Positions 1-64,000 of a DNA stretch of 64,000 nucleotides are shown here, in pieces. The DNA is from Persicaria tinctoria (taxonomy: Eukaryota; Streptophyta; Magnoliopsida; Caryophyllales; Polygonaceae), in NCBI GenBank assembly GCA_037127255.1, contig JBANSL010000004.1, forward strand, positions 29,354,467 through 29,418,466. The letters run 5' to 3'. Both the position numbers and the translations under genes were made by a program. The notes below the pieces were generated by a model. It ran no database searches. It saw only the letters and a program-made list of their open reading frames with translations, and was not told the DNA's origin. Within the stretch, counting starts at the first letter, position 1. Every line of letters begins with the position of its first letter.

Positions 1-455
1 AAAACATACAATATTTACCCTTCCTTGATCCAACTCTCTGTTCATCAATCGGAATTGTCAATATGCAAACCTATCTCCTTCTCCTAAATCTGATTGTATC
101 CCCTTATCCACAAAATCTACCAAACAAAACTGTGAACCCAAATTGCCGGATATTAAGAATCAACATTCCTCGACTTGGATGCAAGTTATCTCCACAACAG
201 TCCAGATATCAAGACAAGACCTCAAGACATTAGGGTTGCATTTTTCTAGTTGTTTTAGCGATTATTTTTGTTGTTTTTTATTTTTTTATTTTTGTTTGTT
301 TGCCGACCCTCTGCGTAGGGTCAAACAAGTCATCTTCGGATGACTTCAGGATCGCTTGTCGATCCACTTCTTGCCCACGGTAAAAAAAAAAACATACAAT
401 ATTTACAGCCTGAAAAAGACTTCTATATGTTTTAACAAGACCGGTTGAAGGATTA
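1..455. other. non-coding sequence, nothing recognised
   Basis: No gene, RNA or clear repeat boundary was seen. The stretch is AT-rich with a T-rich tract near 265-300. Short open frames here have no recognisable protein features. Confidence 0.5.
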
Positions 456-463
456 CACTTGAC

Positions 464-1537
464 TAGGGGTGATATTCGAGCCAAACGAGCCGAGCTTGAC
501 ATGTTCAAGCTTGGCTCGAACGGGAGACGGGCCGTGCCGAGCTCGAGCCCAAAAATTATACGAGCTTTTTTTGGCGTCAAGCTCGACTCGCGAGCCCAAC
601 ATTAAATTCGAGCTCGGCTTGATAAGGCTCGATCAAGCCTAACGAACGAGCCTAAGCTCGTTCGAGCTCGTTAGATGGGCTCGTTCGAGCTCGTTAGATG
701 GGCTCGTTCGAACTTAGTTTATAGCTGAAAGCTTGAAACAGATGTTGAAATACAATTACAATAGCAAACTAGTAGAAACCAAGTAAAGGCAGTACCAAAT
801 CAGGGACCAAATTAGCACAACAAAGATCAAAGTTCTCATTCAATTGCAAATTACTTAAAGAAAAAACGACAGTACCAAATTGGGGACCAAATTAACACAA
901 TAATGCACTCTGATTATGCAATTTATGCACAATCGACATTACCAAATTGTATTAATTCAACTGAAAATTACAAGGGGGATGAAATATGAGAGGAGGAGGT
1001 CGGCAATGGTTGCTGAAATCGCCTCAGAGAATACAATAATCATCGGGGCTGGTCCGGCTGGAAGGAGAACAGTAACATTGGGAGGGAGCAGGAAGCCCTA
1101 TTCGTCGGGGCTGGAAAGAGGAAGATGAACAAGGAGGGAGTAAGAGGAAGACAAACCTAATTGGGGGAGTAGCACTGCTGCTGCAGCAGTTCGATTGGGA
1201 GGAAGGAGGAAGACAAACGGGAGTAGCGCTGCCAGCAACTCGTCGCCGCCGGAAGGAGGGAGAAAGGGAAGAGTGAAGATCTCCTTACCGGCCTGATTCT
1301 GAATGAACGAAACGAAGCGAGGATTTGAAGCGCTGAACTGGAAAGGCAAGCGCTGAAAGAGGGAGGCGGCCCCCAATACACATCATATAACCCTAAGGGT
1401 AATTTAGGAAATTAACACACTCGAGCTTTTGGGCTCGGCTCGGGCTTGGTTCGAGCTTAAAACACTGTTCAGGCTCGGCTTGTTTTCGGTTTTCGAACGA
1501 GCCGAGCTCGAGCTTTTCGGCTCAGATAACAGCCCTA
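464..1537. mobile_element. non-autonomous hAT-like element with 8-bp target duplication
   Basis: The left end begins TAGGGGTGATATTCGAGCC. The right end read inward begins TAGGGCTGTTATCTGAGCC, so the ends are inverted repeats, each followed by GAGC/GCTCG-rich sequence. The flanks CACTTGAC (456-463) and CATTTGAC (1538-1545) match at 7 of 8 positions, the size expected of a hAT target duplication. The 1,074-bp interior has a GC-rich middle (about 1,000-1,380) and no transposase frame. TIR plus TSD is seen directly; the hAT assignment rests on TSD length and the TAGGG start. Confidence 0.75.
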
Positions 1538-1545
1538 CATTTGAC

Positions 1546-1876
1546 AAGAATACATCTCTCGCATATTCCACGGTTGTCCATTTCGTGATCCTGAGATGCA
1601 CCAATTCATAGCACTGAAAGCCCTCAACTTCCAGTGGGGAAACAATTGACACTCGGTACGGTACATCCAGCCAGGCACATTAATACTAGCCACCCTATGA
1701 TGTATCCCAATACAATTCAACACAACACCAGCTACTTCCTGGACAAAAGTGCAGTTGTCCCACAGATGACACTCAGCTTCAGCCCCCTTGTCGGTGTCAT
1801 GAATGCTGCCCTCAACCTTGACCCAATCAAGCCTAGCTGCACGTTTTTTTACAGTGCAGTCAATGCGCTTGACCAT
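1546..1876 (-). other. unrecognised 113-codon open frame beside the hAT-like element
   Basis: An open frame runs from an ATG at 1876 down into the right target duplication of the neighbouring element (frame limits 1535-1876). It has no low-complexity bias and looks exon-like, including a WNMREMYSCQM stretch at its end. I do not recognise a family. It may be part of a gene broken by the insertion, or chance. Confidence 0.2.
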
Positions 1877-1945
1877 GCTCTGAGACTAACTACTCTTCAA
1901 ATAAATCTGTGCACACACCACACAGAAAGGAAAAAAAAACTTTAA

Positions 1946-3654
1946 TTCTTCCTAACATGACAATACACAACCTTGCTAACACTGATTAGATTAGAATTTG
2001 ATTGCAGAAATTTTATGGTAAAAACATATGATAAAATCACATACAGACTCACTCTATCAAGTACTTTGTGATTGAACGACACCAAAAACAATACCAGTAT
2101 ATCCCGCTCATAAGAGGGCCTGGGGGGTCTACTAATTCCATCAGCAAGTATGGCTAGTCAATAATCATTAGTCATGAACCATATATGCTTTCTATTTGTT
2201 ATTAAAACCAAGTTATTTATAAGCTAGTTTATCTCAGGGAGATTGCATTATATCTCTTATTAGAATAGATGCTAATATATACTATGATATAGACTCATAG
2301 TTACTATCCTGAGTAAATTTTCTAAACAAATCACTATATCTTCTTTCTAGTGATAGCAATGTGACAATTGCTTTTCCCCTAAAATACACAATCATTCAAG
2401 TATATTGTTTAACAAAATCAAAGGGTAAATTAAAAGAGAATAACAAAGAAGGTCTAAGTAAAGAGTTATCCCCATTGACCTATGCCTTGAAAAACTATTA
2501 ACAAGGTTCCTATAAAGATCTAAACAACACATTCTGTGTGATCTAACTAACTCTTTCATTTTTCAATCATATCTCCAATTTACAACCAGCGTCTCAAACT
2601 TTTCAGAAATACTTTCGCCTCCAAAGTACAATCATAAGCCACATCATCCAAGCAAACCACAAGAATCACAAGATAAATCTGGTTTTCATCAACACAAGAC
2701 ATGAGTGTTGAATTACATCTAAGCAGTAGAAACACGAGAGGAAAATTGGAAGAAATAAAAGCAATTCTTCCTATCAATGTCATAACTCTTTTATTCACAT
2801 CACATTAAAATAACTGGTGAAAATTTTCCAAGTAAGCTTAGCCACACACAACACAGTGTAAGAGATGGTCAACAGTCAAGTCAAATATGAAACAATAAAT
2901 GCAAGGGAGTACTTGTATCCAGATCTTTGGTGGTGAGCGGGGAGAAATTGGAAAACTATTACGTGGACATCACAACAAAGACACTCACATTCAACTGGCA
3001 TTATGCAATGAAACTCTGAAATCCTAACACAGATCACACACATTCACAGCAAAAAAAAACCAATCTCAAATTAGAGAAAAAAAATGCAATTCAAACAGAA
3101 ATTCAAGAATAAACACAAAAATCCCAACATCACATTCATCTGAATATTGATGATTTAGGGGGCACAAATATCAGAGAAAATTCCTATAAACTATGATGAT
3201 ATTATTTGATATTTCTTACTGGGTGTAAATAGAGCTTGACCATAGGCAAAAAACATCTTCAATTCAATCTTGCTCAGAAAAAGAAAAATGAGTATATGTA
3301 TATGCATCGAGAGAAGCAAGTATTCTGAAAAAAAAAAACTGAAGATAACAAATGTGGGGTTTAATTGTTTTACATTCTAATAATTTTTCCTGTAATTACA
3401 ATAATTATTTTCAAGTTCTTATCTATCAATTAAAGTAATTTTTAAAACTATCATATTTTTTAAAAAATCACAAAAAAATGTTTCAAAAATCTATTTTTAA
3501 TTTAACAACTTGAAAATTGAAATCTGCACTGACGAAGGACTCGATTTATACTAACCGATGTATTGTACACACATCACTTGTCGTTATCGATCATGTGTTA
3601 GTATTGTTGTGACATGCCAGCTTAAGGTTCCTTGCAATCATTGTGAAGGTGTGT
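1946..3654. other. AT-rich intergenic sequence
   Basis: No open frame with recognisable domains, no RNA gene and no clear repeat boundary was found. It lies downstream of the maturase-like gene, so its right end should hold that gene's 3' UTR. Confidence 0.5.
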
Positions 3655-6009
3655 TCATTTCCATGAGCCAAAATCAATAGACTGAAGAGATATGTGACCA
3701 AAGAAGAGGTCTTTCAAATGTTCTTTACACAACCCAATTCGCCTTCGGTTCAAGCTGGGATGTATGCAGGTTGTAAACCCAGTTTTCCATCCAGGAAATT
3801 TCTGTCTTTCCATCACATGAAGGGTGTAAACACATGGTGCAGCAGCCGAACATCCGACAACAAAGCAACCACAAGGCCGTGATTGGCTCACCAGCCTCGC
3901 AAGAGACAATGCACACAAACCACTGTAAGATGTGCCATATGACAATGGCATGTCATCATCGGATGTAGAAGAATCAAGGATCTCTTTGCCTGTCTCATGT
4001 TCTATCTCAAGTGTTGATGGAATTCCAACGAGTTCGACATCAAATCGTTTCTCAATCTCATTTTCATGGATCCGGTACTTCAATGCAAGAGTTCGGACAC
4101 AAGACTTCCTCACTTCATTTGAAATGATCACCTTCAACTCATCAAAGTTGCTGCAGTCACTATACCATTTAAGCCATCGGCACACGAGACCAGAGTACCA
4201 ATCAATGATATGGCTGCTATCCAGCAAAACCAGCAGAGGGGATGCACGGCCGTATCCTTTAGCATTGGTCAGCCTATATCGTAAAAGACGTTTCTTGATG
4301 ACATTAACTGGAGCTATAACTTCAGTGGAAACACTGTGTTCCCCAGATGAGCCAGAGCTAGGAATGAGGGCAAGAAGAGACTTTGTTTCCATGGAAACGT
4401 AATCTTCTATGCATTTCTGGAACTCATAGAATGATTCTCTTAATTCTGGTGGGAGAGAAGGCTCAGTAATGTACTTAGACAAAATAGATTCGACATCAAT
4501 TGCAGCTTTTACGTTCACATCTTGCATCCATATCTTTACTAATTGCTTGTACCAATGATCCGTCTCCATACCAGCTTTACGATAGTAAGTGATTTTTGTC
4601 AAAAGAGAACTGCTGTCAGCTAGATGTTCAATCTCGGACTCTTTCACTTTCTTTAAACCATGAGCCAACCATTTTTTCCCGATTCTAACAGTCCCTGCAT
4701 CCCAAATTTCTTGCTTATGTGAAGCAAATAACTGCACTTTTTCCTTCAATTTGTGAACAGCTCTTACTGCTGGAGTTTCTTGAACAGTTCTTTTAAGCAA
4801 TGTTCCAATAAACCTAAGTCCACGAGTACTGTCACAAGGTAATACTTCAATGCCCTCACCAAGATCCAAGTGAAGAGCATTCTTCAAGAAGTCCTCAATA
4901 TCAGACTTCAATGCAAGTGCAATACCTTCAGGACCTGAAAGAGCCAGAAAAATCTCATCCATGAAGCGACAACAATAAATTCTGGGAGCAGATTTGTTCT
5001 CATCAATTCTGTTCACATTTTGATCTTTCAAATTCCTCCTGAACCAGGAACGCAGTTTTGAGTGAGCACCGTTTTGATGGGCACCGGAGACTGAGACAAG
5101 AGCCTCATATCTCAATGAAAGCCGATAAAATTCACGATCAAATATGTCAAGATATATATTCATCAAAATAGCAGACAAAACGCCCTCCTGTGGGAGACCA
5201 TGAGCTTTAGGGAACCCACCGAATTCTAGATTAAGCACCTGCGCATCAAACATGCTTCGAATACTGGCATACAACTGTGCATCATCAATCTTATCCTCCA
5301 TAGTAGAAACAAGCTTGTCTAGCACTTGTACATCAAGCCTTTTTCCTAGTATCACAGTAAACCACCAATCCGGATTAGAAACCTCCTTGGTAATGAACTT
5401 AATGGCAGAAGTGTGGCCTCTACCACTTCGACCACCATGCGAGATCTTTGAGAAGTGAGGCCTATATACAACTTCCAACACTATCCTCATGGCTTCTTGG
5501 ACCACCTTCAGCTTTAACATGGGAAGAACTAGGACTTCTTTATGGGCACCCTTTGTGGACACAGAAAAAGTGTTGGCCTTGGTGTCAAAAGTGCCATTTG
5601 CAATCTCTTCTGCCAATGACTCGAAGGCGATATCATCATCAAATTCAGATGATATATCGACGTTAGAGTTCACTCTAAGGGAATTATATGCATCCTGGAG
5701 AGTTTGAGGAACGGCTACAACATTGGCCATGAGTTCCCTAAACTTTCCATTTGTAAACTGCTCCTTCACCCTCCTCTTGATTCTTAGTTCGAATAACCTC
5801 TTCATCTCCGCTCTACTCCGAGGCTTTCTATCCTCTAAACACCTTGAAGATTCATCAACCAGACAAGCTAAACTCTCTGCCAAATTCATTTTTACAGTAC
5901 CAGCACCAGCAAATTTATCCTCTTTATGAACATTCCCCATCAGAGTGGAATAAAGTTCAAAACCTAGTTCTCTCACTGACCTCATTCCTGCCATCGGAAA
6001 CAAAAACAA
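3655..6009 (-). CDS. nuclear-encoded mitochondrial group II intron maturase-like protein (nMAT family)
   Basis: The family promotes splicing of group II introns in plant mitochondria, mostly in nad transcripts. The 784-codon frame shows a degenerate reverse-transcriptase region, with a GLPQEGVLSAILMNIYLD block (about 271-288, RT4-like) and CCRFMDEIFLAL (346-357) where an active enzyme has YADD. A maturase domain X follows at about 575-660, ending KSCVRTLALKYRI. The C-terminus is Cys/His rich (C713, C715, C720, C726, C748, then GLCKEHL at 759-765) and resembles the HNH-type endonuclease of group II proteins. The YADD loss fits a splicing-only role. The N-terminus probably comes from an upstream exon: an acceptor (GATGGCAG) at 5988-5989 would start this exon at 5987. 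I cannot tell which nMAT paralogue it is. Confidence 0.85.
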   Translation of the reverse strand: MFLFPMAGMRSVRELGFELYSTLMGNVHKEDKFAGAGTVKMNLAESLACLVDESSRCLEDRKPRSRAEMKRLFELRIKRRVKEQFTNGKFRELMANVVAVPQTLQDAYNSLRVNSNVDISSEFDDDIAFESLAEEIANGTFDTKANTFSVSTKGAHKEVLVLPMLKLKVVQEAMRIVLEVVYRPHFSKISHGGRSGRGHTSAIKFITKEVSNPDWWFTVILGKRLDVQVLDKLVSTMEDKIDDAQLYASIRSMFDAQVLNLEFGGFPKAHGLPQEGVLSAILMNIYLDIFDREFYRLSLRYEALVSVSGAHQNGAHSKLRSWFRRNLKDQNVNRIDENKSAPRIYCCRFMDEIFLALSGPEGIALALKSDIEDFLKNALHLDLGEGIEVLPCDSTRGLRFIGTLLKRTVQETPAVRAVHKLKEKVQLFASHKQEIWDAGTVRIGKKWLAHGLKKVKESEIEHLADSSSLLTKITYYRKAGMETDHWYKQLVKIWMQDVNVKAAIDVESILSKYITEPSLPPELRESFYEFQKCIEDYVSMETKSLLALIPSSGSSGEHSVSTEVIAPVNVIKKRLLRYRLTNAKGYGRASPLLVLLDSSHIIDWYSGLVCRWLKWYSDCSNFDELKVIISNEVRKSCVRTLALKYRIHENEIEKRFDVELVGIPSTLEIEHETGKEILDSSTSDDDMPLSYGTSYSGLCALSLARLVSQSRPCGCFVVGCSAAAPCVYTLHVMERQKFPGWKTGFTTCIHPSLNRRRIGLCKEHLKDLFFGHISLQSIDFGSWK

Positions 6010-6173
6010 TTAACTAGCTAGCTTAAACCAAACATTGGAAACTCACTTTGTAGCAGTCAATTAAAATGTCAGAAACCATATTGAACAAAAGGCGGTGGAA
6101 ACATAGAAATTACAGGACCTACAATGCGAAAACAACAAGAGAATTTCGAATTGTAATCATAAATAGAAGGAAC

Positions 6174-6225
6174 TAACCAGAAACAACGAATTGGAGATGC
6201 GGAGAATGAAGGAGGCGGCGGCCAT
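6174..6225 (-). CDS. candidate first exon of the maturase gene (transit peptide start)
   Basis: An ATG at 6225 opens MAAASFILRISNSLF, an Ala/Ser/Arg-rich start typical of a mitochondrial presequence, which the downstream exon lacks. The best donor by eye is GTTAGT after position 6178, but joining it to the acceptor at 5988 leaves the frame off by two. Ending the exon four bases later, at 6174 before GTTCCT, keeps the frame. The start is plausible; the exact splice is unresolved without a transcript. Confidence 0.45.
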
Positions 6226-6761
6226 GGATGATAGTAGGAACTGGAAGGAAACAAGAGCGGCATTTCACAAGCACCTTCAAACAAGACATATACGTGCTCT
6301 AAGAGGTAAAAAGGAATTGAACGTGACAGTTCAAAACCCTAAATTACATCTCCTGTGAGTTCTGGCCATCTCAAATCAGTATTCATAGGTCCTTCACCTC
6401 AGTGGCGGAGCCAGGAATGGCGCCAGGGGTTGCTGAAAACTCAAAAGGAAGGGTCGCTAATGAACTCCAGGACCATATAACTTTCAAATTCACCCCATGA
6501 TTGGTACACCATGATTGAACTATTTGAAAGTGCAAATGAATTCCAGGACCATATAACTTTCAATTTGAAAATCTAACCCTATAACATTCAAGTATTTGAA
6601 ACTGATTTGAGAATCAAATTGAATTGAAAATCAAACTGAATTGAAAATGTAACCATATAACTTTCAAATAGTTCAATAGAAATTAGGAAATGTACCTTTG
6701 ATTCTTTGAATCGGAACTCAAGAGAAGAGGTTAAACCGAGCCACCGAGGTCGAACTTCGAA

Positions 6762-6979
6762 CTGGCACTGGAGTACTGGACTGCGGAAGGGGCGGCGGCC
6801 GTGGAGCTCGCCGGACGACGAGAGAAGGCCTCCGGCCTGTGGTCCTGGAATCTGGATGGTCTGGTCGGCCCTGGCACTGGAGTACTGGACTGCGGAAGGG
6901 GCGGCGGCCGTGGAGCTCGCCGGACGACGAGAGAAGGCCTCCGGCCTCTAGTCCTGGGATCTGGATGGTCTGGTCGGCC
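6762..6979. repeat. two-copy 109-bp tandem duplication
   Basis: CTGGCACTGGAGTACTGG recurs at 6762 and 6871, followed by the same GC-rich sequence. The open frames on both strands here follow from the duplication and GC content and show no known domain. Confidence 0.8.
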
Positions 6980-7374
6980 GTCGCACTCACACTCGCCTCC
7001 TGAGTCTTGTGTCTGGCAGCGTCTAAAAGAAAAACAAAATCGAACAGGTAAGGGTAAGAGAGAATAAGATAGGGATTTAAGGTCAGCCCTGATATCAGAG
7101 GCTGGGGCTGACTTACGTGTAGACAAAATAATCATTGAACGAGATTCCCTAATTATTATAAATTATCTCAAACATGGGACGAAGTGCCCGTGGGAAATTG
7201 AAATGATAATGACTGAAATATCTTGCCTACTCCGTGGGTTTCGCGAAGTGAGATTCTTCCATATACTTCGCAATGGTAATCGAGTGGCCGATTTTATCAC
7301 CCGAATGGCCCGTTTTACCAGTAACCCGACACTGCTTACTAATCCAGGTCTTCTAATAAAAGTGTAAAATGTGA

Positions 7375-7450
7375 TGCTCGAACCCACAACCTCTCTCTAA
7401 TTCCATGAAAATCTCCGCGCTTCCGCTTTACCAATTGAGCCACTCGATCA
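7375..7450 (-). other. tRNA-like (SINE-head-like) segment
   Basis: Read on the minus strand it has an A-box-like GGCTCAATTGGTAAAGCG and, about 50 nt on, a B-box-like GTGGGTTCGAG. No cloverleaf with a proper acceptor stem can be drawn, so it is not a functional tRNA gene. It lies inside the hAT-like element at 6400-7560. Confidence 0.5.
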
Positions 7451-8307
7451 TCTTGTTTGCTTGTGCAAGATTTATTTGTTTATTATCAAATAAAACAGTG
7501 GAAATATAAAAAATTAATTTTTTTTTTCCAGGTGCTCGAGCACTCCCAGCTCCGCCACTGCCTCACATTCATCTGCTTTCAATTCATGGAGATTGGAGAG
7601 GGAAAGAGATGGAGGAGTAGTTTGGGACGATGTCTTCAACGATAGGAAGTAGGCTGCCCATACTTTAAAATGAGAAATTGGACAGTCCTGCTTGGGCCTG
7701 GACTTTAAATTTAATTGTATATCAATTTTATTCGGAAGTTTTCGCGAGGTACACAACTTTTTTGCATATTTCGTGTGATACTCCTAGGGTTTTGATTGTT
7801 TTCGCCTCCCTTCAGTGTTAAACTTAGGAGTGGACACGGGACGGGATTGAGCCGGGACGGGACTCGTCCCGCGAAATTTTTACGGGACGGGATTAACACT
7901 TTTTTTTCGGGACGGGATCAGGACGGGATGTCGTATGGACGGGACGGGATCGGGACGGGATGGGCCTTGTCCCGCAAATAAAAATAATAAAATATTATAT
8001 AAATTTGCAAAGTGAAAAATGCTTTCATGATTTATTAATCTGTATAATATGTTGAATACTATATTCTTCTCAACTATATTACTCAATATTATTATTATTA
8101 TTATTATTATTATTATCATACTATTATTAATTTATACAATGATTGTATAATTAATTATAATGTTCAACATATTTGGCTACATTATCTTATAACTAGATCA
8201 GGACGGAAAGGGATTGAGACGAGATTCACCAAATACTGTCTCATTATCGATTGATATTTGGGAAGAATACCGTATTTAGCTATTTGCCTCTTATAGCTCT
8301 AAATGGG

Positions 8308-8308
<1 letters not shown>

Positions 8309-8375
<67 letters not shown>
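8309..8375. repeat. (TAA)n microsatellite, 5' target of the non-LTR element
   Basis: About 22 uninterrupted TAA units run straight into GC-rich sequence at 8376. The abrupt change marks the 5' junction of the inserted element. TAA units reappear at its 3' end (about 12,050-12,086). Confidence 0.9.
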
Positions 8376-8739
8376 GGTGCGGAGGGCTGAACAGGTGCGA
8401 TCGGCGGTCGGCCGGCGCTGGCGACACCACCACCACCGGCGTGCTCCCCTCCCTCCGACGCACCTCCCGAGCCCCTCCGACCTCCCCCTCTCCCTCCTTG
8501 CAGAACCCCGTCCCGCACCCTCCCTCCTCCTTCTCCGGCGCCTCTCCGCCGCCTCCGGCCACCCCTGGCCACGCCGCTGCCGACAGTAGACTCAGCGCGC
8601 CGTGCCGCATCTCCCCGCACCATCTATTTGCCCCAACTCCAATGTTTCGAAAATCAGAACCCTAGCCCTTGTTTGCACTAGTGTGTTAGCCCTTGATTGC
8701 ACTGGTAGAATTCGGGCTCGTCGGGCTTGATTTGCCGCC

Positions 8740-9933
8740 ATGTCGGTCCCTAAGGAACGTTTTCTTTGCCCTTTTGTTAGCCTCCATAATTGCCCCAACG
8801 GTGGTGGTCGTGGACTTGTCAGAACTGCCTTCTTACGTCATTTCAAGGATAGGCATGGTTCCGTCATCGCCTCCGTTGACACTTGTTCACTTTTGTCGTC
8901 TTCTCCGGCCGTCTATGCCGCTGCTGAGGCTACTTTCCGAAGGTTGAACGTGTGGTTATGTGGTGTTTGTTGTTCCATTCACACGTTACGTTCTCCATGC
9001 CGTCATCCCGATGGAGTTGTTGTTTCCCCGCCGGACGATGGTGATGGTAATGCTCTGTTTTTCATTTTCAATATTGATTGTCCTGTTTTGTCGCCTTCTA
9101 TGCCTGTGCCAGGTTCTGTTTTGTTGTCCCCTGTTTCGCTAAATGGGAGTGCTCCACGTTTAATTGTTCCACGTGTGGATTCTTCTGATAGTGGGACCTC
9201 GCGGGTTGATTTTGGATGGGATTTGAGTACTTTTGATCGTCTTTTGGTCAAGGGACTACGTACAGTTAAGTTCGTACCGCCACGTTGTCGTCTTGGTTTT
9301 GCTCGGGCTCTTAAAGGGGTGCTTGACCATGTTATTGCCGCCCCTGATGACACTGCTGTTTGGGTTCGGTTTCTGGCTATGTCCATCTGTGTTTTGCGTG
9401 CTTTTGTACCACGGTGTAGTAGCGATCGTCGATCGGGTGTTCGACGTACTCGTCAGAAGGAGTCGATTGCGAGTGCTCTTGTTGATTGGAGCACTCCGGG
9501 GGGTGACATTGGGTTGCTTAGGGCTGCCTTGAGGGCAGCCCCTGTGTCCTTCAGCGAGGGTGTTGGGGATGATGATGAGCCTCACACACCGGAGCTCAAC
9601 CTCCGTCAATGCCGTAAGAAGATTTCTGATGGGCATTTCACTGCTGCTATGCGGGTTCTCTCTTCTTCCGGTGTTGCTCCTTACTCTACTTCTACTTTGA
9701 TTGCGCTTCGGGAGAAGCACCCTGATGCCCCTCTCCCTGTTTTGCCTTGTGGTTTCACCCCTCAGCCTTCTATTATTGCTCGCCCGCCCATTGTTTTGGA
9801 TTCCATAAGGAGTTTCCCGCGTGGTACTTCTTGCGGTAGGGATGGGCTCAGGGCCCAACATCTTTTGGATTGTTTGAGTGGTGCGGCGGTTGCTGTTTCT
9901 GATGAGCTTCTTGTTTCCATTACGGGGTGGTGA
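8740..9933 (+). CDS. N-terminal part of RLE-type LINE polyprotein (zinc finger plus linker)
   Basis: The 397-codon frame starts MSVPKERFLCPF. C10, C18, H34 and H39 make a C2H2-like finger, a usual DNA-binding feature at the N-terminus of R2-group proteins. The C-terminal part (FPRGTSCGRDGLRAQHLL) is the block that normally precedes RT motif 1. The frame stops at 9933 in a G-rich run while the same protein continues in another frame from about 9924. I therefore read it as a frameshifted single ORF, not a two-ORF element. The product is presumably inactive unless frameshifting or another copy supplies the RT. Confidence 0.7.
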   Translation: MSVPKERFLCPFVSLHNCPNGGGRGLVRTAFLRHFKDRHGSVIASVDTCSLLSSSPAVYAAAEATFRRLNVWLCGVCCSIHTLRSPCRHPDGVVVSPPDDGDGNALFFIFNIDCPVLSPSMPVPGSVLLSPVSLNGSAPRLIVPRVDSSDSGTSRVDFGWDLSTFDRLLVKGLRTVKFVPPRCRLGFARALKGVLDHVIAAPDDTAVWVRFLAMSICVLRAFVPRCSSDRRSGVRRTRQKESIASALVDWSTPGGDIGLLRAALRAAPVSFSEGVGDDDEPHTPELNLRQCRKKISDGHFTAAMRVLSSSGVAPYSTSTLIALREKHPDAPLPVLPCGFTPQPSIIARPPIVLDSIRSFPRGTSCGRDGLRAQHLLDCLSGAAVAVSDELLVSITGW

Positions 9934-12011
9934 ACATCTTCTTGGAGGGTCGGTGTCCATCTGCTCTCGGGGAGTATGTTGCTAGTGCCCCTCTGACTCC
10001 CCTGGTCAAACCAGGGGGTGGTATCCGCCCTATTGCCGTCGGCACGATCTGGAGGCGCCTTGTGTCTAAGGTGGGTGCTTTCTTGGTTGGGCCTCAGTTA
10101 TCTGGGTATTTTAGGGACCTGCAGTTCGGAGTTGGTGTTTCTGGAGGTGGTGAGGCCATTTTGCATGCCTTAAATAGGCTTGTGGAGTCTCGTGGCTCTG
10201 AGATGGGTCTTTCTATGTTGTTGGTGGACTTCCAAAATGCTTTCAACTTGGTTGATCGCACTACTCTGCTTTTGGAGGTCCGTCGTCAGTGCTCTGGCCT
10301 CTCGCGGTGGGTCGAGTTCTGTTATTCTAGCCCTGCTCGGCTCTACTATGGGGAGCACTGTCTTTGGTCTTGCCAAGGGGTTCAGCAGGGTGATCCCCTT
10401 GGTCCGCTGCTCTTTGCTTTGGTCTTGCATCCTCTGTTATGCAAGATCCGGGATTCGTTTGATTTATGCTTGCAGGCTTGGTATTTGGATGACGGTACTA
10501 TTGTTGGAGACACTCTTGTGGTTGGCCAGGTTCTTGATATGATTATGTCTAATGGTCCAGCGCTTGGGTTGCACCTTAACGTGGATAAAACTGAGGTCTT
10601 CTGGCCGGTTGTGGATCCTAGGGGCTTGGTGCCTGGTGTTTTCCCTGCCCTTATTGCTCGCCCTGTTTCTGGCGTTACGGTTTTGGGGGGTCCTGTCAGT
10701 ACTTGCCCTGTTTACATCGCCGAGATTGTTGCGACTCGGGTGGCCAAGACCATTGAGCTTATGGATCTTGTTGCCAAACTTGAGGATCCGCAGAGTGAAC
10801 TGCTTTTGATTCGAGCTTGTTCCGGTATCTCTAGACTCTACTTCACCTTGCGTACTTGTCCGCCGGATGCCGTTGTCCCAGCTCAGTCTACCTTTGATAG
10901 TGCTCTCCGTGTCTGTTTAGAGCGTATTGTGGCTGCTTCTGGACCCGGGTTTGGTGATTGGCAGTGGAGATTGGCTACTCTTCCGTTTGAGTACGGTGGG
11001 CTTGGTGTTTATGCTGTTGGTGACGTCATGCATTATTCTTTTCTAGCCTCTCGCCTGCAGTCTTCTGGGTTGCAGTCTTCGCTCCTCCGCTTTGCTGGGT
11101 TGCCCATGGGTGAGGGACCCTCTTTCGATGCTGCGCTGTGTGACTTCAATGGTCTTACCGGTTCTGATTTTAGTCGTGATTCTTGCGAGTTCGCTGCCCC
11201 CAAACTTATGAAGAAATTGGCAGATGTGTACTTCGCCCGGATTGTGGCTTCTTCGGAGTCGGTTTTCTCATTGACCCCGCGGCATGTGGTGTTGTGGAGG
11301 TCTCAGCATGGGTCTCATTCATCTGATTGGCTCAGAGCAGTTCCTATTTCTGGGCTCGGTCAGACCATGAATGGTAGGACTTACAGGTCTGTCCTCTGCT
11401 ATCGTTTGGGTATCCCTCTTTTTCGTGCTGGTCTTCCTTGCTCTGCATGTGGTCGGGTTTTTGAGGATGACACTTTTGGGGATCATGTTGTGTCGTGTTC
11501 GAGTTCCATTGGGCTCAAACATTGGCATAATCTTGTCCGTGATACCCTCTTCGACATTTGCTTCCGTGCTGGGATCTCCTCGGGGAAGGAAGTGGACATC
11601 GGTGTTGTTGACAGTCTTGGCAGACCTCTTAGGCCCGCTGACATTCTTCTTTACTCTTGGGATCGGGGTCGAGATGTGTGTGTTGATATCACGGGATCCT
11701 CTCCCCTCACTCAGACTTGCTTGGCCTCCTTCGCTCCTGGACGGTGCGTTCTCGACGCAGCGCGGCGTAAGTGCACCAAGTATCGGGATGTGTGCTCTGC
11801 TGCTGGTTATGGGTTTTTGCCTTTTTCTTTCTCCTCCTTTGGTGAGCTAGATGGGGATGCGATTACGCTTCTGGGACGGATCCGCTCCTTCTCTTTAGCC
11901 TTAGATTCTAGTTCTCGTCTAGCTGCTCATATTTTTACCAGAGTTTGTTTTTCCATTGCTAAGGGGGTTGGCGCGCAGCTTGTTTCTCGGCTGCCCGCTA
12001 ACTTCTTGTAA
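9927..12011 (+). CDS. reverse transcriptase plus CCHC and restriction-like endonuclease of the LINE
   Basis: This 694-codon frame opens at a GTG overlapping the previous stop, so it is probably not an independent start. Motifs: PLVKPGGGIRPIAVG (RT2), DFQNAFNLVD (101-110, catalytic Asp), GVQQGDPLGPLLFAL (151-165), AWYLDDG (184-190, YxDD box), GLHLNVDKTEVF (214-225). Near the C-terminus C505, C508, H520 and C524 form a CCHC knuckle. RPAD (569-572) and CVDIT (585-589) fit the PD-(D/E)xK-like nuclease of R2-type elements. The expected role is target-primed reverse transcription: nick the target and copy the RNA there. The frame is otherwise open, suggesting a recent copy. Confidence 0.85.
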   Translation: MVNIFLEGRCPSALGEYVASAPLTPLVKPGGGIRPIAVGTIWRRLVSKVGAFLVGPQLSGYFRDLQFGVGVSGGGEAILHALNRLVESRGSEMGLSMLLVDFQNAFNLVDRTTLLLEVRRQCSGLSRWVEFCYSSPARLYYGEHCLWSCQGVQQGDPLGPLLFALVLHPLLCKIRDSFDLCLQAWYLDDGTIVGDTLVVGQVLDMIMSNGPALGLHLNVDKTEVFWPVVDPRGLVPGVFPALIARPVSGVTVLGGPVSTCPVYIAEIVATRVAKTIELMDLVAKLEDPQSELLLIRACSGISRLYFTLRTCPPDAVVPAQSTFDSALRVCLERIVAASGPGFGDWQWRLATLPFEYGGLGVYAVGDVMHYSFLASRLQSSGLQSSLLRFAGLPMGEGPSFDAALCDFNGLTGSDFSRDSCEFAAPKLMKKLADVYFARIVASSESVFSLTPRHVVLWRSQHGSHSSDWLRAVPISGLGQTMNGRTYRSVLCYRLGIPLFRAGLPCSACGRVFEDDTFGDHVVSCSSSIGLKHWHNLVRDTLFDICFRAGISSGKEVDIGVVDSLGRPLRPADILLYSWDRGRDVCVDITGSSPLTQTCLASFAPGRCVLDAARRKCTKYRDVCSAAGYGFLPFSFSSFGELDGDAITLLGRIRSFSLALDSSSRLAAHIFTRVCFSIAKGVGAQLVSRLPANFL

Positions 12012-12086
12012 ACATTCGGTTGTTTGATTTCTATACTATTTGGAGTTTATAATAAATAATAAAAAAAAAATAATAATAATAATAAT

Positions 12087-12427
12087 GCCACGTGTGTATT
12101 GATGTGACGGGATCCTCCCCCTCGACTCAGTCTGGGATGTCTGACTTTGTGCCCGGTCGTGTTGTTGTTGATGCTGCTTAGCGCAAGTATGCCAAGTATC
12201 GTGATTTGTGCACGACGGTTGGTTATGGTTTCCTACCCTTCTCCTTCTCTTTGTTGGGAGAGTTAGATACGGATGTTGTAGATTTGCTGAAGCGGATCCA
12301 AAAATTCTCGGTGTCTCAGGATGCCGGAGCCCGTGCTGCAGCCTATATTTTTACTAGACTTAGTTTTGTTATTGCTAAGGGGGTGGGAGCCCAGATTGTA
12401 TCTCGACTGCCCACTAATTTCTTGTAG
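12087..12427 (+). pseudogene. 5'-truncated second copy of the RLE-type LINE
   Basis: Directly after TAATAATAATAAT the sequence matches the end of the nuclease region (CGTGTGTATTGATGTGACGGG) and continues to the same C-terminus, ending SRLPTNFL then stop at 12427. An in-frame TAG sits near 12179. It is clearly diverged from the full copy at many codons, so it is a separate, older insertion or a sister lineage. TAA repeats follow it. Confidence 0.85.
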
Positions 12428-12434
12428 TAAGATT

Positions 12435-12832
<398 letters not shown>

Positions 12833-12989
12833 GCGGGACGGGACGGGATTTGCGGGATCCCACCGGGATCGTCCCGCGTTTCGTCCCGCATAATTTTTGC
12901 GGGACGGGATTCGCTATTTTGTCCTAAATCCCACCGGGATCGTGACGGGATCGGGATTTGCGGGATTTGTGCCCACCCCTACAAAATTG

Positions 12990-14160
12990 TACAACAAGTT
13001 ATTTTTCATGAATCGAGTTGAGAGTATAAGGGCAAATATAAATGAATTTATCTAAATATTCAACCAACTATTATGTACATCCTCCAATATCGAAAACACG
13101 TTTTAAGGAATGAATTGATATGGTTAATCTATTTTTTCAGTTGTATTTGAGGTTTTCAATGAATTTTTTGACGGGTTTCAATTGCATTATCTGTTGAACC
13201 TAAGGTTGGCACGAGCAACGTAATTAACTTCGGCTCCAAATGCCAAGTTATGTAACTAACATCAACTAATTTCACCGAGTTAATATAACTATCATCGACT
13301 ATCTTGGCTGAGCAAACTCATTAACCTCATAAAAGATTGGCAATAGCAAATGTACGTTCTCATATATACATATATGAATGCCAATAGGCAATAGGAAATT
13401 CATTAGCAACAACTCACCCACGGTCCGATCATTAAATGCTAGCTAGCCAACTAGTCGAGTTCCAAATTCAAGTTGAGTGATTGAATTAAATTATTCTAGG
13501 AACTAGGAAGAAACAAATTCTGACAACTTATCTCGATAAAAATAGTCAGGGTTAATTAATAATTATATAACTAGACATGTCAATGTTAATTATGTGTCTC
13601 GGTGAAATATGTCGACCTTAGGATTGACAAATCTTACAATCGATCGAAAACCCTTGAAAACTCATCGACAAACACCAAATGTAACCAAAATTAATAATGG
13701 AAATTATGGAATAACCATATTGATTTGTTCCTTAAAGTGTGTTTTCATGATTGACGGATGTACATAACTGTTGGTTGACCGGATTGAGTATCTGGATGAA
13801 CTCTTTTAGATTGTTCCTTGTGCTCTTGGTTCAATTTGTAAATATTTTTTGAAATGGGAAATGACTTGTTATGCAATTTAATGGATTTGGTCTTGCCAAT
13901 ATTTCTTTGTCGTCTTCCCAATAGCTTCTATGATTTTATTTTGAGTGAGGCTAGAGGCAAGATGTCTGAATGGCTATTGACAAGATAATTTCAAGTTAAG
14001 TGCACGCATGTCCTTTTCATTTTTTCCAAAGACATTGTAAAAAGGCTCAAAATTCTATTTTCTCGAATCGAAACCTAAATCTATCGAATGAATTGTTTTG
14101 ATCGAAAATAGCCTAAAATCGATGAAATTAATCAAAATATCAATTGATTGACACACGAAT
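12990..14160. other. AT-rich intergenic sequence
   Basis: No open frame of note, RNA gene or repeat boundary was recognised. Confidence 0.5.
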
Positions 14161-14179
14161 TAGTATATCGCTCGCTTTA

Positions 14180-14420
14180 TAGGATAATCGAATGGCGATG
14201 AGAGTATGAGACTGAGGAATGAGGCGAGGAGAGGAGAGGCGAGTCGGGGCTGGTCGGCGATGGCGGATCTAGGGGAGCGAAAGAGGACTCGAGATGAGAC
14301 TAGGTGAGGCGAGTTGTGGCTGGTCGGTGGCGGCGGGTCTGGGAGATCGAGAGAGGACGACGAGACTAGGAGTGAGGCGAGGCGAGTTGCGGCGACGGGT
14401 CTGCATGAGTGAGAAGCAGA
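14180..14420. repeat. GC-rich imperfect tandem repeat (GGCTGGTCGG...CGAGA)
   Basis: The words GAGGCGAG, GGCTGGTCGG and GAGAGGAC recur two to three times at roughly 70-80-bp spacing. A minus-strand frame (14160-14441) crosses it, but its Ser/Pro-rich product looks like a by-product of the repeat. Confidence 0.5.
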
Positions 14421-14439
14421 AAATGAAAGAAGAAGACAC

Positions 14440-14597
14440 AAATGGGTTGCCCTAGATAGGAAAAGAAAATGAAAAAAAAAATGAAAAAAACAAAAGGATG
14501 AAAAAAAAAAAAAAAAAGAACCCCAAATTCGAACCCGAGATCCTTGGTCATATCCACACGCGGGTAGGAAAGCTCCACCAACTGGGCAAACTAAGTT
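14440..14597 (-). mobile_element. tRNA-derived SINE-like sequence
   Basis: On the minus strand an A-box-like TTTGCCCAGTTGGTGGAGC (about 14577-14595) is followed by a B-box GGGTTCGAATT (about 14527-14537), then a T-rich tail (14460-14520). This layout fits a tRNA-derived SINE. No clear target duplication was found. Confidence 0.5.
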
Positions 14598-14599
14598 TA

Positions 14600-16050
14600 A
14601 TGATACTAAAAGACCATTAATTTATTTGTACTCTCATAGAATACTAATATTTTTAAAAAAATTACCGTGTCATGTCGAATACCCGATAATAGAAATATGT
14701 CAATCCGAACACGACACGATTATTTGTACTCTCATAGAAATATGTCAATCCGAACCCGCCATACCACACTACCACCAGCACCACCTTCCTTTCTTATTGG
14801 CCAACGAGTACACCCTACCAGTCCTCGCAGTCTTCATCACGACCATCAATGGTTGCTTGAACTAACCACCCACCGCAAATGCTATACTACCTACGATCGA
14901 TTATCACGTACACTCACCTGCTTCGATGATCATCGTCCACTGCCAACTCTATCAACGGTACTGTGGCTGCTCTATTGCCACCCGTTCCTCCACTCAGCAT
15001 CAACGACAAGGTTGTTGCTAGCACCGCCATGGCCTTGCGCCAATCAACAAGGCCCTCATGGACGCCTCTGCCTCCTCCCTTGACGATGTCATCTTCACTC
15101 ATCTCCTCTTGCTTGGCTCATTAGTCTTCGATCATCCACCTCTTTGGCTCCATTGGTTGAAGAAGATGAGCCACTATACATGATCCTTTTTCCAATTTAT
15201 TATTTATCTATTTAATTTTAATTCCAATTTGCAACTTTCGACAGTTCGATAACTCCCATTTTAACTGCGGGCATAATAAGATATCGATTTAAATAAATAT
15301 GATATTATTTTTAGGATAATTAAGAGATATTATTAAGACTTATTTCTACGGTTTATTCCTCAAATTCTAACAATCTCAATGTCTTATTCTTATTTTGATT
15401 TCAACCGTCAATGCTTAATGGGGGCATAACATATGTCGAGTGTTCCATAAGTAATGGTCCAATATCGTTAGTGATGTTTAAGTGACTGGTGTCGAATGAG
15501 GAGAGCTCATCTCTCCAACCTTCACAACCCACAATTGCACAAATCCCGCCTACCATTCTTGTCAAAAAGTATTTTAGGGCCATTCAAAGTTCAAAGTTCA
15601 AAGACAACATTGATTGCACTTCATTCATATTGGCCCATTTTTGACTCTTTTTTCCCTTATATTATATTGAGATATTTGAAAGATAACTACAGACATTATT
15701 ATTAAGGTTATCAAATTTGTCCGAGTTTGAAAATAAAAAAATTGACTCTTTTGTGAATAAAGTTAGATCCCTCGTGTCGTGCTTAATGAATATCGGATAC
15801 AACCTTAGCTTATATGCCGCTAAACTTTGTGTGTTTAAAATAAAATTGGTTTTCTTTAATTTTGATCCTTGATCCCTACAAAAATAAGTATTTTATTGGT
15901 AAGTGTTTTTGTTTCTAGCGAACCATATTGAATATTGATGATCATTGTCTGATATTTTTTATGGGCATCACGATAACTATGTGATACTTTGTAGACAAAT
16001 GTATTAAAAAAAAAACACATGTATTTGTATCCCTAGTCCCTAGTTTGCAA
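14600..16050. other. intergenic sequence, no gene recognised
   Basis: A plus-strand frame (14667-15083) exists, but its product shows no recognisable domain and no splice context was evident. The rest is AT-rich and empty to my reading. Confidence 0.4.
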
Positions 16051-16064
16051 ATAAAACTAGTAGA

Positions 16065-16456
16065 ACTAGAGGAGGCGATTCAGTTGATTGGGCCGGGTTC
16101 GGGTATATCCATTTGGATTCAATCAATGTCGGATTATGTCATCTATTGGGTATATTTTGTATTTGGGTCGGGTCAGGTTAGGTTTAAGTCGGGTAAGTTC
16201 GGATCGGGTAAATTCAGGTCAAAATTGATTTCGATTTAGTCGGTTCGGGTATGGGTCGGGTCACGGTTTGTTTTATTATAAAATGACGAATATTTTTATT
16301 TATCTTAATTGTTGAATAATAAAATTCATTTATTTAGTTATATTATGTCTCATTATAGGTAATTCACATTATTAGTGTATTTAAAAATAAGAAAATTAAA
16401 GTAATTACAAGTATAAGTCGAGTTTTGTTCGAGTTGGTAAAAAATGGGTCGGGTAT
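16065..16456. repeat. GGGTCGGGT-rich repeat, interrupted by the LTR element
   Basis: Words such as CGGGTTCGGGTAT and GGGTCGGGT recur here. Similar sequence (GGGTCAAAATGAGTCGAGC, TTCGGGTTGGGTCAG) lies beyond the LTR element at 33,940-34,060. The LTR element may thus have landed in one such repeat. No matching short target duplication was found. Confidence 0.4.
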
Positions 16457-16457
16457 G

Positions 16458-17253
16458 TGATGTCATCCTCAAGCGGAAGAAGAAGAAGGCTCCACCTTGG
16501 GAGTCGTTAAAGAAACGGCGTTAATTATTTTATTATTTTTTATATATTAGGATTTTAGATTAAAGTTTTATCTTCTAGGTTTATTTATCTTTAGGATTAA
16601 AATTATATCTTTATCAACCTAAATTCTATCTTGTACGGTAGAATTGGTTCTTAGGTTTTCTATTTAAACATTGTAGTTCTGTTGAATTAAATCAGATTGA
16701 ATAGAATTGAGAAACCCCTCTATGGATTAAGGGTTCTTCGATTATCAATCCCAACCCACATTCGGTTAGTAAATTTTCTATTGTTCCGATCCAAAATTAT
16801 TTTCATTGCAAATTAACTTTGTCCTCTACTGGTGATCCATTGCAATTGTGTAAAAGAAGCCGCAATTGCTGACCCACTGTTGCCATTGTCATTGACGTTC
16901 AACTCACTTGGGTGGCACCGTCACTCATGAGTGATATATAGGCTCCTGGTATGGAAAAGGCTACACATACACTTGGTGTATGCATACACCATTTTTTTTT
17001 TCTTGAAAATTTATTTTTTTAGGGTTCACCATTTAAAATTTAGGGTATCATTAGTGGTTATTGAAATTTTTAGGATTTATTCTTTATAATATGAGTATAA
17101 TAGAGTTTTAAAGAAAAATTTCAGGGTTAATTTTTACAATTTTAAAAATAGTGGATAAATTTTACAAATTTTTACACATGGAAAAAAGATACACCAACAT
17201 ACACCAAGTGTATGTGTATCATCCTCCCTCCTGGTATTCAACAATTGGAGGAA
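16458..17253 (+). mobile_element. left part of the 5' LTR of a gypsy-derived element
   Basis: From TGATGTCATCCTCAAGCGG to ATTATCAATCCC (about 16458-16752) this matches 33238-33535 almost base for base, including a TATTTAAA promoter-like box. Weaker similarity continues (TTCTATTGTTCCGATC; GCAATTGCTGACC). The LTR is interrupted at 17253 by MULE-1 and resumes at 31879, ending ...TACATCA at 32038 just before a primer-binding site. A MITE lies inside at 16953-17227. Confidence 0.7.
16953..17227. mobile_element. Mutator-like MITE, 275 bp, 10-bp target duplication
   Basis: The ends are inverted: GGAAAAGGCTACACATACAC on the left and GGAGGATGATACACATACAC on the right read inward, both continuing TTGGTGTATG. 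CTCCTGGTAT flanks both sides (16943-16952 and 17228-17237). A 9-10-bp duplication is typical of Mutator-type elements. The interior is AT-rich and non-coding. Confidence 0.8.
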
Positions 17254-17566
17254 GAAAATTTTTGCAAAACAGACACTTTTTTTGGACAAATTTGTAAAAT
17301 AGACGCAAGTTTGGACAAATTTGAGAAATAGCCGCTATATATACTTATTTTCTCAATGTACGGACCTTTTTTTGTGTTTCCCGAAAATCCAAACTCTCTC
17401 TTCCTCGAAACTCTCTCTTTGCGCGTTCTTCCTTCATCGGTTCTTCATTGGAAAACCCATCCCCTCTCCCGAATTCCATCAGATCTGAAAGCCTGAGATT
17501 TGGATTCAAGCAGTCGACTACCTGAAGCTTACTCGCTCGTCGGCGACCTAGAGCTTGCCTCGCCGG

Positions 17567-17625
<59 letters not shown>

Positions 17626-17680
17626 CTTGTCGAACGAACCCCACCGCCGGAGCTCGGACGCTAATTTCAAACGCAAAGCA
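17254..17680 (+). promoter_or_regulatory. left terminal promoter and first-exon-like region of MULE-1
   Basis: Three TTTGCAAAA/TTTGTAAAATAGAC/TTTGAGAAATAGCC repeats precede TATATATA (17336-17343). A CT-rich leader, a (CT)n run and then AAGCAGGTACC, a good splice donor (GT at 17681), follow. This is the layout of a TIR-borne promoter reading inward. Transcription is inferred. Confidence 0.55.
17569..17622. repeat. (CT)27 microsatellite in 5' leader
   Basis: An uninterrupted CT run sits in the leader of the left MULE-1 promoter. The Arg-Glu repeat frame read on the minus strand (17345-17644) is an artefact of it. Confidence 0.95.
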
Positions 17681-18349
17681 GGTACCTTCGCTTCGATTGC
17701 TCGTTTGTTTTGATTTAGATGCTCAATTCGATTTCGGTGTGTCCCCGACTGTCGGGAATTTGAATCCTGAATTATTGGTTTTCAGTTGCTTGTTTCGGAT
17801 TGGCTATAGTTCTTGTATTGATGATGCTGTTTTAGGACTCAGGAGTGTGGTTTGGTGCTACTGTTGCAAAATTTAATGTGTTCATATGATGCTTGTCCAA
17901 CTGGCTTGTGATTCCTTTCTTTTTCTTTCTTTGATTCTGTTCTGTGTTTTGATTCTGCTTAGGAAACAAATTTAGCCACACTCCAATCAATTCCTGTTGT
18001 GTTCACCACCATCGACATCAATCTTTGATATGAATCAAAGAAACATCATCACATCAATCTTTCCAATTTCGGAGCTTTCGATTTCAGTCTTAACTTGCTT
18101 GTCAGTTGAATATCACAATGCAACTATAAGTAGATGTTTAGTTCTTGACCTTCATTGACATATCTTTGTCTGAGAAATATTTCAGATTGGACTACCAAAG
18201 GATTATGTTTGGAGCATAGGTTCTAGTTGTTTTCAATTTATGTCAAAGTTGCTGCAAATTTATGACAGATCTTGTTCGAATCCTTGTAAAACATGATGAA
18301 TTGACTTTGGAAGTAAGTTATTTCCCTTCTCTGTCCACTTTGAGAGGCT

Positions 18350-18600
18350 TGCCTGGGAAGCTCTCAAGGATCAGTTAAAGGCTTATCAAGATCAGGTAGC
18401 TGAAGCAGCAAGTAAAGCCGCAGCTCTAACCGAGGAGTTGGATCAGACCTCGGCTAAAGTGGCTTCCCTGGGAAGCTCTAAAGAAGAGCTGCAAAAGACG
18501 ATTGAGGAAGCAGAGAACAAAGTTGCTCAGTTACTCTATTATATGAGAAATTCTCCGTTAAAATATTCTTCCAATCCTTACACCTCATTTACACAGTTCA
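18350..18600 (+). pseudogene. coiled-coil exon-like fragment, source unknown
   Basis: The plus strand encodes an Ala/Glu/Lys-rich heptad-like stretch (LKAYQDQVAEAASKAAALTE, then SSKEELQKTIEEAENKVAQL). It has no start codon of its own and runs into AT-rich non-coding sequence. I take it for a captured exon piece of a coiled-coil protein, but I do not recognise the parent. Confidence 0.4.
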
Positions 18601-18744
18601 TATTTATATAAAAATATCCATTTTTATGTTTGTGTGTTGTGAGAATAAGCTTCAGTGGTGATTTAGATGTCCTAAAAAATCTTAGGAATAATAGGTTGTG
18701 GTTTGTTAGTGTAGATGAGCCTTGCATTCTGCTGAACCCTTGGC

Positions 18745-19165
18745 TGTGTTGTGCAACTCCAAGGCTGAGTTGTGCAACTCCAAGGCTGAGTTGTGCAACT
18801 CCAAGGCTGAGTTGTGCAACTCCAAGGCTGAGTTGTGCAACATTTGCTTGAATGAGTCCTGTTTCTTAGAGTTGTGCAACATTTGCTTGAAACGAATCTA
18901 TCTGACATGCTGATGGGAATACAAGTGCAGTTGAAACCGAAGCCTTGGTCTACATACCATGATTACTGTCGGTACATGGAAATTAGTCACTTTTAATCCA
19001 GATTAATCTGTTTTCCTATAAGTTTCTGCTCCTAAATCACCAATATGCTTCTCTCTCTTTATGAAGGTGTTTTTACTTTTATGTTAGTTGTGCAACTCTT
19101 AAGACGGAGTTGTACAACTTCTAAGACGGAGTTGTGCAACTTCTAAGACGGAGTCGTGCAACTTC
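18745..19165. repeat. GAGTTGTGCAACTC minisatellites (two short arrays)
   Basis: About five 24-bp units with GAGTTGTGCAACTCCAAGGCT lie at 18745-18850. About three 22-bp units with GTTGTGCAACTTCTAAGACG lie at 19085-19165. Each unit has the dyad GAGTTG-TG-CAACTC, the reverse complement of the dyad in the other arrays. Confidence 0.85.
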
Positions 19166-19169
19166 ATTC

Positions 19170-21120
19170 CAGAACTGAATTCGCCGTTCTTATTCTGTTG
19201 CATTGACATTGTCTCTGTATGTTTCTTAAATGCAACTCACACCCCGTATCAGAGAATTAGCCATTGTTGTGAATCCACTGTCAACCTTGCATTCGATCGT
19301 TGACAGTTCGAAATCTTGGACAGGTTGAGGCTTGAGATCATGTGCCTAACTATGATCCACCGTGGGGTTTAAGTGTGCAACTCATTTTGTTCAGATTATG
19401 GATTTAAATAAGATATGTTTTTAGTTGTAAATATCATTATATTAATTTCTTTTATATATCATCTCTTAGCTTCCTACAGTAAAGGCCAATAAGGATTTGT
19501 AGTGTTTCAGAACAAGTTGAATAAGTGTGATGTGAAGATGGAATTTGTGCGTATAAACATTGCAATAATTGATGTTAAGAGTGCTAATAATGAAACTAGC
19601 ACCAAAGCTGGTTTCTTTCTCTTTTCTTTTCTTTTTGCCCCCCTTGAAATCATTCATGCTCCTACTTTTTATGTGTTCATATATGTCATTCAAGCCAATG
19701 TTGATTTGCTAATAGATTACTTCCTAATTAATACACTAAAGGAATTATGAGCTGCAGGTTGTCTTAAGGCAGCTTGGGGTTGTTCTTGTGGGCTGATCTT
19801 GCTGATGTGGAAGCAAGTAAAGCTCCAAATTTCATTTTTTGCTGGTGTGGACAGCAACTCAAACGGTATGCCTAGCCAAATTTGATGTAGACTGCATCAA
19901 AATTGCTATATCTTATTGTGGGTAGAAGGATGTAACAACAGATGACAAGAAAAAAGTGCTCAGTGTGTGCATTAGGAGTTCCACAAAATCTATTTGTACT
20001 CCTTTACTTTGCATCCAAGTAGTTTCTCTGATCTATGATGTGTTCTGATCTGTGAATGAGCAAGAATTCTGCCTGACAACACCAGCAAGGGAGGTTAACC
20101 TGCTCGTGCATTTCTTTCTATGCTTCCATACATTCTTATTTCGAGTACACATGTCATTAGGCTTCTTCGTGTACCTTTAAAGAAAGAATTGACAATTGTG
20201 AAATTTATGGAGGATCATTTCATTCAGGGATGTGTCATGTGTTATAGACTTACAGTTTCAAGATTTCCTCGTTTTCAGGTGGCATCTCGAATCTGAGAAA
20301 AGCAGCGATCGGCGGATCCGAGCAACAACTGGAAGCCTGCATCTTCATCGCTTGGTGGCGGATCTGAGAAGCCAGCGAGCGACGGCCCGGGGGACCAGAT
20401 CTGTATCGAAGAAGAAAGAAGGCGGGCGGAAACCACTGATTTATGGTGATCGACTGGTTTTATGAAGCCTCCTGTGCAAATCACTTAGTATCCCCTTCTC
20501 GAGCGAGGCGAGCGAGGCCGAGACCTATTTTGGAATGAGATATCAGTGCATTCCAATCCATTTTGCCTTGTTTCAAAAGTAATCCTAAACATTTTATTGA
20601 ATTGGTCACTTGATGATCATGATTCATGGTGTACTGGATTACTTCTCTTCACTGTGAAATTCCCTGTGTTGAACTGCTACAGACATTAGCACGCTGTTTA
20701 TCATTCAATTGAGTGTGTTGTAATGTGAGCCTCTGTCTTATTTGGAAACGAATTGGTGGTTAATTCCGAATACTTTATGGTTGAATGTCTGTTATAGGGT
20801 GCTTGTGCGTATGACGTTGTTTGCACTTTGCTTTACTGTCATAGAATTACATGATGTGCTTGCCAATTTCTAGTTGCAAACTACTAGTGCTTACTCTAAA
20901 TTTTCTACCCCACCTCTAGTTGCATTTGTAACTTGCTGGACTCCCCTTAGTGGGGAATTGATTTCTTAATAATATGTACTGGCCATTAGCCCGCTTACTG
21001 ATCCAAAAAAGAAAAATTAGAATTAGCAATGTACTCATTAGATAATTAGTTTACATTTTTTAGTAATTTGCACAACATATATTTATATTTGCACAACAGA
21101 TTAGTATATGTGCACAACAT
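19170..21120. other. MULE-1 interior, no recognised gene
   Basis: Mixed unique-looking sequence. A GC-rich patch at 20,270-20,520 contains GGAAGCCTGCATCTTCATCG, which resembles GGAAGCCTGCGTCCTCATCG near the left end of MULE-2 (49,069-49,088) and supports common ancestry. No domain was recognised in its short frames. Confidence 0.5.
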
Positions 21121-21124
21121 ACAT

Positions 21125-22608
21125 TTATACTGTGTTTTAAGAGTTGCACGACTGTGTTTTAAGAGTTGCACGACTATGTTATAAGAGTTGCACGACTCTG
21201 TTGTAAGAGTTGCACGTCTCTGTTGTAAGAGTTGCACGACTCTTATATTTGCACGACAAAATGTTAAAAAAAAAAAATTAGATGTGATTCATATTTGCAC
21301 AACTTACGGTTATATTTGCACAAAATGCTCTTATTTTTGCTCAACAATTCTTCATTTTTGCACAACAATCAAGACTTGTGAAATTGTGTCTCCACATAAT
21401 CTTATTTTTTGTAAATATAATTTTATATTTTTTTAATAGATTATTGCACAACACGGTCTTATTTTTGCTCATCAATAGAGTAAAATTGCACAACATGGGG
21501 GATTGGTGAAATTTTGCTCAGCATTATCTTATTTTTGCTCACTAATAGGTTATTTTTGCACAACAATCGAGACTTGTGAAATTGTGCTCAACGTGATTTT
21601 ATTTTATTTTCTCTCAATATAATTTCATACTTTCTCAATAAACTATTGCACAACATCATCTTATTTCTGCTCAACTATAGGTTATTTTTGCACAACAATC
21701 GAGACTTGTGAATTTTTTCTCAACATGATCTTATTTTCTCTCAATATAATTTCATTCTTTCTCAATAAATTATTGCACAACATGCTCCTATTTTTGCTCA
21801 TCAATACTTTATTTTTGCACAACTAGTGGTGAAAATTAGTGCTGACACTGATATTAGTTACAATTAGTGCTGACACTGATATTAATTACAATTAGTGCTG
21901 ACACTGATATTAGTTACAATTAGTGGTGAAAATGTGCACGACTCTGGTGTAAGAGTTGCACGACTGTGTTTTAAGAGTTGCATGACTGTGTTTTAAGAGT
22001 TGCACGACTTTGTTGTAAGAGTTGCACGACTCTGTTGTAAGAGTTGCACGACTCTGTTTTAAGAGTTGCACGACTCTGTTGTACGAGTTGCACGACTCTG
22101 TTTTAAGATTTGCACGACAATCGAGACTTGTGAATTTATTCTCAACGTGATCTTATTTTAAAAAAGTGCTGACGTGAAAAAAAAATTATTTGAAAAAAGT
22201 GCTGACACAAATAGAATAAAAAGTGCACAAATTAGATTAAATTTGCACAACTTATGATTAAATTTGCACAATGTCCTCTTATATTTGCACAACTTACTCT
22301 TATTTTTGCTCAACAATAGGTTATTTTTTGCAAAACAATCGAGATTTTTGAAATTGTTCTCAACATGATTTTATGTTCTCTCAATATTATTTTAAGAGTT
22401 GCACGACTCTGTTGTAGGAGTTGCACGACTATGTTTTAAGAGTTGCACGACTCTGTTTTAAGACTTGCACGACTCTGTTGTAAGAGTTGCACTGCTCTGT
22501 TTTAAGAGTTGCACGGCGCTGTTGCAGGAGTTGCACGACTTTGTTGTAGGAGTTGCACGACTCTGTTGTAGGAGTTGCACGACTCTGTTGTAGGAGTTGC
22601 ACGACTTT
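21125..22608. repeat. GAGTTGCACGACTC minisatellite and TGCACAA-rich region
   Basis: Arrays of about 22-bp units (AGAGTTGCACGACTCTGTTGTA and variants) lie at 21,140-21,240, 21,930-22,115 and 22,390-22,608. They alternate with degenerate sequence rich in TTTTTGCACAAC and TTTTTGCTCA. Frames through the arrays are repeat artefacts. Confidence 0.85.
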
Positions 22609-22976
22609 GGATTGATAATCGAAGAACCCTAATTCCGTTAAGGGTTTCTTCAATTCTATATTCAATCTGATTTAATTCAATAGAACTACAATGTTTAAAT
22701 AGAAAACCTAAGAACCAATTCTACCGTGCAAGATAGAATTTAGGTTGATAAAGATAGAAATTTAATCCTAAAGATAACTAAACCTAGAAGATAAAACTTA
22801 ATCTAAAATCCTAACCATCTTATTTAATCTAACTAAGAAATACTAAAAATAAGCAATTCTATAATTAAACTCCAACTAACATAGGAGTTACTAAAAATAG
22901 AATATATATAAAAAATAAGAAATATAAATAATAAAATAATTAACGCCGTTTCTTCAACGACTCCCAAGGTGGAGCC
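22609..22976 (-). mobile_element. inverted partial LTR of the gypsy-derived family
   Basis: Read on the minus strand it matches the LTR sequence at 16,480-16,752 and 33,260-33,535, from GGCTCCACCTTGGGAGTCG to ATTATCAATCC, with an extra segment of about 60 bp. It is truncated at the start, and no internal sequence or target duplication was seen. Confidence 0.75.
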
Positions 22977-24350
22977 TATAAACAGACAATAATTGCACAA
23001 CATGAGGGATTGGTGAAATTTTGCTCATAAACGACTTTGTTTTAAGAGTTGCACGACTCTCTTGTAAGAGTTGCACGACTCTGTTTTAAGAGTTGCACGA
23101 CTCTGTTTTAAGAGTTGCACGACTCTGTTATAAGAGTTGCACAACTCTGTTTTAAGAGTTGCACGACTCTCTTGTAAGAGTTGCACGACTCTGTTGTAAG
23201 AGTTGCACGACTCTGTTGTAAGAGTTGCACGACTCTATTGTAAGAAATGCACGACTCTGTTTTAAGAGTTGCACGACTCTGTTATAAGAGTTGCACAACT
23301 CTGTTTTAAGAGTTGCACGACTCTCTTGTAAGAGTTGCACGACTCTGTTTTAAGAGTTGCACGACTCTGTTTTAATTAAGAGTTGCACGACTCTGTTATA
23401 AGAGTTGCACGACCCTGTTTTAAGAGTTGTAAGAGTTGCACAACTCTATTTTAAGAGTTGCACGCCTTTGTTGGAAGAGTTGCACGACTCTGTTGTAAGA
23501 AATGCACGACTCTATTTTAAGATTTGCAGGACAATCGAGACTTGTGAATTTATTCTCAATATGATCTTATTTTAAAAAAGTGCTGACGTGAAAAAAAAAT
23601 TATTTGAAAAAAGTGCTGACACAAATAGAATAAAAAGTGCACAAATTAGAATAAAATGCGCACGACTAATATTATAAAGTAAAAAAAATTGTTATCCATG
23701 TAGAAAAAAAAAACTTGATTTGGATCATATTTGTGAAATTGTTATCCAGGCTTGATGGAATTGTTCGACATCATTTGATCAGCTTATGATTCATTTGTCA
23801 TGTGCTTCTTCGATTCTTTGTGAAATTGTTATCCATGCTTGTGCAACTCTAAAAAAAGTGCTGACATGGGAAAAAAAGTGCTGACACGGAAAAAAGTGCA
23901 ACTCTAAACTCTACTTGGATCATATTTGCACAATTTATGGTTATATTTGCACAAAGTACTCTTATATTTGCACGATAAAAAGTTAAAAACATAAAATAAA
24001 TAAAAACTAGACTAGGGTCATATTTGCACAACTTATGATTAAATTTGCACAACGTCCTCTTATATTTGCACAACTTACTCTTATTTTTGCTCAACAATAG
24101 GTTATTTTTTGCAAAACAATCGAGATTTCTGAAATTGTTCTCAACATGATTTTATGTTCTCTCAATATTATTTTAAGAATTTGCACGACTCTCTTGTAAG
24201 AGTTGCACGACTCTGCTTTAAGAGTTGCACGACTCTGTTGTAAGAGTTGCACGACTCTGTTGTAAGAGTTGCACGACTCTGTTGTAAGAGTTGCACGACT
24301 CTTGTTTTAAGAGTTGCACGGCTCTTGTTTTAAGAGTTGCACGGCTTTGT
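22977..24350. repeat. second large GAGTTGCACGACTC minisatellite block
   Basis: Roughly 22-bp units fill 23,035-23,520 and 24,180-24,350, separated by TGCACAA-rich sequence containing AAAAAGTGCTGACACAAATAG repeats. Unit variants (GACTC, AACTC, GGCTC) mix without long homogeneous runs. Confidence 0.85.
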
Positions 24351-24786
24351 TTGCTCGTTTATTATACAAGTTTGAAGCAAATTGAAACATACAACATTAA
24401 TTTAACCCGTTTGCTCATTTATTATACAAGTAGCTTGAATTTATAATGAAGTTACATAGAAATTCTATGACAGCAAAAAAAATCAAGGTACTTTATTCAT
24501 CTTGACCAAAAAAAATTTGCTTTATTCAGTAAGTGCCTATTTGAATGAGAAGACACCCCACTGGAAGTTTGTGGATCCAGATAGAGTACAACTTATCTAT
24601 TAGTAGTACATTACATGTCACTAGAAACTGTAGGTCTTAACTAACACTTGCCTAATTTCAATTCACAGTGTCTCAGAAACACATTTTGTGGCCACCATTG
24701 CCAACTACTGATGACTAGTGGAATTACTAATGGATCCGAACGATCCAATTCATCACCGAACCCCCTTCCAACTCTTCCTCTACTTT

Positions 24787-25480
24787 AAGAATAGTTGATT
24801 CCTGGAGTGGTGGCACTTAGGAGTTGCATTCCTTCCTCGCTCATCTGCTGTACCTCAGCTGGTGACAGGATCCTGATGCATCGAACACAGCTCACAAACT
24901 CCCTGGAAGCACAAGAGGGTAAAGAGGAAAGATGTTAATATCTCAACTCTCAAAAACATGGACATTTTGTGCCTGTTTTCAGGGATGAAAATGGAAATTA
25001 AACTTAGTCCCAAGGATCATCTCCAACGAGAAGTACATCATTCTCAAAATCAACGTAAACCAGCTTCCACCCTGATTCTCTCGGATCACTCAAGAGCCCG
25101 TCTAGTCCAAACATGCATTCGATTGCTGACCGCAACTCCTCATAGTTTCTGTAGCTTGTGACATCAATTGACCGGCCAACTGATCCCGTCTTTTGAACCT
25201 GCAACAGACATAGCAAGTTATTCTAACATTTGTAACACAAGGCACTCAAGTTTACATGCATGATGATTCCCACATTAGAGTTACCTTTGTATAGCTTCGC
25301 AGGGGATTCACTTGTTGCCAAGAGTTGTTCTGCAAGAGACTGCTCTCATCGAAATCTACATTACCTGAAGAGGTTCCGCCTGAGTTGTCAGGGAAATCTT
25401 GTATGGAGAACGCCTGTGAATCATCCACAACAAATCCCAACAGTTGGTGCAAACGGTAGCAGCAATATCAGTCAGAGAGG
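24787..25480 (-). pseudogene. captured 3' end of an ARF5/MONOPTEROS-like auxin response factor gene
   Basis: Three exon-like pieces in order match the ARF5 C-terminus. About 25285-25430 encodes DSQAFSIQDFPDNSGGTSSG through NPLRSYTK. 25008-25198 encodes [20 protein letters not shown] through the PB1 block LVGDDPW. 24787-24904 encodes EFVSCVRCIRILSPAEVQQM and ends INYS stop. Phases agree, but the donor after the second exon reads CTAAGT where GTAAGT is expected (first base at 25007), so correct splicing should fail. PB1 mediates ARF-Aux/IAA pairing. The DNA-binding domain is absent, so this is a fragment. It lies inside MULE-1. Confidence 0.85.
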
Positions 25481-25542
25481 ATTTCCCTCAGCTTGAAGAC
25501 ACTCTCAATGACTGACAGTTCTGTGGCTGTAGTGTCAGACCC
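25164..25542. repeat. 379-bp direct repeat, copy 1
   Basis: This segment (part of the ARF5 exon, an intron, another ARF5 exon and the tail of the eIF6 exon) is repeated at 28,799-29,177. I see one clear substitution (TCATCC against TCAGCC). Copy 1 ends exactly where an LTR starts. Confidence 0.9.
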
Positions 25543-26879
25543 TGATAGGCTAAAACCTACACCCACAAGTGTATGGGGTTCAGTTGTAGTATATCGAGTG
25601 TCGTATCCACAAGGACTATGTGGTATCGATTATCAATTCAAACTGATTTAACTAAGTCAAGAAAATAAAGGCGAAATGTTTATATGGGTGGAGAAAGTAA
25701 CCAACTAATGAGAAACAACTATGCAAAAATAGGTATTAAACAATGGATATGAGGCAAATCTAGGGTAAGGATCACCACAACGACACTTTAGTAGATTAAT
25801 ATTGATATCCGTGTCATTGTCTGAGTTTGTTGAAGGTAGATTGTCTAAGGCAATCGCAAATCTCCTTTCGGAATCAAAGCGAATGTGTCTAAATTGGTTA
25901 ACAATCACCTTTCGGACTCAAGCAACCAATTTAGACCCTTTAAGTTCTTAGAATTCTAGATGATAATCATATCAACGTCGCCTTTCGGTCTCAATTGATA
26001 TAACGATCATCTAAAATATCTATGACAATCTATAAATCCTCAAGAAGCTTAATTTCACTTTCGATCAACTAAACTTCAGGTTTAATCCTATGGTTCCGAT
26101 GGATCCAATAGCTTTTCGGCCTAAATTCACCACCTAAATTCTAATTTAGGGTTTTAGTCTTTCGATTTCAAACCCTAAATCAGTTCTAACCAATTTTCAT
26201 CAATTAGGGCTGGCGCAATAGGATTAAATCACAAATCAACAGACAAACGAATATCAATCTTAACGCTACCAAATTATCATTGGGATCACCCAAACCCTAG
26301 ATCGAAGATTCAAGCAAACATAATATGATAATCAACGAAATAAATCATAGACAAAAATAAATCGCTGAAATAAAATAGAATGCAAACCGGAATTTCCGTC
26401 CTCGGTCCAAAGTGTATACCGTCAAACCAAGAACAACACCCAGCTAAAGAGAGATTTGAAGGCCGAAGCCTTGTCTGCCAAACAAAAGTCCGAACTCCCC
26501 CCCTTTCCATTCTAAACCACGGGAGTATATATTTCACTTTTAAGAAAATTACATTTTCAACCCTCAAAATTAAATAATTGAAAACTGATCCAACACCCAA
26601 TTATAGATTTAACTCCGTAAAATAGCCCCAAGACTTAGCAACTTCCGCACTTGGTACTTTAGCTCCTCGCTTATGATCCAACATGCTCGACGCTCCATAA
26701 TAAAGCTTTGTTTTCCTTAATATTGACCTCAGAATGCCTGAAACAAATAAAAATCAGGTGTAGACTCCGAAAATGCAAAATAAAATAAATAAAGTATAAA
26801 ATATGATAAAAATGCATAAAAATGACCTAAACTAATATGCAAATGTATGCCTAAAATATGACTAAAATAGATGCTATCA
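25543..26879 (-). mobile_element. 1.34-kb LTR of an LTR retrotransposon (minus orientation)
   Basis: The segment starts TGATAGG and ends GCTATCA (TG...CA with TGATAG/CTATCA inverted). On the minus strand it is preceded by GCATGGGGTGATT, a purine-rich tract like a polypurine tract, so it is the 3' LTR. No second LTR was found, and the junction 5-mers cannot be compared because the other end is missing. Confidence 0.7.
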
Positions 26880-28798
26880 AATCACCCCATGCTTAAACCT
26901 TGCTTGTCCTCAAGCAAGAACAAGTGTAAATATTCACAAGAAAGATTTCAGCTTCTATCCAAGCAATGTGTTTGCCCACTTAGATCTAGACATTGGGTTC
27001 AAAACAAGAGTAAGCAAATCATGCAAGAGACAAGTCAAAATATCAATACCAAGACCTCACATAGGACATTTTGTGGAACACTCTCACTCATGTGTTTGGG
27101 TATAAAAGTTTCGCTCTAGCTCAAATCTTGAAGACTCATCTACTATAAGCTTGAATTAGCGTCCTAACTCTCCACCACTTGGACTATGCACATAAACATA
27201 AATCATGAGGTCTTTTCATGGGTTGTAATGGGGCCAAGGTAAGAAACAAAAGGTATGGATTCTTTGGCCATGTGGTGCTAAAATCCGGGAAATAGAATTA
27301 CTTCCTAAACTTCCACCACAATTCATCTTCTTTTTCAACACATACCAAATTTCTCACAACAACCACATCACATAATCAATGAAGCTCAAACTCTCAACTT
27401 TTGATAACACATTCCCTTTTCACAAACAATTCTCTAGTGATGAAGAATTTTATTCCCTTTTTTTCACTTTTTTTTTCTTTCTTTCTTTTATTTCTTCATC
27501 ACAAGAAACTAACATTTGAAGCACAAATCCTCCACTCAATACATAAATCACTCAAAGCACATATTCCTTCTCGTCCAGAAAACTATAGATAAATCTATTT
27601 CATCCTACTTCCCGAATGGATAAACGAGGCTAAAATAGGCTTAGGGATAATCTTGTGGAGCTACAAATGAATATGCTATTAGGCTCAACGGGCTTCAAGC
27701 AAAGGATATCATAATAGGGTAGGAAGGGAATAATAGGCTAACAAAAGTTGCCTCAATCATGTTTATGCAATGCACACAAGTCATATATGTGGCCTCAAGA
27801 GGTTCTAACGCAAGTTCTGAAGATAGAGCAATCAAGATGAGCAATTCACACACAAAAGAATGAGGACTCTTGAATTTCAGTCCTAGGCTCAGAAGCTCAC
27901 AGGCTTTTGTCTCAGAATCTCAATCTCAACAAGTCTCAAGCAATGATTAGTTTTCAAAGAATTAAAGCATAAACCCAACAATCTAGATCATCACAAGTTT
28001 TTTAACATGTCTTAGAGGATATCATCAACCAATTTCAATCAAGGAAGTGACATGTTCTTCAAGAAGAGCAAGGAATTTTTATAGCAATGGTTCTCTCAAG
28101 ACATCTATATGCAAATGAAATGCAATGTATGAAATGCACATGAAAAAAGGAAGAAAAAAAATATATGCAAAAACGGAGTTACACTAGAAGTTCCCTACCC
28201 CATGCTTAAAGTTTACTTTGTCCCCAAAGTAGAGAATGAAAGAGTAAGAGGTAGAGGAACTCACCGGAGAATCAGGCAAGATCATGAGCACAATTCAGCA
28301 GTTCAGCCCATCCTAATATGAGGTAGTGGTGCAAGTTGTATTGAACCTTCCGTGATATTTAATTAAATTCTGGCAGCATCTTCGTTGTAATTTGGTCTGC
28401 ACACAACACAAAGAACAAATGCAGACACAAGCCTAACAAATACAAATAATATCACACAGCAACCAGGATCCAATAATCACCAAAAATCAGCACTAAAACT
28501 CCTCAAAAGCATCAACTTGGACAAATGAAAACCACCCCATCACAACTAAACACTTAGGATCAAACAGACTCTGTGAAAGCATCACATATAATAAACAAAA
28601 GTCCAGTAGAATGATCAAAAGGCATTGAAAACGACAGCTTCAACTCTCCATAAATCAAGATCAACACAAGTAATACCTCAATCTCATCAAACAAATAAGG
28701 AGTTGACACCTTCAAATATCAACACAATTTGAAGCACAAAACAACATGAAATCAGTGCCAAATTTGAGAGTATCAATCATTCACCGGTTTAGCAGATT
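26880..28798 (-). mobile_element. truncated internal region of the same LTR retrotransposon
   Basis: About 1.9 kb adjacent to the LTR contains typical plant retrotransposon non-coding words (CCCCATGCTTAAACCTTGC and CTTTGTCCCCAAAGTAGAG). No gag or pol domain is readable. It ends abruptly at 28,798 where the second copy of the 379-bp repeat begins, so the 5' half is lost. Confidence 0.6.
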
Positions 28799-29177
28799 TC
28801 AATTGACCGGCCAACTGATCCCGTCTTTTGAACCTGCAACAGACATAGCAAGTTATTCTAACATTTGTAACACAAGGCACTCAAGTTTACATGCATGATG
28901 ATTCCCACATTAGAGTTACCTTTGTATAGCTTCGCAGGGGATTCACTTGTTGCCAAGAGTTGTTCTGCAAGAGACTGCTCTCATCGAAATCTACATTACC
29001 TGAAGAGGTTCCGCCTGAGTTGTCAGGGAAATCTTGTATGGAGAACGCCTGTGAATCAGCCACAACAAATCCCAACAGTTGGTGCAAACGGTAGCAGCAA
29101 TATCAGTCAGAGAGGATTTCCCTCAGCTTGAAGACACTCTCAATGACTGACAGTTCTGTGGCTGTAGTGTCAGACCC
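28799..29177. repeat. 379-bp direct repeat, copy 2
   Basis: Same sequence as 25,164-25,542. Here the sequence continues beyond the repeat into the rest of the eIF6 exon, so this copy keeps the original right-hand context while copy 1 keeps the original left-hand (ARF5 3') context. Confidence 0.9.
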
Positions 29178-29315
29178 ACAGAAAGCGGTCCAGTCGTTTA
29201 CAGTAAGGCCTGCACCTATTACCTCACTCCCACGGTTGACGGTTCCTGTCATCAATGGAACCTGGAGAAGTGTTGAAAGTTCTTCCAAATCTTCCACAGA
29301 TGTGTGAGGATGCAC
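29103..29315 (-). pseudogene. captured exon of eukaryotic translation initiation factor 6 (eIF6), fused to ARF5 sequence
   Basis: The minus strand reads [20 protein letters not shown], then [20 protein letters not shown] and [20 protein letters not shown], the highly conserved C-terminal half of eIF6, a 60S anti-association factor. An AG acceptor precedes it. After KLRE the reading leaves eIF6 and stops, and ARF5-derived sequence follows within about 20 bp on the same strand. The N-terminal half and the true C-terminal tail are missing, so it cannot encode a working eIF6. Confidence 0.85.
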
Positions 29316-29339
29316 CTTTGGACAACACAAGGTATAATG

Positions 29340-30490
29340 TCAGGAGTGGAAGGCAAAGTAGCTGCCTACGAGAATATTTCCAGCAATTGTCTGCCTAAAC
29401 ATATGCTCAGTTAATGTGGAAAACATACCTCATCTCAATGATATGAGCAAGACGGATAATTGGATAGCAGAAGTGAGGGTTTCATCTCAATGACATTACG
29501 ACTTATTTTCACTGATCCAAACAAAAAAAATCAATGTGCATTGCATTCAGTATATCTCCCACAGGTTTCATAAACTATTAGCATCACCAAATCCACTCAA
29601 ATGCACAATAAGCAAAAACAGAAGTTCGGATTACAAGCACAAATGCACAGTTAGCAACACCCAAGACTTGAAGAGTGCTAGATTAATCTCAATTCTAATA
29701 GAAACAAAACAAAACATAGTGCAAAAATAAGATAGCAATCTTGCAAAAACAGAAATTCGCATTACAAGCACAGCTGCACAGTTACCATCTTGAGCAGGAG
29801 TTAGCAACCTGTAGATAAATTCAGATGTGCTCAACTGCATATAAAAAATTCATTCCAAATTGCATATAACAAATTCAGATGTGATTATAAAGAACACCTG
29901 CAGATAAAACAAATCTCTATTTGAAGTCTTTCAAGATAAAGAAAAAAACGAATGGTAGGGTATATCATATGCCAAGGCAGAAAGCGCAGATAATTGGTTA
30001 ACTGCTCCAATAACATCAAAAAAGACGTAAACAAATTCAGTCAGTGGCCAGGTACAACTATTCATGTCTGGTAAGAAAAGCATGTCCACAAGATTCAACT
30101 AAATGTGTGATTAATCCAGACGATGTATATAGGAATCAGCTAAATTCATTAAACCGAAACAAACATTGTTGAAGAGAAACTAATCATATGTGAGAGTTCA
30201 GTCTCACTGTTTTGATTAGCCAGAACCATGATAACATGTAAAGATTATTAAACATGATAGTGTAAGGAAAAGGTTTGTCAATTCACTGGACAAAAGATCT
30301 ACACAATTATGCTTATAAGGAACCAAGAGAGAGGAAACCACACCCATAAGCTAGCCATCACAACAATAAAGTAAGCAGAATGAAAGATTATAATCATAAC
30401 ATTATGATTACAGATACTTATATGAGGCCTGATCCTATTGATTCCTTTGTATCTGCAAACTCACTATCTAATCTAGCACAAATGAAAAAG
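29340..30490. other. MULE-1 interior, no recognised gene
   Basis: AT-rich sequence that reads like intron or captured intronic DNA. No domain, RNA or repeat boundary was recognised. Confidence 0.45.
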
Positions 30491-30509
30491 CTGTAAGGTT
30501 TGAACATAG

Positions 30510-30605
30510 TCACAAGTCGAGGACATACTGTTGGTGCTTGAGTATGAGATTCACCACTGATATCAAATGGATTAGCTGACTTGGCTTGCTGTGAAAATCC
30601 GCCCT
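30510..30605 (-). pseudogene. exon-like fragment with NPFD motif, source unknown
   Basis: The minus strand has an AG acceptor, then an open stretch containing FSQQAKSANPFDISGES and a GTATGT donor. An NPF motif of this kind binds EH domains in endocytic proteins, but the fragment is too short to name a parent. Orientation matches the ARF5 and eIF6 pieces. Confidence 0.35.
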
Positions 30606-30746
30606 ATTTCAGCACAAAAAAACATAGATCTTAGAAGCTGGACATTGAAAAAGAAGTTGGACTATTGCAGATTTGCACAACTCCTAAGTTATTTTAGCAT
30701 AAATCACACTTCTTTAGTATGTTTTAAAGCATACTGCCAGCAGATC

Positions 30747-30789
30747 GATTTCCTTATCAATCGATCGAAGATCGATTGATAAGGAAATC
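30747..30789. repeat. perfect hairpin, 20-bp arms, GAA loop
   Basis: GATTTCCTTATCAATCGATC is followed by GAA and its exact inverse. The identical 43-nt hairpin is in MULE-2 at 49,672-49,714. Related shorter hairpins lie at about 31,173-31,204 and 31,289-31,324. Confidence 0.95.
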
Positions 30790-30873
30790 AAACCCTAAAC
30801 CAACAGCAATTGATATAGCAAACAGATATAGCAAAATGAGTATAAACAGTAATTGATACATCAAAAATCAAAC

Positions 30874-30900
30874 AAAATTTGCGCCAAAGGCGCAAATTTT
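30874..30900. repeat. perfect hairpin AAAATTTGCGCC with AAA loop
   Basis: A 12-bp arm and exact inverse with a 3-nt loop. MULE-2 has the same hairpin with a TTT loop at 49,396-49,422, as expected if the two elements are inverted relative to each other. Confidence 0.95.
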
Positions 30901-31368
30901 CTGTCATTCCATTGTTGTAATCATTGGTTTCGACTATATTTGATTCAGATATAGCAAAAACTAGCATAAAACAGTCACAAATTCGACTATATTTGATGAA
31001 GCATGAATGCAACAAACCAACAGCAACACGAATGCAGCAAATCAGCAGACCAACAACATCAATCGATATCGATTGATAATAAGAGCAAAAAATCACAGAT
31101 CATCACAATACTGCTACTATACAATTCACACAGAAGAGCCGCTACCTCACACAGATCATCACAGACAAAATCAATTTCCTTATCAATCGATCTCCGATCG
31201 ATTGAAGCACATGGTATAGATGCAGCAAGAAAGCAAATTGAAAGGGGAAAACAGAAGATATACTCGATTACCAGTTCAGAGCTATCATTTTTATCAATCG
31301 ATCTTCGATCGATTGATAAGGAAAACAGGATTAAACTAGCAAAAAAGTTAGGAGAGAGAATGATTAAC

Positions 31369-31518
31369 CTACATCAACTCCTCCCTGCTGCAAGTTGGCT
31401 GATTCGCTCTAGGAAGCAATTTCCTTCTTAGATCCTCTATCTCCTTCTTCATCGTCCGCCGCATCCGGCGCTCGCTCGCCACCGCCTTCGGCGCTGGAGA
31501 AACGTCGTCGTCGTCCAT
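31369..31518 (-). CDS. small charged ORF under the right MULE-1 promoter (49 aa)
   Basis: From ATG at 31518 the frame reads MDDDDVSPAPKAVASERRMR and continues through TMKKEIEDLRRKLLP to a stop at 31369. It has codon-like GC content and a short helical charged region. A partly repeated copy of the same DNA lies at 31,555-31,680. It sits about 250 bp downstream of the right terminal promoter. Function and parent are unknown. Confidence 0.3.
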   Translation of the reverse strand: MDDDDVSPAPKAVASERRMRRTMKKEIEDLRRKLLPRANQPTCSREELM

Positions 31519-31680
31519 CAACATCGTCGTCATAGGCCGTCGAATCCATGATCATCTATCTCCTTCTTCATCGTCCGCCGCATCCGGCGCTCGATCTGGC
31601 GCTTGCTCGCCATCGCCTTCGGCGCTGGAGAAACGTCGTCGTCATCCAGCAACATCGTCGTCGGAGGCCGTCGAATCCAT
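31440..31680. repeat. GC-rich tandem duplication, about 115-bp unit
   Basis: TCCTTCTTCATCGTCCGCCG and the following sequence (GGCGCTGGAGAAACGTCGTC) occur twice, at about 31,441 and 31,561. It falls in the first-exon-like region downstream of the right MULE-1 promoter. Confidence 0.85.
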
Positions 31681-31778
31681 GGCAATACAACAGATCTGGC
31701 ATGAGGGGAGAAGAGATCGAGAGAGCGAGAGATGTCCGGGGAGAGAGAGGATAGAATGAGGAGGGGAGAGAGAAAAGG

Positions 31779-31869
31779 GTTTATATTGAGGACATATCAC
31801 AAATTTGTCCCAAAACGCGGCTATTTCGCAAATTACGCCCATTTTGGTGGCTATTTTGCAAAACGCCCC
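31779..31869 (-). promoter_or_regulatory. right terminal promoter of MULE-1
   Basis: Read inward: GTTTTGCAAAATAGCCACC, AATTTGCGAAATAGCCGCG and a third degenerate unit, then TATAAA (31,780-31,785 on the plus strand as tttata) and a CT-rich leader. Same plan as the other three MULE ends. Confidence 0.55.
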
Positions 31870-31878
31870 TTGGAGGAA

Positions 31879-32038
31879 TTAATTGAAAACTTTGTCAATT
31901 AATTACTCTAAGCTATTTCTAAATCAAAGTGGGAGCGAGTTCGAGAGTATCCCAATCGTAGTCCGAGTTCGATTATTCCACGTGATCGGTATTCATACGG
32001 TGTCTACTCGTTACAAATTCGACAATTTCTATACATCA
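31879..32038 (+). mobile_element. right part of the 5' LTR, resuming after MULE-1
   Basis: GTCAATTAATTACTCT here resembles GTCAATTAATTAATCTC near the end of the 3' LTR (33,760), and TACATCA at its end matches the 3' LTR end. It joins to 17,253 once MULE-1 and one copy of its target duplication are removed. Confidence 0.55.
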
Positions 32039-32040
32039 AT

Positions 32041-32057
32041 TGGTACTCAGAGACAGG
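32041..32057 (+). promoter_or_regulatory. primer-binding site (initiator-Met tRNA type)
   Basis: TGGTACTCAGAGACAGG follows the LTR end by two bases. It resembles the canonical TGGTATCAGAGCC complementary to the 3' end of initiator tRNA-Met, with an inserted base and a substitution. Confidence 0.6.
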
Positions 32058-32101
32058 TTATGCTACGCTCTTTGTTTCTTTGATGTTACTGATGTTTTGA
32101 T

Positions 32102-33301
32102 TTGATGGCTTGGGAAATCTGGGGAGACGTTTGGGACGATGATCCCGATCCATGGGCTGCACAACAACGACGCCGACGAGAGCTCCAGAGAAGAGCTTTG
32201 CATCAACAACAAGCTTTAGAACAACAACGAGAGGCTCAAAGGCACCGCCTTTGGCTTCAACATCAACGCGAAGTCAAAAGACGCCAACTTTGGCTTCAAC
32301 GTCAAGAGGAAGAACAACGTCAATTGGAGATCGAAGATAAGAGGTGTCGACAACGCTATCAGATTCGGCTTCTCCAACAAAGAGAGGCTGAGGAGGCACG
32401 ACGACAAGAGGAGGAGGAACGTCGCCGAGAGGAGGAATTGGCGAAGGCCATCTCGGATATAATTTATCAAGAGGAGGAGGAACGTCACCGAGAGGAGGAC
32501 TTGGAGGAATTGGCGAAGGCCATCTCGGATAGAATTTGTCAAGAACTTCCTTCAGCCCTCACCCCTGTTCCAGCGGCTATAGTTGCCTCAACCGACGACG
32601 AGGTAATTGAGCTTAAGGAGCCTTTTGTTGATTTCGTTGCCCAGAAAACAGCACAGCGCATCGAATTTGTTTCGCAAATTCCCATTCACTCCGACCTCAG
32701 AATTGAGTCAACTCAGTCTTGTTGCGAAGCTGACTCGACGAGCTTTCCAACGGTGGGTCACACGCTGTCAGACTCCTCCGGAAAGACCTCCGAATCTGTA
32801 CTTAAAGTCGACTGCAGTGTTGTGCAGGAGGTGGAGCATGTTGATTCCGTTGACGAGGATGGGGTACTTGATGACGTGTCTCACGAGTTAGCGATTGTAC
32901 CTCTTGGGCATGTTCATGAAGTTCCAGTTGCTGAGATTTGTGTGTTCATTGATCCTATTCTTATTGCGGATCAAGTCCGTTCAACGATCGCGCATGAAGG
33001 TGTTGTTTTTGGGGTTCCTATACCTCGAATTCTCCTGGCACCTATTCCACCCATTTCTCCATCATCTTCTTTGAAGGTTGCTGCTCCTTCCACGCTGATC
33101 ATCGTCGACTCGATTCGGGGACGAATCAAAGATAAGAGGGGGAGAATGATGCGGGTCAAGATGACCTTCTGTGGGTCAAACAACGATCTTGATCCATGCA
33201 ACGACTCGAGGACGAGTCGATTTCAAATGGAGGAGAATGATGTCATCCTCAAGCGGAAGAAGAAGGCTCCACCTTGGGAGTCGTTAAAGAAACGGCGTTA
33301 A
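32102..33301 (+). CDS. chimeric ORF of a non-autonomous Ty3/gypsy-derived element (399 aa)
   Basis: The N-terminal half is an Arg/Gln/Glu-rich coiled coil (about residues 20-145: QQRRRRELQRRALHQQQALE and similar). The middle is Val/Ser/Asp rich with no recognised domain. The end (DSRTSRFQMEENDV) looks like the extreme C-terminus of plant gypsy polyproteins (DLRTNPFEEGEND-type). The last 21 residues lie inside the 3' LTR. RT, RNase H, protease and integrase are absent. I read it as an internal-deletion derivative keeping both coding ends in frame. Function is unknown; a gag-like packaging role is only a guess. Confidence 0.6.
   Translation: MMAWEIWGDVWDDDPDPWAAQQRRRRELQRRALHQQQALEQQREAQRHRLWLQHQREVKRRQLWLQRQEEEQRQLEIEDKRCRQRYQIRLLQQREAEEARRQEEEERRREEELAKAISDIIYQEEEERHREEDLEELAKAISDRICQELPSALTPVPAAIVASTDDEVIELKEPFVDFVAQKTAQRIEFVSQIPIHSDLRIESTQSCCEADSTSFPTVGHTLSDSSGKTSESVLKVDCSVVQEVEHVDSVDEDGVLDDVSHELAIVPLGHVHEVPVAEICVFIDPILIADQVRSTIAHEGVVFGVPIPRILLAPIPPISPSSSLKVAAPSTLIIVDSIRGRIKDKRGRMMRVKMTFCGSNNDLDPCNDSRTSRFQMEENDVILKRKKKAPPWESLKKRR
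33229..33237 (+). promoter_or_regulatory. polypurine tract of the gypsy-derived element
   Basis: GGAGGAGAA directly precedes TGATGTCATCC, the first bases of the LTR, which is where plus-strand priming occurs in gypsy elements. Confidence 0.65.
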
Positions 33302-33822
33302 TTATTTTATTATTTTTTATATATTAGGATTTTAGATTAAAGTTTTATCTTCTAGGTTTATTTATCTTTAGGATTAAAATTATATCTTTATCAACCTAAA
33401 TTCTATCTTGCACGGTAGAATTGGTTCTTAGGTTTTCTATTTAAACATTGTAGTTCTGTTGAATTAAATCAGATTGAATAGAATTGAGAAACCCCTTTAT
33501 GGATTAAGGGTTCTTCGATTATCAATCCCAAAACCTTATCTCGTTCAATTTGTTACGCTTTCTATTCTTCCGATCGAAAGGTACCTTGCAATTCGGTCAA
33601 CCCGTTGTGTTCAAGTGGCAACTTAGTGAGGCAGCCATTGTTGACCATAATTTTCCATACATATGAGTTTGTTATTGAATTAATTAAAAGCACTCGATTG
33701 ATCAAGTGAAATCCAAGCAATTCAACCGAAGCGTTCGTGCGCAAGGAAGTACTGGAGTGCTTGGTCAATTAATTAATCTCTTATATATTAATATATTGAT
33801 CAAGCCACATCGATGTACATCA
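33238..33822 (+). mobile_element. 3' LTR of the gypsy-derived element
   Basis: It starts TGATGTCATCC right after the polypurine tract and ends about TACATCA at 33,822. The first 300 bp match 16,458-16,752 closely, including TATTTAAA and ATTATCAATCCC. The right third is diverged from the 5' LTR. No 5-bp target duplication was found (GTATG on the left against GAAAT on the right), so the outer limit is uncertain. Confidence 0.6.
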
Positions 33823-34402
33823 GAAATACAAGAGCTTAAGCAAGATCACGCATCAGTTTAGCAATTGGCCGGCCTAGTCGATTGCTATACATCAGTATGA
33901 GTCGAGACAGATCTGTCTTTTTTCATGTCCTTTCGAATATCGGGTCAAAATGAGTCGAGCTCGTGTTCAGATTCGTGTTGCGCATGACGCTAAATTTTCG
34001 GGTTCGATCGAATCTGGGTTCAGATAAGTCGGATCAGATTTTCGGGTTGGGTCAGATTTTGATACAGAGAAATGAATTCATGATTAACATATCCTAACCA
34101 ATGGATAAAGTTATGTAGATGGGGGACCAGTGTGACCATGCCAACTCTCACAGTCACAGCCCCAAATATCCAGTAAATTGATAAAGCCACCACCACACCT
34201 CCCCTTTCTGCCCAATCTTTGTTTCCTTGTTTATTCTTTCTTCTCCAACCTAGAAGATCTGCACTTTCTCTTTTTCTGTCTATATGAACAGCTTTGTTTT
34301 GGGGGATTCAGTTCAGCACCCACTCAATTTTACCATGAATCTCTTGTAAACCCATGAGAGGAGAGGAGATCGAATAAAAAACAAACAAATTAAACAGCCA
34401 AA

Positions 34403-35662
34403 ATGTCAATCCCACATTTGTTCAGATGCCCAATAAGCCTAGATTTGTTCATAGACCCGGTTACACTTTGCACAGGCCAAACCTATGACAGGCCTTGCAT
34501 TGAGAAGTGGATCTCTTCTGGTAATCTCACCTGCCCAGTTACAATGTTGAGGCTCAATGATCTCTCCATGGTCCCTAACCACACTCTCCGCCATCTGATC
34601 CGCCAGTGGCGCGATCAGACGGCTCAGACTCCATCTCTCCTTGATGCTGATCATGAGCATGATGGCTACTTGGCTGCACTCAAGCAAACCCTTGAGTCCC
34701 AACAACCCCTTTGGGAGATGAAGCTCCAAGCCCTCAAACAAGTCAAGGCTTTGTCTTTGGAGCTACCATGTGGAGAAAATGAGGGTTTGATCAGATTTGG
34801 GTTCTTCCCATTGTTGCTAGAGCTGTCATTTAGCACTTGGGCCCCCAAAAGATTGGAGCTTGTGGAGTTGGCACTCACCACTGCTGTTAAGCTAATGCCA
34901 TTTAGTGACCATGGATGCTTAAATGTGCTCAAAGAAGACACAAAGATTGAATCTTTAATAGCTTTATTGGAACAAGGCACTCCCTTGATCAAGATCACCT
35001 TGTGCCATCTCTTGGAGGATGTTTTATCACCATCATTTTCTACTCAACAAACCAAGGGATTGTCTTTATTGATAAGAAAATCAGGCAGCATTCAACGGTC
35101 GATAATGAATCTAATCCATCTCAATCCCAACAATGAAGATGGCAACGAAGATGAAGATGAAGATGGCGATGAAGATGTCTCAGAGGGAGGGGTCAAGGTC
35201 CTGCTAGCATTATGTAGAAATTGTGTTGATCACAACCACCACCAAGGCCTTGAAAAATTAGTCCAATTAGGGGCAGTCAACACCTTGGTAAGATACATTT
35301 TGAGAGGTCTAAACATGGGTAGTGGGGTGGGTCTTGTGGCGGCGGCGGCAGCTCTAGAGGTGGTGGTGGAGACGGAGGGCGGGAAGGAGGCGCTGTTAGG
35401 AGAAAAGGATGGGGTAAAAGCACTAGTGAAGATGGTGTTTAGGGTTAGTGATCACCAAGGAAGTGAGAGTGCAGTGAAGAGTTTGATGGGCTTGTGTTGT
35501 GAGTCAGTTAAGGCAAGGGAGGAGGCAGTGAAAGCTGGGGTTCTGACACAGTTGTTGCTCTTACTGCAGAGTCAGTGCAGTGGGAGGGCAAAGACAAAGG
35601 CCAGGGTGTTGCTGAAGCTGCTTAGAGCCATGTGGGCTAAGGACCCAGTTGGTAGAAATTGA
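34403..35662 (+). CDS. U-box domain E3 ubiquitin ligase with ARM repeats (PUB family)
   Basis: A single-exon gene of 419 codons. Residues about 5-78 form a plant U-box: FRCPISLDLFIDPVTLCTGQ, TYDRPCIEKWISSGNLTCPV and PNHTLRHLIRQW. The U-box recruits the E2 and has no zinc-binding cysteines. The rest is leucine-rich and fits ARM repeats (for example VKSLMGLCCESVKAREEAVK near the C-terminus), with a Glu/Asp run at about 246-258. Layout and length match the short U-box/ARM PUB proteins (PUB22-28 type) that act in stress and immune signalling in the cytosol. Start: first ATG, in a good context after CCAAA. I cannot say which paralogue. The frame is intact and probably functional. Confidence 0.9.
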   Translation: MSIPHLFRCPISLDLFIDPVTLCTGQTYDRPCIEKWISSGNLTCPVTMLRLNDLSMVPNHTLRHLIRQWRDQTAQTPSLLDADHEHDGYLAALKQTLESQQPLWEMKLQALKQVKALSLELPCGENEGLIRFGFFPLLLELSFSTWAPKRLELVELALTTAVKLMPFSDHGCLNVLKEDTKIESLIALLEQGTPLIKITLCHLLEDVLSPSFSTQQTKGLSLLIRKSGSIQRSIMNLIHLNPNNEDGNEDEDEDGDEDVSEGGVKVLLALCRNCVDHNHHQGLEKLVQLGAVNTLVRYILRGLNMGSGVGLVAAAAALEVVVETEGGKEALLGEKDGVKALVKMVFRVSDHQGSESAVKSLMGLCCESVKAREEAVKAGVLTQLLLLLQSQCSGRAKTKARVLLKLLRAMWAKDPVGRN

Positions 35663-36955
35663 GGGAAAGTGCGTTTGTTTGGTGGGTTCTTTTGGATAGG
35701 ATGATTGGGGGGGCCACTTGGATTGGATTCATGGTTGCTGTCTTTGAAAGGAAAGCTACTCTCATGGTTGATGTGTTTTCAATGTGTATGATTTGATTTA
35801 GACCTCATTTGAAGCCTTCAGTTTCTGTTTTTGTTACCAATGTTAGTAGTTTCAGGCAAATTAAGTTAGTGGGCTTGATTTTTTGTTCTTGTTATCACAA
35901 AAGTGTGTGTTTTAAGGTATGAAAAATTGCCCAAAAAACTTGCCATAAAAGAATAGATTAAAAAGGCATCACGTCAACATAGTGTATTATTATCTATAGA
36001 GTTCAACACTTCAACCTAAGAACTCTTTAGTTTGATGTAGATGCCGAATGCCCAATATATGCAAATAAATAATCATCAGGTTAATTGGGAAGTTAAAGCC
36101 TAACATATTAGGTCGGTGGACCAGAACGCTCGTACACACGACCCCCAGTCATAGCGCGTCCACTGACCTTATATATTTAGAATCGGAATTATGAAACGTG
36201 GGACAATAATTTTTTCACATCGTAACAACAATCACTAGTGTAAGCATTTGATCATTGCAATTACCCAAGTAATGTGTATGGAAATAATTCGCAATAAATG
36301 TAATCTTTGTTTTTGTTAAATTTTGGAAAAACCTTTGTCAGACCGCGTATAAACAGAGCTATGTTGGGTTTATTTAAATTTTAGATTACAAGGTTTTCTT
36401 CGATAAGTTTTGACTTCTCATTCTATTTTAGCCTAACTTGATCGCCCTAGTTGCACAGTGTATAAACGGAAGGCTGGTTGAATTTTTTTTTTTAGGTTAT
36501 AAGGTCGATAACTACCTTCTATTAAAAAGTTAAACTATTGTAAAAAAAAAGCTTCACTCTTCTTTTCAAGCGTGCCAGACATAATCTTGACCATCTATCA
36601 TAAAAACCATAATTTCGAGGCTAAAAAACAATCAAATACAGTAGTTCAATTGAGGAAGAAATAAAAAAACGTACGTGTTTGAATGAAAGAGCAAATAGTG
36701 AAAAGTAAGGGACTATTAAGGTTGGAGGGGTTGAAAATAACATTTGGGAGAAACGTGAGGCATGCGCCAAAAGCAATAGTTGAATTTAGTCCAAACAAAG
36801 AAATAGGCCTCTCTCACAGTCACAGCCTAACAAGTTAGTTGAGAACGCATTTGCAGATTTTATACATAGTGGTTTGGTCACTCAACCCCATATCTTTGAA
36901 TTGCACAAAAACCACACCTTCCCAAAAGTAAAATATAAAATCAAGTTTCATCTTC
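35663..36955. other. intergenic, 3' flank of the U-box gene
   Basis: AT-rich. It should contain the 3' UTR of the U-box gene near its left end. Nothing else was recognised. Confidence 0.5.
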
Positions 36956-36973
36956 TTTTTTGGTACATACTCC

Positions 36974-37069
36974 TTGAATAGGTAAATGAAGAGCGGTCAT
37001 TCCGGGATTCGAACCGGGGACATATGAGTACTATCCACAAGTCCTTTCCAGTGAGTCATTCCGGAATGG
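36974..37069 (-). mobile_element. short tRNA-derived insertion (SINE-like) with 18-bp target duplication
   Basis: TTTTTTGGTACATACTCC occurs at 36,956-36,973 and 37,070-37,087, identical at all 18 positions. The 96-bp insert read on the minus strand has an A-box-like TGACTCACTGGAAAGG and a strong B-box CCGGTTCGAATCCCGG. The intact T-arm and missing A-tail body suggest a truncated SINE or retrotransposed tRNA-like RNA. Confidence 0.75.
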
Positions 37070-37218
37070 TTTTTTGGTACATACTCCGGCCATCACATTA
37101 TACATGTATCATGTATGAATTTTACCAAATGCACTACCATTCTTATGTACAATACATCAATTACTTCAAAGGAAAAAAGTATCATGTGTACAACAAAGCC
37201 AAACTAGAGACTACTTGA

Positions 37219-38169
37219 TTAAACGAGACTCGGTCTGCCTTGTGTATCACCTGAATCAAGAGGAGCATAGCTTCCGAGATTTGAGATGGAACGATCATGC
37301 ACGATTGACTCGTAATTGATCCGTTCATGATGGTAAGACTTGTCGACGAAGTAGAAAACGCTCTGTATAGTATTTCCAAACAAGAACAGAACAACGAACA
37401 ATATCAAGCCGATGAATCCAATTCCTACTTTTTCGAGAATCGTCGTTGACTGGTCAAACATCACAAACCTCCCAAACAAGTATCCGGCCCCACCTCCCCA
37501 TAGGGTGCCGGCGAGGGCTATGGTAAGTGCAATTCCCATTTTGCCCTCGAGGAGTTCCTTGCTCTTCTTCATTGCTTGAATTCCATAGTTCTCCTCCTCC
37601 ATGACTACAACTGGAATTGTCAATTGCCAAATGACACCCATATAAAACAAACCCACCAAGTATAAACCATAGAGCACTAGCCCCAAAATCATACCATTTC
37701 CTATGTCACCATATGAATAAAAAGTTGAAAATATGACCAAGAATAAGAAAATAAGGACACAATTATATGCAAGGATGACACCAAAACCCCATAAGAAGGT
37801 CACCATAAGCCTTTTTTTAGCCATGTGAACGACCCTTATGACCTCTTTGAAGGTGAGTTGTTGCTTCCCCGAGTAGATCAACGCGACAGAATAGGCGACA
37901 ACTGCAGTGGACGCGTAGAAGAGGGCGATGACCAACGCGAAAACCACCATCTTGATGATCCAAAGAACGATTGCTTTGGAGTAGGAGTTGATGTTATCGA
38001 TAAGGAGCAAAGAGACACCAATATGGATGAGGCATGCGAGCGATAGAGGAAGGATAAGGGTTAGGGTAAGTTGGAGGAAGATCATCCTCCATGTGAAAAC
38101 AATCTTGATAGCTTCTTTGCATATCCCAAAGAAGCCCAGGGTTTGAAGGTTTGCACGCTCCATAGCCAT
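37219..38169 (-). CDS. multi-pass membrane protein of a plant-specific family
   Basis: A single-exon frame. Upstream ATGs would extend it to 38,292, but homologues of this type begin near an MERxN... motif, so I chose MAMERANLQTLGFFG (38,169; a start at 38,163 is equally possible). The 316 residues contain about six hydrophobic segments (for example MIFLQLTLTLILPLSLACLI, FLWGFGVILAYNCVLIFLFL, VGIGFIGLILFVVLFLFGNT) and a charged cytosol-like tail ending QGRPSLV. It resembles the Arabidopsis group annotated only as transmembrane or 'polyadenylate-binding protein 1-B-binding' proteins. No function is established from the sequence. The frame is intact. Confidence 0.8.
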   Translation of the reverse strand: MAMERANLQTLGFFGICKEAIKIVFTWRMIFLQLTLTLILPLSLACLIHIGVSLLLIDNINSYSKAIVLWIIKMVVFALVIALFYASTAVVAYSVALIYSGKQQLTFKEVIRVVHMAKKRLMVTFLWGFGVILAYNCVLIFLFLVIFSTFYSYGDIGNGMILGLVLYGLYLVGLFYMGVIWQLTIPVVVMEEENYGIQAMKKSKELLEGKMGIALTIALAGTLWGGGAGYLFGRFVMFDQSTTILEKVGIGFIGLILFVVLFLFGNTIQSVFYFVDKSYHHERINYESIVHDRSISNLGSYAPLDSGDTQGRPSLV

Positions 38170-38457
38170 TTGTGTTCTTTTTTGTTCTTTCTTGGTGGTT
38201 TTGGGAGAAGGGGATTTGATTGGTGCTTGTTTCAATTTCTTAAATTGTAAGAAACTTGTGTACATTGACAAAATCAGAAGAAAAATAAACAATGAAGAAG
38301 GCTTAATTAATTACATTTTGCCCATAGGTTAATCTTGTTAGAAGCATTGGACATCACTCACAACTTAAAATAAGTTGCAACTGTGTTCAATATGTAATTT
38401 TATATAAATTAAATACCATCAAATCAATACATATATCCTTTTGACCAAAACAATCAA

Positions 38458-38459
<2 letters not shown>

Positions 38460-38522
<63 letters not shown>
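38460..38522. repeat. (AT)n microsatellite, left border of element X
   Basis: About 31 AT units end at ATTATAGATC. It is one of three TA arrays bordering elements X and Y. Confidence 0.95.
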
Positions 38523-38527
<5 letters not shown>

Positions 38528-38929
38528 ATCTTTCGTTCACAACTCTTACGGTGTACCTTATACACAATTGTGGACCATTGATTTCATTGTGATGAATGGG
38601 TGAGATTAAAATGGAGTTTTACATTTTTTTTAATTATAAACAAGTGGGACCCGCCCACTTTGGTGCATATCCGGCAATACGCTCCACAATGGGGCGCGTG
38701 ATGTTCATGTACGGGGGAGTGAAAGATGCAATTCAATTTTTGACAAAGTGGTGGGTCCCACATAACAATTAAAAAAAAAAAAAGCTTTCCCATTTTTTTT
38801 AATCTGAAGCTTTCCCTTATTTTTTTAATTTAGACAATTAAAAAAACAAACTTTTATATTGTTTAATCTGATTTTTTTTTTATATTCTAAACAAGTATTT
38901 TTTTACTTTGCACGGTCGGTTGATATTTT

Positions 38930-39735
38930 TTAAAAATATGATAAATGAACGGTTTCGGTTGAATCGGTCGATTTAACACGAATATTGAACGATAATTGGG
39001 AGATTATTAAATGAAATTCTTATTTTTACGAGGTACACAACAGCGATGAACAATTGCATAATCATTGTGAATAAATACTTGTTTAGAATTATTCGATTGA
39101 ATGAATCGATTTAACGCGCACATTGAACACTAATTGGTAGATTATTCAGTGGAATTCTTATTTTTGCGATATACACAGAAGCGACGAATATATAATTGCA
39201 CTACCGTTGTGAATAAGTAAATTTTTAGAAGTATTTGGTTGAATCGGTCGTTTTCACGCGTACATTGAACGATAATTGAGAGATTATTAAGTTGAATTCT
39301 TATTTTTGCGAGGTACACAGAGCGACGAATATATAATTGCATAACCATTGTTAATAAGTAATTTTTTTAGAATTATTCGGTTGAATCGATCGATTTATCA
39401 TGCAGAATGAACGATAATTGATAGATTATTCAGTGAAATTCTTATTTTTACGAGGTACACATAAGCGATGAATAATTGCATAACTTGTGAATAATTAAAT
39501 TTTAAGAATTATTCGGTTGAATCGGTCGATTTAACGAGTACATTGAACGATAATTGGAAGATTATTCAGTGGAATTATTATTTTTATAAAGTACACAGAA
39601 GCGATGAATAATTGCATAACCGTTGTGAATAAGTAATTTTTCAAATTATTCGGTTGAATTGATCGATTTAACGCGTACATTAAACGATAATTTGTTGTTT
39701 ATTCGGTGAAACTCTTAATTTTCCGAGCTACTAAA
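38930..39735. repeat. about 140-bp tandem repeat, roughly six diverged copies
   Basis: GAACGATAATTG-like words recur at 38,987, 39,125, 39,267, 39,409, 39,545 and 39,682 (spacing 136-142 bp), each followed by TATTCAGTGGAATTCTTATT and GAGGTACACAGAAGCGA variants. No coding capacity was seen. Confidence 0.85.
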
Positions 39736-39901
39736 AAAACCCAAATCAAAAGAACCCCGATACAGGCAAATAAACAACACCTAATCCATGAATAATGAAT
39801 GTTTTTTCATAAAATCCAAACCTAATCCCATATTCAATTGAATCTCTCACACACAAAAAAACCCAACCAAAATCCCACAAAAGCTTGATAGTTACCCATC
39901 A

Positions 39902-40195
39902 ATGGAGTCCTCACGATCGACCCTTGAACCAATCGGAGAGAGAAGAGAGCTCCTTGAACCCCAACCACCTGTTCCTCTTGCCCAGCAAACTGAACCAAGC
40001 ACCGCCTCCAATTCGCTTCCAAATCGCCTTCGATTCGCCTCCGTGCGCCGCTGCATTGCCTTCGCTCCTCTCCTCATCTGCTCGACACCGGTATCGCCAA
40101 TCGGAAGGCCCTTCACTGCCCGACCACCGAATGGACTCAACTCGTGGACGGAATCGACCACCCAGTTCGATTCGACTGTCTGCGTGGCCGATTAA
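39902..40195 (+). CDS. unrecognised 97-codon ORF in element X
   Basis: MESSRSTLEPIGERRELLEP starts a Pro/Ser/Arg-rich frame in the GC-richer part of element X. Overlapping open frames also exist on the minus strand (39,911-40,447), so coding is doubtful. It may be part of a captured 5' exon. Confidence 0.2.
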   Translation: MESSRSTLEPIGERRELLEPQPPVPLAQQTEPSTASNSLPNRLRFASVRRCIAFAPLLICSTPVSPIGRPFTARPPNGLNSWTESTTQFDSTVCVAD

Positions 40196-40618
40196 ACTTC
40201 GCTCCTCTTCGATTCGTGTCATCGTCGGTCTCGCCACCCAGAATCGCTCTACTCGTCGGTGAAGAACACAACGGTCACCGGTTGTCAAGGGACTATTGGC
40301 GGTGGCGTTCGAGCTCCACCCGGTGACTGGTGTCACCACTCTCAAAGAATCGTTCTTGGGTATTTGAGATTCACGATGAATTAGAAAGATTGAATCTCTC
40401 TCTCCAATTTCAATTAGGCTAGTTTTTTTTTTCCCCTGATTTGTCAATTTAATTGATTGATGTACACGCGCCTACGATTGTGTTGAAAGTGTGATTTGCT
40501 TTTCCTTAATTATTTTAATATATTTTGTATGAGTAATCTTAACCATCCATTTTCTTCCTATCAACGGTCCGAATTTGTGTACAAGGTACACCCTAAGACG
40601 TGTGTACACCAGAACCAC

Positions 40619-40622
<4 letters not shown>

Positions 40623-40666
<44 letters not shown>
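40623..40666. repeat. (TA)n microsatellite between elements X and Y
   Basis: About 22 TA units are shared by the right end of X (...CACACCC) and the left end of Y (GGGATTACTTC...). Confidence 0.95.
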
Positions 40667-40669
<3 letters not shown>

Positions 40670-40833
40670 ATTACTTCAAATGTAAAAACTCCTTATTGTG
40701 TAAAATGAGCTTAACGTGTAAAATTTCTAAATATGATGTACGCGCCCAGTATAGAAAATCAATTAACGGGCCGACCCAAACAAACGCTAAAAATTAATCT
40801 GTTTCTTTCTCCCGACTCTGTGACCTTGTAGCC

Positions 40834-41022
40834 ATGGCGGTCGATCCAGTGCTTGAGGAAGACGACCGTCGCCCGGGAATCTTCCGATTAATGGAGCAAT
40901 TGCAGAGGAGGATCGGCGATTTTGCATATTCTATCTTCTCCCTCTGTTCGATGTCGATTCCCTTTGTGAAGGAAGGAGTACAGGCCAGCCGTTTAGACGC
41001 TGCTTCCTCTTCGATCAATTAG
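40834..41022 (+). pseudogene. exon-like segment, unknown source (left side of element Y)
   Basis: From ATG at 40,834 the frame reads MAVDPVLEEDDRRPGIFRLM, GC-rich compared with its surroundings, and stops at 41,022. Further exon-like blocks with AG/GT borders follow downstream. I do not recognise the protein. Confidence 0.35.
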
Positions 41023-41409
41023 GGCTTTCGGGTTCGATAGCTTAATGTCCCAATTTCTCAAGGTTAAATTGATCCGCTTGGGGTGCTTCTCTATCTATTC
41101 CATCTCTTATCAGTCAATTGCTTCTTTTGGATCGTCAGGACATTCTATTGTTCGTCAACTTCCCTTTGGCTCTTTGAGGTTTGCTTTCATGTCCATGTTA
41201 TAATTTATGTTGTCCTTTTTTGTGTTTTTGTGTTTGTGGTTTCAGATTGCAGGGTATTTTGCTCTCTCTCCTTGGGTCGTGCACCATGGATTCAGGCCTG
41301 ATAAACTACTCCAACTGGCAGGTTAACTTTATTCTTTAGTTTCCAGAATAATTTAAATCCTCTTTAGCAGTGAACATCCCTTCTGTAGACTGTAGCTGAC
41401 AAAATTTGT

Positions 41410-42660
41410 TGCAGGTGCTTCAACCTTCACGCTTCCTTCGACAAATTCCACACCATTTATGTGAGGTACAAGTAAGGTACCTGGCAATTTTTTCTTGATA
41501 GCAATTACTGTGAATCATATGAATTGCTACTTAATTTTTTTGTTAGTTACTAACTCACTATTGTGTTTAGTTAGTTAAGATTAAGGCAACTGTTGAAAAC
41601 AGAAGCCAGGAGCATGCGTGCAAATGTGGTGGATCATTGTGTAATATTGTGGCCAAGACATGCTCAATGTATAATAGTAACTGGTTAAAGGGTCAATACT
41701 TGGCCCATTTGATCATGGAAAAAGTATTCTTAGGCTTACGATATATAGGATATGTTGCACTTTTGTTTGTTCCCAGTTACAGTTTCTTTGGCTATTGGTT
41801 TCAAGCTTTTTCTATTAATTAGTTGCTCTTCACCAAAAGATGGATATCTCAGTTGTGTGTCTGATATTTCCTCCAATATTATTCCCAATTCAAGTATCAC
41901 AATGGGGACATCACTACTATTTGATTTTGAACATTATTTTGTTATGTTTTTTTATAATATCCTTTTCGGTATTGGGATTACTTATTATTTCGTATCACAT
42001 AGATATACTAGAATTAAGAATTTTAAATAGACAATATGGAAAATTCTAACTGTTGCATTTGCACCATCAAAGTAGTCTTTAGTTGAGCCACCAAAAAAAG
42101 AAATATATATGGAACATTATTTTTTTATTGGTATTTGACTTAATAGGTCTATTATCTTTTCCTATAGTGGGTCCAGATTCTCCCTTGAGAATGTCATTCA
42201 TCTTCTTCTTCTTCTTCTTTTTTTTTTGTCGATTTGTGTTACTTGCTTTCATTTGTTGACTACATGTCTGGGGAATAATGCACTGCAGGACCGGGTCACG
42301 TCTGTGAGGACACCTGAAGTAATTAAAGATGAAGCTCTGCATGTGCAAAGTAGATGTCATGAGGATAAATGTGTGGAAAATTATCCATTTGATGGTCAAA
42401 TGGCCGAAGTCCCCAAAGCAATAGAATATGAAGCTCCTTATGGAAATTTTTTCTTACAAAGGTAATATTCCAAATTGGATTTAAACATTATGAATTCCAA
42501 CATATCAATGGACTTCGTTACTATGTTTATAGCTCATGTGGTAGTTCTTGACTGATTTACATATTCAATGCAGAGGACCGAGGAATCGTTTCAAGATTAT
42601 TCCATCAGTGGGCCAGGAAGCAAGCATTTCAAGATCCAAAGCGGTTGCTTGACAAGGTAA
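41410..42660 (+). pseudogene. further exon-like blocks of the same unknown fragment
   Basis: A small block (about 41,416-41,466) follows TTTGTTGCAG. A larger one (42,288-42,461) follows CACTGCAG and reads DRVTSVRTPEVIKDEALHVQ, then AIEYEAPYGNFFLQ, and ends AAAG before GTAATATT. A third (about 42,574-42,657) ends AAG before GTAATAG. The borders are canonical, but the protein family is not recognised and the series has no clear end. Confidence 0.35.
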
Positions 42661-43853
42661 TAGTTTTTGTACCCACGGAGAATAATGTGATGAATCATTG
42701 GCTGTATACTTTTTTGAGTCTTGAAACACCTCTAACGTACCAATCAGGTGTTGAGTAACTATGGTATTCATGAAGTGTGATAATAGAAAGGAAAGCTGTG
42801 AGTTAAAATGTGATGCTAGACTTGGTTGATGGGCATATTTTTTTTTAATACGGAGTGTGGATTATGAGAAATTGTTGGACAACCTCGTGTAGTGTGAAAA
42901 AAAAGCCAGCCTAGGAATATGGATTATGAGAAATTGTTTGAGCGCCACTTAAATGTAAGAGTTGCAAGAATGAAACTATAAAACAACACTATATGGCTTT
43001 GTGTTTGTGGTGTTTTATTCTAGTTCCATTCATAGTACTGTAAACATTGTCTATTGTCCTGTTAATTTTTTTTTCTTAATCATCCTGTGTAAACTATTAA
43101 CTGATTCTTGAGAGTTTCAGACACCATATGGGTAGGCTTTGGACTGATACATGATGAGCAGCATCAGCTACACGGATGTATATCCTCAAAATCATCTTTA
43201 TCTGTTTAAAATCATTCATAGATGATATTTGGATCACATTAAACCCAACAGTAACACTGAGAATATGTTCTGTATTTGCAATAATACAATCAGTAAGAGA
43301 CATTTGCTATATGTTCTGTTATCCACTCCTTAATGTTGGTATTAATGAATTTTTAAGGTCATTTTTTCTTACTTTTTTTCTCTGACATTAAATTAAATAT
43401 TAGCTGCCACCCCCAAAATAAAAGGCTACAAGGTAATGTTGAATGTTTGTTGATAATAAATGAAAATTTTGCTTTGTTGTTCACCTGAATGAAAAAGGTT
43501 GATTTTCACTTGATTAATGAGGTTTACCAAAGCCACCTGCAAAAAGAGATTATAAATGACTGGCTTACAGACTTTACAGTTAAAAAGTCTCTCTATGTGG
43601 GATGCGACATTGGAGTAAAATTTAGTCAATCTGATTTTTTTTAAATCATTTTTTCAAATGCTTGCTTGAACTAGTAGTAAGTCTTGCTTTCTTAATTGGA
43701 TTGAGATTTAGCTTTGTGGATTTGAAATTGAGATTGAGATAGGTAAATTCATGCCTTCTAGGTGTTTGATAAAAAGCCTATTAGAGAAATTGAGATTGAG
43801 TAGAGGATTTCGCATACCAAAAGGATTTAAAGCCTTTTGAAGTTTTGCACTAA

Positions 43854-43924
43854 AGCCTATTAGCTCAAAATGGGAGAGCAATGTGCCTACACACAAAGAT
43901 GCGGGTTCAAACCCCGTATAGGCT
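43854..43924 (+). other. tRNA-like fold, left end of a 1-kb inverted element
   Basis: AGCCTAT pairs perfectly with ATAGGCT (7 bp). The D-arm is GCTC...GAGC. The T-arm is GCGGG-TTCAAAC-CCCGT with one G-T pair. The anticodon arm is replaced by TGTG-CCTA-CACA, a 4-nt loop, so it cannot be a normal tRNA. A and B boxes of RNA polymerase III look usable. Confidence 0.7.
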
Positions 43925-44801
43925 ATCTATGTGGTATATCTTATTATGTTTCTCTTCGTGAATAGTATAAGATGCAAAAATAAAATTATAATGTGCAGTT
44001 GTGAAGTGCATTTGTGCAGCTGTGAAGTGCATTTGTGCAACTATAAGATAATAAAGTGCAAAAATAAAACTATAATGTGCACATTTAGAGTACAAGTGTG
44101 CAAAAGTAAGGTTCAATTGTGCAGATTTAAACTAAAATTGTGCAAAAGTAAGATACAATTGTACACATTTAGAATACTTTGAGTAGGCGGAACCATTTTT
44201 TTTCCTTCTCTACATTCTTACCGGCAGGAATTTGCCTATGATTTTTTCAAATTATATTTTTATATAGAAAAATCTTCTTATTTCTTCACCGCGGGTTCTC
44301 GCGATTCAATTGTGCAGATTTAAACTACAATTGTGCAACTGTGAAGTGCATTTGTGCAACTGTAAAGTACATTTGTGCAACTTTAAAGTGAAAATATAAG
44401 AACATAAAGTGTGAAAATAAAATTATAATGTGCAAATTTAGAATACAAGTGTGCAAAAGTAGAATATAATTGTGCAAATTTAAACTACAATTGTGCAAAA
44501 GTAAGATACAATTGTGCAGATTTAGAATACAATTGTGCAAATGTAAGATCATAATGTGCATTAATAAGACAAAATATGTGCTTTTGAAATCGATTTCTTA
44601 ATTTTGTTTTTTTTTATTACTTTTGAGAGTTTGGGTTCACCTCTTGCATAATTTAGGTTGATAGACGTTAGTTTGAAATCAATTTTTTTTATGTATAACA
44701 ATTTCAAATTAAAGTGCATACTTAAGGTTAAAAAGTGCATAACTAAGATTATAATGTGCATGATTAACAATTTGGGATTGATGTGTTCTTGTTTATAATA
44801 C
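43925..44801. repeat. TGTGCAA-rich interior between two tRNA-like ends
   Basis: Degenerate repeats of GTGCAACTGTGAAGTGCATTT and GTGCAAAAGTAAGATACAATT fill the space. The wording (TTGTGCAAx) resembles the TGCACAA-rich regions of the two MULEs. Confidence 0.7.
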
Positions 44802-44871
44802 AACCTATGTGGGATTCGAACCCACATCTTTGTGCATACGCACATCGCTCTACCAATTGAGCTAATAGGTC
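44802..44871 (-). other. tRNA-like fold, right end of the 1-kb inverted element
   Basis: On the minus strand GACCTAT pairs with ATAGGTT (one G-T), the D-arm is GCTC-AATTGGTA-GAGC and the T-arm GTGGG-TTCGAAT-CCCAC is perfect. The anticodon arm is TGTGC-GTAT-GCACA, again with a 4-nt loop. It is inverted relative to 43,854-43,924. Confidence 0.7.
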
Positions 44872-45237
44872 AAAAATTTTAAGGGTAAATTGAGGGTTTA
44901 AGGCCATTGAGATAAAGCACATGACTGGTGTCCCAAGCATTTATCTTTATGCAGAAGTGTTTTCTTCTCCTCGTCCAATTTCTATAATGCACAGAAAACG
45001 AAAATGGACTTCAGCGAGTATTGGCAATTAGTTTCTACGTCATCAATCATACTCCGAGGTATACGTTTTCATGTTATGCGCTGCTGTTTCAGTAATACAT
45101 GTGATTTGACATGATCCTAAACTTTCAAAATAAATTTGATGCATACACATTGCAAAGGATAAAATGAGGTAAAGATAAAAACATAGTAAACTAACTTCAA
45201 GTTAAAGGAGAAGCAGCGGATAAATTCAAAAACTAAC

Positions 45238-45785
45238 CTTAGCTCCCTTTTTTTTAAACTGAACCTTGTCCTTAATATATGTTCTGTCTTTGGAAACCTT
45301 TTTCTGAACAGCAGCAAGTTCCTCAGCTACATGTTCATCATCACTTGATTCTGTGTTGATAATCTGCTTTGCCCTTTTCTTTAAGAGGTCCATCTCCTTT
45401 TCACTTACATGCCGCCGATCTTCCTCAGCAGAGTTGACAAAATCTCGCTGAGATGATGATGGTTGCTCAAGAAACAGGGTATTTCTTAAACCAAACATTG
45501 CAGGAACACCAGGAATCTGTGGAAGAATGCAAAGATGACAAATAAGGTTATGCACTAAAACTATAGCTGGATTTTTGTAAAGTATATGTTTGATGTTTTC
45601 TTAAACTAAAACATCTTCCAAGTAGCCATCATGGATGTGTCAGATACCTCCTTAAGCTTCTTGCGAAGATGAGCATCTTGAGTAGCGACAAAGAAGTGCT
45701 CGGAATTACTTTCTCCAATAACATCTGCTATACAATCTGCTGCATTTTTCCTTTTCTCATGGTCACATTTGCAATCAACAATGTC
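45238..45785 (-). pseudogene. captured 3' part of a UTP23-like rRNA-processing gene
   Basis: Two exon-like blocks are present. About 45,648-45,780 encodes CDHEKRKNAADCIADVIGES then EHFFVATQDAHLRKKLKE, before GTATCT. 45,238-45,516 follows TTCCACAG and encodes IPGVPAMFGLRNTLFLEQPS, SQRDFVNSAEEDRR and a Lys-rich tail, before GTTAGT. This is the end of the PIN domain and C-terminal region of UTP23, a small-subunit processome factor. The N-terminal half is absent: upstream of about 45,785 homology ends without an acceptor. It lies in element Y, minus strand, facing the unknown fragment at the other side. Confidence 0.7.
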
Positions 45786-45789
45786 AAAA

Positions 45790-47320
45790 TATATAACAAT
45801 AACTTATTCTCGAATGACCCAAATGACACTACCATTTGTGCCCGCTACAAGGATCAGTTAATTTTTAAAAAGAGTAATTAGCACAAATCCTTTCAGGATT
45901 TTGATCCTTTCTTGTTCTAATAGTTCTCATTTGTGGTCATATTATTGAAATATAACCGTCCCTTTTGCCTACTCATTGTCTTCTTTAATTGACTGCAAAA
46001 TGCCATTTGATTATCTATGACATATCATTAACAACATCTTTGTATAGGAAACTAACCTTGCAATCCTGAAATTATGATTAGCATCGTTGAGTGACTCAAC
46101 ATGGGAGGCACCGAGAGAATTCAATTCTCCAATAAGGCAATATAAAATCATTTGTTTTCAATCAGAAAGCATCCTAAAAGCATCCCCTTGTCCCATTAAC
46201 TCCTAGAAGCATCCTAAAAAAAATGTATACCAGAAAAGATCCTAGAATGAACCGCTGTTGGCTGGACACCAGAAATCAATAGATGCATAGATTTCCAGTG
46301 CATCATCAAAAGGTAATTGTGGGCCAAACAGAAGGCATCATCAAACATTTATGCAGACTAGTGAAAAAAACAAGCTAATTTTCCCTTTTGCTTATGAAAA
46401 TCACAGTCCTTATGTGTACCCTACACCAACTCAACATCTCCTTCAAGCAATGAACTCATCTGCGATCTTCTAGCATTTCTAGATGCAAGAAAGCAAACAG
46501 AAGGAAGAGATGGATCTATAACAGGTTCAACCTCAAGGAATTTGAAGTCAAAAGCATCAAAGGGACAATCACAGGAACCCAAGCAGCAGCACGCAAGCAG
46601 ATCCAGAAAAAATAGGGAGGACCTAAACTACTTAAACAAGCAAAATCTCAAGGAAAACTAATGTTGTCTAATTCACAGCACTAAATTACACAATGACAAT
46701 ATCATCAGTATGCATAAAGAAAAAGATATGCCCACTCTTTCAATAAAAACAAGTGACACCGTCAATCGCAAGAGAAATGGAACAACATTTGCATCCATAT
46801 GTAGAAATCAAGCAAGAACCCTAGATATACACAAACCTCATCTGGACAAGAACTCAGAAAATAGAAATCGCGTCACATCACAAGTCTCATCAAACCTCAA
46901 ATTTGTTTCATTCACTAAAATCTCAGTGCAATTTGACAAAGAGGCATTTTAACAAACACCTTAGGGTCGATTAAGCAGAGAAAAAAGAGAAAGCTGGCAT
47001 CCCTCCTAACTTAACCCTATCAGAAGATTTCAGAACACAAATTCCCATCTAATAGCTACGATATCAGAATTCAGAAAATATCCCAACAGAAATAGCACAA
47101 ATTAATCAAACATTGCAATAAACAACAGCACACATCCAATATAAAGTGTTATCAAACATCAAACCTCGCTCAAAACACGATTGAAGCAATAAAACGAAGG
47201 CAAGGCAATCATGAACTCGGGATCGAGCTAACAATGCGGTGAAATGGTTCAACATGTTTCAGATTCGGATAGAACAAGGAGCGGTAGATACAGAGAGAGA
47301 TAGAGGAATGCTTACTTGAG
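45790..47320. other. element Y interior, intron-like sequence
   Basis: AT-rich. No domain, RNA or repeat boundary was recognised between the UTP23 piece and the first-exon-like segment. Confidence 0.4.
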
Positions 47321-47324
47321 AGCC

Positions 47325-47343
47325 AGCAGCGGCCATGGCGGAT
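47325..47343 (-). pseudogene. first-exon-like segment at the right side of element Y
   Basis: ATG opens MAAAGSQ followed by a GTAAGC donor, downstream of a CT-rich leader (47,345-47,480). It would be the first exon of an inward transcript on the minus strand, possibly joined to the UTP23 piece. The frame link is unproven. Confidence 0.35.
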
Positions 47344-47640
47344 TGGCGAGTGCGACCGAGCGAGGGAGAGTGAGAGCGGGAGATCAAGCGAGCAAGAGAG
47401 ATTGCGAGCAGAGAGGGATCGACGGAGATCTGAGATGTTGATGAAGAATCACTCGCCGCTCCTGCCCTACCTCCGTCTTCAATCAACGAGCAATCAAAGA
47501 GGAGCGTCTTTCTATTTTTCCGCTTTACCCTTTATTTATGAAACGGGTCCGGTTCGTTTTTTTAAACCAGCCAGCGTGTCCGGTTTTCCAATAAAAAAAC
47601 AAAATTTTACACGTTAAGGAGTCTTTACATTTTAAAGCTT

Positions 47641-47643
<3 letters not shown>

Positions 47644-47716
<73 letters not shown>
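47644..47716. repeat. (TA)n microsatellite, right border of element Y
   Basis: About 36 TA units follow CTTCCC and end at CCTACTTT. Confidence 0.95.
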
Positions 47717-47718
<2 letters not shown>

Positions 47719-48110
47719 TACTTTAACAAAATCCTTCTATAAATTCAACATTTCATTTTAATAAAATAATATAAATATAGTGTATATATATGCAGAAACT
47801 ATAATTGGAATATTAAAATTATACCGCGTAAGTCACGAGATATTTTTAAAAAAAAGTTAAGCAAATAGAAAGGAATAATTTAGACTGTATTGTTATCAAC
47901 ATAATTATTATAAAAAGGTTAAATATATATTATAAATATATATTATAAATATATGATTAAAAAATATCAACCAAAATAGTAAATGTGATAATTAATTTCA
48001 GGTAATTGTATTATAGTTCATATTTACATATTGGATCCATTTTTATTCTTTTAATTGATTTTATAAATAAATAATATAACTTTAAAACATTACGGTAATA
48101 TATTACATAT
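47717..48110. other. AT-rich intergenic sequence
   Basis: Nothing recognised apart from short ATATATTATAAAT repeats near 47,925-47,955. Confidence 0.5.
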
Positions 48111-48118
48111 ACTGGACG

Positions 48119-48509
48119 CAGGGGCGGAGGGAGGGGGGGCATGAGGTGGCTCGAGCCCCCTGGGTCGGAGGAAAAACGTAAAAAAAAAATAAAAATATGT
48201 ATTTTTTTTGGTAATTTTTGATAATTTAAGGGTTAAAATAAGTTAATTTGAAAGAAAAATCAAGTAATGTGGTTAGCTCAGTTGGTAAGGGGTGGGAATT
48301 TGAATGATTTGGTCTTGAGTTAAAATCCCAATAGCTTCATTTTATGGAATTTTCTTCCTTTTAATTTTTTATACTTAAAATAGCTATTAAAATCATACAT
48401 TTAATGTGTTTTCTACTCTATTCTTTACAACAAAATTATATCTTATATATATTCAAACAAAAAAAAAATCTCGAGCCTCCCCCTCGATTATTTTCTGGCT
48501 CCGCCCCTG
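48119..48509. mobile_element. 391-bp hAT-like element with perfect 8-bp target duplication
   Basis: ACTGGACG flanks both sides (48,111-48,118 and 48,510-48,517). The left end CAGGGGCGGAGGGAG is inverted at the right end (CTGGCTCCGCCCCTG). It belongs to the same end-type group as 6,400-7,560 and, like it, contains a tRNA-like segment. No coding capacity. Confidence 0.85.
48268..48335 (+). other. tRNA-like segment inside the hAT-like element
   Basis: TGTGGTTAGCTCAGTTGGTA carries a good A box. The B-box position has GAGTTAAAATCCC, degenerate. No convincing cloverleaf forms, so a functional tRNA is unlikely. Confidence 0.5.
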
Positions 48510-48760
48510 ACTGGACGAGACCTATACTAATCTATATACATATACTAAAACCGATGCATTGGTGCCTGTGTGGCAGCATGTGAGTGAATTTCCCTACGTG
48601 GCAGCGTGTGAGCGCGTCTCGCAGAACTTTCTCCCGTCAAAAAGGAAATCTAATAAAAATAATTATTTTATTTTACCATTAACATATATAATTGGATAGA
48701 TGGAATATCTTATAAAAGGGTAAATATTATATAAGGAAAAAACTATATCAATATAATTAA

Positions 48761-48860
48761 GGGCGGTTTTGCAAAATAGCCACGAAATTTGGCTGATTTT
48801 GCAAAATATCCGCGTTTTGGGACATTTTTGCAAAATGTCCTAAATAAAACCCTACTACCT
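48761..48860 (+). promoter_or_regulatory. left terminal promoter of MULE-2
   Basis: TTTTGCAAAATAGCCACG, TTTTGCAAAATATCCGCG and TTTTTGCAAAATGTCC repeat at about 25-bp spacing. Then TAAATAAAA (48,841-48,849) and a CT-rich leader follow. Matches the right end of MULE-1. Confidence 0.5.
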
Positions 48861-49395
48861 CTCTCTCCCACGGCAATTTCTCTCTCCTCCGCTCTCCCTC
48901 TCCGCACCCTCCCTCTCCTCCGCTGCTCTGGGAGGGCCCCGATCAAGACGGCGACGACTATTCCAGGGTTGCTGGCGGCGGTGGTTGGTCCAATTGGAAG
49001 AAGCGGAGCCCCTCCGTTGCCTCCGGCTCGTCGCCAGCGTGCAATCGCTCCAATCTGAGGCTGCGGCCTGGAAGCCTGCGTCCTCATCGCGTGGTCGACG
49101 TCGAGCGAGGCCGCCTGATGGCTGCCGCCTTGCTGCGTCGGAATTCAATTTCGTCTGGACAGGCAGAAGCAGCTCTACCTCCGCCTTGCCGATCAACCTC
49201 TCCTCGTTGACGGCGCTTCCAAGGTTAGTGTTTTACATCGATTTACTTTGTACGCTAGATATCGAAGTTTATTTGTGGTTCAATTGAACTGTGATTTGTT
49301 ATTTAGATTTTTCTGAACTGGAAGGAGAAATCGTCAGGAATCGAACCTGATTTTCTTCGAATTCCATTAATCATTGATGTTTCTGAGAAAATCCT

Positions 49396-49422
49396 AAAAT
49401 TTGCGCCTTTGGCGCAAATTTT
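49396..49422. repeat. perfect hairpin AAAATTTGCGCC with TTT loop
   Basis: Counterpart of the 30,874-30,900 hairpin in MULE-1, with the complementary loop. Confidence 0.95.
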
Positions 49423-49671
49423 CTTTAATCGATCGAAGATCGATTGGAAAAAATATATACTTATTGGGTTTGGATTCTGCCGTGTTTTGTTGTGCTGAAT
49501 TAGACTTGTTTTGCTGCGTTTATGGCAGTTTAGAGGTTTGAATCTTCTTGTTTTGTTGTGCTAAATGTTCAATTTAGAGGCTGAATTTTTTTTTTAAGTC
49601 TTGAATTAATGAAATATATACTCCAATAGGCTGTGTCTCTGAATCGGATATATATGTATGTTGTTTTTTGT

Positions 49672-49714
49672 GATTTCCTTATCAATCGATCGAAGATCGA
49701 TTGATAAGGAAATC
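49672..49714. repeat. perfect hairpin, 20-bp arms, identical to MULE-1
   Basis: The same 43 nt as 30,747-30,789. It lies about 900 bp from the element end here, against about 1,100 bp in MULE-1. Confidence 0.95.
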
Positions 49715-49865
49715 GAACTTTGCTTATTCTTCATGCGGCGTCCATATGCTGAGCGATGCGAGGGGTGTTTCAGGACCTCGGGATTGCCCTGTGTAATATA
49801 TTTTTCTTCTGTTACTGCTTGTAGTTGGGGAGCTTCTGCTGAGCTTCCAGTGTTGTCTATGTTCG

Positions 49866-50075
49866 CAACCACCTCTAGAAGGGCTGGATGAGTCAGAGCT
49901 TGCAGTGCTTGATTATTGGGAGATGAAGTTCCTTGACAAGTATCACATAGTTGGAAAGCTTCTTTATTCGGAAGAGAAATGGAGGACGATCCAGGAGTCG
50001 AGGCGAGGTCAGAGTTTGGAAGTGAACGAGGTTGAAGATCAAGTTCAGCAGTGTTGTGAAAGTGAAAGTTGGCAA
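49866..50075 (+). pseudogene. captured exon of a membrane-associated progesterone/steroid-binding (MAPR) gene
   Basis: The plus strand encodes PPLEGLDESELAVLDYWEMK followed by FLDKYHIVGKL and an acidic, Gln/Glu-rich tail ending ESWQ before GTATGT. ELxxLxxWExKFxxKYxxVG is the hallmark end of the cytochrome b5-like domain of plant MSBP/MAPR proteins, which bind sterols or haem at membranes. The core of the domain is missing. It is in the sense direction of the left MULE-2 promoter. Confidence 0.65.
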
Positions 50076-50556
50076 GTATGTATCAGTTCACTCAATGTTC
50101 TGTGAGAAACTGGAAGTTCTGATTATTTTTGACATTTTTGCCTTATGTGCTCATAGCTCAACGCAATGTGTTTAAAACATTTGGTTTCAAGGGTCAGAGT
50201 GTGCTGTCATACTCATACATATATCAACAACAATAAAGAAATATCAACTTATTTCCATTATCATGTTACAAAGTTACATACTTACAAAATATATTGCTTT
50301 TTTCCTTCATTTGAATACATATAAAGAAACGTTCATCATGCCTCAGCATTCAATCTAGTCAGGGGCTCAGCACTTACAAATCAAGTTCTAATTTTTCCTT
50401 CAATGTTACATACTTAAAATTCCATAAAAGTAACGTTCCTCATGCCTCAACATTCAATCTAGTCGGGGGCTCTAAACATTGATGAAATGATGAGACGTCT
50501 TGCTTCAATATATATTGGTAATAAATCTCCACCCATCTTGTTTTATTATTTTGTGA

Positions 50557-50576
50557 AGCCTATTAGCTCAAATCGG
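50557..50576 (+). other. half of the tRNA-like end (A-box part)
   Basis: AGCCTATTAGCTCAAATCGG matches the first 20 nt of the tRNA-like fold at 43,854, then changes directly into GTGCAACTC repeats. It looks like a broken copy of the same tRNA-like-ended element. Confidence 0.6.
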
Positions 50577-51425
50577 TCGTGCAACTCTTAAAACACAGTC
50601 GTGCAATTCTTACACCAGAGTCGTGCAAATTTTCACCACTGATTGTAACTAATATCAGTGTCAGCACTAATTGTAAGTTGTAACTAATATCAGTGTCAGC
50701 ACCAATTTTCACCACTAGTTGTGCAAAAATAACGTATTGATGAGCAAAATTATGAGCATGTTGTGCAATAATTTATTGAGAAAGTATGAAATTATATTGA
50801 GAAAAAATCATATCATGTTGAGAACAAATTCACAAGTCTCGATGGTTGTGCAAAAATAAGCTATAGTTGAGCAAAATATAAGATGATGTTGTGCAATAAT
50901 TTATTGAGAAAGTATGACATTATATTGAAAGAAAATAAAATCATATTGAGCACAATTTCACAAGTCTCGATTGTTGTGCAAAAATAACCTATTGTTGAGC
51001 AAAAATAAGATGATGTTGAGCAAAATTTCACAAATCCCCTCTTGTTGTGCAATTTTACTCTATTGATGAGCAAAAATAAGACCGTGTTGTGCAATAATCT
51101 ATTAAAAGGTATAAAATTATATTTACAAAAAATAAGATTATGTGAAGACGCAATTTCACAAGTCTCGATTGTTGTGCAAAAATAAAGAATTGTTGAGCAA
51201 AAATAAGAGCATATTGTGCAAATATAATCGTAAGTTGTGCAAATATGAATCAAATCTATTTTTTTTTATTGATTTTTTTTAACATTTTACCGTGCAAATA
51301 TAAGAGTACGATGTGCAAATATAACTGTAAATTGTGTAAATATGATCCAAGTCTAGTTTAGAGTTGCACTTTTTTTCGTGTCAGCACTTTTTTCTCCCAT
51401 GTCAGCACTTTTTTTAGAGTTGCAC
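50577..51425. repeat. TGCACAA-rich degenerate repeat region in MULE-2
   Basis: Repeats of TTGTGCAAAAATAA, TTGAGCAAAAATAAG and CACAAGTCTCGATTGTTGTG. It is the reverse complement of the MULE-1 region at 21,270-21,800 and again shows the two elements are inverted relatives. Confidence 0.8.
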
Positions 51426-51576
51426 AAGCATATACGACCCAAAAACATCTTGCATATACGACTAGAGCAAATGGCCTTCTGCTTGGATACAAACTAGGCA
51501 GATAGAGGTTGTAATCACATATGCTAAAAAATCTTGCAAGAAGCCCTCATTGTTAGTGTGAAAAGATTACTAACAC

Positions 51577-51709
51577 CTCCTAAGAGACTCGGGTACTGTT
51601 GAGTGTCCTGTGATCTTGGTTTACAGGCTTCGGCATGAGACTTGAACTTTTGAAGCTCTGTCAGCACCTCGTCTTGCGGCTTGTACAACAGGTTGATTAT
51701 CCTCCAGAG
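51577..51709 (-). pseudogene. exon-like fragment, source unknown
   Basis: After GGCAG the minus strand is open through LWRIINLLYKPQDEVLTELQ and ends before GTGTTAG. A second frame (LEDNQPVVQAARRGADRASK) is also open, so the true frame is uncertain. Confidence 0.3.
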
Positions 51710-52064
51710 CTGCCATGGATGATCAGGATGAAATAGCAAAATATTAAAGAGAAAAAAAAGAGAGCATTAGTCTTGGGTCAGAATGTGAAGTGATCTTAGA
51801 AGTACTCGTCTTTATTCACGAGCATGTCGAATACAAGATAAAAGTTGAGACAAATGGGAAGATACAGATGCATATACATTAGTTTTTGACAAAAGAAATG
51901 GAGGAAAAGGATTGAAAAAGCATCTAGAATCACTCTCCTACATAAATATTTACATTAGCTTCACTCAAATCTAGCTTTGTGGATCCTAATTTATTCTTTA
52001 TTTTTCGAGTTGATTGAATGGTGACATGGTGTGTATGTTAGCAAAGTATATACAATAATAAGAG

Positions 52065-52190
52065 GCATGCAACTCTTCAAACAGAGTCGTGCAACTCTTA
52101 CAACAGAGGCGTGCAACTCTTACAACAGAGTCGTGCGAATCTTAAAACAGAGTCGTGCAACTCTTACAATAGAGTCGTGCAACTCTAAAA
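52065..52190. repeat. short GAGTCGTGCAACTC minisatellite
   Basis: Five to six units of about 22 bp (ACAGAGTCGTGCAACTCTTA) in the orientation opposite to the main MULE-1 arrays. Confidence 0.85.
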
Positions 52191-52199
52191 TTTCATAGT

Positions 52200-54820
52200 G
52201 TTATTCATGAAATTTATAGTTTTATTCATACAAACTAAAATCTAATTTGATTCTTCTTAAACTAAAAATCTAATTTGGGCACATCACCATATGATCTCTC
52301 CACACAGCTGTAGTAGTACATCCAAGCTACAAAAAATGCACAACCAAAATGCCCCTTTCAAGAGCCAACAACATTATTATGTTCACTTCAAAGCAACTAA
52401 AAGCAAAAATTACACATGCCTTTAGTTCTTTCACAAAATCTTCCCTATTGCTGTCATAGCTTCCAACTATAAAGTTGAATTACCGAATTCAATACTTCGA
52501 ATCAAGCCTCTGCTAACAGTATTAGCACAACATATTCGGTATTCCATAGAACGGAAATTTTATGATAAGAGAACTATCCAATTGCAGGGTTTACAAGAAT
52601 AAAATGAAAAAAGGGAACAAAAACTGAGATTGCTGAACACTGGTTTAGCAGAAATTCCAGTATAATATACAGAGAATGCTGGACCTCACTCGACCTCGCT
52701 CCGCCTCGCCTCCCCGCCTCGCTCGACATCGCACGCTCGACCTTGGCTCTGATATGAGATCCGGCCTCTCTCGACCTCGCTCGCTTTACCAATTGCACTC
52801 TCATCACGCTCTTCTCTTGAAAGCTTTGGCAGCCCTTAGGATTTTTATTAGTTTCTATTTGATCTATACATATATCTCCCAAATTTGGACTGATAAGTCA
52901 GTGGTGTAAGATAGTGGGATCATTGAAGATCACACCGATGATATGATCCTAAATTCCACCAATCTCTGTCAAATATAGGTCATCAAATATGGTATAATGT
53001 TGGAGAGTCAGGAGAGCTCGGCGCCTTCAAGTCTTCAGTAGGAGAAACCTGCATGAAAGGGTTCATTGAAGATCAACAATATAAGTGAGCACACACCTTA
53101 GCAGAAGATCTAATTAAGAATATATAGATCAATCATACCACTCAATGAAAAAGAAGATTCATGAAGAATAATGTAATGAAAACCAATAAAGTTCAACTTA
53201 ATAAGCTGATTTTTTCTGCAGAGCCTTGATGCCAAACTTTAAAAACTCAAAACCAGATCAATCAAAGTGCATTGAGAAATAACAAAGGGATTGTCAAGAA
53301 ACCAAGCATCTGTTACAAGTTCCAGTATTTAGTAAATGAGTTCCAGTGAACTCATTAAGATAATTCAGCAGTGAACTCATTTATATAATTCAGCAGTGAA
53401 CACTTTCTAAAACTTGATAAGTTGCTTCAAATTCATTGCTGCAGAATCCTAAAGGTAGAATCTTGCAGCTTCATATAGTTACAGAAAGGTCCTAACCATG
53501 ATTATGAGAATGAGCTTTAAACAGAATTTGAGTTTTGTTGAATAACAAGGGAAATGGAATAAGCCACATAATTTCGCTTCTTTTCCATGCCAGAGAAGAA
53601 AAACAATAGTATATTCCACACAAAACATGCAAACACGTGCATGGAGACAAAGATCTAAATGAACAAAAGTGGGAAATGGAGTTCAGAAGATATCTTTGTG
53701 AACTGCATACCTGTGAGAATATAGTTTCTGCCATAACATACTCATATCGGAAAGGTACAGGGAGGCCGACCATATATGATGCACACTCCTTTCGGCTTCT
53801 TTGCATAAAAGACAAATGAGCAAAGATGGGTAATTAGTATCTACACCCTACAGATATTTCAGATCAACTGGTACCTAAAATATCCAGTTATCAATCACCG
53901 ATGTATAAGAAAGTAAGAAACACAGAAACACTACACTTGCTCACCTGTTTTCGCCATCTTCGCTGTTCTCAACTGCACCTTCAACAGCCCAAAAATACAT
54001 AAGCAAACCCTTCAGACCAAAGAGAGATTGTATCAATATGAAGATATTACATATAGAAATGTAGAAAAATGGTTTAGAAACATAAAATCTGAACTGGAAG
54101 AAGTAAGCAATCCCAATATATACACACAACTTGGATAGCCAAACAACTAAAAATCTCTTACCTCAAGTAGTGTAAGTGCAATCTGATAGCAATGTCCTGA
54201 ATAGATAAATAAAGCTGATAGCAATGTGAAAGTGAGAAAAAATGATAGCCTTTTCAATAACATCAATATGTATTGCAGTAGGTAAAACTCGGAAGTGTAA
54301 TATCCCCTAAAACTGAATCATATTCATGTTGATAAATCAAGCCTCTTTCTTCTAAGCCACTTAAAAGCCAGTATCAGTTATTCTTTGACAAGCAACTAAG
54401 CCAAGAGATTTTAAAGTCATTCCACAGCCTGAAGCAAACTGTCCTAACCCAATATCAGTTAAACCTTCACAAAACCGCAGATTTAAATCCTCAATTTTCT
54501 TGCAACATTCTCCAACAGCAGCTAACCCAGCATCTCCAACATAACATCCCTAAAAATATAAATCTGTAGTTCAGAAAGGAATTTAAAGCAAAACATAAAC
54601 CAGAAATATGGTCTAATCGTGTAATTAATAAACCTTCCCAACTAGCAAATGGATTCAGATGCAAGGGGAAATTAACGTCAAAAGCTACAATTTCATGTAC
54701 AGCTGCAAATATACAAAAGTTGAGGATCATTTTCCATAAGAAGGAAGCATGAGGTCAACACAGGTTGAAAGTCAACATGCATCAAAACAATATTCAGCTT
54801 GAAACAAGTAAAAGCATAAA
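52200..54820. other. MULE-2 interior with weak exon-like pieces
   Basis: A GC-rich CTCGACCTCGCTCG patch lies at 52,680-52,790. On the minus strand, stretches such as RKECASYMVGLPVPFRYEYV (about 53,700-53,800) and LLMYFWAVEGAVENSEDGEN before GTGAGC (about 53,946-54,010) look like exons. I do not recognise their parents. Confidence 0.35.
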
Positions 54821-54827
54821 ATGATAC

Positions 54828-54901
54828 CTCGGAATTTTTGGGATCCAGAGCACCCAACATCTCATTAAGCACATCAGCAAGTCCCTTCGCAGTTCTAATC
54901 T
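54828..54901 (-). pseudogene. captured exon of a TOM1-like (GAT domain) gene
   Basis: Between TTCTCAG and GTATCA the minus strand encodes EIRTAKGLADVLNEMLGALD and PKNSE. This resembles the start of the GAT domain in plant TOM1-like (TOL) ESCRT-0 proteins, which bind ubiquitinated cargo. It is a single 74-nt exon, so the call rests on a short match from memory. Confidence 0.45.
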
Positions 54902-54981
54902 CTGAGAAGCTGCGCCGTATGCTAGTCATTCAACTTGGTCCTAGAGTTGCACAATCTTACCAATCAATCATTTCAGTTTTC

Positions 54982-55353
54982 ATGGCTTCCGTGGTTACCT
55001 TCAACCTGCAGGTGATCTTTGTAGCCGTGTTCCTCGTGGCAAACTGCAGTGGAGCAAGAGACTTGTCGAGGCTTCAGAACGATGGCGGTGGAGAGTCTGA
55101 GTGCTGGACGGCCCTTGCCAACATAAGGTCATGCTCGAATGAGATCATTGGCTTCTTCCTCAACGGGCAAGCCCAAGTCGACAATCCTTGCTGCCTTGCC
55201 ATTGTCACTATCGCTCAGCACTGCTGGCCAGTCCTGCTCGGCTCCCTTGGCTACTCACCCGAGGAGGTTAGCTTTCTTGAAGGGTATTGTGAGAAGGCGG
55301 CTATGAGCACTAATCTTGCTCATCAAATTGAAATACCAATGATTGCAAAATGA
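54982..55353 (+). CDS. EC1-like egg-cell secreted peptide (prolamin-like), intact ORF inside MULE-2
   Basis: EC1 peptides are released by the egg cell and make sperm competent for gamete fusion. The 123-residue frame starts MASVVTFNLQVIFVAVFLVA, a clear signal peptide, cleaved probably near CSGA. The mature part has six cysteines (C41, C51, C70, C71, C81, C103) in the prolamin-like pattern: ECWTAL, RSCSNEIIGFFLNGQ, NPCC, QHCWP and GYC. Length and single-exon structure match the family. It lies only about 80 bp from the TOM1-like exon and 125 bp from the PIR exon, both on the other strand, so its own promoter is probably not included. A longer in-frame ATG at 54,838 reads through captured DNA and is unlikely as a start. 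Confidence 0.85.
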   Translation: MASVVTFNLQVIFVAVFLVANCSGARDLSRLQNDGGGESECWTALANIRSCSNEIIGFFLNGQAQVDNPCCLAIVTIAQHCWPVLLGSLGYSPEEVSFLEGYCEKAAMSTNLAHQIEIPMIAK

Positions 55354-55477
55354 GTTCAAATACCAATTAGAAATTAGAAAATCCAGATTAACTCTAAACC
55401 TAACTATCAAAGTTTTCAATAATGAAGTGGAACGAAAAAGAGATGCATTTCCTACTCGATAGAAAAGTTTGGATTAC

Positions 55478-55648
55478 CTCAGCTTCAATTTCATCATAGA
55501 GGAACCGCTGTTTCAGAATTGTTAATGCTTGCTGAGCAGCATCATTATAAATATCATAGGGCATCAAAACACTGTCAATAAGACCTGAATTTTCAGAGTC
55601 AAGAACGTAATCAACCAGCATCCAAGGGAGAGAGCACTCAATAGGGAA
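55478..55648 (-). pseudogene. captured exon of the SCAR/WAVE-complex gene PIR/SRA1 (CYFIP-like)
   Basis: Between GTGCAG and GTAATCC the minus strand encodes 57 residues: [40 protein letters not shown] and [17 protein letters not shown]. This is a highly conserved block of plant PIROGI/SRA1, the CYFIP subunit that links Rho-family GTPase signals to actin branching. The borders are canonical and no stop lies within. The parent protein is about 1,280 residues, so this is a fragment. Confidence 0.85.
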
Positions 55649-55914
55649 CTGCACAGACGTGAGTTTTTGTTATCCACAGCAGAGACACGAAATAGCATAT
55701 TAGCATGGAATGCATCTTCATGAATTAATAATGGATCATATAAATAAAGTGGAACAGTGAAACTCTATAAAAGTTTTCGATTTCCAGTGATTCAGAGAGC
55801 ACAAACTAACATATATTTGGAGCCTATGAATCTATCATTCAACCGACACAAAGTAGGAAACTATCTGCTTGCTTTTATATATGTGTGTGTATGTCTTATT
55901 CATAAGCACGAACT

Positions 55915-56815
55915 CAGCACAACTCATTCTTAGAAGTTGCACAACTCAGTCTTAGAAGTTGCACAACTCCGTCTTAGGAGTGGCACAACTCCGTCTTAAG
56001 AGTTGCACAACTCCGTCTTAAGAGTTGCACAACTCCGACTTAAGAGTTGCACAACTCCGTCTTAAGAGTTGCACAACTCCGTCTTAAGAGTTGCACAACT
56101 CCGTCTTAAGAGTTGCACAACTCCGTCTAAAGAGTTGCACAACTCCGTCTTAAGAGTTGCACAACTCCGTCTTAAGAGTTGCACAACTCCGTCTTAAGAG
56201 TTGCACAACTCGGTCTTAAGAGTTGCACAACTCGGTCTTTAGAGTTGCACAACTCGGTCTTTAGAGTTGCACAACTCGGTCTTTAGAGTTGCACAACTCG
56301 GTCTTAGAGTTGCACAACTCGGTCTTAGAGTTGCACAACTCGGTCTTAGAGTTGCACAACTCGGTCTTAGAGTTGCACAACTCGGTCTTAGAGTTGCACA
56401 ACTCGGTCTTAGAGTTGCACAACTCGGTCTTAGAGTTGCACAACTCGGTCTTAGAGTTGCACAACTCGGTCTTAGAGTTGCACAACTCGGTCTTAGAGTT
56501 GCACAACTCGGTCTTAGAGTTGCACAACTCGGTCTTAGAGTTGCACAACTCGGTCTTAGAGTTGCACAACTCGGTCTTAGAGTTGCACAACTCGGTCTTA
56601 GAGTTGCACAACTCGGTCTTAGAGTTGCACAACTCGGTCTTAGAGTTGCACAACTCGGTCTTAGAGTTGCACAACTCGGTCTTGCAGAGAGGCACAACTC
56701 GGTCTTGCAGAGAGGCACAACTCGGTCTTGCAGAGAGGCACAACTCGGTCTTGCAGAGAGGCACAACTCGGTCTTGCAGAGAGGCACAACTCGGTCTTGC
56801 AGAGAGGCAGAGACC
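55915..56815. repeat. 900-bp GAGTTGCACAACTC minisatellite with three unit types
   Basis: 55,920-56,290 has 22-bp units (AGTTGCACAACTCCGTCTTA). 56,290-56,682 has about 18-19 nearly identical 21-bp units (TAGAGTTGCACAACTCGGTC). 56,683-56,811 has 23-bp units in which the left arm is changed (CAGAGAGGCACAACTCGGTC). Because 21 is a multiple of three, frames on both strands stay open and give 7-residue repeat peptides up to about 200 residues. These are not genes. Confidence 0.95.
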
Positions 56816-56819
56816 AAGA

Positions 56820-58060
56820 AACCAAGGATGCCTTGAAGCTAATATATGTAGGGCCATAGTATATAGCTTCACGACTCACAACCTACATACAAAATTTACA
56901 TAAAACAACATAGAAAACCCCATTTCAGTGATAAACAAAACAATGAAACCAACAGAAACTAGTTGAAGGCTTTGATTGCTGATTAAGTCCTCAAAGAAAC
57001 AAAATTCAGCTTTTAAAACCCACATGTTCAGTCACTGTTGATTAGGTCCTCAAAGAAACCTATCAAATTCCCCTAGGATATGATTCATCATTATAGGATA
57101 TATACAAGTATGAATGATTATGAAGAGATTGAGCAAATAAGGGGGTCAAGGCTTGTGATGACACAACAGTAATGGCTATATCGTGTAGAGAAGGGGGTCT
57201 AGATATTGTTTAAAAGTTAAATAGATCAACATATACAGAATTATAAGATTTGACTGGTCATTGAAGTGGCATAGAACAACTACAAAAGAAAGGAAAGCAC
57301 ATGGCAGCAAGAAAGAGTTCTAGATGATTACCACACAAGGAAACGAACAACAGGAGATCAAAATTGCAGCTGAAGCTATCGCCTAAGAGTAGGTGCTCTT
57401 GAATAATGAAAACTCATAGGGGTAGTAACAAAAAAATAAAGTTCCATTTTAGTGATTGGGATCTTCATATATTGCAAGCATATAATCATATATCCTAACT
57501 AATGATTTCATTATTGGCACCAAATACTGGAAGCATATAAGAATGAAATTCTAGATCCTCAACATGTGTTAAGAATGTTTTCTTCAGAGAATGCACAAAT
57601 ATAATTATAGAGACCGATGCAGAATCCATTCAAGCTACTAGAAATAAACACTTGATCAATTATACTCATTTTCTACAAACTTTAAAACATGAGTTGACAA
57701 TCCACTCTCTTCTGACTTGAAGCATCATCATCAGCTTCTAAATAGGTTCGGAAATTCAATTTGAAGATCTACAGTTGTAAAAGCAAGAGCTAGAACAGGT
57801 GAAATGATCAAACAATCACATATTTTTCATTGTGTTGAACCTATGAGCCGAAATTAGTGGGTGAGCAAAGATAAGGAGATGCTCACTACAAATTTTTCCA
57901 GATTGCAACCTTGAATCCATAGAAATTTAATGGAGAAAAACCCTAATTCGGTCAAATTTGAAGTCAATTTAGGTTAAGATGTTACTGCCTACAAGCTAAG
58001 ACAAACAACAATCCTCTAGTTTTCTCTTTAATCGATTGATGAGGAGGAGAGATGAAGAGA
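56820..58060. other. MULE-2 interior, no recognised gene
   Basis: AT-rich, intron-like. It should be the intron between the sugar-transporter-like exon and any downstream exon if transcription starts at the right end. Confidence 0.45.
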
Positions 58061-58066
58061 GAGTAC

Positions 58067-58125
58067 CGGAGTCATAGCCGAAGAGGAGGCCGCCGATTCC
58101 AGCGGAGAAGGCGAGATGGAGAAAG
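58067..58125 (-). pseudogene. captured N-terminal exon piece of an inositol/sugar transporter
   Basis: The minus strand reads FLHLAFSAGIGGLLFGYDS and then a GTACTC donor. GIGGLLFGYDTG is the conserved start of transmembrane helix 1 in major-facilitator sugar porters, notably plant inositol transporters, where an intron often follows GYD(T/S)G. A stop lies upstream in frame, so the original start codon is lost. Confidence 0.6.
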
Positions 58126-58439
58126 ATGGGAGTCGGCTAGAGCAACTCCTTGCAGTTGTACGACGGCGCCGGCGTTGATCCTTCTCCATCTTCATCTCTC
58201 CACGCTATCGACGAATTGAGCGTATAATAGGAAGAGGAATCGCTCGACTTCTCCAGATCGAGCACCATCGGAGCACCGAATCCAGGAGGAAGAGCACGGA
58301 ATCGAGCACCATCGGAGCAGACATCTCCGATCGAAGGGAGTCTGAGGTAGTCGACGTAGTCGGCGGAGTCGAAGGCCGATACGGAGGAGCCAGAAGGAGA
58401 TACCGGCGGAGGAGATCTGGCGGAGGAGATCTGGTGGAG

Positions 58440-58598
58440 AGAGAGATTGGAGAGAGAGAGAGATTGGATTGGGGGAAATCTCAGGAAATTTTTTTTTTTG
58501 AGAATTAGTATATATAGGGGCTATTTCGCAAATTTGTCCAAACACGCGTCTATTTTACAAATACGTCCAATTAATGTGCCTATTTCGCAAATTTTTTC
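58440..58598 (-). promoter_or_regulatory. right terminal promoter of MULE-2
   Basis: Read inward: ATTTGCGAAATAGGCAC, ATTTGTAAAATAGACGCG, AATTTGCGAAATAGCCCC, then TATATATA (58,509-58,516) and a CT-rich leader. It is nearly the same as the left end of MULE-1. Confidence 0.55.
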
Positions 58599-58607
58599 TA
58601 TAATTAA

Positions 58608-59439
58608 ACGTAATAGATAAATATGTAATATTTGATAGGTGCTATTTTATTTATATTTCGATTATTTATATCAAAATCAATCATTTAACAATTGTTATTT
58701 TATATCTATCTATATTATTTTTTGAGGACAAAATAAATAATTAAAACATTATATAGCCATATATGTAGCCACAATCCATCCGTACATAGATATTTTAGTA
58801 AACTAATGTAATAAATATATACTACATATTTAATAAAAAAGAATATTAAAATATTTTTAAAAATCAACTATCTAATTAAATTACACGAGATTTAATTAAC
58901 CATAGATAAACTTTTACGTAGTACCTTATAAATGTGAATTTTATTTATATTTTGAGAGAATCTAATTAAAGGATATTTAGGATATATATATAACCTGTCG
59001 AACTAATTTTATTCATATTTATATTATTTTTTGGAGGAAAAAATAATTTATAGTTACATTAACGCATTCCCCGTATACGGGACAGGATCTACACTAGTTA
59101 ATAATTATACAAAAGAACAACTTATTCTATGCAGAAGAACAGTACGTGGAAGCCGTATTTAGCTGTAGTAATTTATTGGGTGTATATTTAATTAATCGGA
59201 TATATTAATTAAGTTGGATAAACTCTCCAAGAGTATATAATCCGTATATACCTTAAAAGAGAGAGAGAGAGATTAATCCTTCAACGAAATAAAAATATTT
59301 TAGAACTCGGGAAGCTTGATTAATTTGAATTTGAACACAAATTAATAGGTTGGATTTAGGTTGATAAGGATTATAAACAGAGGCAGATATGGGACACCGA
59401 TGGTTCGACTTGGAACCTTACGCTCGGTATATAAAAAAA
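58608..59439. other. AT-rich intergenic sequence
   Basis: No gene, RNA or clear repeat boundary recognised. Confidence 0.5.
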
Positions 59440-61341
59440 TAGAGAAATTCTGTTTGATGCCCGTGAGTTTATATCAATTTCGATTGGTGTTCCACATTTT
59501 TTTTTTGTTCGGATAGTATCCCTGAATTTTGTCAAAAGTTTGGTTCATCCCAAAAACTCATATTTTTTCCTTTTTATTGAATAAAACCACCCTTTATTTT
59601 TTTTATAAAAAAACACATTTGCTTTTAATATTGAACAAAATTACCTCTTATTTAACTAATTTCAACCCCAAAGTGACAAAATCACCTTTTTTACTTTTAA
59701 AAACTAACAATAAATCTCATTATTTGTCAAACAATATCCATTGTTGCCAAAGTTTTAGCAAAAAATATCCATTGTTTCCATTTTTTTATAAAGAAAATCA
59801 ATCATTGTTTTTAATATTACACAAAAGATCCCTTTTTATATTTTTCATACTTTGTAAAAAATAAATCTCATTATTTGTCAAACATTGCATTGCATGTAGA
59901 CCTGTCAAACGGGTCATTCGGGTCGGGTCACTTCGGGTTTCAGGTAAAACGGGTTTCGGGTTTTTCGGGTTGACTCGAACTCGGGTTTGACCGGGTTTCG
60001 GGTCGATTTCGGGTTTGTCAATTTTTTCTTTTTTAAATTAAAAAAATCATGATTTGATAATTTTGTGATAAATTTTAATTATATATAAAAAAAATTAATT
60101 ATATATAATTATAAATCAACCGGGTCAATCGGGTCACCGGGTCAATCGGGTCAAAATTACCGGGTCAATCGGGTCACCGGGTCGAAACCCAGATTACCCA
60201 GAAAATTTCGGGTTCGGGTCGAAAAAAAAATTCGGGTCAGAATTTTCGGATTCGGGTCAGAAATTTTTCAGGTCGGTCGGGTCGGGTCACCGGGTCGGGT
60301 TGTGTTTTGACAGGTCTAATTGCATGTACATAATCATCCATTATTTACAAAAGCTTTGCACAAATCCATCATCTTATTATGCGAACAAATATAATTAACC
60401 TATAAATTAAAAAAAAAAAAACTTCATAAAATCATACTTTGCGTAAAACCACCCTTTATGCTTTAAAAAATGCACAAAAGAAAGTGTTATTCATTTATTT
60501 TGTTTGGAATACATAAAACCTAATAAGATAAGAATGATTAATATTTTATTATATCTTTCTTTTATAAGAGAAGAAAGTGAAACAAATAAACTTTACTTTT
60601 CTGTTTCAATAAAATTCTAATCGATTATTTGGTTAAATTGATCAATCACATTTACAAATGTTTAAAGTTAGTACGTGAGATATAGGTTAAATATTGTTTT
60701 GGAAAATAATAGGTGTTAAATATTATTTTGGAAAATAATAGGTGTTATATTTTATTTTGGAAAATAATTAGTGTCTTTTTGTTTTTAGCAAAGTATGAAA
60801 AAATAATAGATCTTTTGTACAATTTTAAAAATCATAGTGATTTTTGTTCTAATTTTTTTTGGAAACACGGATGATTTTACGATAAATTTTTTGGAAATAA
60901 TATATGATTTTGTACAATTTAAAAATAAATGTCCGTTTGTTACTTTTGTATTGAATTTAGTCAAATAATAGAGAGATTTTTTGAAACAAGGGTGATTTTG
61001 TTCTAATTTTTTTTTGGAAACAACGGTTATTTTACGATAAAATTTTTGGAAATAATATGTGATTTTGTACAATTTTAAAAATAAAGGTTGGCTTGTCACT
61101 TTTGTATTGAATTTAGTCAAATAATAGGTAGTTTTGTTCAATGACAAAAGTAAAAGGGTTTTTTTGTGAAAAAAAATAATAATAAAGGGTGGTTTTATTC
61201 ATTAAAAAGGAGAAAATATGAGTTTTGGGCATGAGCCGAACTTTTGATAAAATTCAGGGGGTACCATCCCGACAAAAAAAAAAGTGTGGGGCACCAACCG
61301 GAATTGACATAAACTCAGGGGCACCAAACGAAATTTCCCTA
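59440..61341. mobile_element. 1.9-kb element with inverted repeats longer than 250 bp
   Basis: The left arm (from TAGAGAAATTCTGTTTGATG) and the right arm read inward (from TAGGGAAATTTCGTTTGGTG) align through GAGTTTATATCAATTTCG/GAGTTTATGTCAATTCCG and on past GAATAAAACCACCCTTTAT to at least 59,690 and 61,090. The A-rich flanks make any target duplication uninformative. Frames in the arms are AT-rich artefacts. A similar GGTACCC...TTTCGC type of sequence starts near 63,895. Confidence 0.7.
59897..60318. mobile_element. 422-bp hAT-like element, perfect 8-bp target duplication, nested
   Basis: ATTGCATG flanks both sides (59,889-59,896 and 60,319-60,326). The ends TAGACCTGTCAAACGGGTCA and, read inward, TAGACCTGTCAAAACACAAC are inverted. 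The interior is rich in CGGGTCAATCGGGTCACC. It is inserted in the left half of the 59,440-61,341 element and so is younger than it. Confidence 0.9.
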
Positions 61342-62640
61342 AAAAATAAAAATTGAATTCCGTTTGTATTTTAAAGCTAACTAGTTCTTTTCCCGAACCA
61401 TGTTCGGGTTTTTTCATAATATTTTCGATCGAGTTTGGTGTATTAAACAAAATATTCGACACATCAATTTTCTACTAACATATTAGCCATGCTTTTTTAT
61501 CATGTCGTTCTTTGAAATTTTCTTTTCTTAAGATGATCAATACTTCAAATTTGGCAAGGAATAGTAAATCAGCCCCTTCCACGCTTCTCCTAAAACATCC
61601 GTCCTGATCGAGGCAAAGAAAAGAAACCTTATTACTTTTTACTTAAGAAATTTGAGTTTGGATCCTCTATGATACTTTATCTATTACACATCATGTTGCA
61701 CCTTTTAAATTGGTCTAAATTATAAAATGATTTGATAAAGATATCTTAAGTTTAAATGTATAAACCCTATATAGCTAAAGAATAAAAAAAATGATATTTA
61801 GTGTATGTGTTTTATAATGTCTTAGACCTTTAATTAGAAAAATGTACTCTATGTTTAAGTATGAACCCTAAGAGGTCAAAACATTAAACTCATCAAATCA
61901 CAATGATTAAATACTTAATTACAATGATTAAACCCGTCAAATCACAATCGAAACCTTCTATTTCACTTGAATAACACCAATATCTTATGATGAAATTTTA
62001 TCATAATTTATAATATTCAATTTCACAAATTTCATCAATGGACTAAACTATTCATTACTATCTAAATATTTTGCACAACAGAAATATATTGGAACCCTTG
62101 TCAAACTCCAGGCTTAAATATATGATAGGTTGAGCATCGAATATTTTTGTTATTTTTTTCCTTATTGTATTTAATATTGAAAATCAATTTTCATAACCAT
62201 AATAGATTTCACACCATGCTTGTGAAGTGGACTGCAGAAAATGATTTATGTTTTTTTACTTGTTTTAAGGTCGTGTGTATTTTAATCAGAACTCAATCAC
62301 TCCACTTTTCCCTATAATAGACTATTCTTTTTAGATATTTTTTTAATATTTTTGGTACTTGTTATTCCTATTGCATTTAATATCGGAACCTAATTTTCAT
62401 TGCCATAATATATTTCACATCATACCCGTGAATAAGACTGAATAAAATGAATGATTTATATTTTACTTGTTTTAAGGCAGTATGTATTTCATGGGAGTCC
62501 AATTATTCCAAATGGTGTACAATATACAATTTATTTTTAGATGTTTTTACGTTTTGATTTTTTATTCTTATTTTATTTAGTATTGTAACCTTATTTTACT
62601 CGTCGTAATATATTTCACACCATTGAAAATGTATCGCAAT
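61342..62640. other. AT-rich intergenic sequence
   Basis: Degenerate internal repeats occur (TATTTCACACCAT- and GTATTTCATGGGAG-like blocks near 62,210-62,610). No gene was recognised. Confidence 0.45.
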
Positions 62641-63487
62641 ATATCATTGTCACCTTATTTTACTCGGCACCGTTTTAAAGAAATTCCAATCAATTGGAGC
62701 TCCGGGAACCCATTGCTTCGAGAGGAGAGGAGAAGAACCTATCGACCAAGGACCATGCTCAAGCACCTAGTTTACATCAGCTTCAGATTCGAATCGAATC
62801 ACAAAAATCCCAAAGGGTTTAAAGAACAGCTTCGGTTTCTGAACCCTCCAGGACCGAGCATTGAATTCGGAGATGGCTCGCCCAGAAATCCTTGGCCCCA
62901 TGACTTCGCCAAGGAGGGAACAAAGTTTGCTTGTACCGAATACAGTCGCCGTTCACATTTGGAACAAAGTTCAGTCGCTCAGAGATCGCCGCTCTTCTAG
63001 ATCCTCTAGCCACCTGCGCAAAGGATCGCATCTCGGTCACCGGACGGGCACATCCACCCGTTCCGGCGAGTACAGACCCCGAGGAACCATCATTTGCTGC
63101 AACTCCCGGCTCCCCAAGGACAGAACTCGCACCAGGATCCAAAGAAGAAGAGGGCGCAACCGTCGAGTTCTCCAAACCCGCACCATTAGTAGAAGGCGGA
63201 GGAGGAAAGGCAGGCTCTTTTTGAGAGCGAGTGCGTCTAGCAACAGGTTCCGAAGTCGACGACGAACCCACACCGGCCTGGAACCCCTCGGTGGCGGCGC
63301 CATCCCCCTGGTCTAACTGAGAACCCAACTTCGCAGCTGACTTGAAAAGCGCCGAGCGGAGATCCCGTTCTAGTTTCTCTTTTTCCTCGAACTCCAATCC
63401 AGATCTGGCTCCAATGTTCTTACCCTTTTTCTTCGGCATAACGAGACTGCCGTCGGACGGCCACCGGGCCGGTGAACCAGGCGGCAC
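62640..63487 (-). pseudogene. degraded LINE ORF1-like fragment with DUF4283-like region
   Basis: The minus strand opens MPPGSPARWPSDGSLVMPKK at 63,487 and runs 222 codons with a Ser/Gly/Pro-rich linker, then SFAQVARGSRRAAISERLNF. After the frame ends (62,819), another frame holds a VIRFESEADV block, then a stop, then LEHGPWSIGSSPLLSKQWVP. This is the FxSexDxxxVLegGPWxxxxxpLxlxxW pattern of DUF4283, found in ORF1 of plant L1-type LINEs. Frameshift and stop make it a pseudogene. No RT was seen in the window. Confidence 0.6.
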
Positions 63488-63549
63488 ACAGCCATGCGCA
63501 GGTTATGGAAGAAACGCCCAAACAATCGCCCAAAAGAGAGAGTTTTGAT

Positions 63550-64000
63550 ACGCCCAATTTCAGTTTTTGGTATTGGCAAGCAATAGAACATGGGGGAAGA
63601 AAGTGAGAAAGTGGGGGATAAAGTGAAAACTGTATTTCTTACTTTTGCTCAGAGAATGACAAGTGGCGCAAATTTTTACAAAGAGATTGCTTCTAAAATT
63701 ATAAGTATAAGGGGTGGATTTTAGGGATTAGTTTGGTTTAATGGGGAATTGAAATTCCCAAAAAGTTATTTTATGAGAATTGAATTCTCATGAAGTCTAA
63801 GGGACGGAAATTGTGAAAATATATTTGGTTGATTTTTTTATTTTATTTTAGATGACTAAAAGAGGGAATTAAATTTTTCAAATTGGAAATTTCGCGTGGT
63901 ACCCTTGAAGTATTGAGTTTTTCGCGTGGTATACAAAAGTTTATTCAATTTCGCCGGATACCCCTGAGTTTTAAGGCTATTTCACCTCGTGCCTTTCCCG
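63550..64000. other. intergenic, possible start of another repeat at the window edge
   Basis: 63,895-64,000 has GAAATTTCGCGTGGTACCCTT and GATACCCCTGAGTTTTAAGG, wording like the arms of the 59,440-61,341 element. The rest is AT-rich and empty. Confidence 0.4.

Follow-up and report, generated by a model that had tools for sequence, protein, structure and literature searches.

In the window (the whole stretch of 64,000 nucleotides of Persicaria tinctoria DNA analysed here), a LINE copy extends on the forward strand from 8376 to ~12070, TAA runs excluded, and a second, likewise TAA-flanked copy lies directly 3' of it. The window further contains a gene resembling intron maturases and a U-box gene of plant type. 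The features of the two copies are:

8309..8375, +: pure TAA run of 22 units (22.3 copies of ATA, 100% match), adjoining the element's 5' end at the junction; putative target
8376..8739, +: 5' UTR, without a recognised HDV-like ribozyme
8740..9933, +: ORF part 1, with two zinc-finger motifs, running up to the start of the reverse transcriptase (RT) and ended by a frameshift; matched by eye to the N-terminal third of P0005, P0008 and P0010
8767..8856, +: finger 1, C-x7-C-x15-H-x4-H, from the sequence and from relatives with a similar motif
8959..9006, +: finger 2, C-x2-C-x3-H-x5-C-x-H, from the sequence and from relatives with the same motif
9906..9933, +: overlap of both frames, the zone of the single frameshift, as judged from unbroken relatives
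9906..12011, +: ORF part 2, 701 aa, with RT, linker, knuckle and nuclease
10008..10604, +: RT core (RVT_1, E 5.6e-12), with YLDD at 10482-10493
11439..11498, +: CCHC knuckle, C-x2-C-x11-H-x3-C, residues 512-531
11514..11834, +: predicted restriction-like endonuclease (RLE), with H541, E562, P577-x-D579, D594 and K622xxK625Y626
12012..12070, +: short 3' UTR and A/TAA-rich tail
12071..12086, +: TAA run of 5 units at the element's 3' end
12073..12092, +: upstream unit of the direct repeat ATAATAATAATAATGCCACG (20 bp), interpreted as the target-site duplication made when copy 2 inserted
12093..12460, +: copy 2, 5'-truncated, with the RLE end, the 3' UTR and an in-frame stop
12461..12480, +: downstream copy of ATAATAATAATAATGCCACG

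Every part named in the sequence-only reading (an N-terminal finger, an RT with YLDD, a CCHC knuckle, an RPAD nuclease block and TAA flanks) was located. Its ORF layout held for the parts and their order, and was refined to one frame that starts with the ATG at 8740 and is broken by one frameshift into 8740-9933 and 9906-12011. The same part order recurs in the single predicted proteins P0005, P0008 and P0010 (1062, 1061 and 1035 aa), and P0005 is almost certainly one open frame, because it takes up about 3.19 kb of its 3,370-base contig. Of 20 long rows from the plant search, 19 had finger pattern 1 or 2, both of them loose patterns, and 17 did when the odd matches of P0022 and P0082 were left out. 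At nuclease residue 540 the window copy carries W where 65 of 69 alignment rows have R, and with this substitution in the nuclease RH pair and its one frameshift the copy at 8376-12070 is presumably dead. No HDV-like ribozyme was recognised at its 5' end (Rfam gave four matches at chance level, of which the best fell on the TAA run), and its first 101 bases folded no better than shuffles (z -0.46).

A predicted restriction-like nuclease behind the reverse transcriptase

LINEs of the RLE type carry a catalytic Asp pair, KX2KY, and RH and E residues (PMC5678591). In the window copy, RPAD lies at 11631-11642, the second Asp (residue 594) follows 15 residues further on, and KX2KY corresponds to residues 622-626. 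Across the 69 alignment rows these positions were conserved (D579 in 67, with the register of the first catalytic Asp ambiguous by one; D594 in 68, K622 in 65, R540 in 65, H541 in 67 and E562 in 68). KX2KY was complete in the window copy, as it was in most of the plant rows; outside plants, K625 was found in 6 of 49 rows and Y626 in 5 of 49.

Profile comparison with the R2 nuclease gave a strong match for two of five R2 rows, and the predicted structure adopted an R2-like fold across the whole RT-linker-nuclease part. When the C-terminal nuclease was modelled and compared with R2 structures, as had been proposed, it likewise showed an R2-like predicted fold; influenza PA, bunyavirus-type nucleases and Prp8 matched the nuclease-only model at levels well below R2, which we read as a shared PD-(D/E)xK fold in the prediction. 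Prp8, a host splicing protein that lacks the CCHC knuckle (PMC5678591), resembles the element in its RT plus RLE-like core, with a fold match weaker than that of R2.

The land-plant LINEs given in the available text of PMC9033089 are only L1 and RTE, which have an endonuclease and often an RNase H. The element shares with them an RT and 5'-truncated copies, whereas Pfam found neither an APE-type endonuclease ahead of the RT nor an RNase H domain in six relatives. With NCBIfam, the window protein gave nothing but a group II RT match below the cutoff. An RLE-type LINE rather than L1 or RTE, as the sequence-only reading had it, is supported by the profile, by the predicted fold and by the order of the domains.

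Position among the described clades

The label R2/R4-type was borne out as far as it denotes an RLE-type LINE, but not as membership of R2 or R4. In our tree, where R2 is the sole named RLE clade, the family of the window element and R2 formed separate clades (99/96). Compared with the R2 proteins of Bombyx mori, zebra finch and turtle, the family has YLDD instead of ADD, RPxD instead of KPD, and a knuckle of the form CX2CX9-11HX3C, and the flanks seen here are TAA rather than the rDNA of R2; Rfam, at its gathering scores, found no rRNA match in the window. R2 itself is said to be absent outside animals (PMC5035012, as far as its available text goes).

A closer parallel by description is R4/Dong, an RLE LINE that inserts in (TAA)n in most insects, molluscs and cnidarians (PMC7998251, available portion), so that a plant branch of that clade, acquired by descent or by horizontal transfer, would explain both the RT plus RLE architecture and the target. 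We consider this improbable, because R4/Dong is described in the same portion of that paper as having a diverged SANT/Myb-like domain and no N-terminal zinc fingers, whereas finger motifs are present here. Moreover, an R placed between the first and the second Cys of the knuckle, reported as conserved in R2, Dong, NeSL and Utopia (PMC5678591), occurs in at most 3 of the family's 69 rows. The RT motif points the same way: AF/YADD, given for non-LTR RTs at large in the accessible text of PMC3774820, is not the pattern of this family, whose 69 rows have Y193 (64) or F193 (5), L194 (67) and DD (68).

HERO, or another described RLE clade hitherto unrecognised in plants, could also accommodate the element; according to the part of PMC4640811 available, HERO comprises non-specific as well as microsatellite-targeting families. 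The comparison is again by description; HERO is not among the example clades that PMC5678591 lists for the conserved knuckle R, and relatives of the window element occur in a sponge. On the other side, the general RLE-LINE knuckle spacing of CX2-3CX7-8HX4C (PMC5678591) was found in 0 of 69 rows, against 62 with CX2CX9-11HX3C. Nothing decisive speaks against such membership, which we regard as unlikely but worth keeping in view.

Likely insertion into TAA repeats

The element sits in a TAA microsatellite, as had been noted, with 22 units at its 5' end and 5 at its 3' end. The coding match of copy 2 (12093-12426) has 64% amino acid identity to residues 591-701 of copy 1, and the 20-bp repeat around it contains four TAA units plus GCCACG. 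Cut sites in contact with a TAA/TTA run of at least four units number only 294 of 64,001 in the window, so the TAA flanking is not due to chance. Within the window, the proposed sequence-specific TAA insertion agrees with two of two insertions, one with a duplicated TAA-containing target, and on the basis of these two copies the element likely targets TAA repeats. In L001-L005, of which L002 was used as a non-plant search seed, the ORFs leave little further sequence in which target sites could be seen.

The runs might conversely be by-products, with TAA-rich tails having seeded and expanded the microsatellite after insertion that was not TAA-specific. Such an origin would fit the finding that TAA runs of at least four units occur in the window only around the two elements, and that the 3' UTRs of both copies finish in A/TAA-rich sequence. 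We nevertheless find it doubtful: 22 TAA units precede the 5' end of the full-length copy, a position that no tail could have supplied unless an element had been there before, and the 20-bp repeat, if it is a target duplication, includes TAA units and implies that the TAA run predates the insertion of copy 2.

Overall, we hold with good confidence that 8376-12070 is a frameshifted LINE copy with a predicted RLE after the RT, from a lineage that likely inserts into TAA repeats by target-primed reverse transcription. In this process, the fingers would help DNA binding, the nuclease would nick one strand inside the TAA run, and the freed 3' end could prime cDNA synthesis on the UAA-rich tail of the RNA. 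A further nick ~20 bp off would yield the target duplication, while an RT stopping early would leave 5'-truncated copies.

Relatives and distribution

Among 7,998 candidates scored, 1,986 were relatives of the window ORF at E<=1e-5, and the ORF is therefore not a product of chance. Assemblies from 14 named genera of eudicots contain the lineage, its proteins being annotated there merely as 'reverse transcriptase domain-containing protein' or similar. Non-plant relatives came from a sponge, a diplonemid and environmental contigs. A further five relative-bearing contigs from the genome contig search are filed under bacterial MAGs, and we infer these to be eukaryotic contaminants; searches of viral contigs, started from the window protein or from alignments A1, A4 and A5, gave no relative.

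The sponge, diplonemid and environmental hits could suggest that the element does not belong to plants but is a contaminant or a recent arrival from some microbe or animal. This is very hard to reconcile with the relatives on 57-447 Mb contigs of seven plant genera (Saponaria, Silene, Spinacia, Papaver, Ranunculus, Cichorium and Trifolium), with the single clade formed by all 14 plant or plant-like rows, and with the intron-maturase-like and U-box genes in the window.

RLE-type elements are not expected in flowering plants. The literature matches listed, seen as titles and abstract openings, with subscription journals and Repbase outside their scope, described no plant RLE LINE; this does not prove absence, but together with the restriction of land plants to L1 and RTE in the text of PMC9033089 cited above it upholds the view of an under-described plant lineage. 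The chances seem to us evenly balanced that the family is a deep, undescribed RLE LINE clade (YLDD, RPxD, CX2CX9-11HX3C) reaching from eudicots to sponges, diplonemids and microbial eukaryotes, with a plant branch that would join L1 and RTE as the third type of LINE in plants and independently reached the TAA-microsatellite target of animal Dong elements. If the presence of an RLE lineage in eudicots is borne out, it would place R2-type insertion machinery in plants, add an R2-type nuclease of divergent sequence with a possible preference for a microsatellite, and identify a likely cause of TAA-repeat disruption. As R2 proteins are under development for DNA insertion (PMC12222951, available text), a plant-native relative of R2 would be a useful test object.

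Within the plants, a first tree joined Tanacetum to Spinacia (83/54), and a tree with more rows recovered Caryophyllales as one clade (96/99). Because a topology holding Asteraceae together was not rejected (p-AU 0.194), horizontal transfer into Trifolium stays a lead, suggested by two Trifolium rows that nested among Asteraceae (97/97).

Structure of the LINE and its coding frame

The window holds a full-length LINE (copy 1) followed directly by a 5'-truncated copy (copy 2), with TAA runs adjoining copy 1 at both ends:

8376 to about 12070 (within 8309-12086), + strand: LINE, copy 1, about 3.7 kb
5' of copy 1: pure TAA run, 22 units
3' of copy 1: TAA run, 5 units
8740-9933, + strand: first part of the ORF, ATG at 8740
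9906-12011, + strand: second part of the ORF, in another frame than the first
12093-12426 plus tail: copy 2, truncated

As the reading frame of copy 1 is spread over two frames, this copy carries one frameshift. The parts occur in the same order within single predicted proteins of three relatives, namely P0005, which is 1062 aa long and comes from a contig of 3,370 bases, P0008 (1061 aa) and P0010 (1035 aa, from Spinacia oleracea). RVT_1 was the sole Pfam domain in the second ORF part (E 5.6e-12) as well as in six long relatives. By direct reading of the LINE, we found two N-terminal cysteine-histidine motifs, YLDD, a CCHC knuckle and an RPAD...D...KX2KY block, and the features that the sequence-only reading had listed (an N-terminal finger, YLDD, CCHC knuckle, an RPAD/VD block after the reverse transcriptase (RT), and surrounding TAA repeats) were all present.

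The block after the RT resembles the R2 nuclease

The element had also been read as one with a restriction-like endonuclease (RLE) after the RT, a reading that an R2 profile match over knuckle and nuclease and a residue census support. Upon searching with the single window protein or a 13-row profile, the significant R2 match was confined to the RT. A 69-sequence profile run against solved structures placed R2 at the top (E 1.5e-30, against 1.6e-13 for the best LINE-1 chain and 6.9e-6 for group II) and yielded a second R2 match stretch covering knuckle and nuclease. The i-Evalues of this stretch were 9.9e-5 and 1.3e-4 (two zebra-finch R2 entries), 0.016 (turtle R2), and 0.41 and 0.32 (two Bombyx R2 rows). 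In these alignments, D594 (numbered in the second ORF part) coincides with the second Asp of R2, which is D1009 in the checked Bombyx numbering. D579 aligns with D996 in one Bombyx row (8gh6); in the four remaining printed rows it is displaced by one residue, with P aligned to P, so that the register of the first Asp is ambiguous by one.

The census, taken over an alignment of 69 sequences (20 of them plant or plant-like, 49 others), showed conservation of D579 (67/69), D594 (68/69), K622 (65/69), E562 (68/69), R540 (65/69) and H541 (67/69). The YLDD motif began with Y in 64/69 and F in 5/69 rows, with L second in 67/69; the AF/YADD motif is described as conserved in all non-LTR RTs in the excerpted text of PMC3774820. 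The knuckle took the form CX2CX9-11HX3C in 62/69 rows, the published spacing CX7-8HX4C in 0/69, and an R separating the first knuckle Cys from the second occurred in at most 3/69 rows, although PMC5678591 reports this residue as conserved in many RLE clades, with R2, Dong, NeSL and Utopia named. YLDD, this knuckle and the absence of the conserved knuckle R set the family, i.e., the window LINE plus its relatives, apart. Published knuckle spacing excepted, the window element has the defining features of an RLE LINE.

Probable insertion into TAA runs

Copy 2 is bracketed by an exact 20-bp repeat, ATAATAATAATAATGCCACG (12073-12092 and 12461-12480), whose end has no match longer than 6 bp elsewhere in the window, and which we read as the target-site duplication of copy 2. 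On this reading, a TAA run beside GCCACG predates the insertion of copy 2. The elements themselves may have made part of the TAA repeat, as runs of four or more units were confined to 8000-12850 in the window, with 0/59,150 cut sites outside it. Between the two copies, 31% of the DNA and 36% of the protein sequence differs (dN/dS 0.20 over 110 codons, at a dS of 1.3, near saturation), so that the TAA association extends to two insertions made separately by diverged lineages. Both window insertions lie in TAA runs, and the proposed sequence-specific TAA insertion is, on two insertions, likely.

By analogy with R2, the element protein would bind its own RNA, with the fingers helping it dock onto DNA, and the RLE would nick inside the TAA run; the DNA 3' end could then pair with a UAA-rich RNA tail and prime cDNA synthesis. 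The duplication would come from a further nick about 20 bp off, and 5'-truncated copies such as copy 2 from incomplete cDNA synthesis.

Repeats of the GGGACGGGAT type lie on either side of the TAA-rich block (7836-7978 and 12833-12980, limits by eye) and are 90% identical to each other over 31 bp (7864-7894 and 12881-12911). The TAA block may itself be nested inside another repeat.

An R2 inserted in rDNA was rejected for the window element, as the insertions are flanked by TAA. Dong and the window element have their target in common, as PMC7998251 gives (TAA)n for the Dong elements of most insects, molluscs and cnidarians, but Dong is described there as being without N-terminal zinc fingers, whereas loose finger patterns occurred in 19/20 long plant-search rows of the family (17 once two odd matches were set aside).

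Host range and relationships

Of 7,998 proteins scored in search 1, 1,986 matched at E<=1e-5. Search 2, whose query L002 is a contig assigned to a Verrucomicrobia MAG, had 244 matches out of 7,993 at the same cutoff, and search 3, with a Ranunculus relative as query, had 260 out of 7,995 at E<=1e-10; 120 were listed for each search. Plant hosts among the matches listed were Saponaria, Silene, Spinacia, Tanacetum, Helianthus, Tagetes, Cichorium, Artemisia, Taraxacum, Smallanthus, Trifolium, Orobanche, Papaver and Ranunculus, several of the relatives sitting on contigs of 57-447 Mb; the closest listed protein came from Saponaria officinalis (89%). The named plant matches in these lists of 120, which Tanacetum dominates, included no monocot, gymnosperm or fern. 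In their sources, the plant relatives are labelled 'reverse transcriptase domain-containing protein' or 'hypothetical protein', or bear a misleading name. Matches listed for search 2 included the sponge Ephydatia muelleri, the diplonemid Diplonema papillatum and many environmental contigs.

An RT tree built on 55 rows united the 14 plant or plant-like sequences in one clade (100/100), and one branch split the family from three R2 rows (99/96), though depth in this tree should not be over-read, since the outgroup and a few rows are on very long branches. A plant tree with more rows joined the Caryophyllales copies (window, Saponaria, Silene and Spinacia) in one clade (96/99), with Tanacetum adjoining; a second plant lineage comprised other Asteraceae, Orobanche and Trifolium, with a Ranunculus copy beside it. 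This topology fits the retention of at least two old lineages inside eudicots.

Two Trifolium repens proteins, P0263 and P0264 (the latter representing 21 sequences), nest among Asteraceae copies (97/97), P0263 sharing 79-81% aa identity with Cichorium and Artemisia relatives. Horizontal transfer is possible for them, with an AU test that was not significant (p 0.194).

Five contigs filed under bacterial MAGs (L001-L005) carry relatives of the window LINE in long ORFs, probably eukaryotic DNA contaminating these MAGs. On L005, in contrast to the single-protein plant form, a separate upstream ORF with a CCHC-like motif precedes the RT ORF (305-3106 and 3007-7059, by eye).

Plant LINEs are L1 and RTE only according to the excerpted text of a 2022 review (PMC9033089), and R2 is said to be absent outside animals in that of PMC5035012. 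Among the matches listed in our literature search, which covered titles and abstract beginnings, we found no description of a plant RLE LINE.

Other features of the window

3655-6009, - strand: 784-aa ORF, type II intron maturase (E 1.5e-8) with a sub-cutoff RT match
34394-35662, + strand: plant U-box protein with ARM region (E 1.1e-29), one open frame
21129-24351, 50576-52186 and 55917-56798, both orientations by eye: arrays of 21-22-bp units related to TTGCACGACTCTGTTGTAAGAG and GCACAACTCGGTCTTAGAGTT

The first of these, a nuclear intron-maturase-like gene, lies about 2.4 kb upstream of the LINE.
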